From the NCBI GenBank assembly GCA_028869255.1, contig CP110972.1, positions 2,175,001 through 2,239,000 on the forward strand: a DNA stretch of 64,000 nucleotides. Reading direction: 5' to 3'. A program made the translations under genes and the position numbers. The notes beneath the pieces are model-generated. The model was given only the letters and a program-made list of their open reading frames with translations, did not search any database and had not been told where the DNA came from. Numbering within the stretch: position 1 is the stretch's first letter; the number at the start of each line of letters is the position of its first letter. Origin of the DNA: Pseudomonas poae. GTDB lineage: Bacteria; Pseudomonadota; Gammaproteobacteria; Pseudomonadales; Pseudomonadaceae. This document shows, in pieces, positions 1 to 64,000 of this stretch.

Positions 1-3000
1 TTGCAGTTCGTCCTGGTAATAGAAGTCGCTGGCGGCGTGCTGCTCGCCAAAAAACAGCCAGTTGCGGCCTTGATGCCCCTGGGCCCGGCGCTCCTGCAAA
101 AATGCACGGAACGGCGCCACCCCCGTGCCGGGGCCGATCATGATCATCGGCACGTTGCCGTCGGTGGGTGTACGAAAATGCTTGGACGGTTGTACGAACA
201 CCGGCACTTCGCCGTCGCCGACACGGTCGGCCAGGAAGGTCGAGGACACCCCCTTGCGCTTGCCATAGCGCACGGCGGCCACGGTGAGGTGCACTTCCTG
301 CGGATGAGCCTTGGCGCTGGAGGCAATCGAATACAGGCGTGGTTGCAGGCGCTTGAGGGTGCCAAGCAATTCATCCGCCGAGCAGTCGATGGGGTATTCC
401 TGCAGCACATCCACCAGTTGGCGGCCCCATAGCCAGGCTTTCAGTTCGGCCTTGTGCTCGGGCCTGAGCAATTGCTCAAGGCCCGAATTGGCGCTGCGCT
501 CGGCGATAAATGCGAGGGTCTCGCTGCTGGGCCGGGCGATTTCGAAGTGCTGGGTCAGTGCCTGTTGCAGCGGTACATCACCAAAGGTGTCGATGTTCAC
601 GCTGGTACCGGCGCCCAGGTGGGTCAGGTCCAGCAGTTCGCTCACCAGCTCGGGGCAGTTGCGCGGTCGTACGCCGAGGGCATCGCCGGCTTCATAGGTC
701 AGGCCGGAGTCGGCCAGGTCGAGGGCAAACTGGCGGGTCTCCTTGTGGGCACTGTGCGGGTTCAGGTGCCGGTTGAGCAGCAGCCGTGAGCCATGCAGCT
801 TGGTTTTGCCGGCGGGGGTCGCGAGGGTGACGGGCTTTGCCGGGTTGAGGGTTTGCTGGAACCGGGTCAGCCAGGCATCGGCGCGTTCTTCGAATTCGGT
901 GTCGCAGTCGACGCGTTCCAGCAAGCGCGTGGCGCCCAGTTCCAGCAGGCGCTGGTCGAGTTGCTTGCCGTGGTGGCAGAACTGGTCGTAATTTGGATCG
1001 CCCAGGGCCAATACCGCAAAACGCAGGGATTCCAGGCGAGTGTCGGCGCTCTTGAGGCTGTGCCAGAAGCCCTCGCCATTGTCCGGTGGGTCGCCGTCGC
1101 CGAAGGTGCTGCTGATCAGCGCCAGGTTTTGCGTGCTCGCCAATTTGCTCGGCGGGAAGTCGGCCATGGCGCTCAGCTCCACGCTGATACCGGCGTCGCG
1201 CAGGCGCTGGGCGAACCGCCCGGCGAGGGCTTCGGCATTGCCGGTTTGCGAGGCCCATAACAGGGTGACGGCCGAGGAGGGCAGCGCGGCCACTTCAGCC
1301 GCCTCTGCACGGCTGAACAAGCCCGCGAGCAAACCGTCCAGCCACAACCGCGATTCCCTGGCCAGCGGCGCACTGGTCGGCATCACCGGTACACCGGCCA
1401 CCTGGCGCCCGGCATTCGATTGCAGACCGCTGAGGAAGCCCGCGAGGTAAGTGCGCTCGCTGTCGCTCAGTTGCGGCGTCGGCACGTTACGGAGGCCGGT
1501 GATTTCGGCGAAGGCGTCGAGGTGCGACATGGCGGGGTCCTCTGTGGAAGGCGAAAGGAATGCATGGTCGATCAACTCGACCCGCGCCAGCGCAACGGCG
1601 CAGAACTTGAACTCCGGCTGCAGCGAGATCGGGTCGACCGCGTCGTTGGTCACGGCATTGATCGCGAGGTTTTCGCCAAACACATCGTTCCAGTGAAACG
1701 GCGCAAAACAGTTGCCGGGGCGCACACGGTCGGTGACCACCGCCGGCAGCACGGCGCGCCCGCGCAGGGAACGCACTTCGACGTGGTCTTTGTCCTTGAT
1801 ACCCAGGTGGGCGGCGTCTTCGGGGTGCAGTTCAACGAACGGGCCGGGGTTGAGTTTATTCAGCGTGGCGACTTTGCCGGTCTTGGTCAGGGTGTGCCAT
1901 TGGTGCTGCAGGCGGCCGGTGTTGAGCACGAAGGGGAAGGCTTGGTCGGGCATCTCCGCCGGCGGCATATGCGGGCGGGCGAGGAACTGGCCCTTGCCGT
2001 TTTCGGTGGCGAACTTGAGGGTGTTGCCGTGCCGGTAGCGGATCGGGTTGCGGTCCGCGCCGTCATCGGCTGCACAGGGCCACTGCAAGGGTTTTTCACG
2101 CAAACGCTGGTGGCTGGCGCCGCGAATGTCATAGCCGGTCTTGGGGTTCCAGGCGCGTTTGATTTCGTCGAATACCTCGGCGGCGGATGCATAGGTGAAC
2201 GCCTCGGCAAACCCCATTTCGCAGGCGACCCTGGCGATAATCTGCCAATCGGGCAAGGTCTCGCCGGGGGCGTCGACGGCTTTTTGCATCAAGGTCAGGT
2301 TGCGCTCGGAGTTGATCATCACTCCTTCGGCCTCGGCCCACAGCGCGCCGGGCAAGAGGATATCGGCGTAGCGGTTGGTCTCGGTGTCGAGGAAGGCGTC
2401 CTGGGTGATCACCAGTTCGGCGGCCTGCAAGCCTTCGATGACTTTGCGCCGATTGGGCGCGCTGGCCACCGGGTTGGTGCAGATGATCCAGCAGGCTTTG
2501 ATTTGCCCCGCGGCCATCTGCTCGAACATCGCCACGGTGCCGCCGCCGACCTTGCGCGGCAAGCTGCCGGACGGCAGTTGCCACAGGTCTTCGATAAAGG
2601 CGCGGTCGGCCTCGACCAGCACCGAGCGCTGCCCCGGCAGGCCCGGGCCCATGTAGCCCATTTCGCGACCGCCCATGGCGTTGGGTTGGCCGGTCAGGGA
2701 AAACGGCCCGCTGCCGGGGCGGCAGATGGCGCCGGTGGCCAGGTGCAGGTTGCACAGCGCGTTGGTGTTCCAGGTGCCATGGGTGCTCTGGTTAAGGCCC
2801 ATGGTCCAGCAACTCATCCACTCGGCGGCCTGGCCGATCCAGTCGGCGGCTTGGCGGATATCCGCTTCGGGCAGGCCGGTGATTTCAGCCACGGTGTGTG
2901 GCGGGTAGTCCTCCAGGAACCCGGGCATGGCGTCCCAGCCTTCGGTAAACGCGGCGATAAAACCCGGGTCGGTGTGGCCGTTTTTCACCAGCAGGTGCAA

Positions 3001-3684
3001 CAGGCCATTGAGCAGGGCAAGGTCGGTGCCAGGCTTGATCGGCAGGAACAGGTTGGCCTTGTCCGCCGTGGCGCTGCGCCGGGGGTCGACCACGATCAGC
3101 TTCGCCCCGGCCTTGACCCGGTCCATCATGCGCAGGAACAGGATCGGGTGACAGTCGGCCATGTTGGCGCCGATCACGAAGAACAGGTCGGCGCGGTCGA
3201 AGTCCTCATAGGAGCCGGGCGGCCCGTCGGAGCCCAGGGACAGTTTGTAGCCGCTGCCGGCGCTGGCCATGCACAGGCGGGAGTTGGATTCGATGTTGTT
3301 GGTGCGCACAAAACCCTTGGCCAGTTTATTGATCAGGTACTGGGCTTCCAGCGACATCTGCCCGGACACGTAGAAGGCCAGCGCATCGGGCCCGTGGGTA
3401 TCGAGCAGGTGACGCAAGCGGTTGGCCGTCTCGCTGATGGCCTTGTCCATGGCGATGCGCACCGGGTCGGCTTCGCGCTTTTCGCGCAGGTAGGCGTTTT
3501 CCATGCGGCCGGACTCGGCGATGGCTTGCCCGCAGGTGGTGCCTTTGGTGCACAGGCGGCCGAAGTTGGTGGGGTGGGCCTTGTCGCCGATCACCTTGAC
3601 CACCTTGTTGTGCTCGACCTGCATGACGATGCCGCAGCCCACACCACAATAGGGGCACACGCTGCGCACGTTTTGAATTGCCAT
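1..3684 (-). CDS. nasA: Assimilatory nitrate reductase fused to CysJ-like flavoprotein (partial, 3' end outside window)
   Basis: Reduces nitrate to nitrite in the cytoplasm with its own flavin electron input. The frame stays open from ATG 3684 to base 1, 1228 codons. N-terminal cysteines C10, C13, C17 and C45 (CPYCGVGC) form the 4Fe-4S site, followed by a molybdopterin oxidoreductase domain to about residue 760. A CysJ-type module follows: flavodoxin domain from about 805 (LLWASQTGNAEALAG), FAD motif RLYSIAS near 1116 and nucleotide motif GPGTGVAPFRAF near 1180. Classical NasA lacks the flavodoxin/FNR part; such bifunctional nitrate reductase/sulfite reductase flavoproteins are known in pseudomonads. 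GAGG lies 8 bases before the start. Divergent from nirB, with a sigma-54-like promoter and leader terminator. The last part of the NADPH domain lies outside the window. Confidence 0.93.
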   Translation of the reverse strand, partial: MAIQNVRSVCPYCGVGCGIVMQVEHNKVVKVIGDKAHPTNFGRLCTKGTTCGQAIAESGRMENAYLREKREADPVRIAMDKAISETANRLRHLLDTHGPDALAFYVSGQMSLEAQYLINKLAKGFVRTNNIESNSRLCMASAGSGYKLSLGSDGPPGSYEDFDRADLFFVIGANMADCHPILFLRMMDRVKAGAKLIVVDPRRSATADKANLFLPIKPGTDLALLNGLLHLLVKNGHTDPGFIAAFTEGWDAMPGFLEDYPPHTVAEITGLPEADIRQAADWIGQAAEWMSCWTMGLNQSTHGTWNTNALCNLHLATGAICRPGSGPFSLTGQPNAMGGREMGYMGPGLPGQRSVLVEADRAFIEDLWQLPSGSLPRKVGGGTVAMFEQMAAGQIKACWIICTNPVASAPNRRKVIEGLQAAELVITQDAFLDTETNRYADILLPGALWAEAEGVMINSERNLTLMQKAVDAPGETLPDWQIIARVACEMGFAEAFTYASAAEVFDEIKRAWNPKTGYDIRGASHQRLREKPLQWPCAADDGADRNPIRYRHGNTLKFATENGKGQFLARPHMPPAEMPDQAFPFVLNTGRLQHQWHTLTKTGKVATLNKLNPGPFVELHPEDAAHLGIKDKDHVEVRSLRGRAVLPAVVTDRVRPGNCFAPFHWNDVFGENLAINAVTNDAVDPISLQPEFKFCAVALARVELIDHAFLSPSTEDPAMSHLDAFAEITGLRNVPTPQLSDSERTYLAGFLSGLQSNAGRQVAGVPVMPTSAPLARESRLWLDGLLAGLFSRAEAAEVAALPSSAVTLLWASQTGNAEALAGRFAQRLRDAGISVELSAMADFPPSKLASTQNLALISSTFGDGDPPDNGEGFWHSLKSADTRLESLRFAVLALGDPNYDQFCHHGKQLDQRLLELGATRLLERVDCDTEFEERADAWLTRFQQTLNPAKPVTLATPAGKTKLHGSRLLLNRHLNPHSAHKETRQFALDLADSGLTYEAGDALGVRPRNCPELVSELLDLTHLGAGTSVNIDTFGDVPLQQALTQHFEIARPSSETLAFIAERSANSGLEQLLRPEHKAELKAWLWGRQLVDVLQEYPIDCSADELLGTLKRLQPRLYSIASSAKAHPQEVHLTVAAVRYGKRKGVSSTFLADRVGDGEVPVFVQPSKHFRTPTDGNVPMIMIGPGTGVAPFRAFLQERRAQGHQGRNWLFFGEQHAASDFYYQDELQ

Positions 3685-3715
3685 CCGTAACCCTCGAAAC
3701 TTATTTGCCGCCAAC

Positions 3716-3765
3716 AAAAAAAGCGCCCTGCAGCCCTCCGTTGGAAACGGGGGCTGCACGGCGCC
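3716..3765 (-). terminator. Intrinsic terminator inside the nasA leader (attenuator)
   Basis: Read on the minus strand, a long stem (GCGCC/GGCGC, then TGCAGCCC/GGGCTGCA, then CCGTT/AACGG) with a TCC loop is followed by seven T. It lies between the predicted nasA start point near 3804 and the ATG at 3684, so it would stop transcription before the gene unless antiterminated. Nitrate-responsive ANTAR antitermination (NasR/NasT) is the known mechanism for such leaders. I did not find a clear ANNGNN hexaloop upstream on this side. Confidence 0.75.
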
Positions 3766-3814
3766 TTTGTCGTGAGTGGGCAATCAGCGTTGACTGCTTG
3801 GTAGGTGTCTCCCT

Positions 3815-3830
3815 AGCAAGTCACGCGCCA
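3815..3830 (-). promoter_or_regulatory. Sigma-54-like promoter of nasA
   Basis: TGGCGC-N5-TTGCT on the minus strand, with GG and GC at the required -24/-12 spacing. One base differs from TGGCAC-N5-TTGCW. It predicts a start near 3804 and a leader of about 120 nt that contains the terminator. Confidence 0.65.
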
Positions 3831-3978
3831 GGTTTGACGCCGGCCTGTTCTAACGGGAGCACGCGCCCTCGCCACCGAAGCGGGCGTGCACGCTTATGAA
3901 GCGCAGCGCACCAGTTGGAGGCGTGTCGGGTCGCGACGGATACCGCTTGGAGCCATTGAAATGGGCATATCCGCCGGT

Positions 3979-3994
3979 TGGCACGGCGCCTGCA
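3979..3994 (+). promoter_or_regulatory. Sigma-54-like promoter of nirBD
   Basis: TGGCAC-N5-CTGCA with correct -24/-12 spacing and a single mismatch to consensus. It predicts a start near 4006 and a leader of about 160 nt. Upstream, TGCAC (3887-3891) and GCGCA (3901-3905) are 9 bases apart, so they do not form a clean 17-bp NtrC box. Confidence 0.7.
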
Positions 3995-4050
3995 AGTCCA
4001 CCTGCAACCCACTCGGTCAACGACGATCGACTACAAGGGCAATAGCGGTA

Positions 4051-4072
4051 GATCCGGCGCAGTCGCCGGATC
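4051..4072 (+). promoter_or_regulatory. nirB leader hairpin P1
   Basis: Perfect inverted repeat GATCCGGCG/CGCCGGATC around CAGT. Drawn as a hexaloop the loop is GCAGTC, with the conserved G at position 4 but G instead of A at position 1. It lies 17 bases upstream of P2, the tandem layout of ANTAR-protein RNA targets. Confidence 0.5.
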
Positions 4073-4089
4073 CGATCCCGCAATAAGAA

Positions 4090-4105
4090 CAGGCAAAGAC
4101 GCCTG
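4090..4105 (+). promoter_or_regulatory. nirB leader hairpin P2 with ANTAR-type hexaloop
   Basis: CAGGC-AAAGAC-GCCTG. The six-base loop has A at position 1 and G at position 4, as required for RNA recognition by ANTAR antiterminators such as NasR and NasT. Its 3' half (4099-4105) is also the 5' half of the terminator stem, so P2 and the terminator cannot form together. Confidence 0.65.
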
Positions 4106-4133
4106 GAACCGCAAGGTTTCAGGCGTTTTTTTT
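4099..4133 (+). terminator. Intrinsic terminator in the nirB leader (attenuator)
   Basis: A 12-bp stem ACGCCTGGAACC/GGTTTCAGGCGT (one G-U) closed by a GCAA tetraloop and followed by eight T. It stands 30-40 bases before the nirB start and downstream of the predicted promoter, so it acts as an attenuator for nirBD. Confidence 0.8.
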
Positions 4134-4164
4134 TGCTTTTTTAAACCGTGATGAGCGTTGTCGG

Positions 4165-6717
4165 GTGCTTGATATGAATAAACAGCTGAAAAACCTGATC
4201 GTCGTTGGCAATGGCATGGTCGGTCACCATTGTGTCGAGCAACTGATCGAGCGCGGTGCGCTGCAGCATTACCAGTTGCATGTGTTCAGCGAAGAGCCGA
4301 TGCGCGCTTATGACCGTGTGCATCTGTCCGAGTACTTCACCGGCCGCGATGCCGAATCGTTGGCATTGTCCGAGGCGGCGCTGTATCAGACGCCGGGTGT
4401 GACCTTGCACCTGGGCGTGCCGGTGCTGGAGATCGACCGTGCCCGGCGTGAGGTGATCACAGCCAATGGCTGCGTGGCGTATGACCATTTGGTGCTGGCC
4501 ACCGGCTCTTATCCGTTCGTGCCGCCAATCGAAGGCGCCGAGGGCAATTCGCGGCTGGTGTACCGCACTCTCCAAGACCTCGATGCGATCCGCGCTGCGG
4601 CGGCCAACGCCCGGCGCGGGGTGGTGGTCGGCGGTGGACTGTTGGGCCTGGAGGCTGCCAACGCCCTGAAGAGCCTGGGCCTTGAGGCGCATGTGGTGGA
4701 GTTCGCGCCGCGCCTGATGCCGGTGCAGCTGGATGATTTTGGCGGCCTGGCACTCAAGGCCCAGATCGAACGGTTGGGCGTCGGTGTGCACTTGTCCCGC
4801 GCCACTGCCTCGATCAGTGCGGGCGAGCAGTACCGCTACCGCATGAACTTTGCCAATGACGAATTTCTGGAAACCGACCTGATTGTGTTCTCCGCCGGGA
4901 TCCGCGCCCAGGATGCCCTGGCCCGCCAGGCTGGCCTTGAGATCGGCCCACGCGGTGGGGTGGTGATCAATGACGAGTGCCTGAGCTGCGACCCGCATAT
5001 CTACGCGATCGGCGAGTGCGCGTCCTGGAACGGCAGCCTGTTCGGCCTGGTTGCGCCGGGCTATCAGATGGCGCGTGGCGTGGCCGCCCTGTTGTGCGAG
5101 CAGGCCGCCGAGCCCTTTATCGGGGCCGATATGTCGACCAAGCTCAAATTGCTGGGCGTGGACGTGGGCTCCATCGGCGACGCCCACGCCCACACGCCGG
5201 GTGCGCGCAGCTACCAATTTATCGACGAGGCCAGCGCCAGCTACCGGCGCCTGGTGGTGGATGCGAGTGGCAAGCATGTGATCGGCGCGGTGCTGGTCGG
5301 CGACAACAGCTACTACGACACCCTGCTGCAATACATGCAGAACAGCATCGCGCTGCCGTCGGAACCGGCCAGCCTGATCCTGCCGTCCTCGTCTGGCGCG
5401 CCGACCCTCGGCCCGGGCGCCTTGCCGGAGTCGGCCACGGTTTGCTCGTGCCATAACGTGACCAAAGGCGCGATCTGCGCGGCCATCGACGGCGGTTGCA
5501 GCGACCTCGGCTTGCTCAAATCCCAGACCAAGGCGTGCACCGGCTGCGGTGGCTGCGCCGGGTTGCTCAAGCAGGTATTCGAGCACGAGCTGATTGCCCG
5601 TGGCGTCAGCGTCGACAAGAGCCTGTGCGAACATTTCGCCTACACCCGTCAGGAGCTGTATGCCCTGGTGCGCGTAGAAGGAGTGACCACGTTCGAGGAA
5701 CTGCTGGCCAGGCACGGCCGTGGCCACACCGGTTGCGATGTGTGCAAACCGGCGGTGGGCTCGATCCTGGCCTCGTGCTGGAACCAGCCGATCATGGACG
5801 CCTCCCTGGTGCCGCTGCAGGACACCAACGACACCTTCATGGCCAATATGCAGAAGAACGGCACCTACTCGGTGGTGCCTCGGATTCCGGGCGGTGAGAT
5901 CACCGCCGACAAGCTGATCGTGATTGGCGAAGTGGCGAAGAAATACGACCTCTACACCAAAATCACCGGCGGCCAGCGCATCGACCTGTTTGGCGCGCAG
6001 TTGCATGAGCTGCCGGACATCTGGGCCGAGCTGATCGCCGCGGGCTTTGAAACCGGGCATGCCTATGGCAAGTCCACGCGTACCGTGAAGTCTTGCGTGG
6101 GCAGTACCTGGTGCCGCTACGGGGTGCAGGACAGCGTGAAAATGGCGCTGCTGATCGAGGACCGCTACAAGGGTCTGCGCTCGCCGCACAAGCTCAAGTT
6201 TGCGGTGTCCGGCTGCACCCGCGAGTGCGCCGAGGCCCAGAGCAAAGACGTGGGCGTGATCGCCACCGAGAAGGGCTGGAACCTGTATATCGCCGGCAAT
6301 GGCGGCATGCGCCCGCGCCATGCGGAACTGTTCGCCACCGACCTGGATGACGCCACGCTGATCCAGTACATCGACCGCTTCCTGATGTTCTACATCCGCA
6401 CCGCCGACAAGCTGCAGCGCACCTCGGTGTGGCGCGAAAGCCTGGAAGGCGGCCTGGATTTTCTCAAGGACGTGATCCTGCACGACAGCCTGGGCCTGGG
6501 CGCGGAACTCGAAGCGCAGATGCAGCTGGTGGTGGACCGCTATGAATGCGAGTGGGCCAATGCCCTCAAGGACCCGGAAAAACTCAAGCGTTTCCGCACC
6601 TTCGTCAACGACAAACGCCCCGACCCGGACATCCACTTTGTCCAGGAACGCGGCCAGCGTCGGCCGATCATGGCTGCTGAACTCAACCTGATTCCCGTCA
6701 TCGAGGAGATTGCCTGA
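4165..6717 (+). CDS. nirB: NADH-dependent nitrite reductase, large subunit
   Basis: Cytoplasmic assimilatory enzyme reducing nitrite to ammonium with NADH; 850 residues, usual length. N-terminal FAD/NADH oxidoreductase domain (VVGNGMVGHH at about 14, VVVGGGLLGLEAANAL at about 155), a BFD-type 2Fe-2S region (CSCHNV and CTGCGGC, about 430-465), then the sulfite/nitrite reductase part with siroheme/4Fe-4S cysteines C644, C650, C684 and C688 (CVGSTWC, SGCTREC). Start is GTG 4165 or ATG 4174 (MNKQLKN); neither has a strong Shine-Dalgarno, and ATG 4174 is equally plausible. Overlaps nirD by one base. Transcription is likely gated by the leader terminator and its ANTAR-type hairpin. Confidence 0.96.
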   Translation: MLDMNKQLKNLIVVGNGMVGHHCVEQLIERGALQHYQLHVFSEEPMRAYDRVHLSEYFTGRDAESLALSEAALYQTPGVTLHLGVPVLEIDRARREVITANGCVAYDHLVLATGSYPFVPPIEGAEGNSRLVYRTLQDLDAIRAAAANARRGVVVGGGLLGLEAANALKSLGLEAHVVEFAPRLMPVQLDDFGGLALKAQIERLGVGVHLSRATASISAGEQYRYRMNFANDEFLETDLIVFSAGIRAQDALARQAGLEIGPRGGVVINDECLSCDPHIYAIGECASWNGSLFGLVAPGYQMARGVAALLCEQAAEPFIGADMSTKLKLLGVDVGSIGDAHAHTPGARSYQFIDEASASYRRLVVDASGKHVIGAVLVGDNSYYDTLLQYMQNSIALPSEPASLILPSSSGAPTLGPGALPESATVCSCHNVTKGAICAAIDGGCSDLGLLKSQTKACTGCGGCAGLLKQVFEHELIARGVSVDKSLCEHFAYTRQELYALVRVEGVTTFEELLARHGRGHTGCDVCKPAVGSILASCWNQPIMDASLVPLQDTNDTFMANMQKNGTYSVVPRIPGGEITADKLIVIGEVAKKYDLYTKITGGQRIDLFGAQLHELPDIWAELIAAGFETGHAYGKSTRTVKSCVGSTWCRYGVQDSVKMALLIEDRYKGLRSPHKLKFAVSGCTRECAEAQSKDVGVIATEKGWNLYIAGNGGMRPRHAELFATDLDDATLIQYIDRFLMFYIRTADKLQRTSVWRESLEGGLDFLKDVILHDSLGLGAELEAQMQLVVDRYECEWANALKDPEKLKRFRTFVNDKRPDPDIHFVQERGQRRPIMAAELNLIPVIEEIA

Positions 6718-7076
6718 TGAACCAGCCCAACCCGCAGCAAAACCTCGCCACCTGGAAAAGCGTGTGCAATGAGCAAGACCTGGTGCGCGACTCCGGCGTG
6801 GTGGTGTGGCTGGACGGCGCGCAGGTGGCGCTGTTCTACCTGCCGGGCGCGCAGGACCAGACCCTCTACGCCATCGACAACCATGACCCGCAATCCGGTG
6901 CCAACGTGATCGGTCGCGGCCTGGTCGGCAGCATCAAGGGCGAGCTGGTGGTGGCCGCGCCGATCTACAAGCAGCATTACCGTCTGCAAGACGGCCAATG
7001 CCTGGAGGCGCCGCACCAACTGCGGGTGTGGCCGGTGCGGCTCAATGGCGGGGTAGTGGAGTTGGGCGTGGACTGA
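6717..7076 (+). CDS. nirD: Nitrite reductase small subunit
   Basis: A 119-residue partner of NirB. It has the Rieske-like fold of the NirD family (AIDNHDPQSGANVIGRG, IYKQHYRLQDGQC) but none of the Cys/His ligand pairs of true Rieske proteins, as is normal for NirD. The ATG overlaps the nirB stop (TGATG), so the two are translationally coupled. Followed by a REP-type hairpin. Confidence 0.95.
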   Translation: MNQPNPQQNLATWKSVCNEQDLVRDSGVVVWLDGAQVALFYLPGAQDQTLYAIDNHDPQSGANVIGRGLVGSIKGELVVAAPIYKQHYRLQDGQCLEAPHQLRVWPVRLNGGVVELGVD

Positions 7077-7095
7077 TACGCCTGGGCCAAAATGT

Positions 7096-7117
7096 GGGAG
7101 CGGGCAAGCCCGCTCCC
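7096..7117. repeat. REP-type inverted repeat between converging genes
   Basis: GGGAGCGGGC-AA-GCCCGCTCCC, a perfect 10-bp stem preceded by GT on the left. It is the common P. fluorescens-group REP hairpin. Lying between nirD and the converging substrate-binding gene, it may also end transcription on both sides. Confidence 0.7.
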
Positions 7118-7131
7118 CCCTTTGAGCTGCG

Positions 7132-8463
7132 TTACTGTTCCTTGCTGCAATCACGCGGCGTGATGCCTTTTTCCTTGGCGTACTGCGCCGCAGAGGCTTC
7201 GATGATCGGCCGCAACAAGGCGCGGTCGGCCTGCACCCAATCACTGATCAGGTTCCAGCGCTGGCCATCCCATTGCTGGAAGCGTACGGCACCGCCGCCT
7301 TCATGGTCGGCGCAGGACAGTTTCAGCGGTTGTACCAGGCCCTTGGCGCCCAGCGCTTGTAGCCGCGCATCGTCCAGGTTCAGGTGCTCGAACCCCCAGC
7401 GTACTTGCTCGCCGGTGAGCGGTTTTTGGCCGTATTTTTCCTGGGCCAGGCGCAGTGCCTCGACATTCAGAATGCCGTTGACCACGCCCAGGTTGTAATA
7501 CACGGTGCCAAAACGCTTGGGGTCGGCCAGGTTGCCCTTGCCCGCATCCACCACACTTTGCTTGATGCCTTGCAGCACCGGGAAGTCAGTGCCCGAAGGG
7601 TGGGTGGTGATCGAGATAAAGCCCTTGGCGGCAGCACCGGCCGGCACCACGTCTTCTTCCGAGTTGCTCCAGATATTGCCGATGATGTGATCCGCCGGGT
7701 AACCGACTTTTTGCGCGGATTTGAGCGCCACCGGGTTCATCACGCCCCAGCCGCGCAGGATCACCCAATCCGGTTTGAGGCGGCGAATATTCAGCCATTG
7801 CGATTGTTGCTCGTTGCCGGGGTGCGGTACTTCAAGCAGGGTCAGTTCGAAACCGGCGTTTTTCGCCAGGGTTTCCAGGACGCCATTGGTTTCTTTGCCG
7901 TACGGCGAGCCGTGGTAGAGCACCGCGATTTTTTTGCCCTTGAGCTTGTCGGCACCGCCTTCGCGTTGGCCGATGTAATTGATGATCGCCGAAACTTCCG
8001 AATACGGGTTGAGCTGCAGCGGGAACACGTAGGGGAACACGCTGCCGTCGGTGGAGTCGGTGCGACCGTGGTTGATGGTGATCAGCGGTAATTTGTCGGC
8101 CGTCGAGCGTTCCAGTGTGGCGTAGGCGATGCCCACCGACAGCGGGTTGGTGGCCGCTGCCGGGGCACCATTGAGCCCGCCCTTGAGGCGTTCATAGCAC
8201 TCGACGCCTTTTTCCACCACATACTCGGTTTCGCATTCGCTCCAGGTCAACTTGACGCCGTTCACCCCGCCTTTTGCGTTGATGTATTGCAGGTAGTCGA
8301 TAAACCCGCCGAAGAAGCCCGTGCCGCCGGCGGCGTATGGGCCGACCCGGTAGCTCTGCAAGGGGAAGTATTGTTCGTTGGCAGCCTGGGCACCGGCCGA
8401 GAGCCCGGCGGTGATCAAAGCCAGGCCCAATGCCAGGCGGCGCAGCGCTGTACGGTGTGTCAT
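7132..8463 (-). CDS. ABC transporter periplasmic substrate-binding protein (branched-chain amino-acid type)
   Basis: 443 residues with a signal peptide (about residues 1-27, cleavage after AGAQA) and a type 1 periplasmic binding fold (Peripla_BP_6). Motifs include AAGGTGFFGGFIDYLQYINAK, FPLQLNPYSEVSAIINYIGQ and IAVLYHGSPYGKETNG. Last gene of the operon AMP-binding, livG, livH, livM, SBP, 57 bp after livM. The substrate is unknown; Liv-type binding proteins take amino acids, amides, urea or aromatic acids. The sigma-54-like promoter upstream suggests a nitrogen source. Confidence 0.88.
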   Translation of the reverse strand: MTHRTALRRLALGLALITAGLSAGAQAANEQYFPLQSYRVGPYAAGGTGFFGGFIDYLQYINAKGGVNGVKLTWSECETEYVVEKGVECYERLKGGLNGAPAAATNPLSVGIAYATLERSTADKLPLITINHGRTDSTDGSVFPYVFPLQLNPYSEVSAIINYIGQREGGADKLKGKKIAVLYHGSPYGKETNGVLETLAKNAGFELTLLEVPHPGNEQQSQWLNIRRLKPDWVILRGWGVMNPVALKSAQKVGYPADHIIGNIWSNSEEDVVPAGAAAKGFISITTHPSGTDFPVLQGIKQSVVDAGKGNLADPKRFGTVYYNLGVVNGILNVEALRLAQEKYGQKPLTGEQVRWGFEHLNLDDARLQALGAKGLVQPLKLSCADHEGGGAVRFQQWDGQRWNLISDWVQADRALLRPIIEASAAQYAKEKGITPRDCSKEQ

Positions 8464-8520
8464 GGAGGCGGTTCCTCGGGAGAAGCTGGGGGTTGGGGGT
8501 TGGGTAAGAACGCAGCGAAT

Positions 8521-9588
8521 TCAGTAACGTAACGGCCAGGCCCTGGCCCGCTGGCGAAAGCGCTGCCACAGCCGCGCCAGGCCTTCCGGTTCCTTGATCA
8601 GGAAGGCGATGATCAGGGCGCCGAACAGCATCTTCTGGATGTTTTCCAGTTGCCCGGCGTCCATCAGCCCGGCGGGCAGCAGGGCGAACAGATTGCCCAG
8701 CAGGATCGGGAACAGCACGATGAACGCGGCCCCCAGGAAGTTGCCAAGCACACTGCCCAGGCCGCCGATAATGATGATGAACAGCACCTGGAACGAACGG
8801 CTCAGGTCAAAGCCGTGGGGCTCTACCGTGCCGAGGTAGGCGAACGCCCACAACGAACCGGCGACGCCCAGGTAGAACCCGCTGATCGCAAACGCCAGCA
8901 GCTTGGTTTTCAACAGGCGAATACCGATCACGGCGGCGGCGGTGTCCATGTCGCGCACGGCCATCCAGTTGCGGCCCAGTTCACTTCGCACCAGGTTTTT
9001 ACCCAGCCAGAACAGCGCCGCCACCACGGCCAGGGTCAGCACATAGCGGCCTCGCGGTGAGCTGAAATCCAGCCCTGCAATCAGTAAAGGCGGCGAGGTG
9101 ATGACCCCCGAGGCGTTATCGTTGGTGAACCAACTGAAGCGGGTGAGCACCCACTCCACCACGAACTGCGCGGCCAGGGTCGCCACGAGTAAGTAGAACC
9201 CCTTGATGCGCAGGCTCGGCAAGCCGAAGAGCACCGCCACCAGCGCGGCGATCACGCCACCCAGGGCGAAACTCACCAGCAGCGGCAAACCGGGCACGCG
9301 CAATTGCAGGTTGTAGGCGGCGAACGCGCCCACCGCCATAAACGCCGCCGAGCCGAGGGAGAGTTGCCCGGCATAGCCGGTCAGCAGGTTAAGCCCCAGC
9401 CCCGCCAGCGACAGCACCAACAGCGGCACCAGAATCGCGCTGAACCAATAGTCATTGCCCAGCCAGGGCACTACTGCAAAGGCGAAACCCAGCAGCAGCC
9501 ACAGTGCGACGCGGTCCTGGCGCAAGCGAAAGGTGCGGCGCTCGGCCGCGTAAGAGGTGCTGATTTGACCGACTTCCTGATACAGCAT
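8521..9588 (-). CDS. livM: ABC transporter permease, LivM family
   Basis: Inner-membrane permease of 355 residues with about ten hydrophobic segments. LLNLLTGYAGQLSLGSAAFM near residue 65 is the LivM family signature, and the EAA-like loop is in the region FIIIIGGLGSVLGNFLGAAF. The N-terminal 30 residues are polar. ATG 9588 has GAGG 10 bases upstream; the gap to livH is 22 bp. Works with LivH as the membrane pair. Confidence 0.9.
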   Translation of the reverse strand: MLYQEVGQISTSYAAERRTFRLRQDRVALWLLLGFAFAVVPWLGNDYWFSAILVPLLVLSLAGLGLNLLTGYAGQLSLGSAAFMAVGAFAAYNLQLRVPGLPLLVSFALGGVIAALVAVLFGLPSLRIKGFYLLVATLAAQFVVEWVLTRFSWFTNDNASGVITSPPLLIAGLDFSSPRGRYVLTLAVVAALFWLGKNLVRSELGRNWMAVRDMDTAAAVIGIRLLKTKLLAFAISGFYLGVAGSLWAFAYLGTVEPHGFDLSRSFQVLFIIIIGGLGSVLGNFLGAAFIVLFPILLGNLFALLPAGLMDAGQLENIQKMLFGALIIAFLIKEPEGLARLWQRFRQRARAWPLRY

Positions 9589-9610
9589 GCAGGCATTTCC
9601 TCAAGGGCTA

Positions 9611-10492
9611 TCAGACGCGTTCGATGGCGCGCTCGCCGAACAAACCGGCAGGGCGTACAAGCAGGAACAGCAAGGCAAGCACGTACGGCACCCAGTTTTC
9701 GATGCCGCTGCCGATGATCGGGCCAAGGTAGATCTCGGCGATTTTCTCGGCCGCGCCAATGATCAAACCGCCGACAATTGCGCCGCCAATCGAGGAGAAA
9801 CCGCCGATGATCAGCACCGGCAACGCCTTGAGCACCACCAGCGACAACGAGAACTGCACCCCCAGGCGTGCGCCCCAGAGCAACCCGGCCACCAGCCCGA
9901 CAAACCCTGCCACCGCCCACACCAGTGCCCAGATGCGCGGCAGGCGAATGCCCACCGCCATGGACGCCAACGGGTCATCGGCCACTGCCCGCAGCGACAG
10001 GCCGACCCGTGTCTTGTTGAACAGCAGCGACAGGGCGATCACCAGGACGGCGGCGGTGCCGGCGGCAAACAGATCGAATTGCGACAACAGCATGCCGCGG
10101 ATTTCCAGCGGCTCATCGGCGATGCCCAGGTCCAGCCCATGCACCTGCGCGCCCCAGAGAAACTGGGCGAAGCCTTCGATCATGTAAGACAGACCGAGGG
10201 TCGCCATAAACAAGATGATCGGCGGGCGATTGACCAGGGGCCGCAGCACCACCTTTTCGATCAGCAACGCCAGCACCACCATGCTTGCCAGGGTGATCAG
10301 GAACGCCAAGGCAAAGGGGAAGCCGCGCTCCAGCAGGCTCACAAAGGTGAGGGCGGCGAACAGCACCATGGCGCCCTGGGCAAAATTGAAGACGCCCGAG
10401 GCCTTGTAGATCAGCACAAAACCGATCGCCACCAGGGAATACATCACGCCCGCCAGCAGCCCGCCGATCAGCACTTCAAAGAAGAATTGCAT
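9611..10492 (-). CDS. livH: ABC transporter permease, LivH family
   Basis: 293 residues and highly hydrophobic. It begins MQFFFEVLIGGLLAGVMYSL, the classic LivH start, and contains GVFNFAQGAMVLFAA and IGGAIVGGLIIGAAEKIAEI. The start at 10492 is chosen because the family begins at this Met; it sits 2 bases after the livG stop codon. Partner of LivM. Confidence 0.92.
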   Translation of the reverse strand: MQFFFEVLIGGLLAGVMYSLVAIGFVLIYKASGVFNFAQGAMVLFAALTFVSLLERGFPFALAFLITLASMVVLALLIEKVVLRPLVNRPPIILFMATLGLSYMIEGFAQFLWGAQVHGLDLGIADEPLEIRGMLLSQFDLFAAGTAAVLVIALSLLFNKTRVGLSLRAVADDPLASMAVGIRLPRIWALVWAVAGFVGLVAGLLWGARLGVQFSLSLVVLKALPVLIIGGFSSIGGAIVGGLIIGAAEKIAEIYLGPIIGSGIENWVPYVLALLFLLVRPAGLFGERAIERV

Positions 10493-10494
10493 GT

Positions 10495-11271
10495 TCAGGC
10501 CCCCAGGTAGGCTGCGATTACATCGGGGTTGGCGCGCACCTGTTCCGGGGTGCCGTCGCCAATCTTGCGGCCGTAGTCGAGCACGACTACGTGGTCGCAC
10601 AAGCCCATGACCACGCCGATATCGTGTTCGATCAACACCACGGTCGTGCCGAACTCGCGGTTGATGTCGCGGATGAACTGGCTCATCTGCGCCTTCTCCT
10701 GCGCGTTCATGCCGGCCATGGGTTCATCCAGCAACAGCAAGGTAGGCTCGGCCGCCAGGGCGCGGGCCAACTCGACACGCTTTTGCAGGCCATAGGGCAG
10801 GGTGCCCACCAGCACGTGGCGCCAGGGATGAATCTGCAGGAAGGCAATCACCGTTTCCGCATACAGGCGGTGCGCGTCGTCTTCGCGAGGGGCGCGGCCC
10901 AGGCGCAGCATCTGCTCAACCCAACTGCTGCGGCGCTTGAGGTTGCGCCCGGTGAGCACGTTGTCGAGCACGCTCATGCCCTTGAACAGCGCGATGTTTT
11001 GAAAGGTGCGCGCAATCCCGCCTTCGGCCGCTTGATGGGCGCGCATCCGCCGGCGGGTTTTGCCGGCGTAGTGAATGCTGCCGCTCTGGGGGTGGTAGAC
11101 CCCGTTGATCACATTGAGCAGCGAGCTTTTACCGGCGCCGTTGGGGCCGATCAGCCCGCAGATATCGCCGGCCTTGACGTCGAAGCTGATGGACGTGATG
11201 GCCTTGATGCCCTTGAACGACAGGGAGATGTCATCGAGCCGCAGTAATACCGATTCAGTGGGTGCGTGCAT
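10495..11271 (-). CDS. livG: ABC transporter ATP-binding protein, LivG family
   Basis: 258 residues. Walker A GPNGAGKSS at 42-50, Q-loop region ARTFQNIALFKGMSVLDNV typical of LivG, signature LPYGLQKRVELARAL, Walker B LLLLDEP and H-loop LIEHDIGVVM. The start at 11271 (MHAPTESV) is chosen over an upstream in-frame Met because it matches the family N-terminus and clears the preceding gene by 10 bases. It is the only ATPase here; no LivF is present. Confidence 0.92.
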   Translation of the reverse strand: MHAPTESVLLRLDDISLSFKGIKAITSISFDVKAGDICGLIGPNGAGKSSLLNVINGVYHPQSGSIHYAGKTRRRMRAHQAAEGGIARTFQNIALFKGMSVLDNVLTGRNLKRRSSWVEQMLRLGRAPREDDAHRLYAETVIAFLQIHPWRHVLVGTLPYGLQKRVELARALAAEPTLLLLDEPMAGMNAQEKAQMSQFIRDINREFGTTVVLIEHDIGVVMGLCDHVVVLDYGRKIGDGTPEQVRANPDVIAAYLGA

Positions 11272-11281
11272 GGGGAGCTCG

Positions 11282-12346
11282 TCAGACAGTGTGAGACAGC
11301 TGGGGGGCGCTGGGTTCGTAGCGGCTGGCCGGTTCATGCCAGTGGCCGGGGTGAATGCCCAGGGCCGCAAAAAACGCCGCACTTGGCGCCGCCAGCGGTG
11401 GCCCGACCAGCAACGGCACACGCAGGCGGCTCATGCCCAGTACATCGCGCAGCGGGCGCCGCACCAGCCAGTACCCGAGCCAGCGGCCCAGCGGTGAAGG
11501 TGTTGGCTGCATGGCCCAGTGGTACAGGCGATGGCTGAAGGTGCCCGGCAGGGGCAGGCGCTCACGTGCCCATTGCTCAAGGCGTGCATAGGATTCATGG
11601 GTGCCCAGTACCAGCGTGGGCCCAAGCTCTCGACGGTCGGTATCGCGGGTGGCCAGGGCCTCGGGGAAGTTCAGGCAAAAGCCGCTATGCAGCCAGGGGG
11701 CGAGCAAGTAGCGCGCCTGCCCGCTGGCGGCGAACACACGCGCCGCAAGCGCCTCTTCGTTGCTGCTCAGGTGTTCCCTGGCCACCAGCGTGCGTGCGTC
11801 CGCCAACAATTGCGCATGGCTCAATTGCACGGCGGTGTTGGTGTGAAAGGCGAAGGCCGTCGCGGTTGACTCAGTGGCACAGGCCGGCGCAGCTGCAGTC
11901 GTATTCAAGTCGGCATACGCGAGCACGTCGCTGTCTTGATCCGTGAGTCCGCGCCCGTCCAGGCACAGCAAGACCCGCCGAGGGTGGCGGGTTTCACGGA
12001 CTTGCCGTACCGCCTCCAAGTCTTCTGCCAGCACAAAGCCCGGGTTGAGGCTCGCCAGCAGCGTGCGGTTGTCGCGGTCCGGGTCGAGCAGCGTGACGCT
12101 GCCGCCCAGCCATTGCGCGGCCAGTGCGAGTAACAGGGCTTCGGGGCGCGCCTGGCTGATGATCAGTAGGTTGTCGCCGTGGCCGAGGCCCCGTGAGTGC
12201 AGGGCCGCTGCTAGGTGGTTGACGTCGACTGCCAGTGCGCTCCAGCTACGCTCGTGCCAGATGCCCAGGCGTTTGAAGCGCAAGGCAATCGCCGCGCCGC
12301 GTTGTTGGGCCTGGAGCAACAATGCCTGGGGCAGTGTCTGTGGCAT
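11282..12346 (-). CDS. Truncated/degenerate AMP-binding (acyl-CoA synthetase-like) protein
   Basis: 354 residues resembling the N-terminal part of an adenylate-forming enzyme (LPQALLLQAQQRGAAIALRF, GLGHGDNLLIISQARPEALL). Full-length family members are 550-650 residues. The P-loop (normally TSGTTGxPKG) is replaced by AFHTNTAVQLSHAQLL, and the C-terminal half with the remaining adenylation motifs is absent. Full-length AMP-binding proteins often head Liv-type operons for organic acids. Start 12346 has AAGGA upstream; Met at 12385 is possible but overlaps the promoter. Probably not a working ligase; it could be a binding or vestigial protein. Confidence 0.65.
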   Translation of the reverse strand: MPQTLPQALLLQAQQRGAAIALRFKRLGIWHERSWSALAVDVNHLAAALHSRGLGHGDNLLIISQARPEALLLALAAQWLGGSVTLLDPDRDNRTLLASLNPGFVLAEDLEAVRQVRETRHPRRVLLCLDGRGLTDQDSDVLAYADLNTTAAAPACATESTATAFAFHTNTAVQLSHAQLLADARTLVAREHLSSNEEALAARVFAASGQARYLLAPWLHSGFCLNFPEALATRDTDRRELGPTLVLGTHESYARLEQWARERLPLPGTFSHRLYHWAMQPTPSPLGRWLGYWLVRRPLRDVLGMSRLRVPLLVGPPLAAPSAAFFAALGIHPGHWHEPASRYEPSAPQLSHTV

Positions 12347-12380
12347 GGGTGCATCCTTCGAGGGGGGATGCGAAGGTGTT

Positions 12381-12396
12381 TGCACGCGCCATGCCA
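12381..12396 (-). promoter_or_regulatory. Sigma-54-like promoter of the ABC transporter operon
   Basis: TGGCAT-N5-GTGCA on the minus strand with correct -24/-12 spacing. The predicted start is near 12370, 24 bases before the ATG at 12346. A perfect palindrome lies about 110-135 bases upstream of that start, where sigma-54 activators bind. Confidence 0.55.
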
Positions 12397-12476
12397 GTGG
12401 GTTTAATCGTTTTAATTCAAATACATACGTGTTGTTTTGGGGAAATTGGCGTGTGTTGATTCAGCACAAGCTGTCC

Positions 12477-12504
12477 AAGCACTGTTGTTGCGCCAACAGT
12501 GCTT
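12477..12504. repeat. Perfect 11-bp palindrome, candidate activator site
   Basis: AAGCACTGTTG and CAACAGTGCTT around a TTGCGC centre. No T-run follows on either strand, so it is not a standard terminator for the upstream tetR gene. Its distance from the sigma-54-like promoter suits an upstream activator sequence. Confidence 0.5.
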
Positions 12505-12619
12505 TCAGTAGATGTCTTGGGTGGCCCGAATCGAATCATCCTTGAGTTCGTCGGCAAACGCCCTGATGGGGGTATGTCGAGGCGATTGTGTCGTCGCAGC
12601 AGTTGGCGCTGTTGGAGGC

Positions 12620-13192
12620 TTACGGGTTGCAGGTCGGGATAAGCCCCGAGTCCTGATAGGTTTGCACCAGTTCGTCGTACAGGCTGATGTCGGCGCGCGT
12701 GCGGGCGATCAATTGCGCGCCGGCAATGGCGGTGTAGATGGCACGGGCGCGTCGTTCGCAGACCTCGGTACTGCCGGTGCCGATTTCATTCAGCCGCTGC
12801 GCCAGCCACGCCACATTGAGATCGGCAAACGCCAGTACTTCGTTCTTCACGGCGTCGGGCAGGTCTTGGTACTCGGCAGCCATAAAGCTGGACAGGCACA
12901 ACCGGTTGCCGCTCTCGAGTGAGGTTCGAAAGATGCTCGGGTACAGCTGCAGGCAGCGCAGCGGCTCCGGGTTTTCGCGGCGTATGGCCTCAAGGACCCC
13001 GGCGGCATCCTCCCAATAACGTTTGGCGACGGCCGCACCGAGGTCCGCCTTGCTTGGGAAGTGGTAATAGATACTGGCGTTCTTGATCCCCACCGTCTCG
13101 CCGATGCTACGAAAATTGATGCCGCTGTAGCCGTAGTGCTGAGCTGCGACCTTGGCGGCTTCCAAGATGGCTTCACGGGCGTTTTCGCTCAC
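12620..13192 (-). CDS. TetR/AcrR family transcriptional regulator
   Basis: 190 residues. The N-terminal HTH reads GYSGINFRSIGETVGIKNAS followed by IYYHFPSKADL, the TetR signature; the C-terminal ligand domain is unassigned. Divergent from the GST gene at 13334; the intergenic region holds two near-identical palindromes that are probably its operators, so it likely represses both the GST gene and itself. Confidence 0.9.
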   Translation of the reverse strand: MSENAREAILEAAKVAAQHYGYSGINFRSIGETVGIKNASIYYHFPSKADLGAAVAKRYWEDAAGVLEAIRRENPEPLRCLQLYPSIFRTSLESGNRLCLSSFMAAEYQDLPDAVKNEVLAFADLNVAWLAQRLNEIGTGSTEVCERRARAIYTAIAGAQLIARTRADISLYDELVQTYQDSGLIPTCNP

Positions 13193-13247
13193 GTTGTGAT
13201 TCCTCGGCAGGTGGGGGGAGTGGAGCGCAGTCTACGCTCGTCAGGTT

Positions 13248-13267
13248 TACCTGCCAACTGACAGGTA
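13248..13267. promoter_or_regulatory. Predicted TetR operator 1
   Basis: TACCTGCCAACTGACAGGTA, an imperfect palindrome with arms TACCTG/CAGGTA. It is 54 bp from a second copy with the same consensus TACCTRCCA-N2-TGACAGGTA, between divergent tetR and GST genes. Confidence 0.6.
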
Positions 13268-13301
13268 GAGGTTGACGGGAGTGGAAAAAGCTTCCAGTCT
13301 T

Positions 13302-13321
13302 TACCTACCATTTGACAGGTA
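13302..13321. promoter_or_regulatory. Predicted TetR operator 2
   Basis: TACCTACCATTTGACAGGTA, the second copy of the palindrome at 13248. It ends 12 bases before the GST start, where repressor would block transcription or its start. Confidence 0.6.
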
Positions 13322-13333
13322 GGTTCTGAAATC

Positions 13334-14011
13334 ATGACTGTTCAACCGTTCAAACAACCGACGATGAAAATCTTCGACTGGTACAACGGCCCTTATCCGG
13401 CACGCGTGCGGATTGCGCTGGCCGAAAAGGGCTTGCTGCCCAGCATCGAATTTGTGTCGGTGAATCTGTGGAAGGGCGAGCACAAACAGCCTGCGTTCCT
13501 GGCCCTCAACTACTCCGGTACGTTACCGGTGCTGCAATTGGCAGACGGCACCTTGATCGCCGAATGCACTGCGATCACCCAGTACCTGGATGCCCTGGAC
13601 GCCAACCCGACCCTCACCGGCAAGACGCCGACCGAGCAGGGCCTTATCCATATGATGACCAAGCGTGCGGAGATTGAACTGATGGACGCGGTCAGCGTGT
13701 ATTTCCACCATGCAACGCCGGGGCTGGGGCCGGAAGTCGAGCTTTATCAGAACGCCGAATGGGGCCTGCGCATGAAGGATAAGGCGGTCAGAGGCATGCA
13801 CTACTTCGATAACGTTCTGAAGAGCCGACCCTTTGTGGCGGGGGATGAGTTCTCGATGGCCGATATCGCATTGCTTGGCGGCCTGATTTTCGCCGCGCTG
13901 GTGGAGCTGCCGGTACCTGCGGAGTGTGCGGCCCTGCACCGCTGGCATGCCAAGGTGAATGAGCGCGCTAGTGTGCAGGCGTGGCGTGAGAGGGTCGCGC
14001 AGCCGCGCTGA
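13334..14011 (+). CDS. Glutathione S-transferase family protein
   Basis: 225 residues. Thioredoxin-like N-terminal domain with IFDWYNGPYPARVRIALAEKG, cis-Pro loop SGTLPVLQLADG and glutathione-binding IAECTAITQYL; all-alpha C-terminal domain with FSMADIALLGGLIFA. The active-site residue near the start is probably Tyr or Pro rather than Cys. Starts at ATG 13334, with an internal option at 13364 (MKIFDWY) closer to typical GST N-termini. Likely induced by an electrophile through the adjacent TetR. The 3' end overlaps the converging racemase-like gene by 44 bp. Confidence 0.87.
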   Translation: MTVQPFKQPTMKIFDWYNGPYPARVRIALAEKGLLPSIEFVSVNLWKGEHKQPAFLALNYSGTLPVLQLADGTLIAECTAITQYLDALDANPTLTGKTPTEQGLIHMMTKRAEIELMDAVSVYFHHATPGLGPEVELYQNAEWGLRMKDKAVRGMHYFDNVLKSRPFVAGDEFSMADIALLGGLIFAALVELPVPAECAALHRWHAKVNERASVQAWRERVAQPR

Positions 14012-14645
14012 TACCCATGGCTTGCAGCGCAGCGGCCAGCCCGGCGCAGGCGCTGGTAAGCGGCGTCGGGCCTGCCGTTACTTGCACTGCGGCAGCGCTC
14101 ATTGAGGCCTGGCCCAGCGCAACCCGTGTTGCGCCTTCAACGTAGGCGGCATCGGCGGCCTTGGCGACCGTCGCCAGGTAAGCTTCGATGTTGCCCGCTT
14201 TGAACAGGTCCCATGCGCCCGCAACCAGCCGTACATCGACGGTGGCGCCCGATGGCAGCGCAGCCCTGTGGAACAGCTGCGAGGTAGGCTCAAGCGTGGT
14301 TTGCACCGCGCACAACACCACGATTTTGCCCCCGCCCTGAACCGCTGAGATGGCCAGGGCTGCATCCGTTCGTAGAATCGGGATGAGGGTGGCGATGCCG
14401 TCAACCACCGGGCCCAGGGTCGAACACGTGAGCACCACCACATCGGCGTGCAAAGCAAGGGCAACCAGCGCCGATGCGGTTGCCGCGGCGATATCGTCCG
14501 TCACATGGCCCGCGCTTTCGGCTGCGGCCAACAGGTCGGCGCGAACGTCGTGGTGCAGCACTTCGGGGCCGAGCCCCAATGCGTGCGCCGCCGCGTCAAA
14601 CACGCCGATATTGCTGGCAGCGGTATGCAGGCAGGCAATTCGCAT
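13968..14645 (-). CDS. Asp/Glu racemase-like protein
   Basis: 225 residues from MRIACLHTAASNIGVFDAAA. The pattern VVVLTCSTLGPVVDG near residue 75 matches the first catalytic Cys of the Asp/Glu/hydantoin racemase superfamily. The usual second Cys is not evident (VRLVAGAWDLFKAGN region; the Cys near 208 is in SACAGLAAAL), so racemase chemistry is uncertain; arylmalonate-decarboxylase-like members use one Cys. Start 14645 is preferred because AGGACA lies 6 bases upstream. Substrate unknown. Confidence 0.7.
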   Translation of the reverse strand: MRIACLHTAASNIGVFDAAAHALGLGPEVLHHDVRADLLAAAESAGHVTDDIAAATASALVALALHADVVVLTCSTLGPVVDGIATLIPILRTDAALAISAVQGGGKIVVLCAVQTTLEPTSQLFHRAALPSGATVDVRLVAGAWDLFKAGNIEAYLATVAKAADAAYVEGATRVALGQASMSAAAVQVTAGPTPLTSACAGLAAALQAMGISAAARPSHATPAH

Positions 14646-14721
14646 GGGGTGTCCTGTGCTGAAAATATGGGTCATGGCGCGTTAAGATGCCGCCCGCACT
14701 CAGCTTAATCAAGGACCGCTT

Positions 14722-15153
14722 ATGGCACTGATCATGGAACGCGTGGAGCAGGCCCGCAACGGCGCCAACGGCAAGGTTATCTGCCGCATGGCCTCAGGCT
14801 GGGCGGTGATGGGGGATGTGCAGTTTCTGCCCGGGTACTGCCTGTTGTTGCCCGACCCGGTGGTGGCTAGCCTCAACGACCTGGACGCCGACGCCCGGGC
14901 CACCTACCTGCTGGATATGGCGCGCCTCGGCGATGCGGTGCTGCAGGCCACCGGCGCGCTGCGCATGAACTACGAGATCCTCGGCAATTCAGAGCCGGAG
15001 CTGCATTGTCATCTCTTCCCGCGCTACGCCTCGGAGCCAGATGACAAGCGCCGGATGCCCGCGTGGTTTTACGACTGGAAAAACGCGGTGCCTTATGCAG
15101 AATCCGTGCATGGCGATCTGCGTAAGGCGATTGCGCACTGGTTGGCAGCCTGA
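14722..15153 (+). CDS. HIT family protein (predicted nucleotide hydrolase)
   Basis: 143 residues, cytoplasmic. The HIT motif region reads ELHCHLFPRY: the middle and last His of HxHxHxxPR are kept and the first is Glu. In HIT proteins the middle His is the nucleophile, so phosphohydrolase activity on a nucleoside phosphate remains possible. The early part, VMGDVQFLPGYCLLLPDPVV, is typical of bacterial HIT enzymes. No operon partner; converges with the reductase gene 5 bp downstream. Confidence 0.82.
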   Translation: MALIMERVEQARNGANGKVICRMASGWAVMGDVQFLPGYCLLLPDPVVASLNDLDADARATYLLDMARLGDAVLQATGALRMNYEILGNSEPELHCHLFPRYASEPDDKRRMPAWFYDWKNAVPYAESVHGDLRKAIAHWLAA

Positions 15154-15158
15154 CGCGC

Positions 15159-16025
15159 TCAGTCTGCTATTGCGTTCAGTTGCGCCAGCACCTCGTCCGT
15201 CAGTTGCAGTTCAGCAACGGCGAGGTTTTCATGCAAATGGGCGACCGATGAGGTGCCGGGAATCAACAGGATATTCGGTGAGCGGCGCAGCAACCAGGCC
15301 AGTGCCAGTTGCTTGGGCGTAACGCCCAGGCGCTCGGCAATGTTGGTCAATGAGGCTGACTGCAGCGGGGTAAAACCGCCCAGCGGGAAGAACGGTACGT
15401 AGGCAATCGCATCCTTGGCCAGTTCGTCGATCAAGGCGTTGTCGTGTTGATGCGCAATGTTGTACAGGTTCTGCACGCAAACGAATTTGATCAGGCTGCG
15501 CGCTTCGGCCACTTGTGTCGGGGTCACGTTGCTGATGCCGATATGCCGCACCAGGCCCTGATGTTGCAGTTCGGCCAGCGCCGTCAAGGGCGCTTCGATC
15601 GAGCCTTCGCCCGGCCCCATCAGGTTGTATGCGCAGCGAAAATTCACTACGTCCAGCACGTCCAACCCCAGGTTGCGCAGGTTGTCGTGCACGGCCTGGG
15701 TCAGTTCTTCCTTGGAGGCGGCGGCATGCCATCCGCCCTCACTGTCGCGACGGGCACCGATCTTGGTGACCAGGGTCAGAGCGTCCCGATACGGGTGCAG
15801 CGCCTCGCGGATAATCTGGTTGGTGACGTGCGGCCCGTAGAAGTCGCTGGTATCGATATGGTTCACACCGGCTGCGACAGCCTCGCGCAGCACCGCCAGT
15901 GCCGCTTCACGGTCCTTGGGTGGGCCGAACACGTGCGGGCCTGCCAGTTGCATCGCGCCGTAGCCGATGCGGTTGACCGTGCGGTCGCCGAGGGTGAAGG
16001 TACCGCCGTGTGCCAGGTTGCTCAT
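15159..16025 (-). CDS. pdxI: Pyridoxal reductase-like aldo/keto reductase (YdbC/PdxI type)
   Basis: 288 residues from MSNLAHGGTF. Very close in pattern to E. coli YdbC/PdxI throughout: NRIGYGAMQLAGPHVFGPP, NHIDTSDFYGPHVTNQIIRE, LVTKIGARR, GISNVTPTQVAEAR and NILLIPGTSSVAHL. Catalytic Asp, Tyr and Lys are present; the usual catalytic His segment reads VVNFRC, as in that subgroup (VVNLR). Predicted NADPH-dependent reduction of pyridoxal. Start 16025 is chosen over upstream Mets by family N-terminus and an AAGG 10 bases upstream. Divergent from a TetR gene with a palindrome between them. Confidence 0.85.
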   Translation of the reverse strand: MSNLAHGGTFTLGDRTVNRIGYGAMQLAGPHVFGPPKDREAALAVLREAVAAGVNHIDTSDFYGPHVTNQIIREALHPYRDALTLVTKIGARRDSEGGWHAAASKEELTQAVHDNLRNLGLDVLDVVNFRCAYNLMGPGEGSIEAPLTALAELQHQGLVRHIGISNVTPTQVAEARSLIKFVCVQNLYNIAHQHDNALIDELAKDAIAYVPFFPLGGFTPLQSASLTNIAERLGVTPKQLALAWLLRRSPNILLIPGTSSVAHLHENLAVAELQLTDEVLAQLNAIAD

Positions 16026-16063
16026 GACCATCGCCTTTGCTTCAACTGAGTAAGCCTCTAATA

Positions 16064-16077
16064 TGAAGGAACCTTCA
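16064..16077. promoter_or_regulatory. Predicted TetR operator between pdxI and tetR
   Basis: TGAAGG-AA-CCTTCA, a perfect 6-bp-arm palindrome in the 72-bp gap between the divergent reductase and TetR genes. A second weaker repeat, GGAAT-TCGC-ATTCC, follows at about 16084. Confidence 0.45.
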
Positions 16078-16097
16078 GATTTTGGAATTCGCATTCC

Positions 16098-16751
16098 ATG
16101 AGCACCGTCAAAGCGTCTTTAAAGCCCCGGAAATCGGCCGTTCAAGCACGCTCGGCCGCCACCGTCGAGGCGTTGCACCAGGCAACCCTTCAGGTTTTGA
16201 CCCAGCAGGGCCTGGTGCGTTGTACCACCACCCGTGTGGCGGAACGCGCCGGCATGTCGGTGGGCAGTGTCTATCAGTACTACCCCAATCGAGATGCGTT
16301 GCTCGCGGCCATTCTGGAAAAGCACCTGGTGCGGGTGGCCGAGACCGTTGAGGGCGTGTGCGTTGAGCTGCAGTGCAGCCCGGTGGCCGAGATGGCTGCC
16401 GGGCTGGTCACGACGCTATTGGCTGCCAAACTGCGTGAGCAGGCGGTGTCCAAGGCGCTGTATGCGATTGCGGCCGAGCGGGGCGGGGCGCAGTTGGTCG
16501 CACGGATCAACACGCGTATGGTGAGCGCGATTGCCGCCATGCTGGCGACGGCGCCCGATGCGCACTTTGAAGACCCTGCGCTGATCGCGGCGATTTCGCT
16601 GAGTGCCATCGTCGGCCCGGTGCGTACCCTGCTGGAAGGTAACGCGCCGCCGGCGTTTGAAGCCGCGCTTGAGCAACAGACCACGTTGCTGCTGAGCGCG
16701 TACCTGCAAGCCCATCACACCCCTTCAAGGACGATAGATTCAGATGCGTGA
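16098..16751 (+). CDS. TetR/AcrR family transcriptional regulator
   Basis: 217 residues. HTH and signature: LVRCTTTRVAERAGMSVGSV followed by YQYYPNRDALLAAILEKHL, the AefR/YQYFPNK-type TetR subgroup. A basic N-terminal leader (KASLKPRKSAVQARS) precedes the helix. Likely represses the divergent aldo/keto reductase. The 3' end overlaps the Nudix gene by 8 bases, so the two are co-transcribed. Confidence 0.9.
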   Translation: MSTVKASLKPRKSAVQARSAATVEALHQATLQVLTQQGLVRCTTTRVAERAGMSVGSVYQYYPNRDALLAAILEKHLVRVAETVEGVCVELQCSPVAEMAAGLVTTLLAAKLREQAVSKALYAIAAERGGAQLVARINTRMVSAIAAMLATAPDAHFEDPALIAAISLSAIVGPVRTLLEGNAPPAFEAALEQQTTLLLSAYLQAHHTPSRTIDSDA

Positions 16752-17202
16752 ACGAAAGGCCGCACGGCTACTGGTGATCAGCCCCGCGCACGAGGTGCTG
16801 CTGTTCAGGTTCGTCCATAAAGACGGCGCGTTGGCCGGTAAAAATTACTGGGCCACCCCTGGCGGTGGGGTTGAAGCCTTGGAGACGTTCGAGACGGCGG
16901 CCATCCGTGAGCTGCGCGAAGAGACTGGTATTCAGGTGAGCGGCGTGGATGCCTCGATCGCAGACCGCAGGTTCCCCATGATGCTGCCCAGCGGCGAAAC
17001 GGTGCTGGCCATCGAGCAGTTTTTTGTGGTTCACACCTCCAGCACCGTGCTGTCAAAAGTCGGATGGACGCTGGAGGAAACCCAGGTGATGGAGGACCAC
17101 CGCTGGTGGTCTGCCCAGGCGCTGCGATCCACCGAGGAACAGGTATGGCCCGAAGGGCTCGCCGACATGCTGGTGCAAGCGGGGGTGTTCAGGCCCGAAT
17201 GA
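16744..17202 (+). CDS. Nudix hydrolase
   Basis: 152 residues. Complete Nudix box GX5EX7REUXEEXGU, from GGVEALETFE through ELREETGI (about residues 42-64), which binds Mg and cleaves nucleoside-diphosphate-linked substrates. An aromatic WW pair (DHRWWSAQAL) is typical of MutT-like members. Translationally coupled to the TetR gene through an 8-base overlap. Substrate not predictable. Confidence 0.9.
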   Translation: MRERKAARLLVISPAHEVLLFRFVHKDGALAGKNYWATPGGGVEALETFETAAIRELREETGIQVSGVDASIADRRFPMMLPSGETVLAIEQFFVVHTSSTVLSKVGWTLEETQVMEDHRWWSAQALRSTEEQVWPEGLADMLVQAGVFRPE

Positions 17203-17221
17203 CACGCTCGAGAATCTCGAC

Positions 17222-18769
17222 TCAGGGCCGGTAGCCTGGCAACTGCCGAAACGCCGCTGCGGCGCGGTCGTTATCGGGAAGTGCGAGCAGCCGCCGGTAC
17301 AGGTCGAGGTAGGTCGTACAGAGCTTCTCGGGGTCGTCGCTATGCTTGCGCGGGCGTGCATAGACCTCGTAGGTCCCGGCTGGCGCGGCAGCGAACACTG
17401 CGTCCAGATCAGCCTTGGCGGCCACTGAGGGCGCGACGTTCTGCGTGACCCCGACGGCGGCCTTGATCATTTCCCTGCCGGCCTCTTGCGCCGCCATGAA
17501 GATCGGCTGGGGGATCTCCCGCCGGGTGTGGTAAGCCGCAGGGTATTGCCCGGTGATATGCGCGATGCAGTCCTGCGCGCTGCTCTCGTAGAGTGCCTGC
17601 AGCAACGCCACCTGGGTCTGCCAGAACTGCAGTAATTGCGGGTTGGGGGTCTTGCGCAGGTAGTCGTCGCCCAGCCAGGCATTGCGTTGGCGTAGCTGCC
17701 CGTTGAATTGCGCGAAGGTCGCGGCGCTGTTCAACGCCGCCAGTGCCTCGGCCTTTTCACTCTGGAACTGCTCCGGCGCGACCTGTGCAAGCGTCTTGAA
17801 CTGGAAGAATTTGAGCAGGTAGTTGTCCAGTACCCCGGGTTCCCGAAGCCGGACCAGGCGCGCATCGGTGAAGCGCTTTGCGTCCACGGTGTCGGTGATG
17901 ATGTGCTCACGCTTGAGTTCCTGCGCATTCGGAAACCACATGTCGTCGTGACCGGTGGCCAACACCTTGGCCACAAAACCCTTGGACGCGCCGTAATGCA
18001 GCAGGGCATCGCGGTACTGATCCACCACCGCCGATGATTGTTCATGGGAGGCGAACAGCGTCGCGGCATGGAACCCCAATACGCCCTGGCTGCCCAGCAG
18101 TCGCTCCTTGCCAGCCATGAACATCAGCGCGCAGGCACTCATGCATTCGCCGTTGGTGAAGGTGGTGAGGCGCTTTTCTTCGATCAGCATGGCCATGGCC
18201 CGTGCTTCGCCAAACAGCCCGCCACCACTGTCCAGCTGAATAACCTTGACCGTCGGCTGAGCCGCCAGCGCCTGTTCCAACGCCGCCAGGCTGCCGGGCG
18301 CAATGCCGCCGCTGAATTCAAGCTCGGTTTCACTCAGCGGTGTGATTCGATAAGACGCGAACGCGTTGGGGTTCAGCGCCAGTTGTAGGGCCGACTTAAG
18401 CGTGGGGAGGAGCTCCACCATGGACACGCCGGTATGAATCACCCCGGCAATGATCAGCAGGCGCACCACCAGCACCCAGCGCTGTTTTCCACCCCGTTGC
18501 TTGTGCAGCCTGGCGGAGCGCCATACCCCCACGCCTTGCCAGGTGGCCATGGCCAGTGTGAAGGTGAGGAACACGGCGAGCAACATCAGCAAGCTGGCAG
18601 GGCTTGGCGGGTAACGTATCAACAGGAAGTACAGCGGCGCCAATGCGAGCAGGACCAACAGCCCGAGTAACACTTCATTGATCCAGAACGACCGCGCCAG
18701 CGACAGCTCGCCACGCCAGTGGCGGGTGAAGTAGTTGGGGCGAGACTCGGGTACGGCGGCTTCTTCCAT
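17222..18769 (-). CDS. Membrane-anchored ClpP/crotonase-fold protein (COG3904-like), function unknown
   Basis: 515 residues from MEEAAVPESRP. Three hydrophobic segments lie in the first 130 residues (INEVLLGLLVLLALAPLYFL, LLMLLAVFLTFTLAM, WVLVVRLLIIAGVIHTGVSM). A soluble part follows with VIQLDSGGGLFGEARAMAML, TNGECMSACALMFMAG and GVLGFHAA, the oxyanion loop, Ser and His region of ClpP/SppA-like serine peptidases as in COG3904. The C-terminal 200 residues are helical and unassigned. An earlier Met at 18835 exists; 18769 is preferred by length. Divergent from the secreted protein at 18908. Protease activity is inferred only. Confidence 0.72.
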   Translation of the reverse strand: MEEAAVPESRPNYFTRHWRGELSLARSFWINEVLLGLLVLLALAPLYFLLIRYPPSPASLLMLLAVFLTFTLAMATWQGVGVWRSARLHKQRGGKQRWVLVVRLLIIAGVIHTGVSMVELLPTLKSALQLALNPNAFASYRITPLSETELEFSGGIAPGSLAALEQALAAQPTVKVIQLDSGGGLFGEARAMAMLIEEKRLTTFTNGECMSACALMFMAGKERLLGSQGVLGFHAATLFASHEQSSAVVDQYRDALLHYGASKGFVAKVLATGHDDMWFPNAQELKREHIITDTVDAKRFTDARLVRLREPGVLDNYLLKFFQFKTLAQVAPEQFQSEKAEALAALNSAATFAQFNGQLRQRNAWLGDDYLRKTPNPQLLQFWQTQVALLQALYESSAQDCIAHITGQYPAAYHTRREIPQPIFMAAQEAGREMIKAAVGVTQNVAPSVAAKADLDAVFAAAPAGTYEVYARPRKHSDDPEKLCTTYLDLYRRLLALPDNDRAAAAFRQLPGYRP

Positions 18770-18907
18770 GATTCGCGGTGTTCCTGGTGCGACGAGGTCA
18801 GGCGCGCAACATATCAGCCTTGGCGCGGGACTCAATAGGGTTTTGTTCGAAACACCGGGCCATTTGCTATTACACTGCCGGCCCGAATTTCAGCAAGGAT
18901 GCTTTGG

Positions 18908-20314
18908 ATGCGTTCGCTCGTCAGCGGTGTACTCCTTTCAATGACACTCGCGGCCCCTGCCATGGCCGAGCCACGCTCGTTCTCGGTCAATGATCCCAGC
19001 GGCCAGTACCTGGTCGAGGTGTTGTTCCCGGACGTGCCCGAGGACCTGCAAGCACTGGCGCGGGCGCTGATCACCGTGCGTGACAGAACCACGCTCGCCA
19101 TCCTTCAGCAATTGCAGACGCCAGCTGCCAGTGTGCCGCTGGACCAGCACGGCAAAACCGTAGAGTGGCGATTGCTGGGGGAGAACGGCGTGGTGTACTT
19201 CGCCGACATCAACCAGGATGGTCGCCAGGACCTGGCGATCCGTAACGGCAACGGCGCCGATGCGGATTTCCAGTCCAATTACGACGTATACCTGCAAGAC
19301 CCGCAGCAGCCTCAGTGGGTGCTGAACCGCGCATTGACCGACTTGGCAAACGAGACCTCAGGCGGGATGTTTTCGGTCAATCCCAAGGACGGCATGATCC
19401 ATTCGCAAACCGACCGTGGTTGCTGCTGGACACGCTCCAGTCAATGGCAGATGCAGGGCGGCGAGTTGGTGCGGCTGGGTTTCTACACCCAGGAAGCAGT
19501 GCCCGCTACGGATTGGAGCGAGACCGATAGCATGCCCCGTGGCTACATGTTGCGCACGACGGGTGAGTGGAAGGACGGCCAATGGCAGGAAACACCGCGC
19601 CTCGAAGGCCCGGTGAATGAAGACCCGCAGACGCTCGTCGGCACACTCAACGGCAAGATCCCGGTACAACTCTGGTACCAGCAGCAGGGCGCGGTGCTGA
19701 TTGGCGAGGTGCGTTACACCAAAAGTGGCAGCGGCAAGCCGATCAAACTGGTGGGCGAGCAGGGCGAGTACGACGGCAAGGCGTTCGATTACCTCTTCGA
19801 ATATGCCGACGATGGCCACCAGACCGGAATCTGGCGGATCACCCGCGAAACCGTCGAACCCTATCGCTACAGCGGCACCTGGGTCAGCAGCGCCAAGGGC
19901 GACGCGCCTGAGTTGCCAATCCAGCTGCACCAGGAGGACCGCGAGCCCGAGTACAGCAAACTCAGCGGAGTCCCCCGGGACCAACGCAACGGTCATTACC
20001 AACTGCGCGACGACTTCCTCGACCGCGACGGCGACCTGGAGCTGAACATCCTGCCCGAGCGCGACGCCCAGGGCCGGGAAGTCGCAGAGTTCAGCGTAAC
20101 GATGAAGCACGCCGGCACCGCGAACGTGATCTTCACCGCCCAGCACCGCATGCCGATGACAACCGACAACCTGATCATCGTGCCGCAACCCCTGGCGACC
20201 CCACGCACCGGGCCGTATCACATTCAACTGGTGAAAGGCTTCGCAGTGATCGAACACAACTCGGCGCCGGACAGTCAGGACTATTTGACTGGGAAGTATC
20301 GGAAGCGGCTTTGA
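18908..20314 (+). CDS. Secreted hypothetical protein with Asp-rich Ca-binding-like loop
   Basis: 468 residues with a clear signal peptide (MRSLVSGVLLSMTLAAPAMA, cleavage near 20). FADINQDGRQDLAIRNGNG resembles the DxNxDGxxDL calcium loop of FG-GAP and XAC2610-type proteins; the rest is beta-rich and unrecognised, with DRGCCWTRS conserved-looking in the middle. Start 18908 is chosen because AAGGA precedes it by 9 bases; ATG 18899 is the alternative. Divergent from the membrane ClpP-like gene 138 bp away. Confidence 0.75.
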   Translation: MRSLVSGVLLSMTLAAPAMAEPRSFSVNDPSGQYLVEVLFPDVPEDLQALARALITVRDRTTLAILQQLQTPAASVPLDQHGKTVEWRLLGENGVVYFADINQDGRQDLAIRNGNGADADFQSNYDVYLQDPQQPQWVLNRALTDLANETSGGMFSVNPKDGMIHSQTDRGCCWTRSSQWQMQGGELVRLGFYTQEAVPATDWSETDSMPRGYMLRTTGEWKDGQWQETPRLEGPVNEDPQTLVGTLNGKIPVQLWYQQQGAVLIGEVRYTKSGSGKPIKLVGEQGEYDGKAFDYLFEYADDGHQTGIWRITRETVEPYRYSGTWVSSAKGDAPELPIQLHQEDREPEYSKLSGVPRDQRNGHYQLRDDFLDRDGDLELNILPERDAQGREVAEFSVTMKHAGTANVIFTAQHRMPMTTDNLIIVPQPLATPRTGPYHIQLVKGFAVIEHNSAPDSQDYLTGKYRKRL

Positions 20315-20315
20315 G

Positions 20316-20760
20316 TTAATCACGAATCCTAAGTTGGGCCGTCGTCAGCATGATCACGTAAGCGCGAAACATATCAGCCATCCCATCGGCATAAACAGTA
20401 ATTTCTGCGTCCGTGCGTGGGCTCCCGGAAAATCCTTGCCCACTGAACTGAGCGTGGTCAGGATCAAATCGCACACCAGTGCGCGGGTATCCGGCGATAC
20501 CTGCGGCAGCAACTCCAGCATGAATGTCTGAAATGCCTGCTGCCCCCCGTCCGCAGTTCCTAAAGGCGTGCACCAACGTGCGCAGACGATCCAGCGGCGT
20601 TTCCTCGGTTTTTTCGAAAGTTGCGCGCAGCATCTGCGTGGTTTGCTGGCATTCATCACTCTGTAGCTGGAACATAATCGCGGCCACCAGCTAGGTGGGC
20701 CGGGCTTTCTGCGGCTGTTTGCGCTTGGCAAATCCTGTCTGTGCCCTTTGCCGATGACAT
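20316..20760 (-). pseudogene. TetR regulator remnant (HTH deleted, frameshifted)
   Basis: The minus strand keeps pieces of a TetR regulator of the KRKQPQ-ARST subgroup: KRKQPQKARPT, a stop, then LVAAIMFQLQSDECQQTTQM, RLRTLVHAF, and in another frame AFQTFMLELLPQVSPDTRAL, returning to RTDAEITVYADGMADMF. In intact homologues the DNA-binding helices lie between LVAAI and the next AAI, exactly the part missing here, so recombination between the two AAI segments is a likely cause. A second segment after HAFR is also missing, and one frame change falls in a T run. Sits downstream of the LysE gene. Not functional. The 5' boundary is uncertain. Confidence 0.7.
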
Positions 20761-20813
20761 CGAACTTTCCATCCGCCTGGGATAAGTGAGTCCTCACCTT
20801 ATGCACTTCGCGC

Positions 20814-21446
20814 TCAGCGCTTACTGAACGCCAGCCGTGCGGCAAACAGCACAAAGATCACGCCGGTGGTGCGGTCCATCCACTGAATGACCGGCTCGCG
20901 GCGCAGGAATCCGGACAGTTGCTGCGTGGCGCCGATCAGTACCAGCGACCACACCAGCCCGAGCACCACATGGATGCTGACCAGGCCGAAGGTCCAGCCC
21001 ACCATCGATTGGCCTTGGGGAATGAATTGCGGCAGGAACGACACGTAAAAAATCCCTATCTTGGGGTTCAGTACATTGCCCAGCAGGCCCTTGATAAACC
21101 AGTTGCCGCTGGCTTTGCCGTCCACCACGGCGAGCGCCAACGAGCGGCGTGGGCGCAGCAGCATATTCAGGCCCAGCCAGGCCAGGTAGGCGGCGCCGCA
21201 GTACTTGAGGAGGTTGAAGGCCACTTGCGACACGGTGAGCAACGCGCCAAGGCCAAAGGCAACGGCAGCTCCCCACAGCAGGCAACCGGCGTTGATCCCC
21301 AACGTGACCTGCAGCGCCTGGCGTTTGCCTTCCACCGTGGCGGTCCTGAGGACCAAGGCCGTGTCGAGCCCGGGCGTGAGGGTGAGCAGGGTGGCGGCGA
21401 AGGTGAAGGCGAGGAGGTTGTCGGCGACGGACATGGGCGCAGGCAT
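20814..21446 (-). CDS. LysE/RhtB family exporter
   Basis: 210 residues and six hydrophobic segments. The motif LLTLTPGLDTALVLRTATVE is the LysE signature (TPGPxxxxV) with Leu for the second Pro. LLGNVLNPKIGIFYVSFLPQF is the second conserved block. Exports an amino acid or derivative across the inner membrane; substrate unknown. No strong Shine-Dalgarno; Met at 21449 or 21434 could equally start the protein. The neighbouring TetR remnant may once have controlled it. Confidence 0.88.
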   Translation of the reverse strand: MPAPMSVADNLLAFTFAATLLTLTPGLDTALVLRTATVEGKRQALQVTLGINAGCLLWGAAVAFGLGALLTVSQVAFNLLKYCGAAYLAWLGLNMLLRPRRSLALAVVDGKASGNWFIKGLLGNVLNPKIGIFYVSFLPQFIPQGQSMVGWTFGLVSIHVVLGLVWSLVLIGATQQLSGFLRREPVIQWMDRTTGVIFVLFAARLAFSKR

Positions 21447-21519
21447 CATAAAAGGACGAGCAAGGACGTTAGCGCAGGCAGAACCGCCCTGCAAACGGGC
21501 GGCCCTGCCTTTACCGCCA

Positions 21520-22032
21520 TTAATCGGCGGCTTCGACCCATTGGCAGTTGGTCAACGGCGTTCCACCCACGCGCAGGTAGTACGCATCCGGCGCCAGGAC
21601 CCGCTCATGGGAAGTGCCTACCGGCCCCTCGTGGTAGCTCGTGAACAGCTGGCCGTTGACGATCTCCCAGCGCACTGAGTAGTGCGCGGTGGAACGGTAC
21701 AGCCAAAGGCGGGGGGCCGCACGGCACGACAGGTAGTTACCATCTTGCATCTCAAGCTGCATTCGGTTGTCTTCGGTGGAGACATTCTTGAACTTGGCTT
21801 TATCGCCGTTGGACGGCGTGGCGCTCATGTAGTCCCAAAAGCTCCAACTGGCCTGGTTGCCGACAAAATAGGCCCAACTGCTGCGTACTTCGCCATTGTC
21901 ATCGGTGTAGTCGAGCTTGAGGTTGTACCACTTGTTTTCCGGCAGGGCCTGGCCGGAGCCACGTGCAGGCAGGGGCGCGCCTTCAGGGATGAAGGGCTGG
22001 TCGTCTTTGGAAGGGATCGTTGAGTCACTCAT
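21520..22032 (-). CDS. Hypothetical protein, 170 residues
   Basis: Not recognised. Starts at MSDSTIPSKDDQPFIPEGAP with a perfect AAGGAG 9 bases upstream. No signal peptide or membrane segment. Rich in Trp and Tyr (SSWAYFVGNQASWSFWDYMS, APRLWLYRSTAHYSVRWEIV), suggesting a beta-sandwich or lectin-like fold. Monocistronic, between the LysE gene and the chemoreceptor. Confidence 0.65.
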   Translation of the reverse strand: MSDSTIPSKDDQPFIPEGAPLPARGSGQALPENKWYNLKLDYTDDNGEVRSSWAYFVGNQASWSFWDYMSATPSNGDKAKFKNVSTEDNRMQLEMQDGNYLSCRAAPRLWLYRSTAHYSVRWEIVNGQLFTSYHEGPVGTSHERVLAPDAYYLRVGGTPLTNCQWVEAAD

Positions 22033-22290
22033 GGGTTTACTCCTTAGCGGATTGATACAAGGGATCAATCGCCCGGGCCAAAGCCATAATGCGGGGGGAT
22101 AACGCAGGGGAGGATCGCGGGAATAATTCAGGTTGCGCCCTGTGCACAACTGCTTGGGCCTGTGCTACGACTTGGCGAGGATCACCAGCTTCCGTTACGG
22201 CTTGTCCTTCTCTCATCCATGACCTTGGCCACCAACAGCTTAAGCTGTCGGGGCGCTTTGCAAGGTTAGAACAGGGTGCCGGATTCGTCG

Positions 22291-22337
22291 AAAAAAAACA
22301 GCACGGCGCCCGTCATGCACGATGGCGGGCGCTGTTT
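22291..22337 (-). terminator. Intrinsic terminator after the PAS chemoreceptor
   Basis: On the minus strand GCGCCCG/CGGGCGC pairs around CCATCGTGCATGA, followed after CGTGCTG by eight T. Lies 10 bases after the chemoreceptor stop codon at 22347. Confidence 0.65.
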
Positions 22338-22346
22338 GGCCGGTGG

Positions 22347-23912
22347 TCAGCGGTTGAAACGCTCAACCAGCGCGTATTGGGTGGACGCGGTATTGGTCAG
22401 TTCCTTGCTCAGGTCCGTGGATTGATGGGCCTGGATCGAGGTCTGATCGGCCAGCTCGGCGATGGTGGTGATGTTGCGGCTGATCTCCTCGGCCACCGCA
22501 CTTTGTTCTTCGGTGGCGGCGGCAATCTGGGTGGTCATGTCGGTGATATGCGACACGGCCTCGCTGATGCCCACCAGCGCCTTGTCCGCTTCCAGCACCC
22601 AGGCCACGCCTTCCTGGGCCTGGCGCTGGCCATTTTCCATGCTATGCACGGCATTGCTGGAGGACGCCTGGAGCTGTGTAATCAGCCCATGGATCTGGGT
22701 GGTGGATTGGGACGTGCGCTGGGCCAGTTGACGCACTTCATCGGCGACCACCGCAAAGCCGCGGCCCATGTCGCCAGCGCGGGCGGCTTCAATGGCGGCG
22801 TTGAGGGCCAGCAGGTTGGTTTGATCGGCAATGCCTTTGATCACGTCAACCACGCTGCCGATTTCATCGCTGTCCCGGGCCAATTGCGCCACGGTAACCC
22901 CGGTCTCGGCGACCACGGCGGACAGGCGCTCGATGGCTTCACGGGTATCGCGTGCCACCTCGCGCCCGCGCCCGGTCAGGCCATTGGCCTGCTGCGTGGC
23001 GTCGGCGGTGCGCTGCACGTGGCTGGCAACTTCCTGGGTGGTCGCAGCCATCTGGTTGACGGCGGCCGACACCTGCTCGGTTTCGACGCGCTGGCGGTCC
23101 AGACCCTTGGCGCTGGCCGTGGCCAACTGGTCGGATTGCCCGGCGAGCGCGCTGAGTTGTTCGGCACTGTCCTGCAGGCGCGTCAGGCAGGTTTTCAGGC
23201 GTGCGGTTTGGCTGAGGAACGCCGTTTCCAACCGGGCCTGGGGCCCACGGGCGTCGCTGTACATCTGGGCGATCAAGGCATCCGAGGTCGAGGGTTCGAC
23301 ACCCGCCAACAGGCGCAAGGTACTGCTTTGGCGCCAGCGCGAGCAGAGCATCCCCACCGGCACGGCGACCGCCACAGCCACCGCGATGGCCAGCGGTGCA
23401 CTGAGAAACAGCCCGGCAACACTGCCGGCGACTGCGGTTGCCGCATACGGTATGCAGCTGGCGACTGTCGGCAGCCAGGCATCCTGGCGCGGCACTGCTG
23501 GCTTGCCCTGGCTGATGCGCAGGTACAGGGCCTGCGCGCGGCGGATTTCATCGGCCGTGGGCTTGACCCGCACCGACTCGAAACCCACCACATTGTTGCC
23601 TTCGAAGATCGGTGTGACGTAGGCGTTGACCCAATAGTGGTCGCCGTTTTTCGAGCGGTTCTTGACGATGCCCATCCACGGCAGACCTTGCTTGAGTGCA
23701 CCCCACATGTGCGCAAATACGGCCGGCGGCACATCGGGGTGACGCACGATGTTCTGTGGCGCGCCGATCAGGTCGTCACGCTCAAAGCCGCTGATATCGA
23801 CGAAGGCATCGTTGCAGTAAGTGATCACACCTCGAACATCCGTCGCCGAGATGAGCTTTTGTTGCGGCGCGAGTGAAATCTCGCGTTGTGTAACTGGCTG
23901 GTTGTTGCGCAT
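22347..23912 (-). CDS. PAS-domain methyl-accepting chemotaxis protein (Aer-like)
   Basis: 521 residues. N-terminal PAS domain (about 15-115: [34 protein letters not shown]), the Aer type that senses redox or oxygen through a bound flavin. Two hydrophobic stretches (about 155-195) form a membrane anchor without a periplasmic domain. Then a signalling domain with the canonical tip [20 protein letters not shown] and [17 protein letters not shown]. No C-terminal CheR pentapeptide. Signals to CheA/CheW. Monocistronic. Confidence 0.93.
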
Positions 23913-24075
23913 TCCGACTACTCCCTGGTTGCACTCAGTCCATCGGCGCCAACTGGCAGAAGATTAATGCACATTGGCTATTTCGCCAGCCGCTGGTCAA
24001 AAGCCTGAAACTTGTGGGTGAAACACTTCATAATGGCGGCCATTTTTATATAGCCCGTTATTCTGGTGTGCCCCC

Positions 24076-26274
24076 ATGGAAATCAAGGTCAACTTTCTCG
24101 ACAACCTCCGACTTGAAGCCAAGTTCGATGACTTCACGGTGATTGCCGACCAGCCGATCCGCTATAAAGGCGATGGCTCGGCGCCGGGGCCATTCGATTA
24201 CTTCCTGGCCTCGTCGGCCTTGTGTGCGGCGTACTTCGTGAAGTTGTACTGCGCAACGCGCAATATCCCCACCGATAATATTCGCCTGTCGCAGAACAAT
24301 ATCGTCGACCCGGAAAATCGCTATAACCAGATCTTCAAGATTCAGGTGGAATTACCCGCTGACATTTCCGATAAGGACCGCCAGGGCATTTTGCGTTCCA
24401 TTGACCGTTGCACCGTGAAGAAAGTAGTGCAGGCCGGTCCCGAGTTCGTGATCGAAGAAGTGGAAAACCTCGACGCCGATGCCCAGGCGTTGTTGATGCC
24501 AAGCGCCACTTCCGAATCCGGCACCTACATCGCCGGCAAGGACCTGCCGCTGGAGCAGACCATCGCCAACATGTCCGGGATCCTCGCGGGCCTGGGCATG
24601 AAGATTGAAATCGCCTCGTGGCGCAATATCGTGCCGAACGTATGGTCGCTGCACATCCGCGATGCGCACTCGCCGATGTGCTTCACCAACGGCAAGGGCG
24701 CGACCAAGGAAGGCGCGCTGGCGTCGGCACTCGGCGAATTTATCGAGCGGCTCAACTGCAACTTCTTCTATAACGACCAGTTCTGGGGCGAAGAAATCGC
24801 CAACGCGCCGTTTGTGCATTACCCGGATGAGCGCTGGTTCCAGCCAGGGCCTGAGGATGAGTTGCCGACGCAAATCCTCGACGCCTACTGCCTCAAGGTC
24901 TACAACCGCGATGGCGAGCTGCGTGGCTCGCACCTGTTCGACACCAACTCCGGCAATGAAGCACGCGGCATTGTTGCGCTGCCGTTCGTGCGTCAGTCGG
25001 ACGGCGAGGTGGTGTATTTCCCGTCCAACCTGATCGAAAACCTCTACCTCAGCAATGGCATGAGCGCGGGCAACACCCTGGCCGAAGCCCAGGTGCAGTG
25101 CCTGTCGGAAATCTTCGAGCGGGCGGTGAAGCGCGAAATCATCGAAGGCGAGTTCGCACTGCCGGACGTACCGGCCGAGGTGCTGGCCAAATACCCGAGC
25201 ATCCTGGCCGGCATCCAGGGCCTGGAAGCCCAGGGCTTCCCGGTGCTGGTCAAGGACGCGTCCCTGGGCGGTGAATTCCCGGTGATGTGCGTGACCTTGA
25301 TGAACCCGCGTACCGGCGGCGTGTTCGCCTCGTTCGGTGCGCACCCAAGCCTGGAAGTGGCGCTGGAGCGCAGCTTGACCGAGCTGCTGCAAGGCCGCAG
25401 TTTCGAAGGCTTGAACGACCTGCCGCAGCCGACCTTCGAAGGCCAGGCCGTGACCGAGCCGAACAACTTCGTCGAGCACTTCATCGACTCCAGCGGCGTG
25501 GTGTCGTGGCGCTTCTTCAGTGCCCAGTCGGACTACGAATTTGTGGAGTGGGATTTCTGCGGCCAGGGTGAAAACTCCAACGCCGAAGAGGCCGCGACCC
25601 TGTTCGGCATCCTCGAAAACATGGGTAAAGAGTCCTACATGGCGGTGTACGAACACCTCGGCGCAACCGCCTGCCGCATCCTGGTGCCGGACTACTCGGA
25701 AATCTACCCGGTGGACGACCTGATCTGGGATAACACCAACAAGGCGCTGTTTTTCCGCGAAGACATCCTCAACCTGCACCGTCTCGACGCCGCCGAGCTG
25801 AACGCGTTGGTTGAGCGCCTGATCGAAAGCGAGCTGGACGACTACACCGATATCACCACCTTGATCGGCATCGAGTTCGACGACAACACCGCGTGGGGCC
25901 AGCTGACCATTCTGGAACTGAAGCTGCTGATCTTCCTCGCCTTGCAGCAGTACGAAGAAGCCAAGGAGTGCGTGGAGATGTTCCTCCAGTACAACGACAA
26001 CACGGCCGAGCGCGGCCTGTTCTATCAAGCGATGAATGCGGTGCTGGAAATGGAGCTGGACGACGACCTGGAGCTGGCGGATTACGAGGCCAACTTCCGG
26101 CGCATGTTCGGCAATGAGCGGATGGATGCGGTGATCGGCTCGGTCAATGGCAGCGTGCGGTTCTACGGGCTGACGCCGACCAGCATGAAGCTGGAAGGCC
26201 TGGACCGGCATTTGCGCTTGATCGACAGTTACAAGAAGCTGCACTCGGCGCGGGCCAACATCACTTCGGCCTGA
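24076..26274 (+). CDS. ycaO: OsmC domain/YcaO domain fusion protein
   Basis: 732 residues. Residues 1-140 are an OsmC-like domain (IRYKGDGSAPGPFDYFLASS, Cys in SALCAAYFVKLYC). The YcaO ATPase core follows with SALGEFIER (S217, E221, E224, R225) and EAQVQCLSEIFER (E337, Q341, E345, E348), the SxxxExxER and ExxxQxxxExxER ATP-binding sets. The C-terminal 170 residues are acidic and helical. No PxPxP tail, so not a typical azoline cyclodehydratase. E. coli YcaO is linked to RimO methylthiolation of ribosomal protein S12. No precursor peptide or dehydrogenase is adjacent. Well conserved in pseudomonads. Confidence 0.92.
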   Translation: MEIKVNFLDNLRLEAKFDDFTVIADQPIRYKGDGSAPGPFDYFLASSALCAAYFVKLYCATRNIPTDNIRLSQNNIVDPENRYNQIFKIQVELPADISDKDRQGILRSIDRCTVKKVVQAGPEFVIEEVENLDADAQALLMPSATSESGTYIAGKDLPLEQTIANMSGILAGLGMKIEIASWRNIVPNVWSLHIRDAHSPMCFTNGKGATKEGALASALGEFIERLNCNFFYNDQFWGEEIANAPFVHYPDERWFQPGPEDELPTQILDAYCLKVYNRDGELRGSHLFDTNSGNEARGIVALPFVRQSDGEVVYFPSNLIENLYLSNGMSAGNTLAEAQVQCLSEIFERAVKREIIEGEFALPDVPAEVLAKYPSILAGIQGLEAQGFPVLVKDASLGGEFPVMCVTLMNPRTGGVFASFGAHPSLEVALERSLTELLQGRSFEGLNDLPQPTFEGQAVTEPNNFVEHFIDSSGVVSWRFFSAQSDYEFVEWDFCGQGENSNAEEAATLFGILENMGKESYMAVYEHLGATACRILVPDYSEIYPVDDLIWDNTNKALFFREDILNLHRLDAAELNALVERLIESELDDYTDITTLIGIEFDDNTAWGQLTILELKLLIFLALQQYEEAKECVEMFLQYNDNTAERGLFYQAMNAVLEMELDDDLELADYEANFRRMFGNERMDAVIGSVNGSVRFYGLTPTSMKLEGLDRHLRLIDSYKKLHSARANITSA

Positions 26275-26282
26275 CCTACGTT

Positions 26283-26373
26283 CCTGTGGGAGCTGGCTTG
26301 CCTGCGATGCGCACACCGCGTTGTGTCAGGTGTACCGAGGTGATGCTATCGCAGGCAAGCCAGCTCCCACAGG
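26283..26373. repeat. Paired REP element with 26-bp inverted arms
   Basis: CCTGTGGGAGCTGGCTTGCC at 26283 continues to 26308 and is exactly inverted at 26348-26373, around a 39-base centre. It is the second common P. fluorescens REP type. Placed between converging ycaO and the cystathionine gene, where it can also end transcription. Confidence 0.85.
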
Positions 26374-26389
26374 TGATCGATTTTTGCGG

Positions 26390-27556
26390 TTAGATGCGCG
26401 CAAAGGCCTGGGCCAGGTCTGCCCGCAGGTCCTCCACGTCCTCAACCCCCACCGACAGCCGCACCAAACCATCGCCAATCCCCAGCTGCGCCCGCGTCGC
26501 CGCCGGGATGCTCGCATGGGTCATGATCGCCGGGTGTTCGATCAGGCTTTCCACGCCGCCCAGGCTCTCGGCCAGCGCGAAGATCTTGACGTTTTCCAGG
26601 AAGCGCGTGGCACCGGCCAGGTCGCTGTTCAGGTCCACTGAAATCATCCCGCCAAAGCCGCGCATCTGTGTGCGGGCAAGTGCGTGCTGCGGGTGGGATT
26701 TGAGCCCCGGGTAATACACCCGCGCCACCTGGGGTTGCTGTTCCAGCCAGGTGGCCAGGTCCAGCGCGTTGCTGCAATGGCGCTCCATGCGCAGCGCCAG
26801 GGTTTTTACCCCGCGCAGGGTCAGGAAGGCGTCGAAGGGCCCGGCGATGGCGCCGACCGAGTTCTGCAGGAAGCCCAGCCGTTCGGCCAGCGCCGGGTTG
26901 TCGCCGACGATGGCGATGCCGCCGATCACATCCGAGTGGCCGTTGAGGTATTTGGTGGTGGAGTGCACCACCACATCAAATCCCAGCTCCAGCGGCCGCT
27001 GGATCCACGGGCTGGCAAAGGTGTTGTCGGCCACGCAGATGATGTCGCGGTCACGGCAGATACGGGCGATGGCGCTGAGGTCGGTGAGGCTGAGCAGCGG
27101 GTTGCTCGGGGTTTCGACCCAGACCATGCGCGTGTCGTCCTGCAGTGCGGCTTCAAACGCCGACACATCGCTCAGGTCGACAAAGCTGAAACGGTGCCCG
27201 GCGCTGCGTTGGCGCACCTTGTCGAACAGGCGGAAGGTGCCGCCGTACAGGTCGTTGCCGGAGACGATATGGGCGCCGGCGTCGAGCAATTCGAGCACCG
27301 TGGAAATCGCCGCCAGCCCGGACGCGAAGGCAAACGCCTGGCTGCCGCCCTCCAGGTCGGCCACGCAGCGTTCCAGGGCAAACCGCGTGGGGTTGTGGGA
27401 GCGGCCGTAGTCGAAGCCCTTGTGCACACCGGGGCTGTCTTGCAGGTAGGTGGAATTGGCGTAGATCGGCGGCATCAGCGCGCCCGTGGTCGGGTCGGGG
27501 GACTGCCCGGCATGGATCACACGGGTGGCAAATGCAGTGTTATCGGGCTGACTCAT
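26390..27556 (-). CDS. Cystathionine gamma-lyase (Cys/Met metabolism PLP enzyme)
   Basis: 388 residues, usual family length. PLP-binding Lys K202 in VVVHSTTKYLNGHSDV, ring-stacking Asp D177 in CVADNTFASP, and substrate region ETPSNPLL. Overlaps the cystathionine beta-synthase gene by 4 bases (ATGA); that pairing makes the reverse transsulfuration direction (cystathionine to cysteine, alpha-ketobutyrate and ammonia) more likely than gamma-synthase or beta-lyase, though sequence alone does not separate these. Confidence 0.88.
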   Translation of the reverse strand: MSQPDNTAFATRVIHAGQSPDPTTGALMPPIYANSTYLQDSPGVHKGFDYGRSHNPTRFALERCVADLEGGSQAFAFASGLAAISTVLELLDAGAHIVSGNDLYGGTFRLFDKVRQRSAGHRFSFVDLSDVSAFEAALQDDTRMVWVETPSNPLLSLTDLSAIARICRDRDIICVADNTFASPWIQRPLELGFDVVVHSTTKYLNGHSDVIGGIAIVGDNPALAERLGFLQNSVGAIAGPFDAFLTLRGVKTLALRMERHCSNALDLATWLEQQPQVARVYYPGLKSHPQHALARTQMRGFGGMISVDLNSDLAGATRFLENVKIFALAESLGGVESLIEHPAIMTHASIPAATRAQLGIGDGLVRLSVGVEDVEDLRADLAQAFARI

Positions 27557-28929
27557 GCAAGGGATCTCCGTAGGTGGTTGAGCAGGTCGACGCGGGTGAT
27601 CAGGCCATGAAAGCCCGATGCATCGGCGATAATCGCGACCAGGCCGCGATCCAGTTCCGCCTGCAACTCGGCCAGGCTGGCACTGGGGGCCAGGGTTTGC
27701 AGGGTGTTGGTCATGGCGCTGGCGACGTTCAAGGTGAAGTGCGTGGCGTCCTGGTGCAGGCCCAGCAGGATGTCGGATTCATCGATCACCCCGACCAGTT
27801 GGCGGCCCTCCACCAGCACCGGCAGCTGCGACACATCCGCCAGGCGCATGCGCTGGAAGGCGGTCAGCAGGCTGTCGTCAGGGCTCACGCTGATCACGCG
27901 GCCGTCTTCGAAGCGGCGGGCGATCAGGTCGCGCAAATCGCCGTAGTGCTTGTATTGCAGCAGGCCGGCGTCGTTCATCCACTGGTCGTTGTAGACCTTG
28001 GACAGGTAGCGGGTGCCGGTGTCGCACACAAAGGTGACCACGCGCTTGGGCGCGGTCTGTTCGCGGCAGTAACGCAGCGCGGCGGCCAGCAGGGTGCCGG
28101 TGGACGAGCCTCCCAAAATTCCCTCGGCCTTGAGCAGTTGGCGGGCGTGGTCGAAGCTTTCTTCATCGCTGATGGAATAGGCGTGGCGCACGCTGGAGAG
28201 GTCGGCAATCGAGGGGATGAAATCCTCGCCAATGCCTTCTACCGCCCAGGAGCCCGGCGTTTCCAGCTGGCCGCTGCGGCTGTATTCAGCCATCACCGAG
28301 CCCACCGGGTCGGCCAGCACCATCTCCAGCTCGGGTTGCACGCGTTTGAAGAAGCGCGTCAGGCCGGTGAGGGTGCCCGCCGAGCCGACGCCCACCACAA
28401 TCGCGTCCACATCATGCTGGGTTTGCGCCCAGATCTCCGGCGCGGTGCTGGTTTCGTGGGCCAGCGGGTTGGCCGGGTTGTTGAACTGGTCGGCAAAGAA
28501 TGAACCCGGGATGTCCTTGGCCAGGCGTGCGGCCACGTCCTGGTAATACTCGGGGTGGCCCTTGCCGACGTCCGAGCGGGTGATATGCACCTCGGCACCC
28601 ATGGCCTTGAGGTGCAGCACCTTTTCGGTGGACATCTTGTCGGGCACCACCAGCACCACGCGGTAGCCTTTGGCGCGGCCTACCAGTGCCAGGCCCAGGC
28701 CGGTGTTGCCCGCCGTGGCTTCGATAATCGTGCCGCCGGGGCGCAGGCGGCCATCGCGTTCGGCGGCGTCGATCATCGCCAGGCCGATGCGGTCCTTGAT
28801 GGAACCGCCGGGGTTCTGGGACTCAAGTTTGAGGAACAGCGTGCAAGGGCCGGTATCGAAACGGCTGACCCGAACCAATGGTGTGTTACCGATCAGTTCG
28901 AGTACGGCGGGGCGCGAAGGCGTGGGCAT
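27553..28929 (-). CDS. Cystathionine beta-synthase
   Basis: 458 residues from MPTPSRPAVLELIGNTPLVR. Fold-type II PLP enzyme with K45 in NPGGSIKDRIG, the PLP-phosphate loop GSAGTLTG and TAGNTGLGLALV. Residues about 335-458 form two CBS domains (regulatory, adenosyl-ligand type), which distinguish it from cysteine synthase. Joins homocysteine and serine into cystathionine. Start 28929 has AGGTGA upstream; an earlier Met at 28998 is not supported. First gene of the two-gene transsulfuration operon. Confidence 0.9.
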   Translation of the reverse strand: MPTPSRPAVLELIGNTPLVRVSRFDTGPCTLFLKLESQNPGGSIKDRIGLAMIDAAERDGRLRPGGTIIEATAGNTGLGLALVGRAKGYRVVLVVPDKMSTEKVLHLKAMGAEVHITRSDVGKGHPEYYQDVAARLAKDIPGSFFADQFNNPANPLAHETSTAPEIWAQTQHDVDAIVVGVGSAGTLTGLTRFFKRVQPELEMVLADPVGSVMAEYSRSGQLETPGSWAVEGIGEDFIPSIADLSSVRHAYSISDEESFDHARQLLKAEGILGGSSTGTLLAAALRYCREQTAPKRVVTFVCDTGTRYLSKVYNDQWMNDAGLLQYKHYGDLRDLIARRFEDGRVISVSPDDSLLTAFQRMRLADVSQLPVLVEGRQLVGVIDESDILLGLHQDATHFTLNVASAMTNTLQTLAPSASLAELQAELDRGLVAIIADASGFHGLITRVDLLNHLRRSLA

Positions 28930-29045
28930 GTCGTCACCTATGGAGAGCAAAATGCAAAGCATGGCTTGGAACATAGGCCGGTATCGGACGGGTCGCAACC
29001 GGGCGGTCCGCTGAATGTCTTTTTTGGCGCATGGGCGACGGGGGA

Positions 29046-29062
29046 TGCGCCATCAGTGCGCA
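29046..29062. promoter_or_regulatory. NtrC-like site upstream of allophanate hydrolase
   Basis: TGCGC-N7-GCGCA, a 17-bp inverted repeat with the spacing of the NtrC box (TGCAC-N7-GTGCA), one symmetrical change per arm. It lies 68-84 bases before the predicted sigma-54 start, a normal activator position. A larger repeat GGCGCAT/ATGCGCC (29026-29051) overlaps it. Confidence 0.45.
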
Positions 29063-29103
29063 CGCGGTAACGCCATATCCGCGTATTCATTGGGCCTTGG
29101 GAT

Positions 29104-29119
29104 TGGCCTGAGGTTTGCT
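29104..29119 (+). promoter_or_regulatory. Sigma-54-like promoter of atzF
   Basis: TGGCCT-N5-TTGCT with GG and GC at -24/-12 spacing; two mismatches in the -24 element. Predicted start near 29130, 28 bases before ATG 29158. Confidence 0.5.
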
Positions 29120-29133
29120 TTAAGAAATTCAAA

Positions 29134-29145
29134 CTTGGATACAAG
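29134..29145. promoter_or_regulatory. Possible GntR operator
   Basis: CTTG-GATA-CAAG, a short inverted repeat a few bases after the predicted start and just before the ribosome site. Could be bound by the GntR protein encoded downstream. Short arms make this weak. Confidence 0.3.
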
Positions 29146-29157
29146 ATGGAGTTCCCC

Positions 29158-30954
29158 ATGCACAACCCTACAGGCTGGACCGTCGGCGAATGGCAAAGCG
29201 CTTACCGCAGCGGCGCCATCACTCCGGATCTTTTGCTGACCTTGGCCGCTGGATACCCCTCCGCCGACACGGCCTGGATCGCCCGCGCCACACCGGCGCA
29301 ACTGGCCGCGCAGCTCACCCAACTGAGTGAGCGCCTGGCGGCAGTGGGCGGCGATATCGCCCAATTGCCGCTGTACGGTGTGCCGTTTGCGATCAAGGAC
29401 AATATTGACGCGGCCGGCTGGGAAACCACCGCCGCCTGCCCCGAATTTGCCTACAGTGCGGCGCAGGATGCCTCTGTCGTCCAAAAGCTGCGCGCAGCCG
29501 GCGCGATCCTGATGGGCAAGACCAACCTCGACCAGTTCGCCACGGGCCTGGTGGGCACGCGCTCGCCGTATGGCGCGGTGGACAACAGCTTTAATGCCGA
29601 GTATGTCAGCGGCGGCTCCAGCTCCGGCTCGGCATCGGTGGTGGCCCGTGGGCTGGTGGCGTTTTCCCTGGGCACCGACACCGCAGGCTCCGGGCGTGTG
29701 CCGGCGGGGTTCAGCAATATCGTGGGGTTGAAGCCGACCAAGGGCCGTTTGTCCAACACCGGCCTGGTGCCCGCGTGCCGCACGGTGGATTGCATCTCGG
29801 TATTCGCGCTCACCGTGGAATGCGCCGAAACCGTGGCGCACCTCGCCGAGGGCTATGACGCCAGTGATGCCTATTCGCGTGCCAACCCCAATACCGCGCC
29901 GGTCGCGGTGGGCGCTGCGATCAAGCTGGCGATCCCGGCGACCCTGGAGTTTTTTGGCGACACCGCAAACCAGGCGGTGTTCGAGCAGGCGGTCGAGGGC
30001 TTCAAGGCGTTGGGCGCAGTCATCACCCCGGTGGACTTCACGCCATTCAAGGCGCTGGCGGACCAACTGTATTTCGGCCCTTGGGTCGCCGAGCGCACCG
30101 TCGCCCTGGAGAGCATGCTGGAACAGCAACCCGAGGCGATCAACCCGGTGGTGCGCGGCATTGTCGAAAGCGGGCGCCAATACACTGCCTGTGATGCCTA
30201 TAAGGCCGAATACCTGCGCGCCGAACTGAGCCGACGCATCAACCACAGCCTGGCCGATTTTGACGCGTTGCTGGTGCCCACTTCACCGACGATTCGCACC
30301 CAGGCGGAAATGGCCGAGGAACCGGTGCGCTACAACTCGCAGTTCGGCTATTACACCAACTTCACCAACCTGGCGGACCTCTCGGCTCTGGCGCTGCCTG
30401 CCGGCCTGCGCGACGACGGTTTGCCCAGCGGCATCACCTTGCTCGCGCCGGCCTGGCACGACCGTGCCCTGGCCCATCTGGGCAAACGCTGGCAAGCCAG
30501 CCTCGACCTGCCACTGGGCGCCACGCAACGGCGCCTGCCTGCAGCGGCTGCGGCGCTGCAAGCGCCTGGCACCGTGCGCGTGGCGGTGGTGGGCGCTCAC
30601 CTTCGCGGTATGCCGCTGAATTTCCAGCTGACTGGCCGCAACGCGGTGCTGGTGGAACAGACCCACACTGGCGACAACTACCGTCTTTACGCGTTGCCAG
30701 GCACCGTCCCGCCCAAACCGGGGCTGGCCAAAGCGGACAGCGGGCGGGCGATCATCGTCGAATTGTGGGACATGCCCATCGCGCGTTTCGGCGAATTTGT
30801 CGCCGAAATTCCCGCACCGTTGGGGATCGGCAACCTGGTGCTGGCGGACGGTCGCAGCGTCAAAGGCTTTATCTGCGAGCCCTGGGCGTTGGCCGATGCC
30901 CTTGATATCACCGAGTTCGGCGGCTGGCGCGCCTTTATTGCGAGCCGGGAGTAA
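29158..30954 (+). CDS. atzF: Allophanate hydrolase
   Basis: 598 residues. Amidase-signature domain with the Ser-cisSer-Lys triad K80 (PFAIKDNID), S154 (SGGSSSGSAS) and S178 (TDTAGSGR), matching AtzF spacing. The C-terminal 120 residues form the extra AtzF domain (NFQLTGRNAVLVEQTHTGDN, GFICEPWALADALDIT). Splits allophanate into ammonia and carbon dioxide, the last step of urea, biuret or pyrimidine-ring nitrogen use. Start 29158 is chosen because GGAG lies 6 bases upstream; ATG 29146 is the alternative. No urea carboxylase or biuret hydrolase is in the window. Two bases before a GntR gene. Confidence 0.93.
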   Translation: MHNPTGWTVGEWQSAYRSGAITPDLLLTLAAGYPSADTAWIARATPAQLAAQLTQLSERLAAVGGDIAQLPLYGVPFAIKDNIDAAGWETTAACPEFAYSAAQDASVVQKLRAAGAILMGKTNLDQFATGLVGTRSPYGAVDNSFNAEYVSGGSSSGSASVVARGLVAFSLGTDTAGSGRVPAGFSNIVGLKPTKGRLSNTGLVPACRTVDCISVFALTVECAETVAHLAEGYDASDAYSRANPNTAPVAVGAAIKLAIPATLEFFGDTANQAVFEQAVEGFKALGAVITPVDFTPFKALADQLYFGPWVAERTVALESMLEQQPEAINPVVRGIVESGRQYTACDAYKAEYLRAELSRRINHSLADFDALLVPTSPTIRTQAEMAEEPVRYNSQFGYYTNFTNLADLSALALPAGLRDDGLPSGITLLAPAWHDRALAHLGKRWQASLDLPLGATQRRLPAAAAALQAPGTVRVAVVGAHLRGMPLNFQLTGRNAVLVEQTHTGDNYRLYALPGTVPPKPGLAKADSGRAIIVELWDMPIARFGEFVAEIPAPLGIGNLVLADGRSVKGFICEPWALADALDITEFGGWRAFIASRE

Positions 30955-30956
30955 GC

Positions 30957-31652
30957 ATGCAACTGGCAACGGCGAGAACCGCCAAAGCGCGGCCGGACAG
31001 CCTGGCGGAGCAGATTTATACGCAGCTCAAGGCGGATATCTTCGAGTTTCGCCTGCTGCCGGGTGATCGCTTCAGCGAAGGCGAAGTGGCCGGGCGCGTC
31101 AACGCCAGCCGCACGCCGGTGCGTCAGGCGCTGTATCGCTTGGAGAAGGAGGGGTATCTGGAGGTGTATTTCCGCAGCGGCTGGCAAGTCAAACCCTTCG
31201 ACTTTGCCTATTTCGAAGAGCTGTATGACCTGCGCATCGTGCTGGAACTGGCGGCAGTCAGCCGTTTATGCGCGATGCAGGCGCCGAGCCCGGTGTTGCA
31301 AACGCTGCAGGCCACCTGGCTGGTGGCGGCGAGCGAGCGCCTGCAGGACACTCAGGCGGTGTCCGCGCTGGATGAGCGCTTTCACTGCGCGTTGGTGGAG
31401 GCTACCGGCAACCGTGAAATGGCGCGCATGCACTACGGTATTACGGAAAAGATTCGCATCATTCGCCGGCTCGACTTTACCCAGGCTGCACGGATTGCGG
31501 CGACCTACGAGGAGCATGGGCAAATACTCACGGCCATCCTGCAACGGCGCGGTGAGCTGGCGCAGCAGTTGCTTGAACGTCATATCCAACTCAGCAAGCA
31601 GGCGGTGCGCGAGATCACTTTGCACAGGTTGCATATGGCCAGGTCGGGCTGA
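30957..31652 (+). CDS. GntR family regulator (FCD subfamily)
   Basis: 231 residues. Winged helix with LKADIFEFRLLPGDRFSEGE and NASRTPVRQALYRLEKEGYL; FCD ligand domain with LYDLRIVLELAA and metal-site-like DERFHCALVEATGN. Follows atzF by 2 bases, so it is co-transcribed and probably controls allophanate/urea-derivative use. Confidence 0.92.
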   Translation: MQLATARTAKARPDSLAEQIYTQLKADIFEFRLLPGDRFSEGEVAGRVNASRTPVRQALYRLEKEGYLEVYFRSGWQVKPFDFAYFEELYDLRIVLELAAVSRLCAMQAPSPVLQTLQATWLVAASERLQDTQAVSALDERFHCALVEATGNREMARMHYGITEKIRIIRRLDFTQAARIAATYEEHGQILTAILQRRGELAQQLLERHIQLSKQAVREITLHRLHMARSG

Positions 31653-31669
31653 TGTCCTCAGCCGTGAAC

Positions 31670-31784
31670 GGGCTTGCCCCGCGTTGGGCTGCGCAGCAGC
31701 TTGATCAAAGAGGCACCGGGTGTATCAGGTAGACCTCGTCAGGTGATTTTTGGGGCCGCTGCGCAGCCCAACGCGGGCAAGCCC
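31670..31784. repeat. REP-type long inverted repeat
   Basis: Left arm 31670-31697 (GGGCTTGCCCCGCGTTGGGC continuing to GCGCAGC) is inverted at 31758-31784, with one extra C in the left arm and a 60-base centre. Lies between the converging GntR and SnoaL-like genes. Confidence 0.8.
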
Positions 31785-31884
31785 GCTCGCCACATACCAG
31801 CCGCAGGCGCTGTTGAGGATGGCATTCCAGTAGCGTGGTTTTGTGGGCATGGCGCGGCTGCACTGTGCAGTCGGGAGCTGGCGT

Positions 31885-32277
31885 TTAGACGACAAGCTGC
31901 TGTTCAATCGCCGCCTTGTCGATCACTGACCAGACCTGCGCAAACCTGCCATCGACGACCTCATAGAAGACGTTTTCATCGAAGCTCACTTTCTTGCCAT
32001 TGATCGGCAGTCCGAAGAATTCACCTCTGGGCGTGACATTAAAATTCAGGCGACTGGCAACCGTGGGCGGATCGGCCACCAGCAGTTGGATGCGAAACAC
32101 CAGGTCGGGGATTTCGCGGAAGTCGCGCTCCAGCATCGCGCGGTAGCCCTCCAGACCGACCCGTATGCCGTTGTAGGTCACGTCCGGGTGGACGAAGCGG
32201 CCCAGGCGGTCCCAGTCTTGCTGGTTCAGGCAGTCAATGTAGCCACGGTAAAGCTCGGCGAGCTGGTTTGCGGTCAT
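31885..32277 (-). CDS. SnoaL-like domain protein (predicted ester cyclase)
   Basis: 130 residues of the NTF2-like fold: LYRGYIDCLNQQDWDRLGRF, FREIPDLVFRIQLLVADPPT, then VSFDENVFYEVVDGRFAQVW. Members are polyketide cyclases or small-molecule binding proteins; no polyketide genes are nearby, so the role is unknown. Ten bases after the LysE gene and probably co-transcribed. Confidence 0.8.
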   Translation of the reverse strand: MTANQLAELYRGYIDCLNQQDWDRLGRFVHPDVTYNGIRVGLEGYRAMLERDFREIPDLVFRIQLLVADPPTVASRLNFNVTPRGEFFGLPINGKKVSFDENVFYEVVDGRFAQVWSVIDKAAIEQQLVV

Positions 32278-32287
32278 CGGTTTTTCC

Positions 32288-32908
32288 TCAAGCGCGACGC
32301 GCCATCAACAACACGCTCGCCGCCGCCGACAACAACCCGGCGCAGCAGCGGTTGAACATCCGCTTGCCCCGCGGCTCGGCAAACCAGCGGCGCATATGCA
32401 GGCCCATATACGCATAGGCGCTGATGGCGACCCATTCCAGCACCAGGAACATCGCACCCAGCAGGGCGAACTGCGGGGTGACCGGTTGTCCGGGCACCAC
32501 GAATTGTGGGAGGAAAGCGGTGAAGATCAGGATGGCTTTGGGGTTGCCCGCCGCCACCAGAAACTCCTGACGCGCCAACGCCCACAATCCCACCTTAGCG
32601 CCCGCCGATTGCGCCTCTGCCTCGGGGTTGGCCCGCCACAATTGAACCGCCAGATAAAACAGATACGCCGCACCCAGGATCTTGAGCCCGTAGAACAACA
32701 ATTCCGACGTCTGCAACACCACCGCCAGCCCGGCGGAGGCGAGCGCGATCATGCCGGCGAAGGCCAGCAGCCGGCCGATACCGGCAAGGCACGAGGTGCC
32801 GTAGCCGTAGCGGGTGGCGTTGCTCACCGACAACAGGTTATTCGGGCCAGGGGCCATGTTGAGGGCGAAGCAGGCGGGGAGGAAAAGGGCGAGGGTGGCG
32901 AGGTCCAT
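32288..32908 (-). CDS. LysE/RhtB family exporter
   Basis: 206 residues, six membrane segments. LysE motif NMAPGPNNLLSVSNATRYG near 20 and NPKAILIFTAFLPQF near 122. Predicted exporter of an amino acid or related compound. Upstream of the SnoaL-like gene by 10 bp. Confidence 0.9.
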   Translation of the reverse strand: MDLATLALFLPACFALNMAPGPNNLLSVSNATRYGYGTSCLAGIGRLLAFAGMIALASAGLAVVLQTSELLFYGLKILGAAYLFYLAVQLWRANPEAEAQSAGAKVGLWALARQEFLVAAGNPKAILIFTAFLPQFVVPGQPVTPQFALLGAMFLVLEWVAISAYAYMGLHMRRWFAEPRGKRMFNRCCAGLLSAAASVLLMARRA

Positions 32909-33047
32909 GGCGGCTCCGGGATCGCGGGGGCGGGAAGGTTGGAGGATAAGGGGAGTGAGTGTGGTTGGACAATGAATGGCTCTTGCAGAAATTTATCATC
33001 ACAACGAAATCTGCGTCGAACGCATTACTTGCACGTAGGGCACTGGA

Positions 33048-33683
33048 TTATGGCGACACAGGTGTGATGCTGAAGGTGTGATCCATGATCGGACGGTCGT
33101 AGTCCAGTAGGTATGCCTGATGTGCTCTGTAGAGTGCAGACAGCAGTTCCTTATTGGGTCCCACCACGTCCATTCCTCGGTCGTCGTAAGGTAATACCAG
33201 AATGCTTTTGTCCAGGTTAAACAGGTAGAAGTCGCACCAAGGCGAAGGCTTTATGGCGTGAAAGTCGCTGGCCAACGCACACCACAAACAAGTCTCCAGC
33301 AGCGCAACCGGCGCTTCGAATGCCAGGTTGAGCCAATATTCGGGCTCAGACTCACTGAGCCAGTCGCCCGGGTCTATTTCCTCGCTCCATATCCAGCGTT
33401 GCGCAGGGATGTGGATTTCGGCGGACCTCAGCGATCTGAGCGTTTGCCGGTGATTGAACGCGTTGCTTCCAGAGTGGACGCGCAAAGTGATCACCAGCGA
33501 GTCTTCGGCGGTGAAAATCTTTTGGCATATCGCGGTCGCCTTACGTAACGCCGTAAGGAACCGCTCAATGGAGTTCCCCGCTTCTGAAAGCTCAAAACGC
33601 AGCCCGCCTGGATAGGTGTAGAACAGCGGTCTGTCGAAAATATTCTCACCGAAAGTTTGCAGAATTCTGTGTTTAAGCGTCAC
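33048..33683 (-). CDS. DUF3885-like hypothetical protein
   Basis: 211 residues. The start LQTFGENIFDRPLFYTYPGG followed by LRFEL resembles the DUF3885 family (function unknown, seen also beside polymorphic toxins). Cytoplasmic, acidic, Trp-rich (AQRWIWSEEIDPGDWLSE). No toxin or partner is next to it. ATG 33683 gives the natural family N-terminus. Confidence 0.6.
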   Translation of the reverse strand: MTLKHRILQTFGENIFDRPLFYTYPGGLRFELSEAGNSIERFLTALRKATAICQKIFTAEDSLVITLRVHSGSNAFNHRQTLRSLRSAEIHIPAQRWIWSEEIDPGDWLSESEPEYWLNLAFEAPVALLETCLWCALASDFHAIKPSPWCDFYLFNLDKSILVLPYDDRGMDVVGPNKELLSALYRAHQAYLLDYDRPIMDHTFSITPVSP

Positions 33684-33815
33684 TGGGTATCGTCCTGAAA
33701 ATCGAAGCCGACCCTTCTTGTCGGTGGTTTATCGATGTTATCGAAAATCCAGCACTGGAGGCCGCTCAATATTTATTGCTTGGCCCAACCCGGATAACGT
33801 ACTCCAGAACCCTAT

Positions 33816-33915
33816 GCACGCCCAACAGGCGCATGCTGCGCCATCAACTCCGCGACCCAATCGATAAACACGCGCAACTTGAGGCTGATATGCCGGTTCG
33901 GCGCAAGGGCACATA
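33816..33915 (-). pseudogene. LysR regulator C-terminal remnant
   Basis: The minus strand encodes ALAPNRHISLKLRVFIDWVA then ELMAQHA, the C-terminal tail typical of LysR regulators (PNRHLSxKVRVFIDWxxE). No HTH part exists in the region. Only about 33 codons remain. Confidence 0.6.
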
Positions 33916-33926
33916 AAGCGGTATGG

Positions 33927-34049
33927 TTGCCCGAGTTCTGGGGCAACGTGCCACACCCGACGCTGACCGGCGTCGGTGTGACGTGGCTGTACGGTTACCA
34001 GTTCGAGATCAAGGTGATCGCCAAGCTGCCGCAAGCTACTGGGGAGTGA
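33927..34049 (+). pseudogene. RidA-family C-terminal remnant
   Basis: The plus strand encodes LPEFWGNVPHPTLTGVGVTW, LYGYQFEIKVIAKL and a short tail to TGA 34047, the C-terminal third of a RidA (YjgF) protein. No start region is present; it abuts the LysR remnant. Together they mark a deletion that removed the bodies of two divergent genes. Confidence 0.6.
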
Positions 34050-34063
34050 GGGGAGGGGCCGGC

Positions 34064-34420
34064 CTATTCGTGCGCGGTCCAGACGGCCAGTTCATAACCG
34101 TCCGGGTCAGTGAAGTGAAACCGGCTTCCACCCGGAAATGCGAACGTCTCACGGGTGATCACAGCGCCCAGGGCTTGAAGCCGTTGTTGTGTGTCGGCGA
34201 GATGTTCCGCGTACAAAATGATCAAAGGTCCGCCCGGTCGGACCGGCTCGCCGGTGGTGAAGCCACCGGTCAGCCGGCCATCGCTGAACTCGGTGTAGGT
34301 GGGGCCGTAGTCGACGAAGGTCCAGCCGAATGCGCCGCCGTAGAAGGCTTTGCTGCGGGTAATGTCGCCCACATTGAATTCGATATTGTCGATTTGCCGG
34401 TCTTTACCGCGAACACTCAT
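34064..34420 (-). CDS. VOC family (glyoxalase-like) protein
   Basis: 118 residues from MSVRGKDRQIDNIEFNVGDI, with AGGAAGG 6 bases before the start. Paired beta-alpha-beta-beta-beta modules: FYGGAFGWTFVDYG and GSRFHFTDPDGYELAVW. Metal-binding or small-molecule resistance/isomerase fold. Last gene of the cupin-SDR-VOC operon, 43 bp after the SDR. Confidence 0.85.
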   Translation of the reverse strand: MSVRGKDRQIDNIEFNVGDITRSKAFYGGAFGWTFVDYGPTYTEFSDGRLTGGFTTGEPVRPGGPLIILYAEHLADTQQRLQALGAVITRETFAFPGGSRFHFTDPDGYELAVWTAHE

Positions 34421-34463
34421 GCTTGCCTTCCTGGCGGATGTTGAAGGCGGCGAGTGTAACGCA

Positions 34464-35300
34464 TCATCCGGCCGCCAGGTCGCCATACCAATACGCTGCG
34501 GTAACCCCGCCATCCATGAGGAAATCGCTGCCGGTAATAAACGTGCCCTCCGGCCCCATCAGCAATGCCGCGACGGCGCCCACTTCATCCGGTGTGCCGC
34601 CTCGGCCGGCGGCGCTCAATTCGATCATGCGTCGATAGCCTTCACCGCGTGGCCCGCTCAATTCATCCCTGGCCAGCGGGGTGAAGATAATGCCGGGGCT
34701 GATGGTGTTGACCCTCGCGCCGCGCTTGCCCCAGCGCACCGCCTCGGCCATCACCCGTAGCGAATTGCCGCGTTTGGAGAGCTGATAGGCGTGGAGCGGG
34801 TCCAGCACCTTGTCGGCCTGCAGCATCGGCAGGGCCAGCAGCTCTTCGGTGGGGGTGCTGGCCAATGCTGTGTTCTCGGCAGCCGACAGCGCAGGCAGGC
34901 GGTGACCGGATTGCGAGGCGATGACGACTGCAGCACCGCCTTCGGCGATCACGTTACCGAATGCCTCCAGCACCAGGGCGGTGCCGTAGAGGTCGACCCG
35001 CAGAATAGTCGCCACCGGCGCCTGAGAGGGGGAAACCCCGGCGGCGTGGATCACACCGGTGATCTCACCGAGGGCGGTGGCGGTGTGCACCAAGGCTTCG
35101 ACCGATGCGCGAGACGCCACGTCGACGCTGGTTGTGGTCACCTCAAAACCGGCATCCCGTAGCACCTTGGCGGCGGCTTCTGCCTGTTCCAGGCGCAGGT
35201 CCGCCAGCACCACGTGCTTGCCTGCACTGACGCGACGCGCAATGGCCTGGCCGATCGAACCGGCGCCAATCACGACGGTGACGTTACGCGTATTTTTCAT
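34464..35300 (-). CDS. Short-chain dehydrogenase/reductase
   Basis: 278 residues. Nucleotide motif VVIGAGSIGQAIARR (TGxxxGxG variant GAGSIG), DVAS at the adenine pocket, HAAGVS for NNAG, catalytic Ser in ASQSGH and YQLSK for YxxxK. C-terminal FITGSDFLMDGG is the usual SDR end. NAD(P)H-linked oxidoreductase, substrate unknown. Overlaps the cupin gene by 4 bases. Confidence 0.9.
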   Translation of the reverse strand: MKNTRNVTVVIGAGSIGQAIARRVSAGKHVVLADLRLEQAEAAAKVLRDAGFEVTTTSVDVASRASVEALVHTATALGEITGVIHAAGVSPSQAPVATILRVDLYGTALVLEAFGNVIAEGGAAVVIASQSGHRLPALSAAENTALASTPTEELLALPMLQADKVLDPLHAYQLSKRGNSLRVMAEAVRWGKRGARVNTISPGIIFTPLARDELSGPRGEGYRRMIELSAAGRGGTPDEVGAVAALLMGPEGTFITGSDFLMDGGVTAAYWYGDLAAG

Positions 35301-35716
35301 GCCGACCTCGTGTGGGGTTCGTAGGAAAATTGCTCATCGCTGACCTGTTCCATCCAGTCCACCACCTTGCCGTCGAGCACTTCGGCAATCGCGATATGCG
35401 TCATGGCGGTGGTGGCGGTCGCGCCGTGCCAATGTTTGACGTTGGGCGCAATCCACACCGTGTCGCCGGGGTTGATGGCGCGTACCGGCTGCCCCAGCTC
35501 CTGGACCAGGCCCGATCCTGCGGTGACGATCAGCGTCTGGCCCAGAGGATGGCTATGCCAGGCCGTGCGGGCGCCGGGTTCGAACGTTACGGTGGCGCCG
35601 CTGACACGTGCGTCATCGGTCCCCTTGAAGGGCGCGTCGACACGCACGGTGCCGGTGAAATAATCCGCCGGCCCGCTGGCCGAGGGCTGTGAACCGTTGG
35701 GGTTGATGATGAGCAT
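35297..35716 (-). CDS. Cupin domain protein
   Basis: 139 residues. Cupin motif 1 WHSHPLGQTLIVTAGSGLVQ with metal-binding His pair and Glu position replaced by Thr/Ile, motif 2 PNVKHWHGA with the last His. Resembles the carboxymuconolactone-associated (R)-mandelonitrile-lyase-type or YhhW-like cupins. First gene of the operon with the SDR and VOC genes; divergent from LysR. Confidence 0.85.
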   Translation of the reverse strand: MLIINPNGSQPSASGPADYFTGTVRVDAPFKGTDDARVSGATVTFEPGARTAWHSHPLGQTLIVTAGSGLVQELGQPVRAINPGDTVWIAPNVKHWHGATATTAMTHIAIAEVLDGKVVDWMEQVSDEQFSYEPHTRSA

Positions 35717-35809
35717 GGCGTTCTCCTCTTGATGGCGATTAATCTACCAGCTGCGCATTGATGTAATTAGCGGCTAAAATCCGATAATACTTATGTGGGT
35801 AGCTCATCA

Positions 35810-36703
35810 ATGCTTAGGGAAAACGCCAGCGATCTGCTTGCCTTCCTCGCCGTCGCCAAGGAGCGAAGTTTCACCAAGGCGGCGGCGCGGCTGGGCGTTT
35901 CACAGTCGGCACTCAGCCACACGATTCGCGGGTTGGAGGCGCGTCTTGGCCTGCGCTTGCTGACGCGTACCACGCGCAGTGTTTCGCCTACCGAAGCGGG
36001 TGAACGTTTGGTCAATCGGGTAGGGCCGCACTTTGAGCACATCGAGTTCGAGTTGGCGGGCCTGAGCGATCTGCGCGACACGCCCTCCGGCACGATCCGC
36101 ATCAACGCCATGGACCATGCCCTGGACCAGATCATCCGGCCGGTGCTGAAGACATTCCTTCCCAAGTACCCCGACATCTCGGTGGAAGTGTGTTGCGACT
36201 ACGGTTTTGTCGACATCGCCGCGCAAGGTTTCGATGCCGGTGTGCGGCTGGGTGAAGACGTGGCCGAGGGCATGATTGCCACACGCATCGGGCCGGACAT
36301 GCGGATGGCGGTGGTCGGCTCGCCCGCCTATTTTGCCCAGCGCACACCGCCCGATACGCCCCGGGCGTTGACCGGGCACTTATGCAATAACCTGCGCCTG
36401 CCCACCAATGGCGGTCTCTACGCCTGGGAGTTCGCCAAGGGTGACGAAACCCTCAAGGTTCGCGTGACGGGCCAGGTCACCTACAACGGCGTTTATCAAC
36501 TATTGGAGGCGGCGCTGGACGGGTTCGGGTTGAGTTACATCCCCCACGACGTGGTCGCGCCTCACCTCAAGAGCGGCCACCTGGTGCAAGTGCTGGAAGA
36601 CTGGTCGCCGCAGTTTGCCGGTTTTCATCTTTACTACCCCAGCCGGCGGCAGGCATCGCCGGCGTTTGCGTTGTTGGTGGAGGCGTTGCGTTATCGGGGG
36701 TGA
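35810..36703 (+). CDS. LysR family transcriptional regulator
   Basis: 297 residues from MLRENASDLLAFLAVAKERS. HTH: SFTKAAARLGVSQSALSHTI, then RGLEARLGLRLLTRTTRSVS; effector domain with DIAAQGFDAGVRLGE typical of the CrgA/YafC group. GTG 35795 is the alternative start. Divergent from the cupin-SDR-VOC operon across 93 bp of A/T-rich sequence and likely its regulator. Confidence 0.92.
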   Translation: MLRENASDLLAFLAVAKERSFTKAAARLGVSQSALSHTIRGLEARLGLRLLTRTTRSVSPTEAGERLVNRVGPHFEHIEFELAGLSDLRDTPSGTIRINAMDHALDQIIRPVLKTFLPKYPDISVEVCCDYGFVDIAAQGFDAGVRLGEDVAEGMIATRIGPDMRMAVVGSPAYFAQRTPPDTPRALTGHLCNNLRLPTNGGLYAWEFAKGDETLKVRVTGQVTYNGVYQLLEAALDGFGLSYIPHDVVAPHLKSGHLVQVLEDWSPQFAGFHLYYPSRRQASPAFALLVEALRYRG

Positions 36704-36710
36704 GTGTTGC

Positions 36711-38204
36711 TCACTGATGAAACCGCCTCCCCAACGCATCCAACCGCACTGCAATCGGCGGCAACTGCTCACTGCTTCTTGCCAGGGTTTCCACATCGTC
36801 TGCCGTGCTCTGCGCAATGCTCTGCACCGCCTGCAACCGCCCCACAATCTCCAGGTTCGCCGAGGTCTGTTCACGGGTGGTGTTGACGATATGCCCGTTA
36901 AGCTGATCAATCTGCTGAATATCGGCGCCCACCGCCCGCAGCATGTCCACTGCCACTTGGCTGTCTTCCACGCAGCGCTCCACGCCCTGGCGGCTGTCGT
37001 GCATGGCTTCAACCGCTTGGCGGCTGCCGTGTTGCAAGCTTTCGATGATGGTTTTGATTTCCTGGGTGGACACGGCGGTACGTTGCGCGAGGCTGCGTAC
37101 TTCGTCGGCGACCACGGCGAAGCCACGGCCTTGTTCGCCGGCGCGGGCGGCTTCGATGGCGGCGTTGAGGGCCAGCAGGTTGGTCTGGTTGGCGATGCTG
37201 TTGATCACTTCCATGACGGTGCCGATCTGCTCGGCTTGTACGGCCAGGCCTTCCACGGTCTGGTTGGTGCCGATGAGGCGTGAGGCCAGTTGGCTGATTT
37301 CTTGTTGGGCGCGGCCAACGCTTTCCTGGCCGCGGATGATTTGTTGACTGGCCTTGCCCGCGTGCTCCACCGCGTGTTCGACGTGCACGGCGATGTGGCC
37401 CATGGCGTCTTCCATGCGCTGCATCGAGCCGGTCATCTGGCTGATTTCGGCGAGTTGATGCCGCGCACCTTTTTCCAGGGTGCCGCTGGCGCTGGCCAGT
37501 TCCTGGCCGAGTTGGCCGAGGCCATGGGAGTCGCGGGCCACACCGTCGATCAGGTGGGTGATCTGCTGCAGGAAGTGGTCGAAACGCTTGGCGAGGGACA
37601 CATGCACCTTGCCCTCACCCTGGGCGGTTTCTACGGTGAACTGCGAGGTGACGGCGAGCATCTTCTCGAGCATTTCCTGGCTTTCCACGGCTTCGGCCTG
37701 GCTGTGCACGGCGAGGTAGAGCAGGGCGACGGTTTCCATCACTACATAGAAGGCATGAACGAACACCATGGTCCAGCCGCCGTGGTGTTCCATCACAAAC
37801 ACCGGGAACCCTTGATGCTGCAGCGCATGGAACACCACGTGGTGCAGCGCGATGGTCAGCGCCGCGACCAGGATCGGCAGCCAGTCCCGGTAAAATGTCA
37901 GCACCGCCAGCAGTGCGAAGATCCCGAAGTGCGATTCGATCACGCCCTGCGCCTGGTTGATATGCAGCGCGGCCATGACCATCAGGCCGGCGCCCAGTGC
38001 GCAACGCATCAAGCGGGTTCCGCTTGATGCGCGATACAGCGCGGTCAGCACCACACTGGTGCCGCCGCCGACAATCACGGCTTGCAGCAAGGTGTCGTGC
38101 CAGAACGCCAGGCCGAGGGAGAACAGGAACATCAGCCAGACCAACGCCAGCATGATGCGGTCGGCCTTGCGGTAGTGCTCCAGGAAACGTGCGCGTGCGG
38201 GCAT
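36711..38204 (-). CDS. Methyl-accepting chemotaxis protein with membrane sensor
   Basis: 497 residues. The first 180 residues hold about six membrane segments with little periplasmic loop ([39 protein letters not shown]), a membrane-embedded sensor rather than a periplasmic one; conserved-looking His residues ([12 protein letters not shown]) could bind metal or heme. Signalling tip [20 protein letters not shown] and [18 protein letters not shown]. No pentapeptide tail. Ligand unknown. Confidence 0.9.
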
Positions 38205-38350
38205 ACACTCTTACTCCATGTGGGCGAGCCAGGAACAAAGCATGCGGCGTGCCACGATGGCCCGCTGGTACAGCAAAGCAGAAATCCGGGTTTTTGCAGA
38301 TTCAGAAATGCCAATGGGTTATCGGCGTTGGGGCAGGGGACTTTAGCAAC

Positions 38351-38370
38351 GGCTACCCGGGTGGGTAGCC
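38351..38370 (-). terminator. Hairpin after the TonB receptor
   Basis: GGCTACCC-GGGT-GGGTAGCC, a perfect 8-bp stem 15 bases after the receptor stop codon. No clear T-run, so termination is inferred from position. Confidence 0.4.
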
Positions 38371-38384
38371 GCAGGGGGGCGGGG

Positions 38385-40541
38385 TTAGAAGGTGTATTTT
38401 GCGGTGACGCCGAAGCTGCGCGGGTTGCCGTAGGAGTCGCCGCCATAGCTGATGTCGCTGGCAATCGCGGAGTAGTAACGGCGGTCGAAGATGTTGTTGG
38501 CGTTGAGCTGCAGGTCGAGGTTCTGGTTGACCTGGTAGCCGGCCATCAGGTCGGTCACGGCGTAAGCGCCCTGTTTGAGGCGATAGGTGCTGCCGTCAGC
38601 CAGCTTGACGTCGTTATACATACGGCTCTGCCACGAGACGTTGCCACCGACGCGGAGTTTTTCCAGCGGGCCCTGGAAGCGGTAGCTGGTGGTCAGCTTG
38701 AACAGTTGCTCCGGGGTGTCGGTGTCGAACTGCTTGTTTACGTTCTGTGGGTTGGCGTCATCCTTGATGGTGTGCGTACGTGCGTAGGTGTAGCCACCGC
38801 CAACCTGCCAGTTCTCGGTCAGCGCGCCTTGCAGTTCGAAGTCGATACCCTGGCTGCGAATTTTGCCTGAAGCTTCATTGCAGGATGCCTGCGGGCAATT
38901 TGCCACGAACACCTGCACGGCACGGTTTTCCTGGTCGACGTTGAACAGCGCGACGCTCGCATTCAGCGCGCCACCCAGGTATTCGCCCTTGATGCCGACC
39001 TCATAGTTCTTACCGACAATCGGCTTGAGCGGGGTGCCGGAGGTGTCCTTGCCGGTTTGCGGCGTGAAGATGTCGCTGTAGCTGACGTAGACCGAGTGGT
39101 GCTCGTCCAGCTCGTAGATCAAGCCTGCGTAGCGGGTGAGGTTGCGGGTGACGTGGTAGTCGCCGTCGTTGCTGCCATGGGCGTCGTAGTCATACCAGTC
39201 CAGACGGGCGCCGAGGATCAGCTTCAGTGGGTCGGCCAGGCTCAGGCGCGTGGTCACGTAGACGCCGTCCTGGGTGGTGACTTCGCGGTCGTTGGTGGTA
39301 TGGACGAAGTCCGGTTTGCCCGCGGTCAGTGGCCAGTTCAGGTTGTACGGGCTGTAGTTGTGGGTGGTCATGTCATAGATGCGCCGGCTGGCCCCCACGA
39401 CCAGTTCATGGCTACGCCCGAACGCTTCGAAAGGCCCGCTGGCAAAGGCGTCGACGCCGGCCTGGTTTTCATCGTAGGCGGCCTGGTAGACCGTGCGGGC
39501 CAGTGTGTTGTTGACCCAGCGCGACTGATAGGAACCGGAGAACAACGCGTCCTGCTGGGCGTAGTTGGCGTTGACCTGGAGCTTCCAGTCGTTGGCCAGG
39601 CGCTGGCGCAGTTCGGCGAACACCGTGTTGATTTCCTGATCCTTGTTCTCCCAGGGGGTGCCTGGGTTGTAGGAGCGCGGCAGGTTCAGGTGATGGCCAT
39701 CCTGGCCGATCATCGAGGCGCCCCAGAAGTAGTTGGTTTTATCCTTCTGGTTGGAAAAGCCGAGGGTCAGGGTGGTGTCCTCGCTCAGGTCGGCTTCGGT
39801 GACGGCATAGAACAGGCCGTGATCTTCCTCGACTTTATCGATGAAACTGTTGGCGTCGCGATACGAGGCGACGACTCGGCCCCGCAGTGTGCCGCTGTCG
39901 TTGAGCGGGCTGGACGCGTCGATCTCGCCACGGTAATCGTCCCAACTGCCGGCGGCGCCGGTCAGGGTGACTTTCTGCTCATCCAGCGGCCGTTTGCGGA
40001 TCAGGTTGATGGCGGCCGAAGGGTTGCCCGCGCCAGTGACCAGGCCGGTGGCGCCGCGCACCACCTCAACCCGATCAAACATCGCCAGGTTCGGCTGGGC
40101 GCCCACGGAAACGCCGTTATAGCCGCTGGGGATGCCGTCATACATGAGGTTGTCGATGTCGAACCCACGCGAGGTGTAGGACTGCCGTCCAGGCCCGTTG
40201 GAGTAGTTCAGAAACAACCCGGGCGTGGCATTGACCACGTCGTTGATGCTGGTCATCGCCTGGTCATCCATACGCTGGCGCGTAATGACCGTGACGGCCT
40301 GCGGGGTTTCACGCAGGGTCAGTGGCAGCTTGGTCGCCGTTTTCATCGAGCCGGTGGTGTAGGACTGCGTGCCTTCAGTGGTTTCGGCCAGTTGCCCTTC
40401 ACCGGAGATTTGCGTGGCCCCCAATTCAAGGGTGGTGGCCGGCGCGTCGTCGGCGAAGGCCGCGTGTGAGGCGGCGAGACAGACAGCCAAAGCCATCAAG
40501 CTGGGCGTAAAACCTTTAGCGGCGTAGTGTTGCGCAGACAT
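38385..40541 (-). CDS. TonB-dependent siderophore receptor
   Basis: 718 residues. Signal peptide to about residue 30 (AVCLAASHAAFA). Plug domain with TGSMKTATKLPLTLRETPQA, VTVITRQRMDDQAMTSINDV and VEVVRGATGLVTGAGNPSAA; 22-strand barrel ending in FGVTAKYTF with terminal Phe. Imports a ferric siderophore, probably one made by another organism since no synthesis genes are nearby. There is no N-terminal signalling extension and no adjacent sigma/anti-sigma pair. Start 40541 is chosen for GGAGAG 9 bases upstream. A Fur box lies 44 bp before the start. Confidence 0.95.
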   Translation of the reverse strand: MSAQHYAAKGFTPSLMALAVCLAASHAAFADDAPATTLELGATQISGEGQLAETTEGTQSYTTGSMKTATKLPLTLRETPQAVTVITRQRMDDQAMTSINDVVNATPGLFLNYSNGPGRQSYTSRGFDIDNLMYDGIPSGYNGVSVGAQPNLAMFDRVEVVRGATGLVTGAGNPSAAINLIRKRPLDEQKVTLTGAAGSWDDYRGEIDASSPLNDSGTLRGRVVASYRDANSFIDKVEEDHGLFYAVTEADLSEDTTLTLGFSNQKDKTNYFWGASMIGQDGHHLNLPRSYNPGTPWENKDQEINTVFAELRQRLANDWKLQVNANYAQQDALFSGSYQSRWVNNTLARTVYQAAYDENQAGVDAFASGPFEAFGRSHELVVGASRRIYDMTTHNYSPYNLNWPLTAGKPDFVHTTNDREVTTQDGVYVTTRLSLADPLKLILGARLDWYDYDAHGSNDGDYHVTRNLTRYAGLIYELDEHHSVYVSYSDIFTPQTGKDTSGTPLKPIVGKNYEVGIKGEYLGGALNASVALFNVDQENRAVQVFVANCPQASCNEASGKIRSQGIDFELQGALTENWQVGGGYTYARTHTIKDDANPQNVNKQFDTDTPEQLFKLTTSYRFQGPLEKLRVGGNVSWQSRMYNDVKLADGSTYRLKQGAYAVTDLMAGYQVNQNLDLQLNANNIFDRRYYSAIASDISYGGDSYGNPRSFGVTAKYTF

Positions 40542-40584
40542 CGAGCGGACTCTCCCCAAAACGCCGTCCCTAGCGAATAATAAA

Positions 40585-40606
40585 GATGTTGATAATTATT
40601 CGCATC
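40585..40606. promoter_or_regulatory. Fur box of the siderophore receptor
   Basis: GATGTT-GATAAT-T-ATTCGC followed by ATC matches the 6-1-6 / GATAAT Fur pattern, in an A/T-rich gap 44 bp before the receptor start. Predicts repression in iron-replete cells. Confidence 0.65.
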
Positions 40607-40743
40607 AGTGTGACAGAGTATGTCCGCGTAAAAAAGCCTTTGGGGAGAATTGGTTAACGAATTTTTCACATCTTCGTTGAAGGCAGATTGCCGCTATTGC
40701 GGCCGAGCAAGGCCCGTTAACGCGGTGTATTGCTCGGCGGGTT

Positions 40744-41592
40744 TCAGATCTCGTAGCCTTTGAACAGGTTGCCCAGGTCTGCGCGTTCACGATTATCCGC
40801 GTCGTGGGATTCATGGCGTTCCACCAGTGAAATCACCGGCTTCAACGCCAGGCGAATAGCCTCTATCACGTCGGTCGTTGCCGACATCATGAAGATGCGG
40901 CCGAAGCTTTCCGCGTACAGGCTGACGGATACAGCCGAGTGATAGATTGTCAGCCGCCTGCGTTCGCTCTCCATCAACCCGCGCATGGCGTGCGCGTTCA
41001 CGTCGTCGGCCATATGGATCTCGAAGTTGACCAGGTTCAGCATGTCATCGGAGTAGGTGTGCACCGAGTCGCAAAGCGGCGCGTAAAACATGTAGTAGTA
41101 ATCCTCCCAACCCACCGCTGCGAATCGCTCGCGGATTTTCGGGAAATCGTCGGCCCGGCCATTGCGCTGTTCAAAGTCAGCCTTGATCCGTACCGCATTA
41201 TCGAACCTGGCCTGGGCAACCGGGCTTTCCTGGCCGATGGATTCAAGGTGCTTGAGCCAGCGCGTGGCGCTCTTTCGCGTCTCTATGATGCTGTTTTCAA
41301 GCAATGCCTTGAGCTTGCTGCCATCGGTATCCAGGGCGACGTAAAGTAAGTTCACCGACTGTTCGATGAGCACCCGGTTGAGTGATTCTGCGGTCGATAT
41401 CGCACGCAACTTCAGGCTGATACACAGCTGTTGGGTCAGTTCTTCCACGATCTGCGCATAGCGTTGAACGACTATTTTTTGTTTGGCGCAGGGCAGGTTG
41501 CCATAAGCGATTTCTTTGTGTGTCGTCACCAGTTTCTGCAGGGCAATCACGCACTGGGTGATGGACGCGAGGTCCTCGTTGTAGCTTTGCAT
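40744..41592 (-). CDS. Hypothetical helical protein (DUF5677-like), 282 residues
   Basis: Not firmly recognised. All-helical, cytoplasmic. The middle LCISLKLRAISTAESLNRVL and the later SATRWLKHLE and DSVHTYSDDMLNL resemble DUF5677-type proteins, whose role is unknown. Carries a Cys pair near the N-terminus and no membrane segment. Monocistronic. Confidence 0.6.
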   Translation of the reverse strand: MQSYNEDLASITQCVIALQKLVTTHKEIAYGNLPCAKQKIVVQRYAQIVEELTQQLCISLKLRAISTAESLNRVLIEQSVNLLYVALDTDGSKLKALLENSIIETRKSATRWLKHLESIGQESPVAQARFDNAVRIKADFEQRNGRADDFPKIRERFAAVGWEDYYYMFYAPLCDSVHTYSDDMLNLVNFEIHMADDVNAHAMRGLMESERRRLTIYHSAVSVSLYAESFGRIFMMSATTDVIEAIRLALKPVISLVERHESHDADNRERADLGNLFKGYEI

Positions 41593-41648
41593 CGGTTGTC
41601 CTTAACGTTGAATGCGAACGGTATAACGCCGCGCAGTGGTGGGTGATG

Positions 41649-42146
41649 TCATCGAGTATCGCGCGTCGCAATCGCCACCCGACTCGTCGCCTTCACCTCC
41701 CGCAACGCCAGGCTCGACTGGATCGACGCAATCCCCAATTGGCGCCGCAGCACGCTTTCCACGAACTCGCTGTAGCTGTCCAGGTCCTCCGCCAGCACTT
41801 GCAGCAGGTAGTCCGCATCGCCCGTGATCTTGTGGCACGACAGCACCTGGGGCAGTTCCTTGACCACGGCCTCGAAGGCGTCGGGCGCGTGGTCGGTGTG
41901 GATCGCGAAGCGCACGTGCACAAACGCCATGATATCCAGGCCGAGCATCTTGCGGTCGAGGTTGGCCTGGTAGTCCTTGATCACACCTTCTTCTTCCAGG
42001 CGTTTGCGGCGCCGCCAGCAGGGTGTGAGGCTCAGGGACAGGCGCTCGCTCAGTTGCGCGTTGGAAATGCTGGCGTCTGCCTGCAGCAGGGCGAGGATGG
42101 CGAGATCAGTGTCGTCAAGTGCGACCTGCTTGGTTTTATTTTTCAT
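41649..42146 (-). CDS. Lrp/AsnC family transcriptional regulator
   Basis: 165 residues. HTH: LDDTDLAILALLQADASISN and LSERLSLSLTPCWRRRKRLE; RAM ligand domain with VLSCHKITGDADYLLQVLAE. Divergent from the deacetylase-permease pair across 121 bp, so it probably regulates them in response to an amino acid. Confidence 0.93.
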   Translation of the reverse strand: MKNKTKQVALDDTDLAILALLQADASISNAQLSERLSLSLTPCWRRRKRLEEEGVIKDYQANLDRKMLGLDIMAFVHVRFAIHTDHAPDAFEAVVKELPQVLSCHKITGDADYLLQVLAEDLDSYSEFVESVLRRQLGIASIQSSLALREVKATSRVAIATRDTR

Positions 42147-42267
42147 GTTCGGCTATCCCGGGGGTAAAAACGCCCGATAAAGCTAACAGCGTCGCAACTA
42201 AAAGCAAAGAAAGCCCTGGGCTGCCAGAACAAAATAGATCCTGTCTTTTACTGGCGGATCTAGAGAA

Positions 42268-43302
42268 ATGCTGACTGTTTTTAGTGATGACCACCGTTTG
42301 CACCATGGCACCGAACTGAAAGACGGCGTGCTCAAGCCCTCGTTCGAGCAACCGAGTCGCGCCGACACCGTGCGTGATCGCGTGCGGCAGGTGGGCCTGG
42401 GCGACATCATCGTGCCGCGCCATTTTGAGCGTGCCTGTTACGTCAATGCCCACAGTGAGCGCTACGTGGCGTTCCTCGAAACCGCCTGGGCCGAGTGGAC
42501 TGCCATCGGGCGCAGCCATGACGCACTGCCGCTGGTGTGGCCGGTGCGTGACCTGGCCAATCAACAGGTACCGGATTTCATCGACGGCAAGCTGGGCTTC
42601 TATGCCATGGACGCCGGTTCGCCAATTACCGGCACCACCTGGAACGCGGTGAAAACCAGTGCGGATATCGCCCTGACCGGCCTGGCGCTGATCGATGAAG
42701 GTCATAACAGTGCCTTCGCGCTGTGTCGGCCGCCGGGGCATCACGCGGCTCGCGAGTACATGGGCGGCTATTGCTACCTCAACAATGCCGCGATTGCCGC
42801 GCAACAGGCCATTACCCAAGGCGCCAAGCGCGTGGCGGTACTGGACGTGGATTTCCACCATGGCAACGGCACGCAGAATATTTTCTACGACCGCCCGGAT
42901 GTGATGTTCATCTCCCTGCACGGCGAACCGTCGGTGTCCTATCCGTATTTTTCCGGCTTCAGCAGTGAGCGCGGTGCCGGTGCCGGGGAGGGCTTCAACC
43001 TGAACTACCCGTTGCCGAAAAACACCACCTGGGCCCACTACCAAACCGCGCTGACCGACGCCTGCCGCCAACTGCGCGCTTTTGCCCCCGAGGTGCTGGT
43101 GATTTCCCTGGGCGTGGACACCTTCAAGGACGACCCCATCAGCCACTTTCTGCTCGACAGCCAGGATTTCCTCGGCATGGGCGAGATCATCGCCGGCGTG
43201 GGCGTGCCGACGCTGTTTGTGATGGAAGGCGGCTATATGGTCGATGAGATCGGCATCAATGCCGTCAACGTGCTGCACGGTTTTGAAAGCCAGACCGCCT
43301 GA
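42268..43302 (+). CDS. Class II histone-deacetylase-like amidohydrolase
   Basis: 344 residues. Catalytic His pair H158/H159 in PPGHHA, zinc ligands D195 and H197 in DVDFHHGNG and D284 in LGVDTFKDD, transition-state Tyr in EGGYMVDEIG. Fits the acetylpolyamine amidohydrolase group of pseudomonads (AphA/AphB-like), which release acetate from N-acetyl polyamines or similar amides. Next to an amino-acid/polyamine-type permease and divergent from an Lrp regulator, which suggests catabolism of an acylated amine. Confidence 0.9.
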   Translation: MLTVFSDDHRLHHGTELKDGVLKPSFEQPSRADTVRDRVRQVGLGDIIVPRHFERACYVNAHSERYVAFLETAWAEWTAIGRSHDALPLVWPVRDLANQQVPDFIDGKLGFYAMDAGSPITGTTWNAVKTSADIALTGLALIDEGHNSAFALCRPPGHHAAREYMGGYCYLNNAAIAAQQAITQGAKRVAVLDVDFHHGNGTQNIFYDRPDVMFISLHGEPSVSYPYFSGFSSERGAGAGEGFNLNYPLPKNTTWAHYQTALTDACRQLRAFAPEVLVISLGVDTFKDDPISHFLLDSQDFLGMGEIIAGVGVPTLFVMEGGYMVDEIGINAVNVLHGFESQTA

Positions 43303-43369
43303 TACCCATAACAAGCAACGCTCAACTTTTTTCTGCCAAAACTCAAAAAACATAACAAGAGGTTTTGTG

Positions 43370-44767
43370 ATGAAAACAACCACGCCCGGGCTTTATGAAA
43401 AGCCTGCGTTGCAACGCACCCTGAGCAACCGCCATATCCAGCTGATGGCCATGGGCGGTGCAATCGGAACCGGCCTGTTCATGGGCTCCGGCAAGATCAT
43501 TGCGCTCTCCGGTACCTCGATCATCCTGATCTATATGATCATCGGCCTGTTCGTGTATTTCGTGATGCGCGCCATGGGTGAGCTGCTGCTGTCCAACCTC
43601 AACTTCAAGAGCTTTGCCGACTTTGCCGGGGCGTACCTGGGGCCGCGCGCGGCGTTCTTTCTGGGCTGGTCGTACTGGCTGAGCTGGAGCGTGGCGGTGG
43701 TGGGGGATGCGGTGGTGGTCGGCGGGTTTTTCCAGTACTGGTTTCCCGATGTGCCGGCCTGGATGCCCGCCGTGGGCATGTTGCTCACGCTGTTCGCGCT
43801 GAATGTGCTGACGGTCAAGCTGTTTGGCGAAGTGGAGTTCTGGTTCGCGATTATCAAGATCATCGCCGTGGTGACCTTGATCGGCGTGAGCGTGGTGCTG
43901 ATCGCCAGTTCATTTGTCTCGCCCACCGGGGTTACCGCCTCCTTGAGCCATCTGCTGGATAAACAGGCGGCGTTTCCCAACGGGTTGTTCGGGTTCTTCG
44001 CCGGGTTCCAGATGGCGATCTTTTCCTTTGCCGGCACCGAGCTGATCGGCACCGCAGCCGCTGAAACACGGGCGCCGGAGAAGACCTTGCCCAAGGCGAT
44101 CAACTCGATTCCGCTGCGCATTATCCTGTTCTATGTGCTGGCCCTGGCGTGCATCATCGCGGTGACGTCGTGGCAGCAGGTGTCGCCAAGCAAAAGCCCG
44201 TTTGTTGAGTTGTTCCTGGTGGCGGGATTTCCGGCTGCGGCGGGTATCGTGAATTTCGTGGTGCTGACGTCGGCGGCGTCGTCGGCCAACAGCGGGGTGT
44301 TTTCCGCCAGCCGCATGTTGTTCGGCCTGGCTGATCTGGGCGATGCGCCGGGCATATTCCGGCGCCTGTCGACCAGCAGCGTGCCGTTTATCAGCCTGGC
44401 GTTTACCACGCTGTTGATGCTGCTTGGGCTGGTGTTGCTGTTTGTGGTGCCGGAGGTGATGACGGCTTTCACCATTGTGTCGACGGTCTCGGCGATCCTG
44501 GTGATTTTTACCTGGTCGACCATCCTCGCGTCCTACATCGCCTACCGCAAAAAGCGCCCGGACCTGCATGCCAAATCCATCTACAAGATGCCCGGCGGGG
44601 TGCCGATGGCCTGGTTTTCCCTGGCGTTTCTGGCCTTTGTGCTCGGCTTGCTGGCGCTGCGCCCGGATACCCGGCTGGCACTGTGCGTGATGCCCGCCTG
44701 GTTTATCTGGCTGGGCATCGCCTTTCAATTCTCGCGCTTTCGCGGGGCCAGCCTGGTGAAAACCTAG
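43370..44767 (+). CDS. Amino acid permease (APC family)
   Basis: 465 residues and 12 membrane segments. RHIQLMAMGGAIGTGLFMGS is the amino-acid/proton symporter signature, followed by MRAMGELLLSNLNFKSFADF and FAGTELIGTAAAETRAPEKT. Closest to the CycA/ProY/GabP-like group; exact substrate open. Start 43370 (MKTTTPGLYE) has AAGAGG upstream. Follows the deacetylase by 67 bp. Confidence 0.9.
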   Translation: MKTTTPGLYEKPALQRTLSNRHIQLMAMGGAIGTGLFMGSGKIIALSGTSIILIYMIIGLFVYFVMRAMGELLLSNLNFKSFADFAGAYLGPRAAFFLGWSYWLSWSVAVVGDAVVVGGFFQYWFPDVPAWMPAVGMLLTLFALNVLTVKLFGEVEFWFAIIKIIAVVTLIGVSVVLIASSFVSPTGVTASLSHLLDKQAAFPNGLFGFFAGFQMAIFSFAGTELIGTAAAETRAPEKTLPKAINSIPLRIILFYVLALACIIAVTSWQQVSPSKSPFVELFLVAGFPAAAGIVNFVVLTSAASSANSGVFSASRMLFGLADLGDAPGIFRRLSTSSVPFISLAFTTLLMLLGLVLLFVVPEVMTAFTIVSTVSAILVIFTWSTILASYIAYRKKRPDLHAKSIYKMPGGVPMAWFSLAFLAFVLGLLALRPDTRLALCVMPAWFIWLGIAFQFSRFRGASLVKT

Positions 44768-44792
44768 TCGCGGCCTCACCCGATGCGGATCA

Positions 44793-45055
44793 CAGGGGGG
44801 GGCCGCGTCGATCACGGCCTTGGCGAACGCCGCGGGTGCTTCCTGCGGCAAGTTGTGGCCAATGCCGCCGCTGATCAGGCGGCATTCGTACTTGCCGGTG
44901 AATCGCTTGGCGTAGGCCGGCCTTGATATGCTTGAGCGTGCCGAGGGCTGATTGGCCGCCGCCACGGGATTTGCCGGTGGCTCGGGCATTTCGGCGCTGG
45001 CTGTGCCAAGGATGCCGAACTGCAACGCGGTGAAGGCCAGGAACAGGGCGTGAGG
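44793..45055 (-). pseudogene. Alpha/beta-hydrolase remnant (large internal deletion)
   Basis: The minus strand encodes a signal peptide (HALFLAFTALQFGILGTASA), then ALGTLKHIKAG in another frame, and then directly the C-terminal tail YAKRFTGKYECRLISGGIGH and NLPQEAPAAFAKAVIDAA, the catalytic-His end of an alpha/beta hydrolase. The fold's core and nucleophile are missing and the initiator Met is lost. A dead gene between the permease and the autotransporter. Confidence 0.65.
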
Positions 45056-45175
45056 TTTGAACTGAGGGTGCCTGGGGCTCAGTTGAACGCCGTGCTGTAT
45101 CTGGCCTGTGCCTGGAAACCCGTCGGGTTTAAGCCTGTGTATCGCGGTGCCTTGCGTACACATTGCGATACACAA

Positions 45176-47724
45176 CTAGAACTCAACACGCACGCCCAGC
45201 GTTGCGTCGCGGCCGTTCAGTGCGTGGCTGTCCAGGTTGCGCATGTAGCCCACCTCGCCATACAGATTTACGCCGTTGGCGACCTGCAGCCTGGCGCCGA
45301 GGTTCAGGCCCAGGGTGGTGGATCGTTGCTCGGTGTCGATGGCGGTCACATCGTTGAACGTCACGGTGTTGGTCCCGCCCTTGGCGTGCCACACATCGGC
45401 CCGCACATAAGGCTGCAACGGCAAACCGCGCACCGGGTAGCTGCCGCGCAGTCGCACGCCGAGACGGGTGACGAGGTTGCTGTCGGCGGTAAAGGCAACG
45501 TCCGCGATGCCGTCATTGCGGCTATCGAGTTGCGTGCGACCGACGATCAATTGAGCCTGGGGCTCAAGCTCCCAGCGTGGGCTCAGCGCAAACGGCCAGC
45601 CGACTTCGGCGGAGGCCAGCAGGTTGTGCCCACGGGTCTGCAACTGGATGCCCGGGGCGGACCGGCTGCTGCCATCGAAGCGGGTGCCCATCAGCACCAG
45701 GTCGAGGTAGGCGCGGTGGGTGCCGATCAGCGTCCAGTACACGCCCAGGCTGTCGCCACGCAAGGTGGTGCGGCCGGCGTGCTGGTTCTGCCGGCCAGCG
45801 TTAAAGCCTTTGACGTCGCCTTTGAGGGTGCTGTGGCCGATAAAAAAACCACCGCGCTGGCGCCGACTGGCGTACACATCGCTGCCCACTTGGAAGCCGG
45901 TGATTGAGCTGTCCAGTGTCGGGCTGACCGTGCCGGCGAAGGACTGGCGGCGGCTGCTGCCATACACCCGGCCCCAGCCCGTCGGCAAGGTACCGCTATA
46001 GTGTTGCGTGCCGGGCTCACCCATGCGTTGGTGATACGTCCCCAGCATGCCTTGCACAATCTGTTGCGCGGCCGGATACAGCGCGGTGTAGAGCGGTACT
46101 TCGGGGCGGTAAAGGGGGAGCGGGGAAACGTCGGGGTTGGGCGGCAACGCTGGTGAGCCGCTGACGGGCTCAGGCACGGGCGGGTCAATCACCTGGGGCG
46201 CAGGCGCAACAGGCAGCGTGGAGCGCAGGTAATAGTTTTGCGCCGTGCCGGCCGTTACGCCGCCCTTGAACAGGTAATAGTCGAACGCGCCGGCAGACAC
46301 GCGCCCCGCCAGGCTGAACGCACTGCTGCTGCCGGTGGCGCCGTTGCTGGCCTGCACCACTTGGATACCGTCCTGCAACGTTGCCGCGCCCGCGCCGCCC
46401 AGGTTGCTGATGCGGATCCCTGTGGCGCCCTGGAGCGTGCCCTGGCTGACCACCAGTTTGTCGCTGGGCGAGTCGTCGCTGCCCAGCACGCTTTGCAGGG
46501 CCAGGAGCCCGGTGTTGCCGGTGTAATTGCCATTGACCGTCAGGGTGTCGGTGGCGAGGGTGCTGCCGGTGGCCATGTCGATCAGGCCGCTGTTGTTGAG
46601 GTTAACCGCCTGGCCACTGCTGAACGGGCGGAGGAGGCCGGAAGTGACTCGCAAGGTGCTGCCGTTATTGATCGCCAGCGTGCCGGACCCCGTGCCCGCA
46701 TCGCCGAGCACGAAGCTGCCGCCCAGGGTTACGGTGGCGTTGTTGCTCAGCGCCACCCGTTCCCAGTGGGCGTAGCGCCCCGGCGTATTGGTCTGGGAAT
46801 TGTCGAAGGTCAGGGTGTCGGTGCCGGTGCCGCCATCGATCAGCGGTGTGGAGGCCAGCAGGGTTTCGTTAAGGTTTTGCAGCAGGGCGATGTCGTTGTC
46901 CGGGCCCAGTAGAATCGGCGCATTGATTTTCCCGCCGCCGATCCAGCTGAAGGTGTCTGCGCCGGTGCTGGCGAGGATCTGCCCGTTGACGGTGCCGCCC
47001 GTGACGGTAATCGTGTCAGTACCGCCGCTGGTACTGAGGTTGCCGCCGATCAAGCTTGCGCCCGACACCCGCACGGTATCGTTGGCAAAGCCGGTGACCA
47101 GGTTGCCGATGATTGTGCCGCCCCGCATGTCGAAAAGGTTGTTATCCAGCTTCATGTCCACTCGGCCGATGCTGCCGCCCGTCATCAGCGCGGTATCGCC
47201 ATCCTCGAAGGCGCCGGTGATGGTGCCGCCACTCATCAAGAACTGATCGTGCCCGTCGCCCTGGGCCAGCGCGGCAATCGTACCGGCGCTCATGGAAAAA
47301 CTGTCGATACCGGCACCCTGGCTGATCGCCCCCGCGTTGCCGCCGCTGATCTGCACCGCATCCGCTCCCGCCCCTGGCTGAGCGCCCCGGTGACGGTGCC
47401 GCTGTTGAGCCGCAATACATTGGCGCCATCCCCCATGTTCACTGAGCCAGTGAGCCTCGCGGCCATTGCGTCCAATTGCAGCAGGTCATTACCGGCTCCC
47501 AAGGTGACATTGCCGGTAATGGAGCCGTTGCCGCTGGGGAACAGCAGCTGATTATTGCCCCCAAGGTCACTGAAACCCGGGCTGCTGCCGCTGTCACAGG
47601 TGAAGGTGTCATTGCCGGCGGTGGGGGCGATGTTACAGGCCCCGTGGGACGGCAATGGCCAGACGCTGAGAGCGATTGCCGTGGCAACGCTCACGTAGCA
47701 CTGGCGTGGAATCCGTGTGTGCAT
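45176..47724 (-). pseudogene. Type V autotransporter, frameshifted
   Basis: Corrected product 849 residues. Start MHTRIPRQCY with signal peptide (to SHGA, about 29). The passenger is a repetitive beta-helix with SGGTITG/GNL-type repeats (GTVTGALSQG, GGNAGAISQGAGIDSFSMSA, LMSGGTITGAFEDGDTALMT). The C-terminal 260 residues are the autotransporter barrel ending LGVRVEF. The frame breaks at the C4 run 47371-47374, where one missing base separates RLNSGTVTGALSQG from VQISGG. Adding one base restores AGADAVQISGG exactly. Either a fresh mutation or a sequencing error. No functional domain recognised in the passenger. Confidence 0.8.
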
Positions 47725-47981
47725 GATCCAACCTCGTTCGAGGGGATTGTTGCCCCGGCGCCTGCTGCGGCGGGCGGGGCCAGACCATGACAACGGGATG
47801 CGCGATACGGATCAGGGAGAGCGTGTTACCTGTTCGAAAACACCGGCCAATGCAAAGGGTTGGCATGTCTTTCTCGACTGCGCTTCAACTCATGCAGTGC
47901 TTGAAGCACCATAACCACGCCCGGCGGAGGTCGCTACTGTGAGAAATAACACGTATAGACCAGTTGAAAGCCTGGCTAACC

Positions 47982-48743
47982 TCAGGACAGTACAATCTCG
48001 TAAGGCTCGCGCATGCGCTCCAGCAGCACCTGGGCCAGCATCGGCGCGAGGCCGATCTGCGGGTCGCCGACCAATTGGCTGGCATACGCATGCACGGCGT
48101 GGAGCTTGCGGGCCACGCTCCAGGAGTCCAGCCGTACTTTGCGCGCACGTTGCCAGGGGATCAGCGCACCGTCGCGTACCGGCGAGTGCCAGGCCCAGAT
48201 CGGCAGTTCATACAGCTGCGCGCCCACCAGGTTGCAGGCTTGGGCGCTGGCCCGGCCGACGGCGTCGTGGTCGTCATTGCCGTCGTGGCGCCAAGTGGAA
48301 AACACCACATCGCCCGGCTGCAGGTAGCGTGCGATAAATTGGCTCATCTGCGGTTCGCGTGCGGCGAGGGCGTTATCGCAGAAGCCGCCGCGAATCCACT
48401 TCAGGCTGTGCAGCGGCATGCCCAGGCGGCGCAGGGCTTCGGCGCTTTCCTGGGGGCGCACCACGCTCAGGCGGCTGGCCGGCCATACATGCGAGCCCGG
48501 ATGGCTGGCGCTGCCGTCGGTGATGGAGATCAATTGCAGGGGGTGTTCCAGGGTGCTGAGCAATTGCAGCAGACCACCGCAGGCCAGCACCTCGTCACCG
48601 GGATGGGGGGCGACGATCACCACCCGTGCGCCAGACGGGACCAGTGCGGCCGGCGTGATAGGGGGGATCTGCGCCAACTGCGGGGCACTGTTCCAGATTT
48701 GCGCAGGACCACGGCGGCCCTCGCTTAAGGAGGCAAGCTTCAT
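47982..48743 (-). CDS. PIG-L family deacetylase paralogue with altered active site
   Basis: 253 residues from MKLASLSEGRRGPAQIW. PIG-L/LmbE fold with LQLISITDGSASHPGS and SVVRPQESAEALRRLGMPLH, very similar to the PIG-L protein at 50173. The zinc motif reads PHPGDE (H47, G49, D50) where active members have HPDDE, so the catalytic base Asp is Gly; the later motif reads GNDDH where the paralogue has GHCDH. Zinc ligands are kept. May be weak, inactive or altered in substrate. Start 48743 has AAGGA upstream. Follows the GT2 gene by 177 bp, the only long gap in the cassette. Confidence 0.85.
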   Translation of the reverse strand: MKLASLSEGRRGPAQIWNSAPQLAQIPPITPAALVPSGARVVIVAPHPGDEVLACGGLLQLLSTLEHPLQLISITDGSASHPGSHVWPASRLSVVRPQESAEALRRLGMPLHSLKWIRGGFCDNALAAREPQMSQFIARYLQPGDVVFSTWRHDGNDDHDAVGRASAQACNLVGAQLYELPIWAWHSPVRDGALIPWQRARKVRLDSWSVARKLHAVHAYASQLVGDPQIGLAPMLAQVLLERMREPYEIVLS

Positions 48744-48920
48744 GGGTGTCACATCCTTGTCGATTGATGCGGGTCGTGCCCCGTTGACGGGACGACTCTC
48801 TTTTATTCCCCACAGACTCCGCCGTGGGGGTTGCGTGGCAATCCAACCCTGGATTGCCAGCAAGGCGTTATCAGCATAGACAAGGATCGGCTGCTTTTAC
48901 ATTCGGCAACGTCGTTTTTT

Positions 48921-49580
48921 TCAGGAGGCGAGTGTCAGGCTCTTCAAATAATCGCCAAACCCGCCTTGAGCACGCGCTTGCAGACGTGCGCTGGTGATGA
49001 CTTGCGGGGTATGGCTCCAGGCGATGGACGCGCCGCAGCGTTCCAGGCTGCGCACCAGTTGCACATCTTCGTGACAGGCCAGCGGCTCAAAACCGCCGGC
49101 GCGCACATAGGCGCCGGCACTCACACCGAGGTTGGCGCCGTGGATATGGCGGTGGCCCTCACGCGCCTCGTACGCCTGGTGATAGCGGATCTGCGCGGCC
49201 GGGTCGAAGTCTTCGCTCCAGGCGTCCACGGTCACCGTGCCGCAGACGGCGTCGGCCTCCAGTGCCAACTGGGCCACCAGCCAATCGGGGGCCACGCGGC
49301 TGTCGGCGTCGGTGCAGGATATCCAGCGGGCGCCCTGGTTGAGCAGGTGCCGTGCGCCGACTCCACGCACCTGGCCCACATTGCGCGCCTGGATTTCCAA
49401 GCGTTGTACCGGGAAATCTTCGGCAATCGCCGCGCTCGCGTCGCTGCAACTGTCGAGCATCACCAGGATCTGCACCGGCTCGCCCATTAACTCCGGGTGG
49501 TTGGCCGCAATCAATGCGGCTTTCAGGCACTCGCCCAATAGCGCTTCTTCGTTGTGCACCGGGATCAGAATGCCGATCAT
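48921..49580 (-). CDS. Glycosyltransferase family 2
   Basis: 219 residues, GT-A fold only, no membrane segment. MIGILIPVHNEEALLGECL start, VMLDSCSD at the nucleotide site, metal-binding CTDADSRVAPDW, and acceptor side RAGGFEPLACHEDVQLVRSL. Transfers a sugar from an NDP-sugar, acceptor unknown. The start overlaps the methyltransferase stop by 4 bases. Confidence 0.9.
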   Translation of the reverse strand: MIGILIPVHNEEALLGECLKAALIAANHPELMGEPVQILVMLDSCSDASAAIAEDFPVQRLEIQARNVGQVRGVGARHLLNQGARWISCTDADSRVAPDWLVAQLALEADAVCGTVTVDAWSEDFDPAAQIRYHQAYEAREGHRHIHGANLGVSAGAYVRAGGFEPLACHEDVQLVRSLERCGASIAWSHTPQVITSARLQARAQGGFGDYLKSLTLAS

Positions 49581-50176
49581 CGCAGGCCCTCAAGGGTGGC
49601 GACCGAGGTGCCGTCGCGGCTCCAGAGGTCGAGGAGAAAGTCGTGCTCGTGGTGCCTGGCGACCAGGGGCATCGCCAGCCGCTCATGGAGCAAGGCGTGC
49701 ACCTGCTCGGCGGTCTGCGGGCAACCTTCGATAGACGGCCGCCAGTGGCAGGCCAGCACCTGGCCGTCACTGGTCAGGCAGGCGAGGGCGCGATCGATCA
49801 CGCGGCCCAGGTCATCGGCGTCGAGGTAGTAGCACAGCTCGCTCAGTACGATCAGTTCGAACTGGCCCGCCGGCCATTGTTCAGGCAAGCGGCTTTGCTG
49901 CACCTGGGCATGGGCAAAACCCAGCAGCCGCCCACGGGCCAGGTCCACAGCGGCCGAGGCGGTATCGCAACACAGCAGGCGGTCACAACGGGTGGCCAAC
50001 TCGATACTGAGTTCACCGTTGGCGCAACCGGGTTCGAACACCGAGGCATAGCGCGGGCGGGTCAACATGGCCAGGGTCAGCGCACGTTTGCGGCGCTCAT
50101 ACCAGCGTTGTCGGAACGCCCAAGGGTCATCGTTATCGGCAAACAGTTGATCGAAATAAGGCGTTGCCACACTCAT
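49577..50176 (-). CDS. SAM-dependent methyltransferase (NodS-like)
   Basis: 199 residues. Motif I VFEPGCANGELSIELATRCD, acidic end of strand 2 LLCCDTAS, and motif IV FELIVLSELCYYLDADDLG. The N-terminal YFDQLFADNDDPWAFRQRWY matches the NodS group, where NodS N-methylates a deacetylated glucosamine of Nod factor. Beside a PIG-L N-deacetylase and a glycosyltransferase, N-methylation of a freed amine is a reasonable inference. Four-base overlaps on both sides. Confidence 0.88.
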   Translation of the reverse strand: MSVATPYFDQLFADNDDPWAFRQRWYERRKRALTLAMLTRPRYASVFEPGCANGELSIELATRCDRLLCCDTASAAVDLARGRLLGFAHAQVQQSRLPEQWPAGQFELIVLSELCYYLDADDLGRVIDRALACLTSDGQVLACHWRPSIEGCPQTAEQVHALLHERLAMPLVARHHEHDFLLDLWSRDGTSVATLEGLR

Positions 50177-50931
50177 ACAAACACCACTTCAAAAGGTTGC
50201 AGCAGGCGTTCCACCACATAGGGCGCCAGCACCGGTGGCAGGCCGATCTGCGGGTCGCCCTCCAACTGGCTGGCGAACGCATGGATGGCGTGGCGCTTGC
50301 GGGCCACCGCTTCACAGGTCAGAGGGATTTTGCGTGCGCGGTGCCACGGCACCTGGCTGTCTTCGGGTGAGGCCCAGTGCCAGGTCCATACCGGCAGCTC
50401 GTACAGGGTGGCGCCTGCTGCGTGTGCCGCCTTGGCGCTGGCGCGGCCAACGGCTTCATGGTCGCAATGGCCGTCTTCACGCCAGGTGGTGAACACCACG
50501 TCAGTGGGTTTGAGGTAGCGCTGGATAAACGCGGCCAGTTCGTCTTCCCGCGCAGCGACTTGGCTGTCGGTAAAACCTGCGCGCAGCCATTTCAGGCTGT
50601 GCAACGGTAAACCGAGGCGATGCAGAGCCTGCGCCGATTCCTGCGGGCGTACCACGCTCAAACGCTCCACCGGCCAGCGTTTGGAACCGGGGTGGCTGGC
50701 GCTGCCGTCGGTTACCGAAATCAGTTGCATGGGTCGCCCCAATGCGGCCAAGCCTTGCAACAAGCCGCCACAGCCCAGCACTTCGTCGTCCGGGTGCGGG
50801 GCGATGATCACGGCGCGATGGCCGTCGGGCACCAGTGCTTGAACGCTGATCTGCGGCAGCTCGGCCATCATCGATGAGGCCTGCCAGTGGTGCAGCGGCG
50901 TACCCTGGCCAACAATTGGATTGGGCTTCAT
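50173..50931 (-). CDS. PIG-L family deacetylase
   Basis: 252 residues from MKPNPIVGQGTPLHHW. Intact zinc/catalytic motif APHPDDEVLGCGG (H46, D48, D49) and EDGHCDHEAVGRA, as in MshB and PIG-L enzymes that remove acetyl from N-acetylglucosamine-type substrates. Cytoplasmic. The start overlaps the upstream dehydrogenase-like stop (ATGA). Paralogue of the gene at 47982. Confidence 0.9.
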   Translation of the reverse strand: MKPNPIVGQGTPLHHWQASSMMAELPQISVQALVPDGHRAVIIAPHPDDEVLGCGGLLQGLAALGRPMQLISVTDGSASHPGSKRWPVERLSVVRPQESAQALHRLGLPLHSLKWLRAGFTDSQVAAREDELAAFIQRYLKPTDVVFTTWREDGHCDHEAVGRASAKAAHAAGATLYELPVWTWHWASPEDSQVPWHRARKIPLTCEAVARKRHAIHAFASQLEGDPQIGLPPVLAPYVVERLLQPFEVVFV

Positions 50932-51926
50932 AACTGCCACCTCCCAGCGGGTTCAGCGGCGACCCGTTCGCCGAGGGCCGCCAGGTCACGTTCGGCGTGG
51001 CTTTGGCGCACATACACCGGCAGGTCCGCCATCAACTGGGCAAAGTGCGGGTCCTTGCAATACGGGCCAGCGCCCACGGCACGCCCCACATGGTGCATCA
51101 CCTGTTCAACGGCATCTTCGATACAGGCCCGGGCTTGCTGGGCGAGTTGCCTGGCATTGGCCTTGGGTTCGCGGTCGATTTGCTCCGCGCTGGCACGCAG
51201 CACACAGGCCGCACTGTTGAGTGCACTGTCGACGGCGCCAAGGTGGGCGAGAGCATGCGGGTCCGAGCGTTTGCTGCAGTGTTCACGCAGCACCTCGGCC
51301 AGACGTTGCGCCGCGCCGTACCAGCACGCGGCGATGCCGATACCGCCTTGCCAGAAGCCGGGGCGGGCGAGGTAGTCGCCGGGGCCGCCCACCGCAATGG
51401 CGCCGGCGCCTTCAAATATCACCTCTACGCTGCCGGTGGCGGCCATGCCCACAGCATGCCAGCCCTGGTCAGTCACCGTGACGGCGGGTTGGTCCATCTG
51501 CACCGCGACCAGTTGCTGGCAACCCTGTTCATCCCAGGCCGTCAGCAACCCGTGGCTGACCACCGCGGCGCCGGAACACCAGGCTTTACGCCCCTCAATC
51601 AACAGGCGATGACCTTGCTGGCGTACCTGCACTTTAGCGTTCGGCGGCTCAGCCGCCCACATGCCCCAGGTGCTGCCCAAAGGCGGCAGTGGGCTGCCAA
51701 GTTCGGCAATGATCGCCAAGGCGTCGGTATGCCCTTCGAACAGCTTGCACAAGCGCAGGTCATGGCCTGCCACCTGTGCCAAGCGGCTGAACCGCGCCAG
51801 TGTTTCCCCGCCGCCAGGCAGCGGCAGTTGGTCCAGGCCTTCCTCCTGAAGTGCCTTCAGGGCTGTGCCCAGGGCTTGCGTGTCCGCATAGCCCGGGAAG
51901 CCTTGAAGGAATCCATGCAGTGCCAT
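50928..51926 (-). CDS. Acyl-CoA-dehydrogenase-like flavoprotein
   Basis: 332 residues from MALHGFLQGFPGYADTQALG, with GAGG before the start. Shows the acyl-CoA dehydrogenase layout: helical N-terminus (ARFSRLAQVAGHDLRLCKLF), beta-domain (GSTWGMWAAEPPNAKVQVRQ, LIEGRKAWCSGAAVVSHGLL) and C-terminal helices (WYGAAQRLAEVLREH, RAVGAGPYCKDPHFAQLMAD). Shorter than the usual 380, and no catalytic Glu is obvious, so it may oxidise a non-CoA or amine substrate. One base after the glgX stop and 4-base overlap with PIG-L. Confidence 0.82.
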   Translation of the reverse strand: MALHGFLQGFPGYADTQALGTALKALQEEGLDQLPLPGGGETLARFSRLAQVAGHDLRLCKLFEGHTDALAIIAELGSPLPPLGSTWGMWAAEPPNAKVQVRQQGHRLLIEGRKAWCSGAAVVSHGLLTAWDEQGCQQLVAVQMDQPAVTVTDQGWHAVGMAATGSVEVIFEGAGAIAVGGPGDYLARPGFWQGGIGIAACWYGAAQRLAEVLREHCSKRSDPHALAHLGAVDSALNSAACVLRASAEQIDREPKANARQLAQQARACIEDAVEQVMHHVGRAVGAGPYCKDPHFAQLMADLPVYVRQSHAERDLAALGERVAAEPAGRWQL

Positions 51927-51927
51927 G

Positions 51928-54087
51928 TCACACCTCTTCGTCACGCTGCAATTCAAACAGCAGCAGCGAGCGGCCGGTTACGGCGTACTCGTGATCAAAC
52001 TCGAAACGCTCCTGGCCACGTACTGCGGGCTCATTGGTGTCGAGCATGCAGGTCCAGAACTCACCTTCGGGCACCGGCGGCAGGCGGAAATTCACCATGT
52101 CGTGGTGGGCGTTTACCACCAGCAGCAGCGTGGCATCGGCACCGGCGCGGCGAATCCCGGTTTCCTGGGCGCGGCCATCCATCAACATGCCCAGGCAACG
52201 GCCGTGGCTGTCTTCCCACTGTTCGGTGGTCATCTCGTTGCCATCCGGCGCCAGCCAGGTCACGTCCTTCACACCGATATCTTCGTTGTAGTCGCCCACC
52301 AGGAAGCGGCCACGGCGCAGGATCGGATACGCCAGGCGCAGCTTGATCAGGCGTTTTACGAACTTGAGCAAGGCCCTGCCGTCGTCATCCAGTTCCCAGT
52401 TGACCCAGCCGATCTCGCTGTCCTGGCAGTAGGCGTTGTTGTTGCCGTGCTGGGTGCGGGCGAATTCATCCCCGGCCACAATCATCGGCGTGCCCTGGGC
52501 CAGCAGCAATGTGGCGAAGAAGTTGCGCATCTGGCGCAGGCGCAGTGCGTTGATTTCCGGGTCGTCGGTGGGGCCTTCGACGCCGTGGTTCCACGACAGG
52601 TTATTGTTGCTGCCGTCCTGGTTGTTCTCGTCGTTGTCTTCGTTGTGCTTGTCGTTGTACGACACCAGGTCGTGCAGGGTGAACCCGTCGTGAGCGGTGA
52701 TGAAGTTCACCGAGCTGTAGGGGCGACGGCCGCGATGGTTGAACATCTCGCCCGAGGCGGTCATGCGCCCGGCGAAGTCCGCGAGTTGGCCGTCATCGCC
52801 TTTCCAGAATGCGCGTACGGTGTCGCGGAACCGGTCGTTCCATTCCACCCAGCCCGGCGGGAAGTTGCCCACCTGATAACCGCCGGGGCCGCAATCCCAC
52901 GGTTCGGCGATCAGCTTGAGCTGGCGCAGCACCGGGTCCTGGCGGCAGGCCACGAGGAAGCTGTGGCGCTCGTCGAAGCCATCGCGGTAGCGACCGAGGA
53001 TGGTTGCCAGGTCGAAGCGGAAGCCGTCGACGTGCATCTCGTTGGCCCAGTAGCGCAGGGAGTCGGTGACCATTTGCAGCACGCACGGGTGGCTCAGGTC
53101 CAAGGTGTTGCCGGTGCCGGAGTCATTGATATAGAAACGCTTGTCGTCGGGCATCAGGCGGTAGTACGAGGCGTTGTCGATACCGCGCATGGACAGGGTC
53201 GGGCCGCGCTCGTTGCCTTCGGCGGTGTGGTTGTAGACCACGTCCAGGATCACTTCGAGCTTCTGCTCGTGCAGGTGCGCGACCATCTCCTTGAACTCGG
53301 CGATCTTGCCGCTGGCCAGGTAGCGCGGGTCGGGGGCAAAAAAAGCGATGCTGTTGTAGCCCCAGTAGTTGGTCATGCCTTTTTCCAGCAGGTGCTGGTC
53401 GTTGACAAAGGCGTGTACCGGCAGCAACTCCACGGACGAAATGCCCAGTTGGCGGATGTGCTTGAGCACGTCGTCTTCCATCAGACCGGCGCAGGTGCCG
53501 CGCACCGACTCGCCCACCGAAGGGTGACGCATGCTGATGCCGCGCAAGTGGGTCTCATAAATGATCGTGCGGTCCCATGGCACGCGCACCGGCTGGTCGT
53601 TGCCCCAGGTGTGCGCCGGGTCGATGACCTTGCACTTGGGCACGAACGGCGCGCTGTCGCGCTCGTCGAAGCTGAGGTCGTCATCGGGGTGGCCGATGGT
53701 GTAGCCGAACAGCGCTTCGGACCATTTAAGCTCGCCCACCAGCTGTTTGGCGTAGGGGTCGATCAGCAGTTTGTGGTGATTGAAGCGATGACCATTGGCT
53801 GGGTCATAAGCACCGTACACGCGATAGCCGTAAATCAGCCCGGGGTGGGCGTCGGGCAGGTAGCCGTGGAAAATCTCGTCGGTGTATTCAGGCAGTTCGA
53901 TACGTTCCAGTTCTACTTCACCGGCGTCGTCGAACAGGCACAGTTCGACTTTGGTCGCATTGGCGGAGAACAGCGCAAAGTTGACACCCAGGCCATCCCA
54001 GGTGGCGCCGAGAGGGAAGGGCAAACCTTCACGAATCCGCGACGGCTCGTTACCCGGCGTCGAAGGGGTTTTATGGGGTTTGCTCAT
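51928..54087 (-). CDS. glgX: Glycogen debranching enzyme
   Basis: 719 residues. Isoamylase-type CBM48 N-terminus (PFPLGATWDGLGVNFALFSA) and GH13 barrel with VILDVVYNHTAEGNERGPTL, nucleophile region VDGFRFDLATILGR, acid KLIAEPWDCGPGGYQVG and INFITAHDGFTL. Hydrolyses alpha-1,6 branches of phosphorylase-limited glycogen. Follows the DUF2934 gene by 122 bp and is joined to the downstream cassette by a 1-base gap, so they should share transcripts. Confidence 0.95.
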   Translation of the reverse strand: MSKPHKTPSTPGNEPSRIREGLPFPLGATWDGLGVNFALFSANATKVELCLFDDAGEVELERIELPEYTDEIFHGYLPDAHPGLIYGYRVYGAYDPANGHRFNHHKLLIDPYAKQLVGELKWSEALFGYTIGHPDDDLSFDERDSAPFVPKCKVIDPAHTWGNDQPVRVPWDRTIIYETHLRGISMRHPSVGESVRGTCAGLMEDDVLKHIRQLGISSVELLPVHAFVNDQHLLEKGMTNYWGYNSIAFFAPDPRYLASGKIAEFKEMVAHLHEQKLEVILDVVYNHTAEGNERGPTLSMRGIDNASYYRLMPDDKRFYINDSGTGNTLDLSHPCVLQMVTDSLRYWANEMHVDGFRFDLATILGRYRDGFDERHSFLVACRQDPVLRQLKLIAEPWDCGPGGYQVGNFPPGWVEWNDRFRDTVRAFWKGDDGQLADFAGRMTASGEMFNHRGRRPYSSVNFITAHDGFTLHDLVSYNDKHNEDNDENNQDGSNNNLSWNHGVEGPTDDPEINALRLRQMRNFFATLLLAQGTPMIVAGDEFARTQHGNNNAYCQDSEIGWVNWELDDDGRALLKFVKRLIKLRLAYPILRRGRFLVGDYNEDIGVKDVTWLAPDGNEMTTEQWEDSHGRCLGMLMDGRAQETGIRRAGADATLLLVVNAHHDMVNFRLPPVPEGEFWTCMLDTNEPAVRGQERFEFDHEYAVTGRSLLLFELQRDEEV

Positions 54088-54209
54088 GGAGTTGCTCCTG
54101 CAAAGGTCTTTTTTCAGGCCGAACGCGGCCTTGCTGACGAGAATTCAGCGGACAGTAGGGAAAAAGTGAAATCACCTCTTGCCGGCAGCGCCGGCAGGAG
54201 GCTTGAAGG

Positions 54210-54479
54210 TCAAGCCTTGGGCTTTTTCGGCGCCGCAGGCTTTTTAGCGGCCGGGGGCGCCGGCTTACTGGCTGCCGGCGCGGGTGGCTTGGCCTTGGCG
54301 GGCGGTTTGGGTGCGGTCTTGGGCTTGGCCGCAGCCTTGGGTTTGCTCGGCGTCAGGGCTTCGGCTTCCGCCAGCTTGCGCGCCATTTCCCAGTGTCGCG
54401 CATCCTCCCCATGGGGCTTGCCCTCAGATTCCCAGATCTGATGCGCTAACTCGCGTATGCGTTTGTCTTCAGTACTCAT
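54210..54479 (-). CDS. DUF2934 protein with Lys/Ala/Pro-rich tail
   Basis: 89 residues. Residues 1-45 are the DUF2934 helix pair (RIRELAHQIWESEGKPHGED then ARHWEMARKLAEAE), found in pseudomonads beside glycogen/trehalose genes. The rest is a low-complexity basic tail of K, A and P (KPKAAAKPKTAPKPPAKAKP), like histone H1-type tails, possibly nucleic-acid or polyanion binding. GAGGAG lies before the start. Function unknown. Between treY and glgX. Confidence 0.88.
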   Translation of the reverse strand: MSTEDKRIRELAHQIWESEGKPHGEDARHWEMARKLAEAEALTPSKPKAAAKPKTAPKPPAKAKPPAPAASKPAPPAAKKPAAPKKPKA

Positions 54480-54502
54480 CGCAATGCTCCTCACAGAAAA
54501 TT

Positions 54503-57253
54503 TCAGCTTTCTTGATCATCAGGATTGATAAAGACATTGACCGGGAAATCCCCCAGGGCAGTGCTGATCAACAGCTCCTTGTCTGGTGTGACTGCGCCTG
54601 TGTGAAAAAGTCCCTTCCAGTTTTGGGTTGACGCGGCGAACGGTAATTTCACCCGTGTATCGCCCCAAACCTGCGCATTGATCTGGGGATGCACACCGTT
54701 TTCAAGCAGCTGCAACGGCCAGCGCGGGACCACCACCAACAGGCGTTTGCCGTGGTGCTCGCGGCAGAACGCGAGCACCCGCTCGGCGTGTTGGCCCACC
54801 ACTTCCAGTGGCGTATAGGTGCCGCTGCGAAACAGCTCGGGATCGGCCTTGCGCAAGGCCAGCACCTGGGCAATCAATGCCTGTTTGATGCGCCCGTCAC
54901 GCCAGTTGAACAGCAGCTCGCCAATGTCCGGTGGGGTTGCCAGCGCGTGTTGCCGTGCGTTGAAATCCACCGGGCGCCGGTTGTCCGGGTCCACCAGGCT
55001 GAAGTCCCAGAACTCATCGCCCTGGTACAGGTCCGGTACACCCGGCACGGTGATGCGAAGCAAGGATTGCGCCAGCCCGTTGAGGGCGCCGGCCGGGGCA
55101 ATGGCCTGGGCGGCGTTGCCGATGGCGGTGCGTAACGGGCGGCCCTCCTCACTGAGCAACAGGCGTGAGAGAAAGCTTTCGACGCCTTGTTCATAGGCTT
55201 CGTTGGGCGCGCTCCAGCTGCTTTGCAGCTTGGCTTCACGCAAAGCTTTTTGCTGCCACTGCCACAGGCGTTGCTGGTAGCCCTCGAAGTCATCCGCCTG
55301 GTCCAGCGGCCAGCTGCCCAGCAGCACTTGATAGAGGATCAGTTCATCACCGGCCGAGGGGCTGTCGGCATTGCTGCGCAACGGCGCGGCGAGGCTGCGC
55401 CAGTGCTCCACTTGTTTGGCGTACCACGGCGCGCACTCACTGAGCACCGCCAGGCGCGCACGCGTGTCTTCACCGCGTTTGTGGTCGTGGGTGGCAGTGG
55501 CCAGCAGGTTGTCGGGGAAGGCTTGCAGGCGCTGTTGGTTGACCGCATGAAACTCGGCCAGCGGCGCGCTGAACTGCTCGGTACTGAAGCCTACATCGTT
55601 GCGCGACAGCAGCACCGCCGAGCGATAGAACGCGGTGTCTTCCACGGCCTTGGCGGCAGCCGGCGACGTCAATTGCTGGAAGCGCACGCAGGCATGCTTG
55701 AGGATCTTGCGCTCGCGGCCCACCGGGCGCTCACGCCAGGGCTGGCCGCCGAGCCAGTTTTCGAGGTGCTCAAGCACCGGCCAGTCGCCTTCGCCGAGGG
55801 TGCTGCGGGCGCCGTCCAGGGCTTGCTGGAACACCTTGTCGTCGGCCGCGCTGCGGCCACGGGCGCTGATATAGGTGCGGTACACCGGGAAGTGCACGAT
55901 CAGCTCCTGCAGGGCGCGGCGGATCGCACCCAGGGTCAGGTCGCGGGTCATCACATCATCACGGGCCACTTGCAGCAGGGCCTGGGCCACACTTTCAAAA
56001 TCCCCGCCGAGGGAGCCGTTGAGGATCTGCTGGCGCGCCAACCGCGCCTCTTCGATAAACGCCGACGGCCGTTCACTGTGGCGCGTCCACAACTCGGCGA
56101 GCGGCGCAAAGCCTTCAGGGTTGTGTTGCAGCAGCGACAGCTGGTTCATGAATTCGTAACCGGTGGTGCCGTCCACACGCCAGTCTTCGCGCAGCGTCTC
56201 GCTTTCGCCAAGAATCTTTTCGACGAAAATCGGCAAGTGCCGCTCGGGGGACAGCGAATCCACGCGGCGCCGCAGCTTGCGGCAATACCCCCGTGGGTCG
56301 GCCAGGCCGTCGATATGGTCGATACGCAAGCCGTCCACCAGGCCCTCGCTGATCAGTTCGAAAATCTTGCCGTGGGTGGCTTCGAACACGGCGCTGCGTT
56401 CCACGCGCAGGCCGCCGAGTTCGTTGACATCAAAGAAGCGCCGCCAGTTGATATCGTCCGCCGCCGTGCGCCAACTGGCGAGGCGATAGGCCTGTTGCTC
56501 GAGCAACTGATGCAGGCGCTTGAAACCCTCGGGGTCGCGCCCGTCGAACTCGCCCAGGCGGTGTTCGATGGCGGGCAGCACTTCGGTCGCGCGTTCGGCC
56601 AATACCTGCTTGAGCCAGGCCGCTTCGGCGTAGGCATCGTCCTGATAGGCAAGGGCGCTGAAGCGGTCGCCTAGGGGCTTGAGCCGCTCATCACTGCCCA
56701 GGATCAGCGCGTAATCACGCGGGCAGATCGGGAAGCGGTGTTCGTAATGCTCGACGTAAAACGCGCCATGCTCGGCGTCGAAATGCAGGGTCAGCGTGCC
56801 GGTTTGCAAGGCTTCGCCGTAGTCGCTGCCGAGGAACGGCATGAGCAATTGGCCCTTGAGCAACGGGTCGGGCGAATGCCACTGGATGTCGAAAAACTCG
56901 CTGTACGGGCTTAAACGGCCCCATTCCAGCAGGTCCAGCCACCAGGGGTTATCGGCACCGCCCACGGCCATGTGGTTGGACACGATATCCAGGATCAACC
57001 CCATATCGTGTTCACGCAGGGCGCCGACCAGGCGCCGCAAGGCTGCTTCGCCGCCCAACTCCGGGTTGACGCTGGTGGGGTCGACCACATCATAGCCATG
57101 CATCGAGCCCGCACGGGCGCTGAGCAGAGGGGAGGCGTACAGGTGGCTGATGCCCAGTTGGGCAAAATACGGCACCAGGGGCACCGCATCATCGAGGGTA
57201 AAACCTTTATGGAATTGCAGGCGCTGGGTAGCGCGCAGGGGCAGTACGTTCAT
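54503..57253 (-). CDS. treY: Maltooligosyltrehalose synthase
   Basis: 916 residues. GH13 barrel with LRATQRLQFHKGFTLDDAVP, YFAQLGISHLYASPLLSARA, GLILDIVSNHMAVGG, catalytic LVDGLRIDHIDGLADPRGY and FVEKILGESETLRED. Converts the reducing-end alpha-1,4 link of maltooligosaccharides to alpha-1,1. Overlaps the malQ stop by 4 bases. Works with TreZ to free trehalose. Confidence 0.95.
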   Translation of the reverse strand: MNVLPLRATQRLQFHKGFTLDDAVPLVPYFAQLGISHLYASPLLSARAGSMHGYDVVDPTSVNPELGGEAALRRLVGALREHDMGLILDIVSNHMAVGGADNPWWLDLLEWGRLSPYSEFFDIQWHSPDPLLKGQLLMPFLGSDYGEALQTGTLTLHFDAEHGAFYVEHYEHRFPICPRDYALILGSDERLKPLGDRFSALAYQDDAYAEAAWLKQVLAERATEVLPAIEHRLGEFDGRDPEGFKRLHQLLEQQAYRLASWRTAADDINWRRFFDVNELGGLRVERSAVFEATHGKIFELISEGLVDGLRIDHIDGLADPRGYCRKLRRRVDSLSPERHLPIFVEKILGESETLREDWRVDGTTGYEFMNQLSLLQHNPEGFAPLAELWTRHSERPSAFIEEARLARQQILNGSLGGDFESVAQALLQVARDDVMTRDLTLGAIRRALQELIVHFPVYRTYISARGRSAADDKVFQQALDGARSTLGEGDWPVLEHLENWLGGQPWRERPVGRERKILKHACVRFQQLTSPAAAKAVEDTAFYRSAVLLSRNDVGFSTEQFSAPLAEFHAVNQQRLQAFPDNLLATATHDHKRGEDTRARLAVLSECAPWYAKQVEHWRSLAAPLRSNADSPSAGDELILYQVLLGSWPLDQADDFEGYQQRLWQWQQKALREAKLQSSWSAPNEAYEQGVESFLSRLLLSEEGRPLRTAIGNAAQAIAPAGALNGLAQSLLRITVPGVPDLYQGDEFWDFSLVDPDNRRPVDFNARQHALATPPDIGELLFNWRDGRIKQALIAQVLALRKADPELFRSGTYTPLEVVGQHAERVLAFCREHHGKRLLVVVPRWPLQLLENGVHPQINAQVWGDTRVKLPFAASTQNWKGLFHTGAVTPDKELLISTALGDFPVNVFINPDDQES

Positions 57254-59333
57254 CGGTCACGCTCATAGGCTTGGTTGCGCGCGACGGCCAGCAGTTCGAG
57301 GCGGCGGGCGGCGCCTGCGTTGTCGAGCAGGCTCGAAGCCTCGCCCGGCAGGCGGCGGCGCCAATTGGGATGGGTGTCGGTGGTGCCGGGCAGGTTGGCT
57401 TGTTCTTCAAGGCCCAGCGCGTCTTCCAGCGGCAGCAGCACCAGCGGCGCACGGGTGTGGCCCAGGTAGCGCACGCTGGCGTCGATCATATGGTCGGTTT
57501 CGTTGCGGATCTCTTCGACAAAATTCTGCGGGTCCTGGCTCAAGGCCTGGCGCAGGGCCTGGCGTTCGCGCAGGCGGTGTTCGCTCCATTGCTCCACGGT
57601 GGGCGCGTCGATCAGGCCGAGCTGGATATTCCAGTCGATATCGCGGCTGTGCCACCACCCATTAAGCGTGGGCAAGTCGTGGGTGCTGGTGGTGGCCAGT
57701 GCGTTATCCGGCCAGTCGAGAATCGGCTTGAACTGGCCATCGTGGCCCTGTTCGAAGAGCAGCACGCGCATGCCCAGAATCGAGCGGCTGATGAGTTTTT
57801 CACGCAGGCCGTCGGGTACTGTGCCGAGGTCTTCACCGAGTACGATGGCCTGGTGGCGGTGCGACTCCAGCGCCAGCAACCGCAACAGGTCGTCCACCGG
57901 GTAATACAGGTAGGCGCCCTCGCGAGGGGAGGCATCCATCGGGATCACCCACAGGCGTTGCAGGCCCATCACATGGTCGATGCGCAGGCCGCCGGCATGC
58001 GCGAAATTGGCGCGCAGCATTTCGATAAACGCGCGAAAGCCATTGCGCTTGAGACCTTCGGGGAGAACGCGGAGATCCCCCAGCCTTGGCCTGCACGGTT
58101 GAGAATGTCCGGCGGCGCGCCCACGGTCAGGTCGGCCAGCAGTTCATCCTGACGGCTCCAGGCCTGGCTGCCGCCGCCGTCGGCGCCCACCGCCAGATCG
58201 GCGATCAGGCCCACGCCCATGCCGCTGCCTCGCGCAGCTTGTTGGGCGCGTTCCAGGCTGCGGGCGATCAACCATTGGCCGAAAGCGTAAAAGCCGATTT
58301 CGCTCTGATTGGCTTCGGCAAACTCCACCAGCGCCGGGCTTTGTGGCGAGCGCCAGGCTTCGGGCCAGTGGCGCCAGTCAAGGTCTTCGCCCGCAGCGGC
58401 GCGGTGCGCCTGCACGGCTTCGAAGCGGCAGTGGTTTTCCAGGGCTTCGCCGCCGGCCTGGCGGAAACTCAGAAAGTCCGCATGTTGCGGATGCTGGCCG
58501 TGGCGGAAATCTTCGTACAAGGCGCGCAACAGGCGTTGCTTGGCCTTGGCGGCGGCAGGCCAGTCGATCAGGGTGTGCTGCTCCAGGGTGTGCAGCTCTT
58601 CGGCCAGGCCCAGGGCTTCAATCGCGTTGCGTACTTCGCGCTCGCCCAGAATGCACGCCGGCGAGGCATAGAGGCTGTTGAGGAACAAGCGGCTGGAGGG
58701 GGAGTACGGGCTGTAGCGCTCGGTGTCGGCGCTGAACATCGCGTGCATCGGGCTGATTGCCAGGGCATCGGCTCCGCGTTCGGCGGCGGCACGCGCCAGG
58801 TGTTCCAGGGCGAGTGTGTCGCCGAAGCCGCCATCGCCCAGGCGGCGCAGTGCATACAGCTGGGCGCTCAGGCCCCAGGCGCGGGCCGGTTGGGTGTCTA
58901 CCGCTTCGGCCACGCTGTAGCAATGGGTGGGGGCGACGGCGAGGGTGAAGGTCTGGTCGTTGATATGCACCTGGTGATAGCCCAGGGCAATGACGCCCGG
59001 TAGCACCGCGTCGCCATCGAGGCGCAACTCCAGGGTTTCGCCGTTTTCGAGGTTGACCCGGCACAGGGTGTCGGGTTCGAAATAACGCGCCAGGTCCAGG
59101 CCAATGCTGGTCTCGACCGTCATCAAGGGTGGCAGGTGTTTGTCTTGTTGCACCTGCTCCAGTTCCAGCAGGCTGGCGTCGATCTCGGCATCGGTGTCGG
59201 CCGGGTGGCCCAGGCCTTTGAGGACGGCGCGCAGGGCGTCGGGTTTCACTCGTTGCGGGCGGCCGTTTGCGTCGATCCAATCGACGGCCAGGCCCGCTCG
59301 GCTGGCGAGGATTTCCAGGTTCGCTTCGCTCAA
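57250..59333 (-). pseudogene. malQ: 4-alpha-glucanotransferase, frameshifted
   Basis: Corrected product 694 residues. First frame from 59333: MSEANLEILASRAGLAVDWI, ARAWGLSAQLYALRRLGDGG, ADALAISPMHAMFSAD. It fails at the four-base G run 58060-58063 (GWGISAFSP then nonsense), and the second frame resumes with LRANFAHAGGLRIDHVMGLQ, IVLGEDLGTVPDGLRE and TTSTHDLPTLNGWW down to 57250. One added base restores SPEGLKRNGFRAFIEML. Rearranges maltodextrins for TreY. Four-base overlaps with treZ and treY show an operon. The single lost base may be a sequencing error, in which case the gene is intact. Confidence 0.9.
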
Positions 59334-61075
59334 GGGTGCTCTCCAACAGGGAATAGGGTGACGCGTGCGCTGTACGGCGGCAGGTTGGCGCCGTGGTCGG
59401 CAGGCGTTTGGAACAGGACATGCGCGGTCGCCGGGTGCTGCAGCGCGATGGCGCTCAGGTTCAGGTCGATCTGCAACAGGCTGCCGTCGCCCAGGCGCCA
59501 GCGTGCACTCACGGCCGCATCGCCAAGCACCTGCGCGCCCAGTGCCATGCTGCCGGGCAGCCGCGGCACGATGTGGCGATGGCGCAGGCTCAACAGTTGG
59601 CGGTAGAGCCGGGCGTGCGGGGTATCGGCAAAGGACGGCGCCGACTGCTCAAAGGTCGTTAGCGCGTTGGGGTCGGGAATGCGTTCGCGTCGCTCGGGGT
59701 CCTTGAAGGCGGCAAAGTCGGCAAACTCATCGCGCCGGCCTTCACGGACCGCCTCGGCGAGTTCGCCATGGTGGTCGGTGAAGAACAGGAAAGGTTGCTC
59801 GGCATTGACCTCATCGCCCATAAACATCAATGGGATCATCGGCGACAGCAGCAGCAGGGCGGTGGCGGCCTCCAGCGCCTGGGGCGGGCAGAGCTGGTGC
59901 AGGCGCTCGCCCATGGCGCGGTTGCCGATCTGGTCGTGGTTCTGCAGGAACGCCACAAAAGCCGTGGGCGGCAGGTCGCCGCTCGGCTCGCCGCGCGCAT
60001 GGCCGTGACGGGTGGTGTGCCCCTGGTAGATAAACCCTTCGCCCAGGCAGCGGGCGAGTTTGGCGGTGGGGTCTTCGGCGAAGTCGCTGTAATAGGCATC
60101 GGTTTCGCCGGTCAGCAACACGTGCAACACGTTATGAAAGTCATCATTCCATTGCGCGTCGAAATCGTGCTTGAGCAGGCTTGCCTGGTTCAGTTCGTTC
60201 TCCAGCACCAGCCACACATGCCGGCCGATATCCACCTGCTCACGCACGCGATGCGCCAGTTGCTGCAGGAACCCCGGGTTGTCGATGGCGTGCACCGCGT
60301 CCAGGCGCAGGCCGTCGAAGCGGTATTCGAGCAACCACATCAGCGCGTTATCGAGGAAGAAGTCCCGCACTTCACGGCGTTCGAAATCAATCCCGGCGCC
60401 CCAGGGCGTGTGCACGTCTTCGTGGAAGAAACCTGCGGCGTACTGGCCCAGGTAATTGCCATCAGGGCCAAAGTGGTTGTAGACCACGTCGAGGATCACG
60501 GCCAGGCCGTGTTCATGGGCGCTGTCGATCAGATGCTTGAGCTGTTCGGGGGTGCCGTAGGAAGACTGCGGCGCATACGGCAGCACGCCGTCATAGCCCC
60601 AATTGCGTTCGCCGGGAAATTGCGCCAAAGGCATCAGTTCAATCGCGGTGACGCCCAGCTCGGCCAGGCGTGGCAGGTGTTTTTCAACGTTGGCGTAGCC
60701 CCCCAGCGCGCCCACGTGCAACTCGTAGATCACCGCCTCATGCCACGGGCGGCCTTGCCAGGCGGTATGCCGCCATGGGTAGGCGAGCGGGTCGACCACC
60801 AGGCTCCAACCATGCACGTCCGTGGCCTGGGCCCTGGACGCGGGGTCGGGTACATCCATTTCTCCATCGATGTTGTAGCGGTAGCGAGTGCCCGCAGGGC
60901 ACTTCACTTCTGCCTCGAACCAACCCTCTGCCTGAGGCAGCATGGCGACTGATTTACCACCTTCCAATTCAACGCTGACATAAAACGCGTCTGGCGCCCA
61001 CAAGGCGAAACGCGTGTGTTGCGCGTCCAGCATGATTGCGCCGTGGGGCCAGGTTTCCAGAGTCCGTAACGGCAT
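59330..61075 (-). CDS. treZ: Maltooligosyltrehalose trehalohydrolase
   Basis: 581 residues. CBM48-like N-terminus (RFALWAPDAFYVSVELEGGK), GH13 barrel with AVIYELHVGALGGYANVEKH, VILDVVYNHFGPDGNYLGQY, nucleophile FDGLRLDAVHAI, acid WLVLENELNQ and FLQNHDQIGNRA. Cuts the alpha-1,4 link next to the trehalose end made by TreY. 19 bp after glgA, 4-base overlap with malQ. Confidence 0.95.
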   Translation of the reverse strand: MPLRTLETWPHGAIMLDAQHTRFALWAPDAFYVSVELEGGKSVAMLPQAEGWFEAEVKCPAGTRYRYNIDGEMDVPDPASRAQATDVHGWSLVVDPLAYPWRHTAWQGRPWHEAVIYELHVGALGGYANVEKHLPRLAELGVTAIELMPLAQFPGERNWGYDGVLPYAPQSSYGTPEQLKHLIDSAHEHGLAVILDVVYNHFGPDGNYLGQYAAGFFHEDVHTPWGAGIDFERREVRDFFLDNALMWLLEYRFDGLRLDAVHAIDNPGFLQQLAHRVREQVDIGRHVWLVLENELNQASLLKHDFDAQWNDDFHNVLHVLLTGETDAYYSDFAEDPTAKLARCLGEGFIYQGHTTRHGHARGEPSGDLPPTAFVAFLQNHDQIGNRAMGERLHQLCPPQALEAATALLLLSPMIPLMFMGDEVNAEQPFLFFTDHHGELAEAVREGRRDEFADFAAFKDPERRERIPDPNALTTFEQSAPSFADTPHARLYRQLLSLRHRHIVPRLPGSMALGAQVLGDAAVSARWRLGDGSLLQIDLNLSAIALQHPATAHVLFQTPADHGANLPPYSARVTLFPVGEHP

Positions 61076-61094
61076 CTATGAAGACCTCCCTTGA

Positions 61095-62647
61095 TTATTT
61101 AGTCGACTTCCCCAAAGCCTTGGCCACCAGTTGTTCGTACAGTTCGGCGTAGGGTTCTACCGCCTGGCACCAGTTGAAGGGTTGGGTCATGGCTCGGCTG
61201 CGCATGGCGTTGAGCAAGCCTTTGTTGTCGAATACGCGAAGCGCACGGCTCAGCGCTTCTTCATAACTTTCTACCGTGGATTCATTGAACAGGAACCCGG
61301 TGACGCCATTTTCGATGGTGTCCGCCAGCCCGCCGGTATTGCGTGCAACCGGCAGCGAGCCGAAGCGCTGGGCGTACATCTGGCTCAGGCCGCAAGGCTC
61401 GTAGCGCGAAGGCATCAGCAGAAAATCGCTGCCGGCGAACATGCGCCGAGCATCGGTTTCGTTGAAGCCGATGCGCACGCCCACCTGGCCCGGGAAGCGC
61501 AGTGCGAGTTCGCGCATGGCTTGTTCTTCTTCCGGTTCGCCGCGACCGATGATGGCGATCTGGCCACCGTGTTCGACGATAAAGCTGGCCACCGCTTCGG
61601 TCAGGTCCAGGCCCTTCTGGTACACCAGGCGTGAGACCACCGCGAACAGCGGGCCGGTGGAGTCATGCAGGCCGAACAGTTCGCGCACATGGGCGGCATT
61701 GACCGCCTTGCCTTCCCAGTCACCGATATTGAAGTTGTGGGTCAGGTGCGTGTCGGTAGAGGTTTCCCAACTTTCATCAATGCCGTTCGGAATACCACTG
61801 AGCAAGCCTTGCTGGGTCTTGGCGGCGAGGAAGCCGTCGAGGCCGCAGCCGAATTCCGGGGTGGTGATTTCCTGGGCGTAGGTCGCGCTCACGGTGGTGA
61901 TATGGCTGGAATACGCCATACCGGCCTTGAGAAACGACATCTTGCCGTAGAACTCCATGCCTTCCTGTTGCAGCGCGTGGGGCGGAATGCCCAGCTCCGG
62001 CGTGGAAGCCAGGCTGACCACGCCCTGGTAGGCCAGGTTATGGATGGTGAACAGGGTGGGCGTGCGTGACCCACGCCAGTGCATATAGGCAGGGCCAGGC
62101 CGGCAGGCCAGTCGTGGGCGTGCACCAGGTCCGGGCACCAGTGGATCTGGGCGAGGTTGGCGGCCATGTCGGCGGCGGCCAAACCCAGGCGGGCGAAGCG
62201 AATATGGTTGTCGGGCCAGTCGCGGCCGTTGTTGGCGCCGTACGGAGTGCCTTCGCGCTCATACAGCTCGGGGCAGATCAGCACGTAGATGACCAGGCCG
62301 TCCTTGAGGTCCATGCGCCCGATCTTGCACGGCGGCAACGCGGCATGGCCGCCCAGCTCACCAATAATGTGGATCGGGTTGTCGCTCTCCATGACCTGTG
62401 GGTAGCCCGGAATCAACACTCGCACATCGTGCAGGTGCGCCATGGCGCGGGGCAGGGCGGCGGACACGTCACCCAGGCCGCCGGTTTTCACCAGGTCAGC
62501 GAATTCGGAGGTTACAAACAGGACTTTCTTGCGATTTGGGTTATGACTAGGGACCGGCCGCACCGTGTTGAGGTCAACCAAAGAGGTCGACCCGCCAACT
62601 GGCTGACTAACACGCTCTCCCTGAATACTTGCAGCGGCACTGATCAT
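61095..62647 (-). pseudogene. glgA: Glycogen synthase, frameshifted
   Basis: Corrected product 517 residues from MISAAASIQGERVSQPV (GGAGAG before the start). First frame: ADP-glucose motif LVKTGGLGDVSAALPRAMAH (K54, G56, G57), then DLVHAHDWPAGLA. At the three-base G run 62092-62094 the frame shifts and continues in the second frame as YMHWRGSRTPTLFTIHNLAY, LVMPSRYEPCGLSQMYAQRF-like region (LLMPSRYEPCGLSQMYAQ) and RNTGGLADTIENGVTG to 61095. One added base restores GLAPAYMHW. First gene of the glg/tre train. The 50-residue N-terminal extension is longer than in E. coli GlgA. Confidence 0.9.
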
Positions 62648-62750
62648 AGTTCTCTCCACGTGTTGGTCGGCTAATGGCCCGCTGCCACTAGCTCCGAAGA
62701 CCGCATCCTGCGGCCAGGCGCACAAGCGCAATTACGCTCATTACATACTT

Positions 62751-62766
62751 CGCAAGGCGTATGCCA
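62751..62766 (-). promoter_or_regulatory. Sigma-54-like promoter upstream of glgA
   Basis: TGGCAT-N5-TTGCG on the minus strand with correct -24/-12 spacing. Predicted start near 62740, 93 bases before the glgA ATG. The wider gap 62648-63160 (about 510 bp) otherwise holds only a REP pair and no convincing gene. Confidence 0.45.
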
Positions 62767-63049
62767 GTTGCACGGTTAGCTCAAAAAGAATGGATAGACG
62801 GCAGTTGGTGTGAACCGCTTGTGCACGCCTTACCCTAAACCTGACCCATGGCAGAGTTGGAAAGTTTAGATTTTTTCGCGGGGTTTTTGTTTTGGAACGG
62901 ACCCATCGGTCACCAGTCTAGGACAGATTCCAGAGCCTGTAGGGTTTGTGAGATGTTTTTGTAGGACAAAAAACTTGTAACGATATGCGATATGGAGCGA
63001 GTGCGCGGGCGCAGCGTGCCCGGCACGTTGGCTGGAGAGGGAAAATTCG

Positions 63050-63132
63050 GTGGCGAGGGGGCCTGATTGCGCAGCCGTTACCTGGTTTTTAGGCCCGCTT
63101 TGCGCCCCAACGCGGGCAAACTCCCTCGCCAC
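63050..63132. repeat. REP-type inverted repeat
   Basis: GTGGCGAGGG at 63050-63059 is inverted as CCCTCGCCAC at 63123-63132; the centre also carries GCGCAGC/GCGCCCC and GCGGGCAA blocks like the repeat at 31670. Lies 28 bp after the dehydrogenase stop codon and may end its transcript. Confidence 0.65.
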
Positions 63133-63160
63133 AGTAGGGCAGATGCCCTGAAAGGGTGCG

Positions 63161-64000
63161 TTAGCCGAGCACGCGAATGGGCATGTCGTTTGCCCATGCC
63201 TGAATGTCCTCGAGCATTTGCTGGTAGAACTGCCGGTAATTCTGCTCGCTCACATAGCCCACATGCGGCGTGGCCAAGACATTGGGCAAGCGGCGGAACG
63301 GATGATCGGCCGGCAGCGGCTCCGCGCTGTACACGTCCAATGCCGCCCCGGCCAGGCGGCCACTTTCCAGGGCCTGCACCAGCGCCTGCTCATCCACAAT
63401 CGGGCCACGGGCGGTGTTCACCAGGCGCGCACTGGGCTTCATCCAGCTCAGTGCCTCGGCATCTACCAGGCCACGGCTGCGGTCGCTGAGTACCAGGTGG
63501 ATGGTCAGGATGTCGGCCTGCTCGAACAGCTGTTGTTTGCTGACCCAGGTGACCCCTGACTCGGCCGCACGCTCCGGTGTGAGGTTTTCACTCCAGGCAA
63601 TCACGCGCATACCGAACACCTGGGCGAACTGCGCGACCTTTTGCCCAATGCTGCCCAGGCCGAGAATGCCCAGGGTCTTGCCATACAGGTCGCCGCCCAG
63701 GCCCACCTGCCAGCCGCCGGCTCTGAGGGCGTTGGCTTCGGCCAGCAGGTTGCGGGTGCTGGCCATGATCAATGCCCAGGTCAGCTCCGGCGCCGCCTGC
63801 TTATAGCTGTCGGTGCCGCAGACCTGAATGCCCAGCGCCTTGGCGGCGGGAATGTCGATGGCTGCATTGCGCATGCCGCCGGTGACCAGCAGCTTGAGCT
63901 TGGGCAGGCCCTGCAACAGCGCCTTGTCGAAGGTGGAGCGTTCGCGCATCACGCAAATCACCTCGAAGCCCTTCAAGCGCTCGACCATGGTGGCGGTCTC
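63161..64000 (-). CDS. D-2-hydroxyacid dehydrogenase (partial, 5' end outside window)
   Basis: At least 280 codons to the window edge; the frame is open there and about 40 N-terminal residues are expected beyond it. NAD-binding LYGKTLGILGLGSIGQKVAQ, catalytic Arg in LVNTARGPIVDEQAL, Glu in DVYSAEPLPADHPF, and His in VLATPHVGYV. Reduces a 2-oxoacid with NAD(P)H; substrate unknown. Unrelated to the glg/tre genes it precedes. Confidence 0.92.
   Translation of the reverse strand, partial: ETATMVERLKGFEVICVMRERSTFDKALLQGLPKLKLLVTGGMRNAAIDIPAAKALGIQVCGTDSYKQAAPELTWALIMASTRNLLAEANALRAGGWQVGLGGDLYGKTLGILGLGSIGQKVAQFAQVFGMRVIAWSENLTPERAAESGVTWVSKQQLFEQADILTIHLVLSDRSRGLVDAEALSWMKPSARLVNTARGPIVDEQALVQALESGRLAGAALDVYSAEPLPADHPFRRLPNVLATPHVGYVSEQNYRQFYQQMLEDIQAWANDMPIRVLG

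Follow-up and report, generated by a model that had tools for sequence, protein, structure and literature searches.

A five-gene cassette downstream of glgX

What is made by the genes that directly follow a trehalose/alpha-glucan operon? In the 64-kb window (the whole stretch of DNA analysed), glgA (61095..62731), treZ (malto-oligosyltrehalose trehalohydrolase; 59330..61075; TIGR02402, 680.7 bits), malQ (57250..59333), treY (malto-oligosyltrehalose synthase; 54503..57253; TIGR02401, 946.2 bits), and glgX (glycogen debranching enzyme; 51928..54087; TIGR02100, 1087.6 bits) all lie on the minus strand. Both glgA and malQ were read as two overlapping frames; family models confirmed them and treZ. 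The same upstream genes form the Pseudomonas operon glgA-treZ-malQ-treY-glgX, which the main texts of two papers relate to osmotic stress and leaf life (PMC8084333, PMC8982409). In these main texts, the operon deletion of the P. syringae paper spans glgA to glgX, the gene list of the P. aeruginosa paper ends at glgX, and neither “methyltransferase” nor “deacetylase” occurs. No description of the downstream genes was found in titles or abstract openings of the literature searched.

The downstream cassette comprises five genes at 47982..51926, all on the minus strand: an acyl-CoA-dehydrogenase (ACAD)-fold flavoprotein (50928..51926; 332 aa), the PIG-L/LmbE N-deacetylase PIG-L1 (50173..50931), a NodS-like SAM methyltransferase (MT; 49577..50176; 199 aa), a GT-A glycosyltransferase of Pfam family GT2 (48921..49580; 219 aa), and PIG-L2, a paralogue of PIG-L1 (47982..48743). 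A single base separates the flavoprotein ATG at 51926 from the end of glgX at 51928. The PIG-L1 start chosen by the ORF caller (GTG, 50940) gives a 13-base overlap with the flavoprotein gene, an in-frame ATG at 50931 one of 4 bases; 4-base overlaps also join PIG-L1 to MT (50176 over 50173) and MT to GT2 (49580 over 49577). The coordinates thus bear out the predicted layout, with the second PIG-L gene last. Because PIG-L2, whose start is most likely the ATG at 48743, follows GT2 after a gap of 177 bases, its membership of a shared transcript is less certain. A sigma-70 promoter scan of positions 47300-54600 returned 0 sites against 1.1 expected, a count too low to be informative.

Conservation within and beyond Pseudomonas

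The flavoprotein was found in 91 of 149 congeneric species and follows glgX in 79 of the 80 closest named Pseudomonas loci. Gene order within the cassette is conserved across the named Pseudomonas loci that were inspected, P. orientalis DSM 17489 (L065) being one strain with all five genes, and median dN/dS values for the five genes were 0.09-0.13 (17 of the 80 loci); the arrangement is therefore not one of chance. GT2 was absent from 10 Pseudomonas loci that keep PIG-L2, one of which (L100) has broken frames. In two divergent Pseudomonas loci (flavoprotein 57-58% identical), the 9 kb inspected did not contain glgX. An Nramp transporter gene sits between GT2 and the flavoprotein gene in these two loci; it was dismissed as a recurrent partner, the other loci having none at E 1e-20.

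Outside Pseudomonas, MT, PIG-L, and a glycosyltransferase (GT) gene occurred within 3 kb of the flavoprotein gene in 95, 78, and 81 of 107 loci, respectively, and all three together in 60, which upholds the proposal of a conserved functional set. MT was missing within 3 kb in 12 loci, 5 of which lacked all three partners, and GT2 was missing in several genomes that we guess to be Burkholderiales-like. A PIG-L1-like gene was absent in 30 of 113 loci: 8 had a divergent PIG-L, 1 had a CE4 gene, and 21 had neither in the stretch read. The 107-locus counts leave out Pseudomonas loci L027 and L028, a second Acinetobacter locus (L144) with the same trehalose link as the first, plasmid copies L270 and L274, a lone flavoprotein gene on a Methylobacterium plasmid (L134), and an MT-GT2 pair without flavoprotein (L139); 39 of the 107 loci were represented by less than 9 kb on a side.

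PIG-L1 and the methyltransferase

PIG-L1 (PF02585, 92.3 bits) carries an intact APHPDDE...GHCDH motif; all 80 copies from named Pseudomonas have APHPDDE, and GHxDH was read in 78 of them, the other two being unreadable. According to PMC4101496, an active PIG-L enzyme has an HXD1D2 + H motif, with D1 as the general base and three metal ligands. PIG-L1 has this motif together with the PF02585 match of a PIG-L/LmbE deacetylase and, judged by its residues, is predicted to be a working N-deacetylase. Its best NCBIfam match was BshB1 (52.9 bits, below the cut-off of 182.5); the same profile search gave no MshB match at E 0.001. The MT scored 51.3 bits against PF05401 (NodS), above the cut-off of 24, and 55.6 bits against the NodS equivalog NF041650, below its cut-off of 300; a close relative has been solved as 4isc.

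Two lines of evidence support deacetylation followed by N-methylation, as the original prediction had it. Proteins that join a PIG-L to a NodS-type domain exist in nature: when a joined PIG-L and MT query was used, 104 of the 120 matches listed were single proteins longer than 400 aa, with PF02585 and PF05401 read by eye in their Pfam column, a result that proves existence and gives no frequency, since such a query favours fusions. Fused forms in Angustibacter and Kineococcus bear the NCBI label “bifunctional PIG-L family deacetylase/class I SAM-dependent methyltransferase,” the source's product name only, which gives no function or pathway. In Rubrobacter loci, where no PIG-L was found, a CE4 deacetylase lies directly upstream of the flavoprotein-MT pair.

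PIG-L2, a probably inactive paralogue

PIG-L2 (PF02585, 71.3 bits) is 60% identical to PIG-L1 and reads HPGDE and GNDDH at the corresponding motifs. Of 77 ORFs from 76 loci, 76 have glycine in place of the general-base Asp (D1); the remaining ORF is a 167-residue fragment without the motif. The equivalent of substrate-site His144 is replaced in 71 of 75 readable copies and kept in 4 (2 were unreadable); the metal-ligand H, D2, and H are retained in the aligned PIG-L2 of the window. The copies form one Pseudomonas clade in the tree and are under purifying selection (dN/dS 0.108). With general base and substrate-site His lost, PIG-L2 is probably no deacetylase and is best described as a probable pseudo-deacetylase; the reading of it as a second working deacetylase was rejected on motif, tree, and selection. 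In our reading, PIG-L1 was duplicated in fluorescens-group Pseudomonas, and the copy kept the metal ligands, lost the catalytic residues, and was retained by selection because it presumably acts as a partner, a regulator, or a binding protein. A conserved inactive PIG-L paralogue would be a use of this fold of which we know no description.

The glycosyltransferase and the flavoprotein

GT2 scored 42.2 bits against PF00535 (cut-off, 23.3), and its model (pLDDT 79.2) has a GT-A fold, with the WrtF fucosyltransferase and other GT-A enzymes as the best structural matches; neither sequence nor model assigns a substrate. Inspection of its 219 residues by eye showed no membrane anchor. A role as the arsenosugar enzyme TIGR04283 was rejected (34.4 versus 182 bits).

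The flavoprotein matched two Pfam models below threshold: PF02770 (26.7 bits; cut-off, 33.3) and PF00441 (20 bits; cut-off, 22.4). An ACAD fold was present in its AlphaFold model (pLDDT 84.4). As to the catalytic glutamate of acyl-CoA dehydrogenases, the PF00441 match ends at position 131 of 150, and an Arg-Gln pair near the C-terminus was invariant in 17 aligned members. The predicted family names thus stand (PF02585 twice, PF05401, PF00535), with the ACAD match real but below the Pfam cut-offs. Monooxygenases DszC and TdsC head its profile matches; in structural comparison, monooxygenases and nitrososynthases rank near the top together with true acyl-CoA dehydrogenases, which match equally well, and the comparison favours neither class. 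Neither sequence nor model gives a substrate. The flavoprotein shares its fold with the flavin monooxygenases and nitrososynthases DszC, TdsC, KijD3, and DnmZ but is shorter than these (332 aa), is only 15-19% identical to them, and lacks a flavin reductase gene in its cassette. Amino sugars are the substrates of KijD3 and DnmZ, with which the ligand of the KijD3 structure among the structural matches agrees. Assignment as SfnB was rejected (42.7 bits; cut-off, 430.9).

Linkage to trehalose synthesis

The predicted association with trehalose and stress recurs outside Pseudomonas. The cassette lies between otsA and otsB in Comamonas antarctica, after otsB and a GH65 gene in Legionella, before an MFS gene and otsAB in Acinetobacter, and after treZ and a GT gene in Paracoccus; in further genomes, OtsB-OtsA or TreZ-MalQ-TreY genes lie upstream on the same strand. 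The linked genes thus come from two pathways, OtsAB and TreYZ. Outside Pseudomonas, 14 loci, belonging to 9 to 13 genera (genus codes may coincide), had trehalose or glucan genes close to the cassette; a Cupriavidus glgE, cut by the stretch end, was not counted. In the other 93 of the 107 loci, no such gene was detected over 10 kb, or over as much of it as was available. Random 20-kb windows (n = 20) gave no trehalose, glucan, or KatE match and one Crp match; as 20 windows are too few for significance, gene positions were counted instead. Across 80 of 96 cassette-bearing non-Pseudomonas genomes (16 of an alphaproteobacterial family were left out), 7 OtsA or TreZ genes lay within 10 kb of the cassette against 0.74 expected (OtsA, 4 versus 0.47; TreZ, 3 versus 0.27), a post hoc P of about 1e-5, as the links were seen before testing; genome sizes were rounded, and related genomes are not independent. 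KatE was encoded in 17 of the 107 loci. Among 12 neighbour clusters scanned (10 recurrent representatives and 2 more), an ABC-transporter ATPase occurred in 20 loci and an MFS transporter in 6; Dps, PPK2, and PRC-barrel proteins appeared near the cassette in single records each.

A proposed pathway and its alternatives

We give roughly even chances to the cassette being a stress-associated small-molecule pathway to an N-methylated amino-sugar glycoside, accompanied by a pseudo-deacetylase, with trehalose as partner or acceptor; in our reading, it would serve the cell during drying, salt, or oxidative stress. GT2 would transfer an N-acetylated amino sugar onto an acceptor, of which trehalose or maltosyl-trehalose is the most attractive candidate; PIG-L1 would take off the acetyl group; the NodS-like MT would methylate the freed amine; and the flavoprotein would oxidise an intermediate or the product. 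In fluorescens-group Pseudomonas, the cassette adjoins the glgA-treZ-malQ-treY-glgX operon. Deacetylation and methylation in succession are the best supported part of this scheme; we infer the product, the order of steps, the flavoprotein chemistry, the donor, and the acceptor.

The scheme resembles the Nod factor core, in which the GT2 enzyme NodC, the deacetylase NodB, and the N-methyltransferase NodS lead to an N-methylated and N-acylated chitin oligomer: both sets combine a GT2, a deacetylase, and a NodS-family methyltransferase. In contrast to that core, the cassette has a PIG-L in place of the other deacetylase where one is found (Rubrobacter excepted, whose polysaccharide deacetylase, PF01522, we take to be NodB-type), a GT2 of 219 residues, an MT below the NodS cut-off, and an extra ACAD-fold flavoprotein.

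In most loci, the stretch available has no trehalose genes, and in some the neighbours are of another kind: Sphingobium and Novosphingobium cassettes are preceded by KatE, GT4, and two more GT genes, a similar GT order recurs in L046, L302, L304, and L305, and the Deinococcus cassette is near a GT and a UDP-galactopyranose mutase gene. These would suit a product of the cell envelope, either a glycoconjugate or the head group of a glycolipid, with the trehalose genes as merely co-regulated stress neighbours. We hold this to be unlikely, as the linkage to trehalose enzymes exceeds chance, the 12 scanned neighbours include no flippase, polymerase, or lipid-linked transferase (though the ABC-transporter ATPase and the MFS transporter do recur), and the GT2 of the window has 219 residues, with no anchor visible by eye. 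The BshB1 match of PIG-L1 and the recurrence of KatE would instead suit a protective redox compound akin to mycothiol or bacillithiol, whose core would be N-methylated and oxidised. Glycosyl transfer followed by PIG-L-type deacetylation (MshB, BshB) is common to those pathways (PMC4101496) and to the one proposed here. Yet PIG-L1 falls far short of the BshB cut-offs, an MT and a flavoprotein are added, and no MshC/BshC-type cysteine ligase was seen in the neighbours scanned or the annotated regions (one region was unannotated), the sole related ligase, of the YbdK family, being encoded where the Legionella stretch ends; a redox compound is accordingly improbable.

It is about as improbable that the cassette makes something unrelated and owes its place after glgX to a single insertion in an ancestor of the fluorescens group. 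The Pseudomonas linkage may indeed be one event: the 79 glgX-linked loci are the closest ones (flavoprotein 64-94% identical) and the two divergent loci lack a nearby glgX, while 93 of 107 loci outside the genus show no link in the stretch available (up to 10 kb). For the glgX junction, then, the objection foreseen in the original prediction, a gene order confined to close relatives, holds in part. Against an unrelated product stand the 14 linked loci outside Pseudomonas, beyond chance for OtsA and TreZ. The small-molecule pathway with trehalose as partner or acceptor remains our preferred reading. Its broadest form is unlikely: a widespread, mobile stress pathway to an N-methyl-amino-sugar derivative of trehalose or of a trehalose pathway, carried from Pseudomonas and Acinetobacter to Deinococcus and Actinomycetota, with an active/inactive PIG-L pair in Pseudomonas.

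Trehalose operons have been treated as understood, yet many Pseudomonas have four or five genes after glgX, and the same cassette genes lie beside OtsAB and TreYZ trehalose synthesis elsewhere. If the product of these genes is a solute linked to trehalose, the tolerance of bacteria to drying would have a chemical part that has gone unseen.

Gene order and conservation in Pseudomonas

The window belongs to a 6.8-Mb, single-contig genome in which glgA, treZ, malQ, treY, and glgX are followed, on the minus strand, by the five cassette genes. As the original prediction had it, the acyl-CoA-dehydrogenase-like gene (here the flavoprotein, 50928 to 51926) starts one base past glgX, which ends at 51928, with its ATG at 51926. 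The 4-base overlaps proposed further on were found between the PIG-L deacetylase gene (PIG-L1) and the NodS-like methyltransferase gene (MT) and between MT and GT2; that between flavoprotein and PIG-L1 holds if the ATG at 50931 is the PIG-L1 start. The paralogue PIG-L2 (47982 to 48743; ATG at 48743) begins 177 bases past GT2, and because of this gap it may have its own transcription start; a consensus scan of positions 47300 to 54600 gave no sigma-70 sites (1.1 expected). Both glgA (61095 to 62731, minus strand; frames 61889 to 62731 and 61095 to 62138) and malQ (57250 to 59333, minus strand; overlapping frames 57969 to 59333 and 57250 to 58020) are split, which suggests assembly indels or decay. 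An autotransporter gene (45176 to 47793, minus strand; PF03797, AC_1) adjoins PIG-L2, its start seemingly in another frame upstream of 47356.

Scanning of named genomes for the flavoprotein gave at least 600 stretches, 583 of them confirmed, and the best 80 were used, all from Pseudomonas (flavoprotein 64 to 94% identical), the closest to the window being Pseudomonas viridiflava, P. aylmerensis, and P. graminis. Among these best 80, the flavoprotein lay directly 3' of glgX in 79 (the exception, L073, is a contig starting at the flavoprotein gene), PIG-L1 and MT were present in all, GT2 in 68, and PIG-L2 in 76; two of the 12 loci lacking GT2 stop there (L059 and L061), and ten retain PIG-L2. 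MalQ ORFs from the same best 80 fell in the 650- to 799-aa bins in 72/74 cases, and an autotransporter relative was present in 59/80 stretches. The glgX junction without PIG-L2 occurred in L121 and L126. The glgX junction was not genus-wide, since two divergent Pseudomonas loci (L327 and L328, 57 to 58%) carried GT2, an Nramp gene, flavoprotein, PIG-L, and MT, with neither glgX nor the HPGDE motif of PIG-L2 in the 9 kb examined. The Nramp-type metal transporter gene sits between GT2 and flavoprotein in both.

Protein families and a probably inactive second PIG-L

Pfam bore out the predicted PIG-L (92.3 bits for PIG-L1, 71.3 for PIG-L2), NodS-like methyltransferase (51.3), and GT2 (42.2) assignments; the acyl-CoA dehydrogenase match of the flavoprotein fell below threshold, and none of the five proteins reached an NCBIfam cut-off. 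A close solved relative of MT, 4isc, is labeled just “Methyltransferase,” and MT matched NodS more weakly. Profile matches of the flavoprotein to the PDB were headed by the monooxygenases DszC and TdsC, followed by dehydrogenases mixed with monooxygenases, including KijD3 and DnmZ. Its AlphaFold model (pLDDT 84.4) has the ACAD fold, with monooxygenases and dehydrogenases tied as structural matches, and that of GT2 (pLDDT 79.2) is a GT-A enzyme whose top matches, WrtF fucosyltransferase among them, have mixed donors.

The LmbE superfamily motif comprises HXD1D2 plus a His, with D1 as general base, and replacing His144 of MshB with Ala leaves at most 1% activity (PMC4101496). Across the best 80 of at least 583 loci, PIG-L1 retained D1 in 80/80 copies; in PIG-L2, D1 was Gly in 76/77 ORFs (the remaining one a fragment), and the His144 equivalent was replaced in 71/75 readable copies and retained in 4. 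The PIG-L2 of the window keeps its metal ligands. In a 43-row tree, PIG-L2 was monophyletic (13 rows, 100/100) and, under midpoint rooting, nested in a Pseudomonas PIG-L group of 28 (100/99). Median dN/dS at 17 of the 80 loci was 0.108 for PIG-L2, 0.087 for PIG-L1, and 0.034 for GlgX. A reading of PIG-L2 as another working deacetylase was not supported; given the lost residues, single clade, and low dN/dS, it is a paralogue kept by selection and probably inactive, perhaps serving as a PIG-L1 partner or binding protein.

The gene set beyond Pseudomonas

The flavoprotein was present in 91/149 congeneric species (E 1e-40), 23/299 genomes sampled across the phylum (E 1e-8), and 21/200, 30/120, and 30/149 genomes of three further families picked because they had matches (E 1e-15); even sampling over two classes gave just 6/369 and 5/289, with some genomes shared with the other samples. 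It also occurred in 67 plasmid-collection records, including Acinetobacter, Sulfitobacter, Paracoccus, Cupriavidus, Pandoraea, Comamonas, and Deinococcus. Deinococcus flavoproteins are fused to some 420 N-terminal residues lacking a Pfam match (L128 5898-8261, L129 3193-5532); L143 5899-8247 is of similar length.

Co-occurrence of core genes was seen among 107 non-Pseudomonas loci, where MT (95), PIG-L (78), and GT (81) lay within 3 kb of the flavoprotein, all three at 60 and none at 5. This set leaves out two Pseudomonas loci, a second Acinetobacter locus with the same link, two repeat copies of plasmids, and a Methylobacterium plasmid bearing just the flavoprotein. A PIG-L1-like gene was not detected in 30/113 loci, of which 8 had a divergent PIG-L nearby, Rubrobacter had a CE4 polysaccharide deacetylase gene directly upstream of the flavoprotein, and 21 had neither. 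Fusions, found in many proteins, are the strongest evidence that the cassette's deacetylation and methylation steps follow one another: when a Kitasatospora PIG-L joined to MT was the query, 104 of the 120 matches listed (of 658) exceeded 400 residues and were natural PIG-L/MT fusions by Pfam columns, with hosts including Angustibacter, Kineococcus, and Nakamurella, and the other 16 were PIG-L proteins, a ratio that is no frequency because the joined query favors fusions. The stretches of seven cassette loci (L029, L239, L243, L246, L267, L287, and L303) share a molybdopterin aldehyde/xanthine dehydrogenase set with 2Fe-2S, FAD, and Mo subunits. In Legionella, a gene for a YbdK-family carboxylate-amine ligase is found some 7 kb from the cassette, where the stretch ends (L138 1-263).

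Association with trehalose genes

Trehalose or glucan genes occurred at 14/107 non-Pseudomonas loci from 9 to 13 genera (glgX alone at two), KatE at 17/107, and one or the other at 27/107, all lower bounds because 39/107 loci had under 9 kb of sequence on at least one side. The most informative arrangements were otsA-flavoprotein-PIG-L-MT-GT2-otsB in Comamonas antarctica; otsB-GH65-PIG-L-MT-GT2-flavoprotein in Legionella lytica; cassette-MFS with otsAB next on the opposite strand and an adjoining catalase in Acinetobacter; catalase and treZ-GT-flavoprotein-PIG-L-MT in Paracoccus; and same-strand OtsB-OtsA or TreZ-MalQ-TreY genes upstream of the cassette (L033, L037, L035, and L247). No such gene appeared in 20 random stretches of the same genomes. 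Among 129 OtsA and 72 TreZ genes in 80 cassette-bearing non-Pseudomonas genomes (16 left out), 4 OtsA (0.47 expected) and 3 TreZ (0.27 expected) lay within 10 kb of the cassette (joint Poisson P 1.3e-5, with related genomes not independent). The predicted association thus recurs in other genera and is above chance, although the links were known before the test and 93/107 loci showed none in the sequence covered. When full-length PF00982 matches across the 80 genomes are ranked by score, the bottom five include the cassette-linked OtsA proteins of four genomes (G196, G917, G294, and G074), each the sole OtsA found there; these four may form a specialized lineage.

In P. fluorescens, treZ-glgX genes were down in an rpoS mutant (PMC6372562); by the locus tags, just two genes seem to separate glgX from glgB in that strain, and the result therefore gives no direct information on the cassette. 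Trehalose-operon accounts, as excerpted, end at glgX (PMC8084333, PMC8982409), and no cassette description appeared in the titles or abstract starts found in the open-licence literature. The cassette combines known enzyme families in a set not described in those titles and abstract starts; we infer that its product would be an N-methylated amino-sugar glycoside, with trehalose as acceptor or partner in the pathway and the flavoprotein oxidizing that product.
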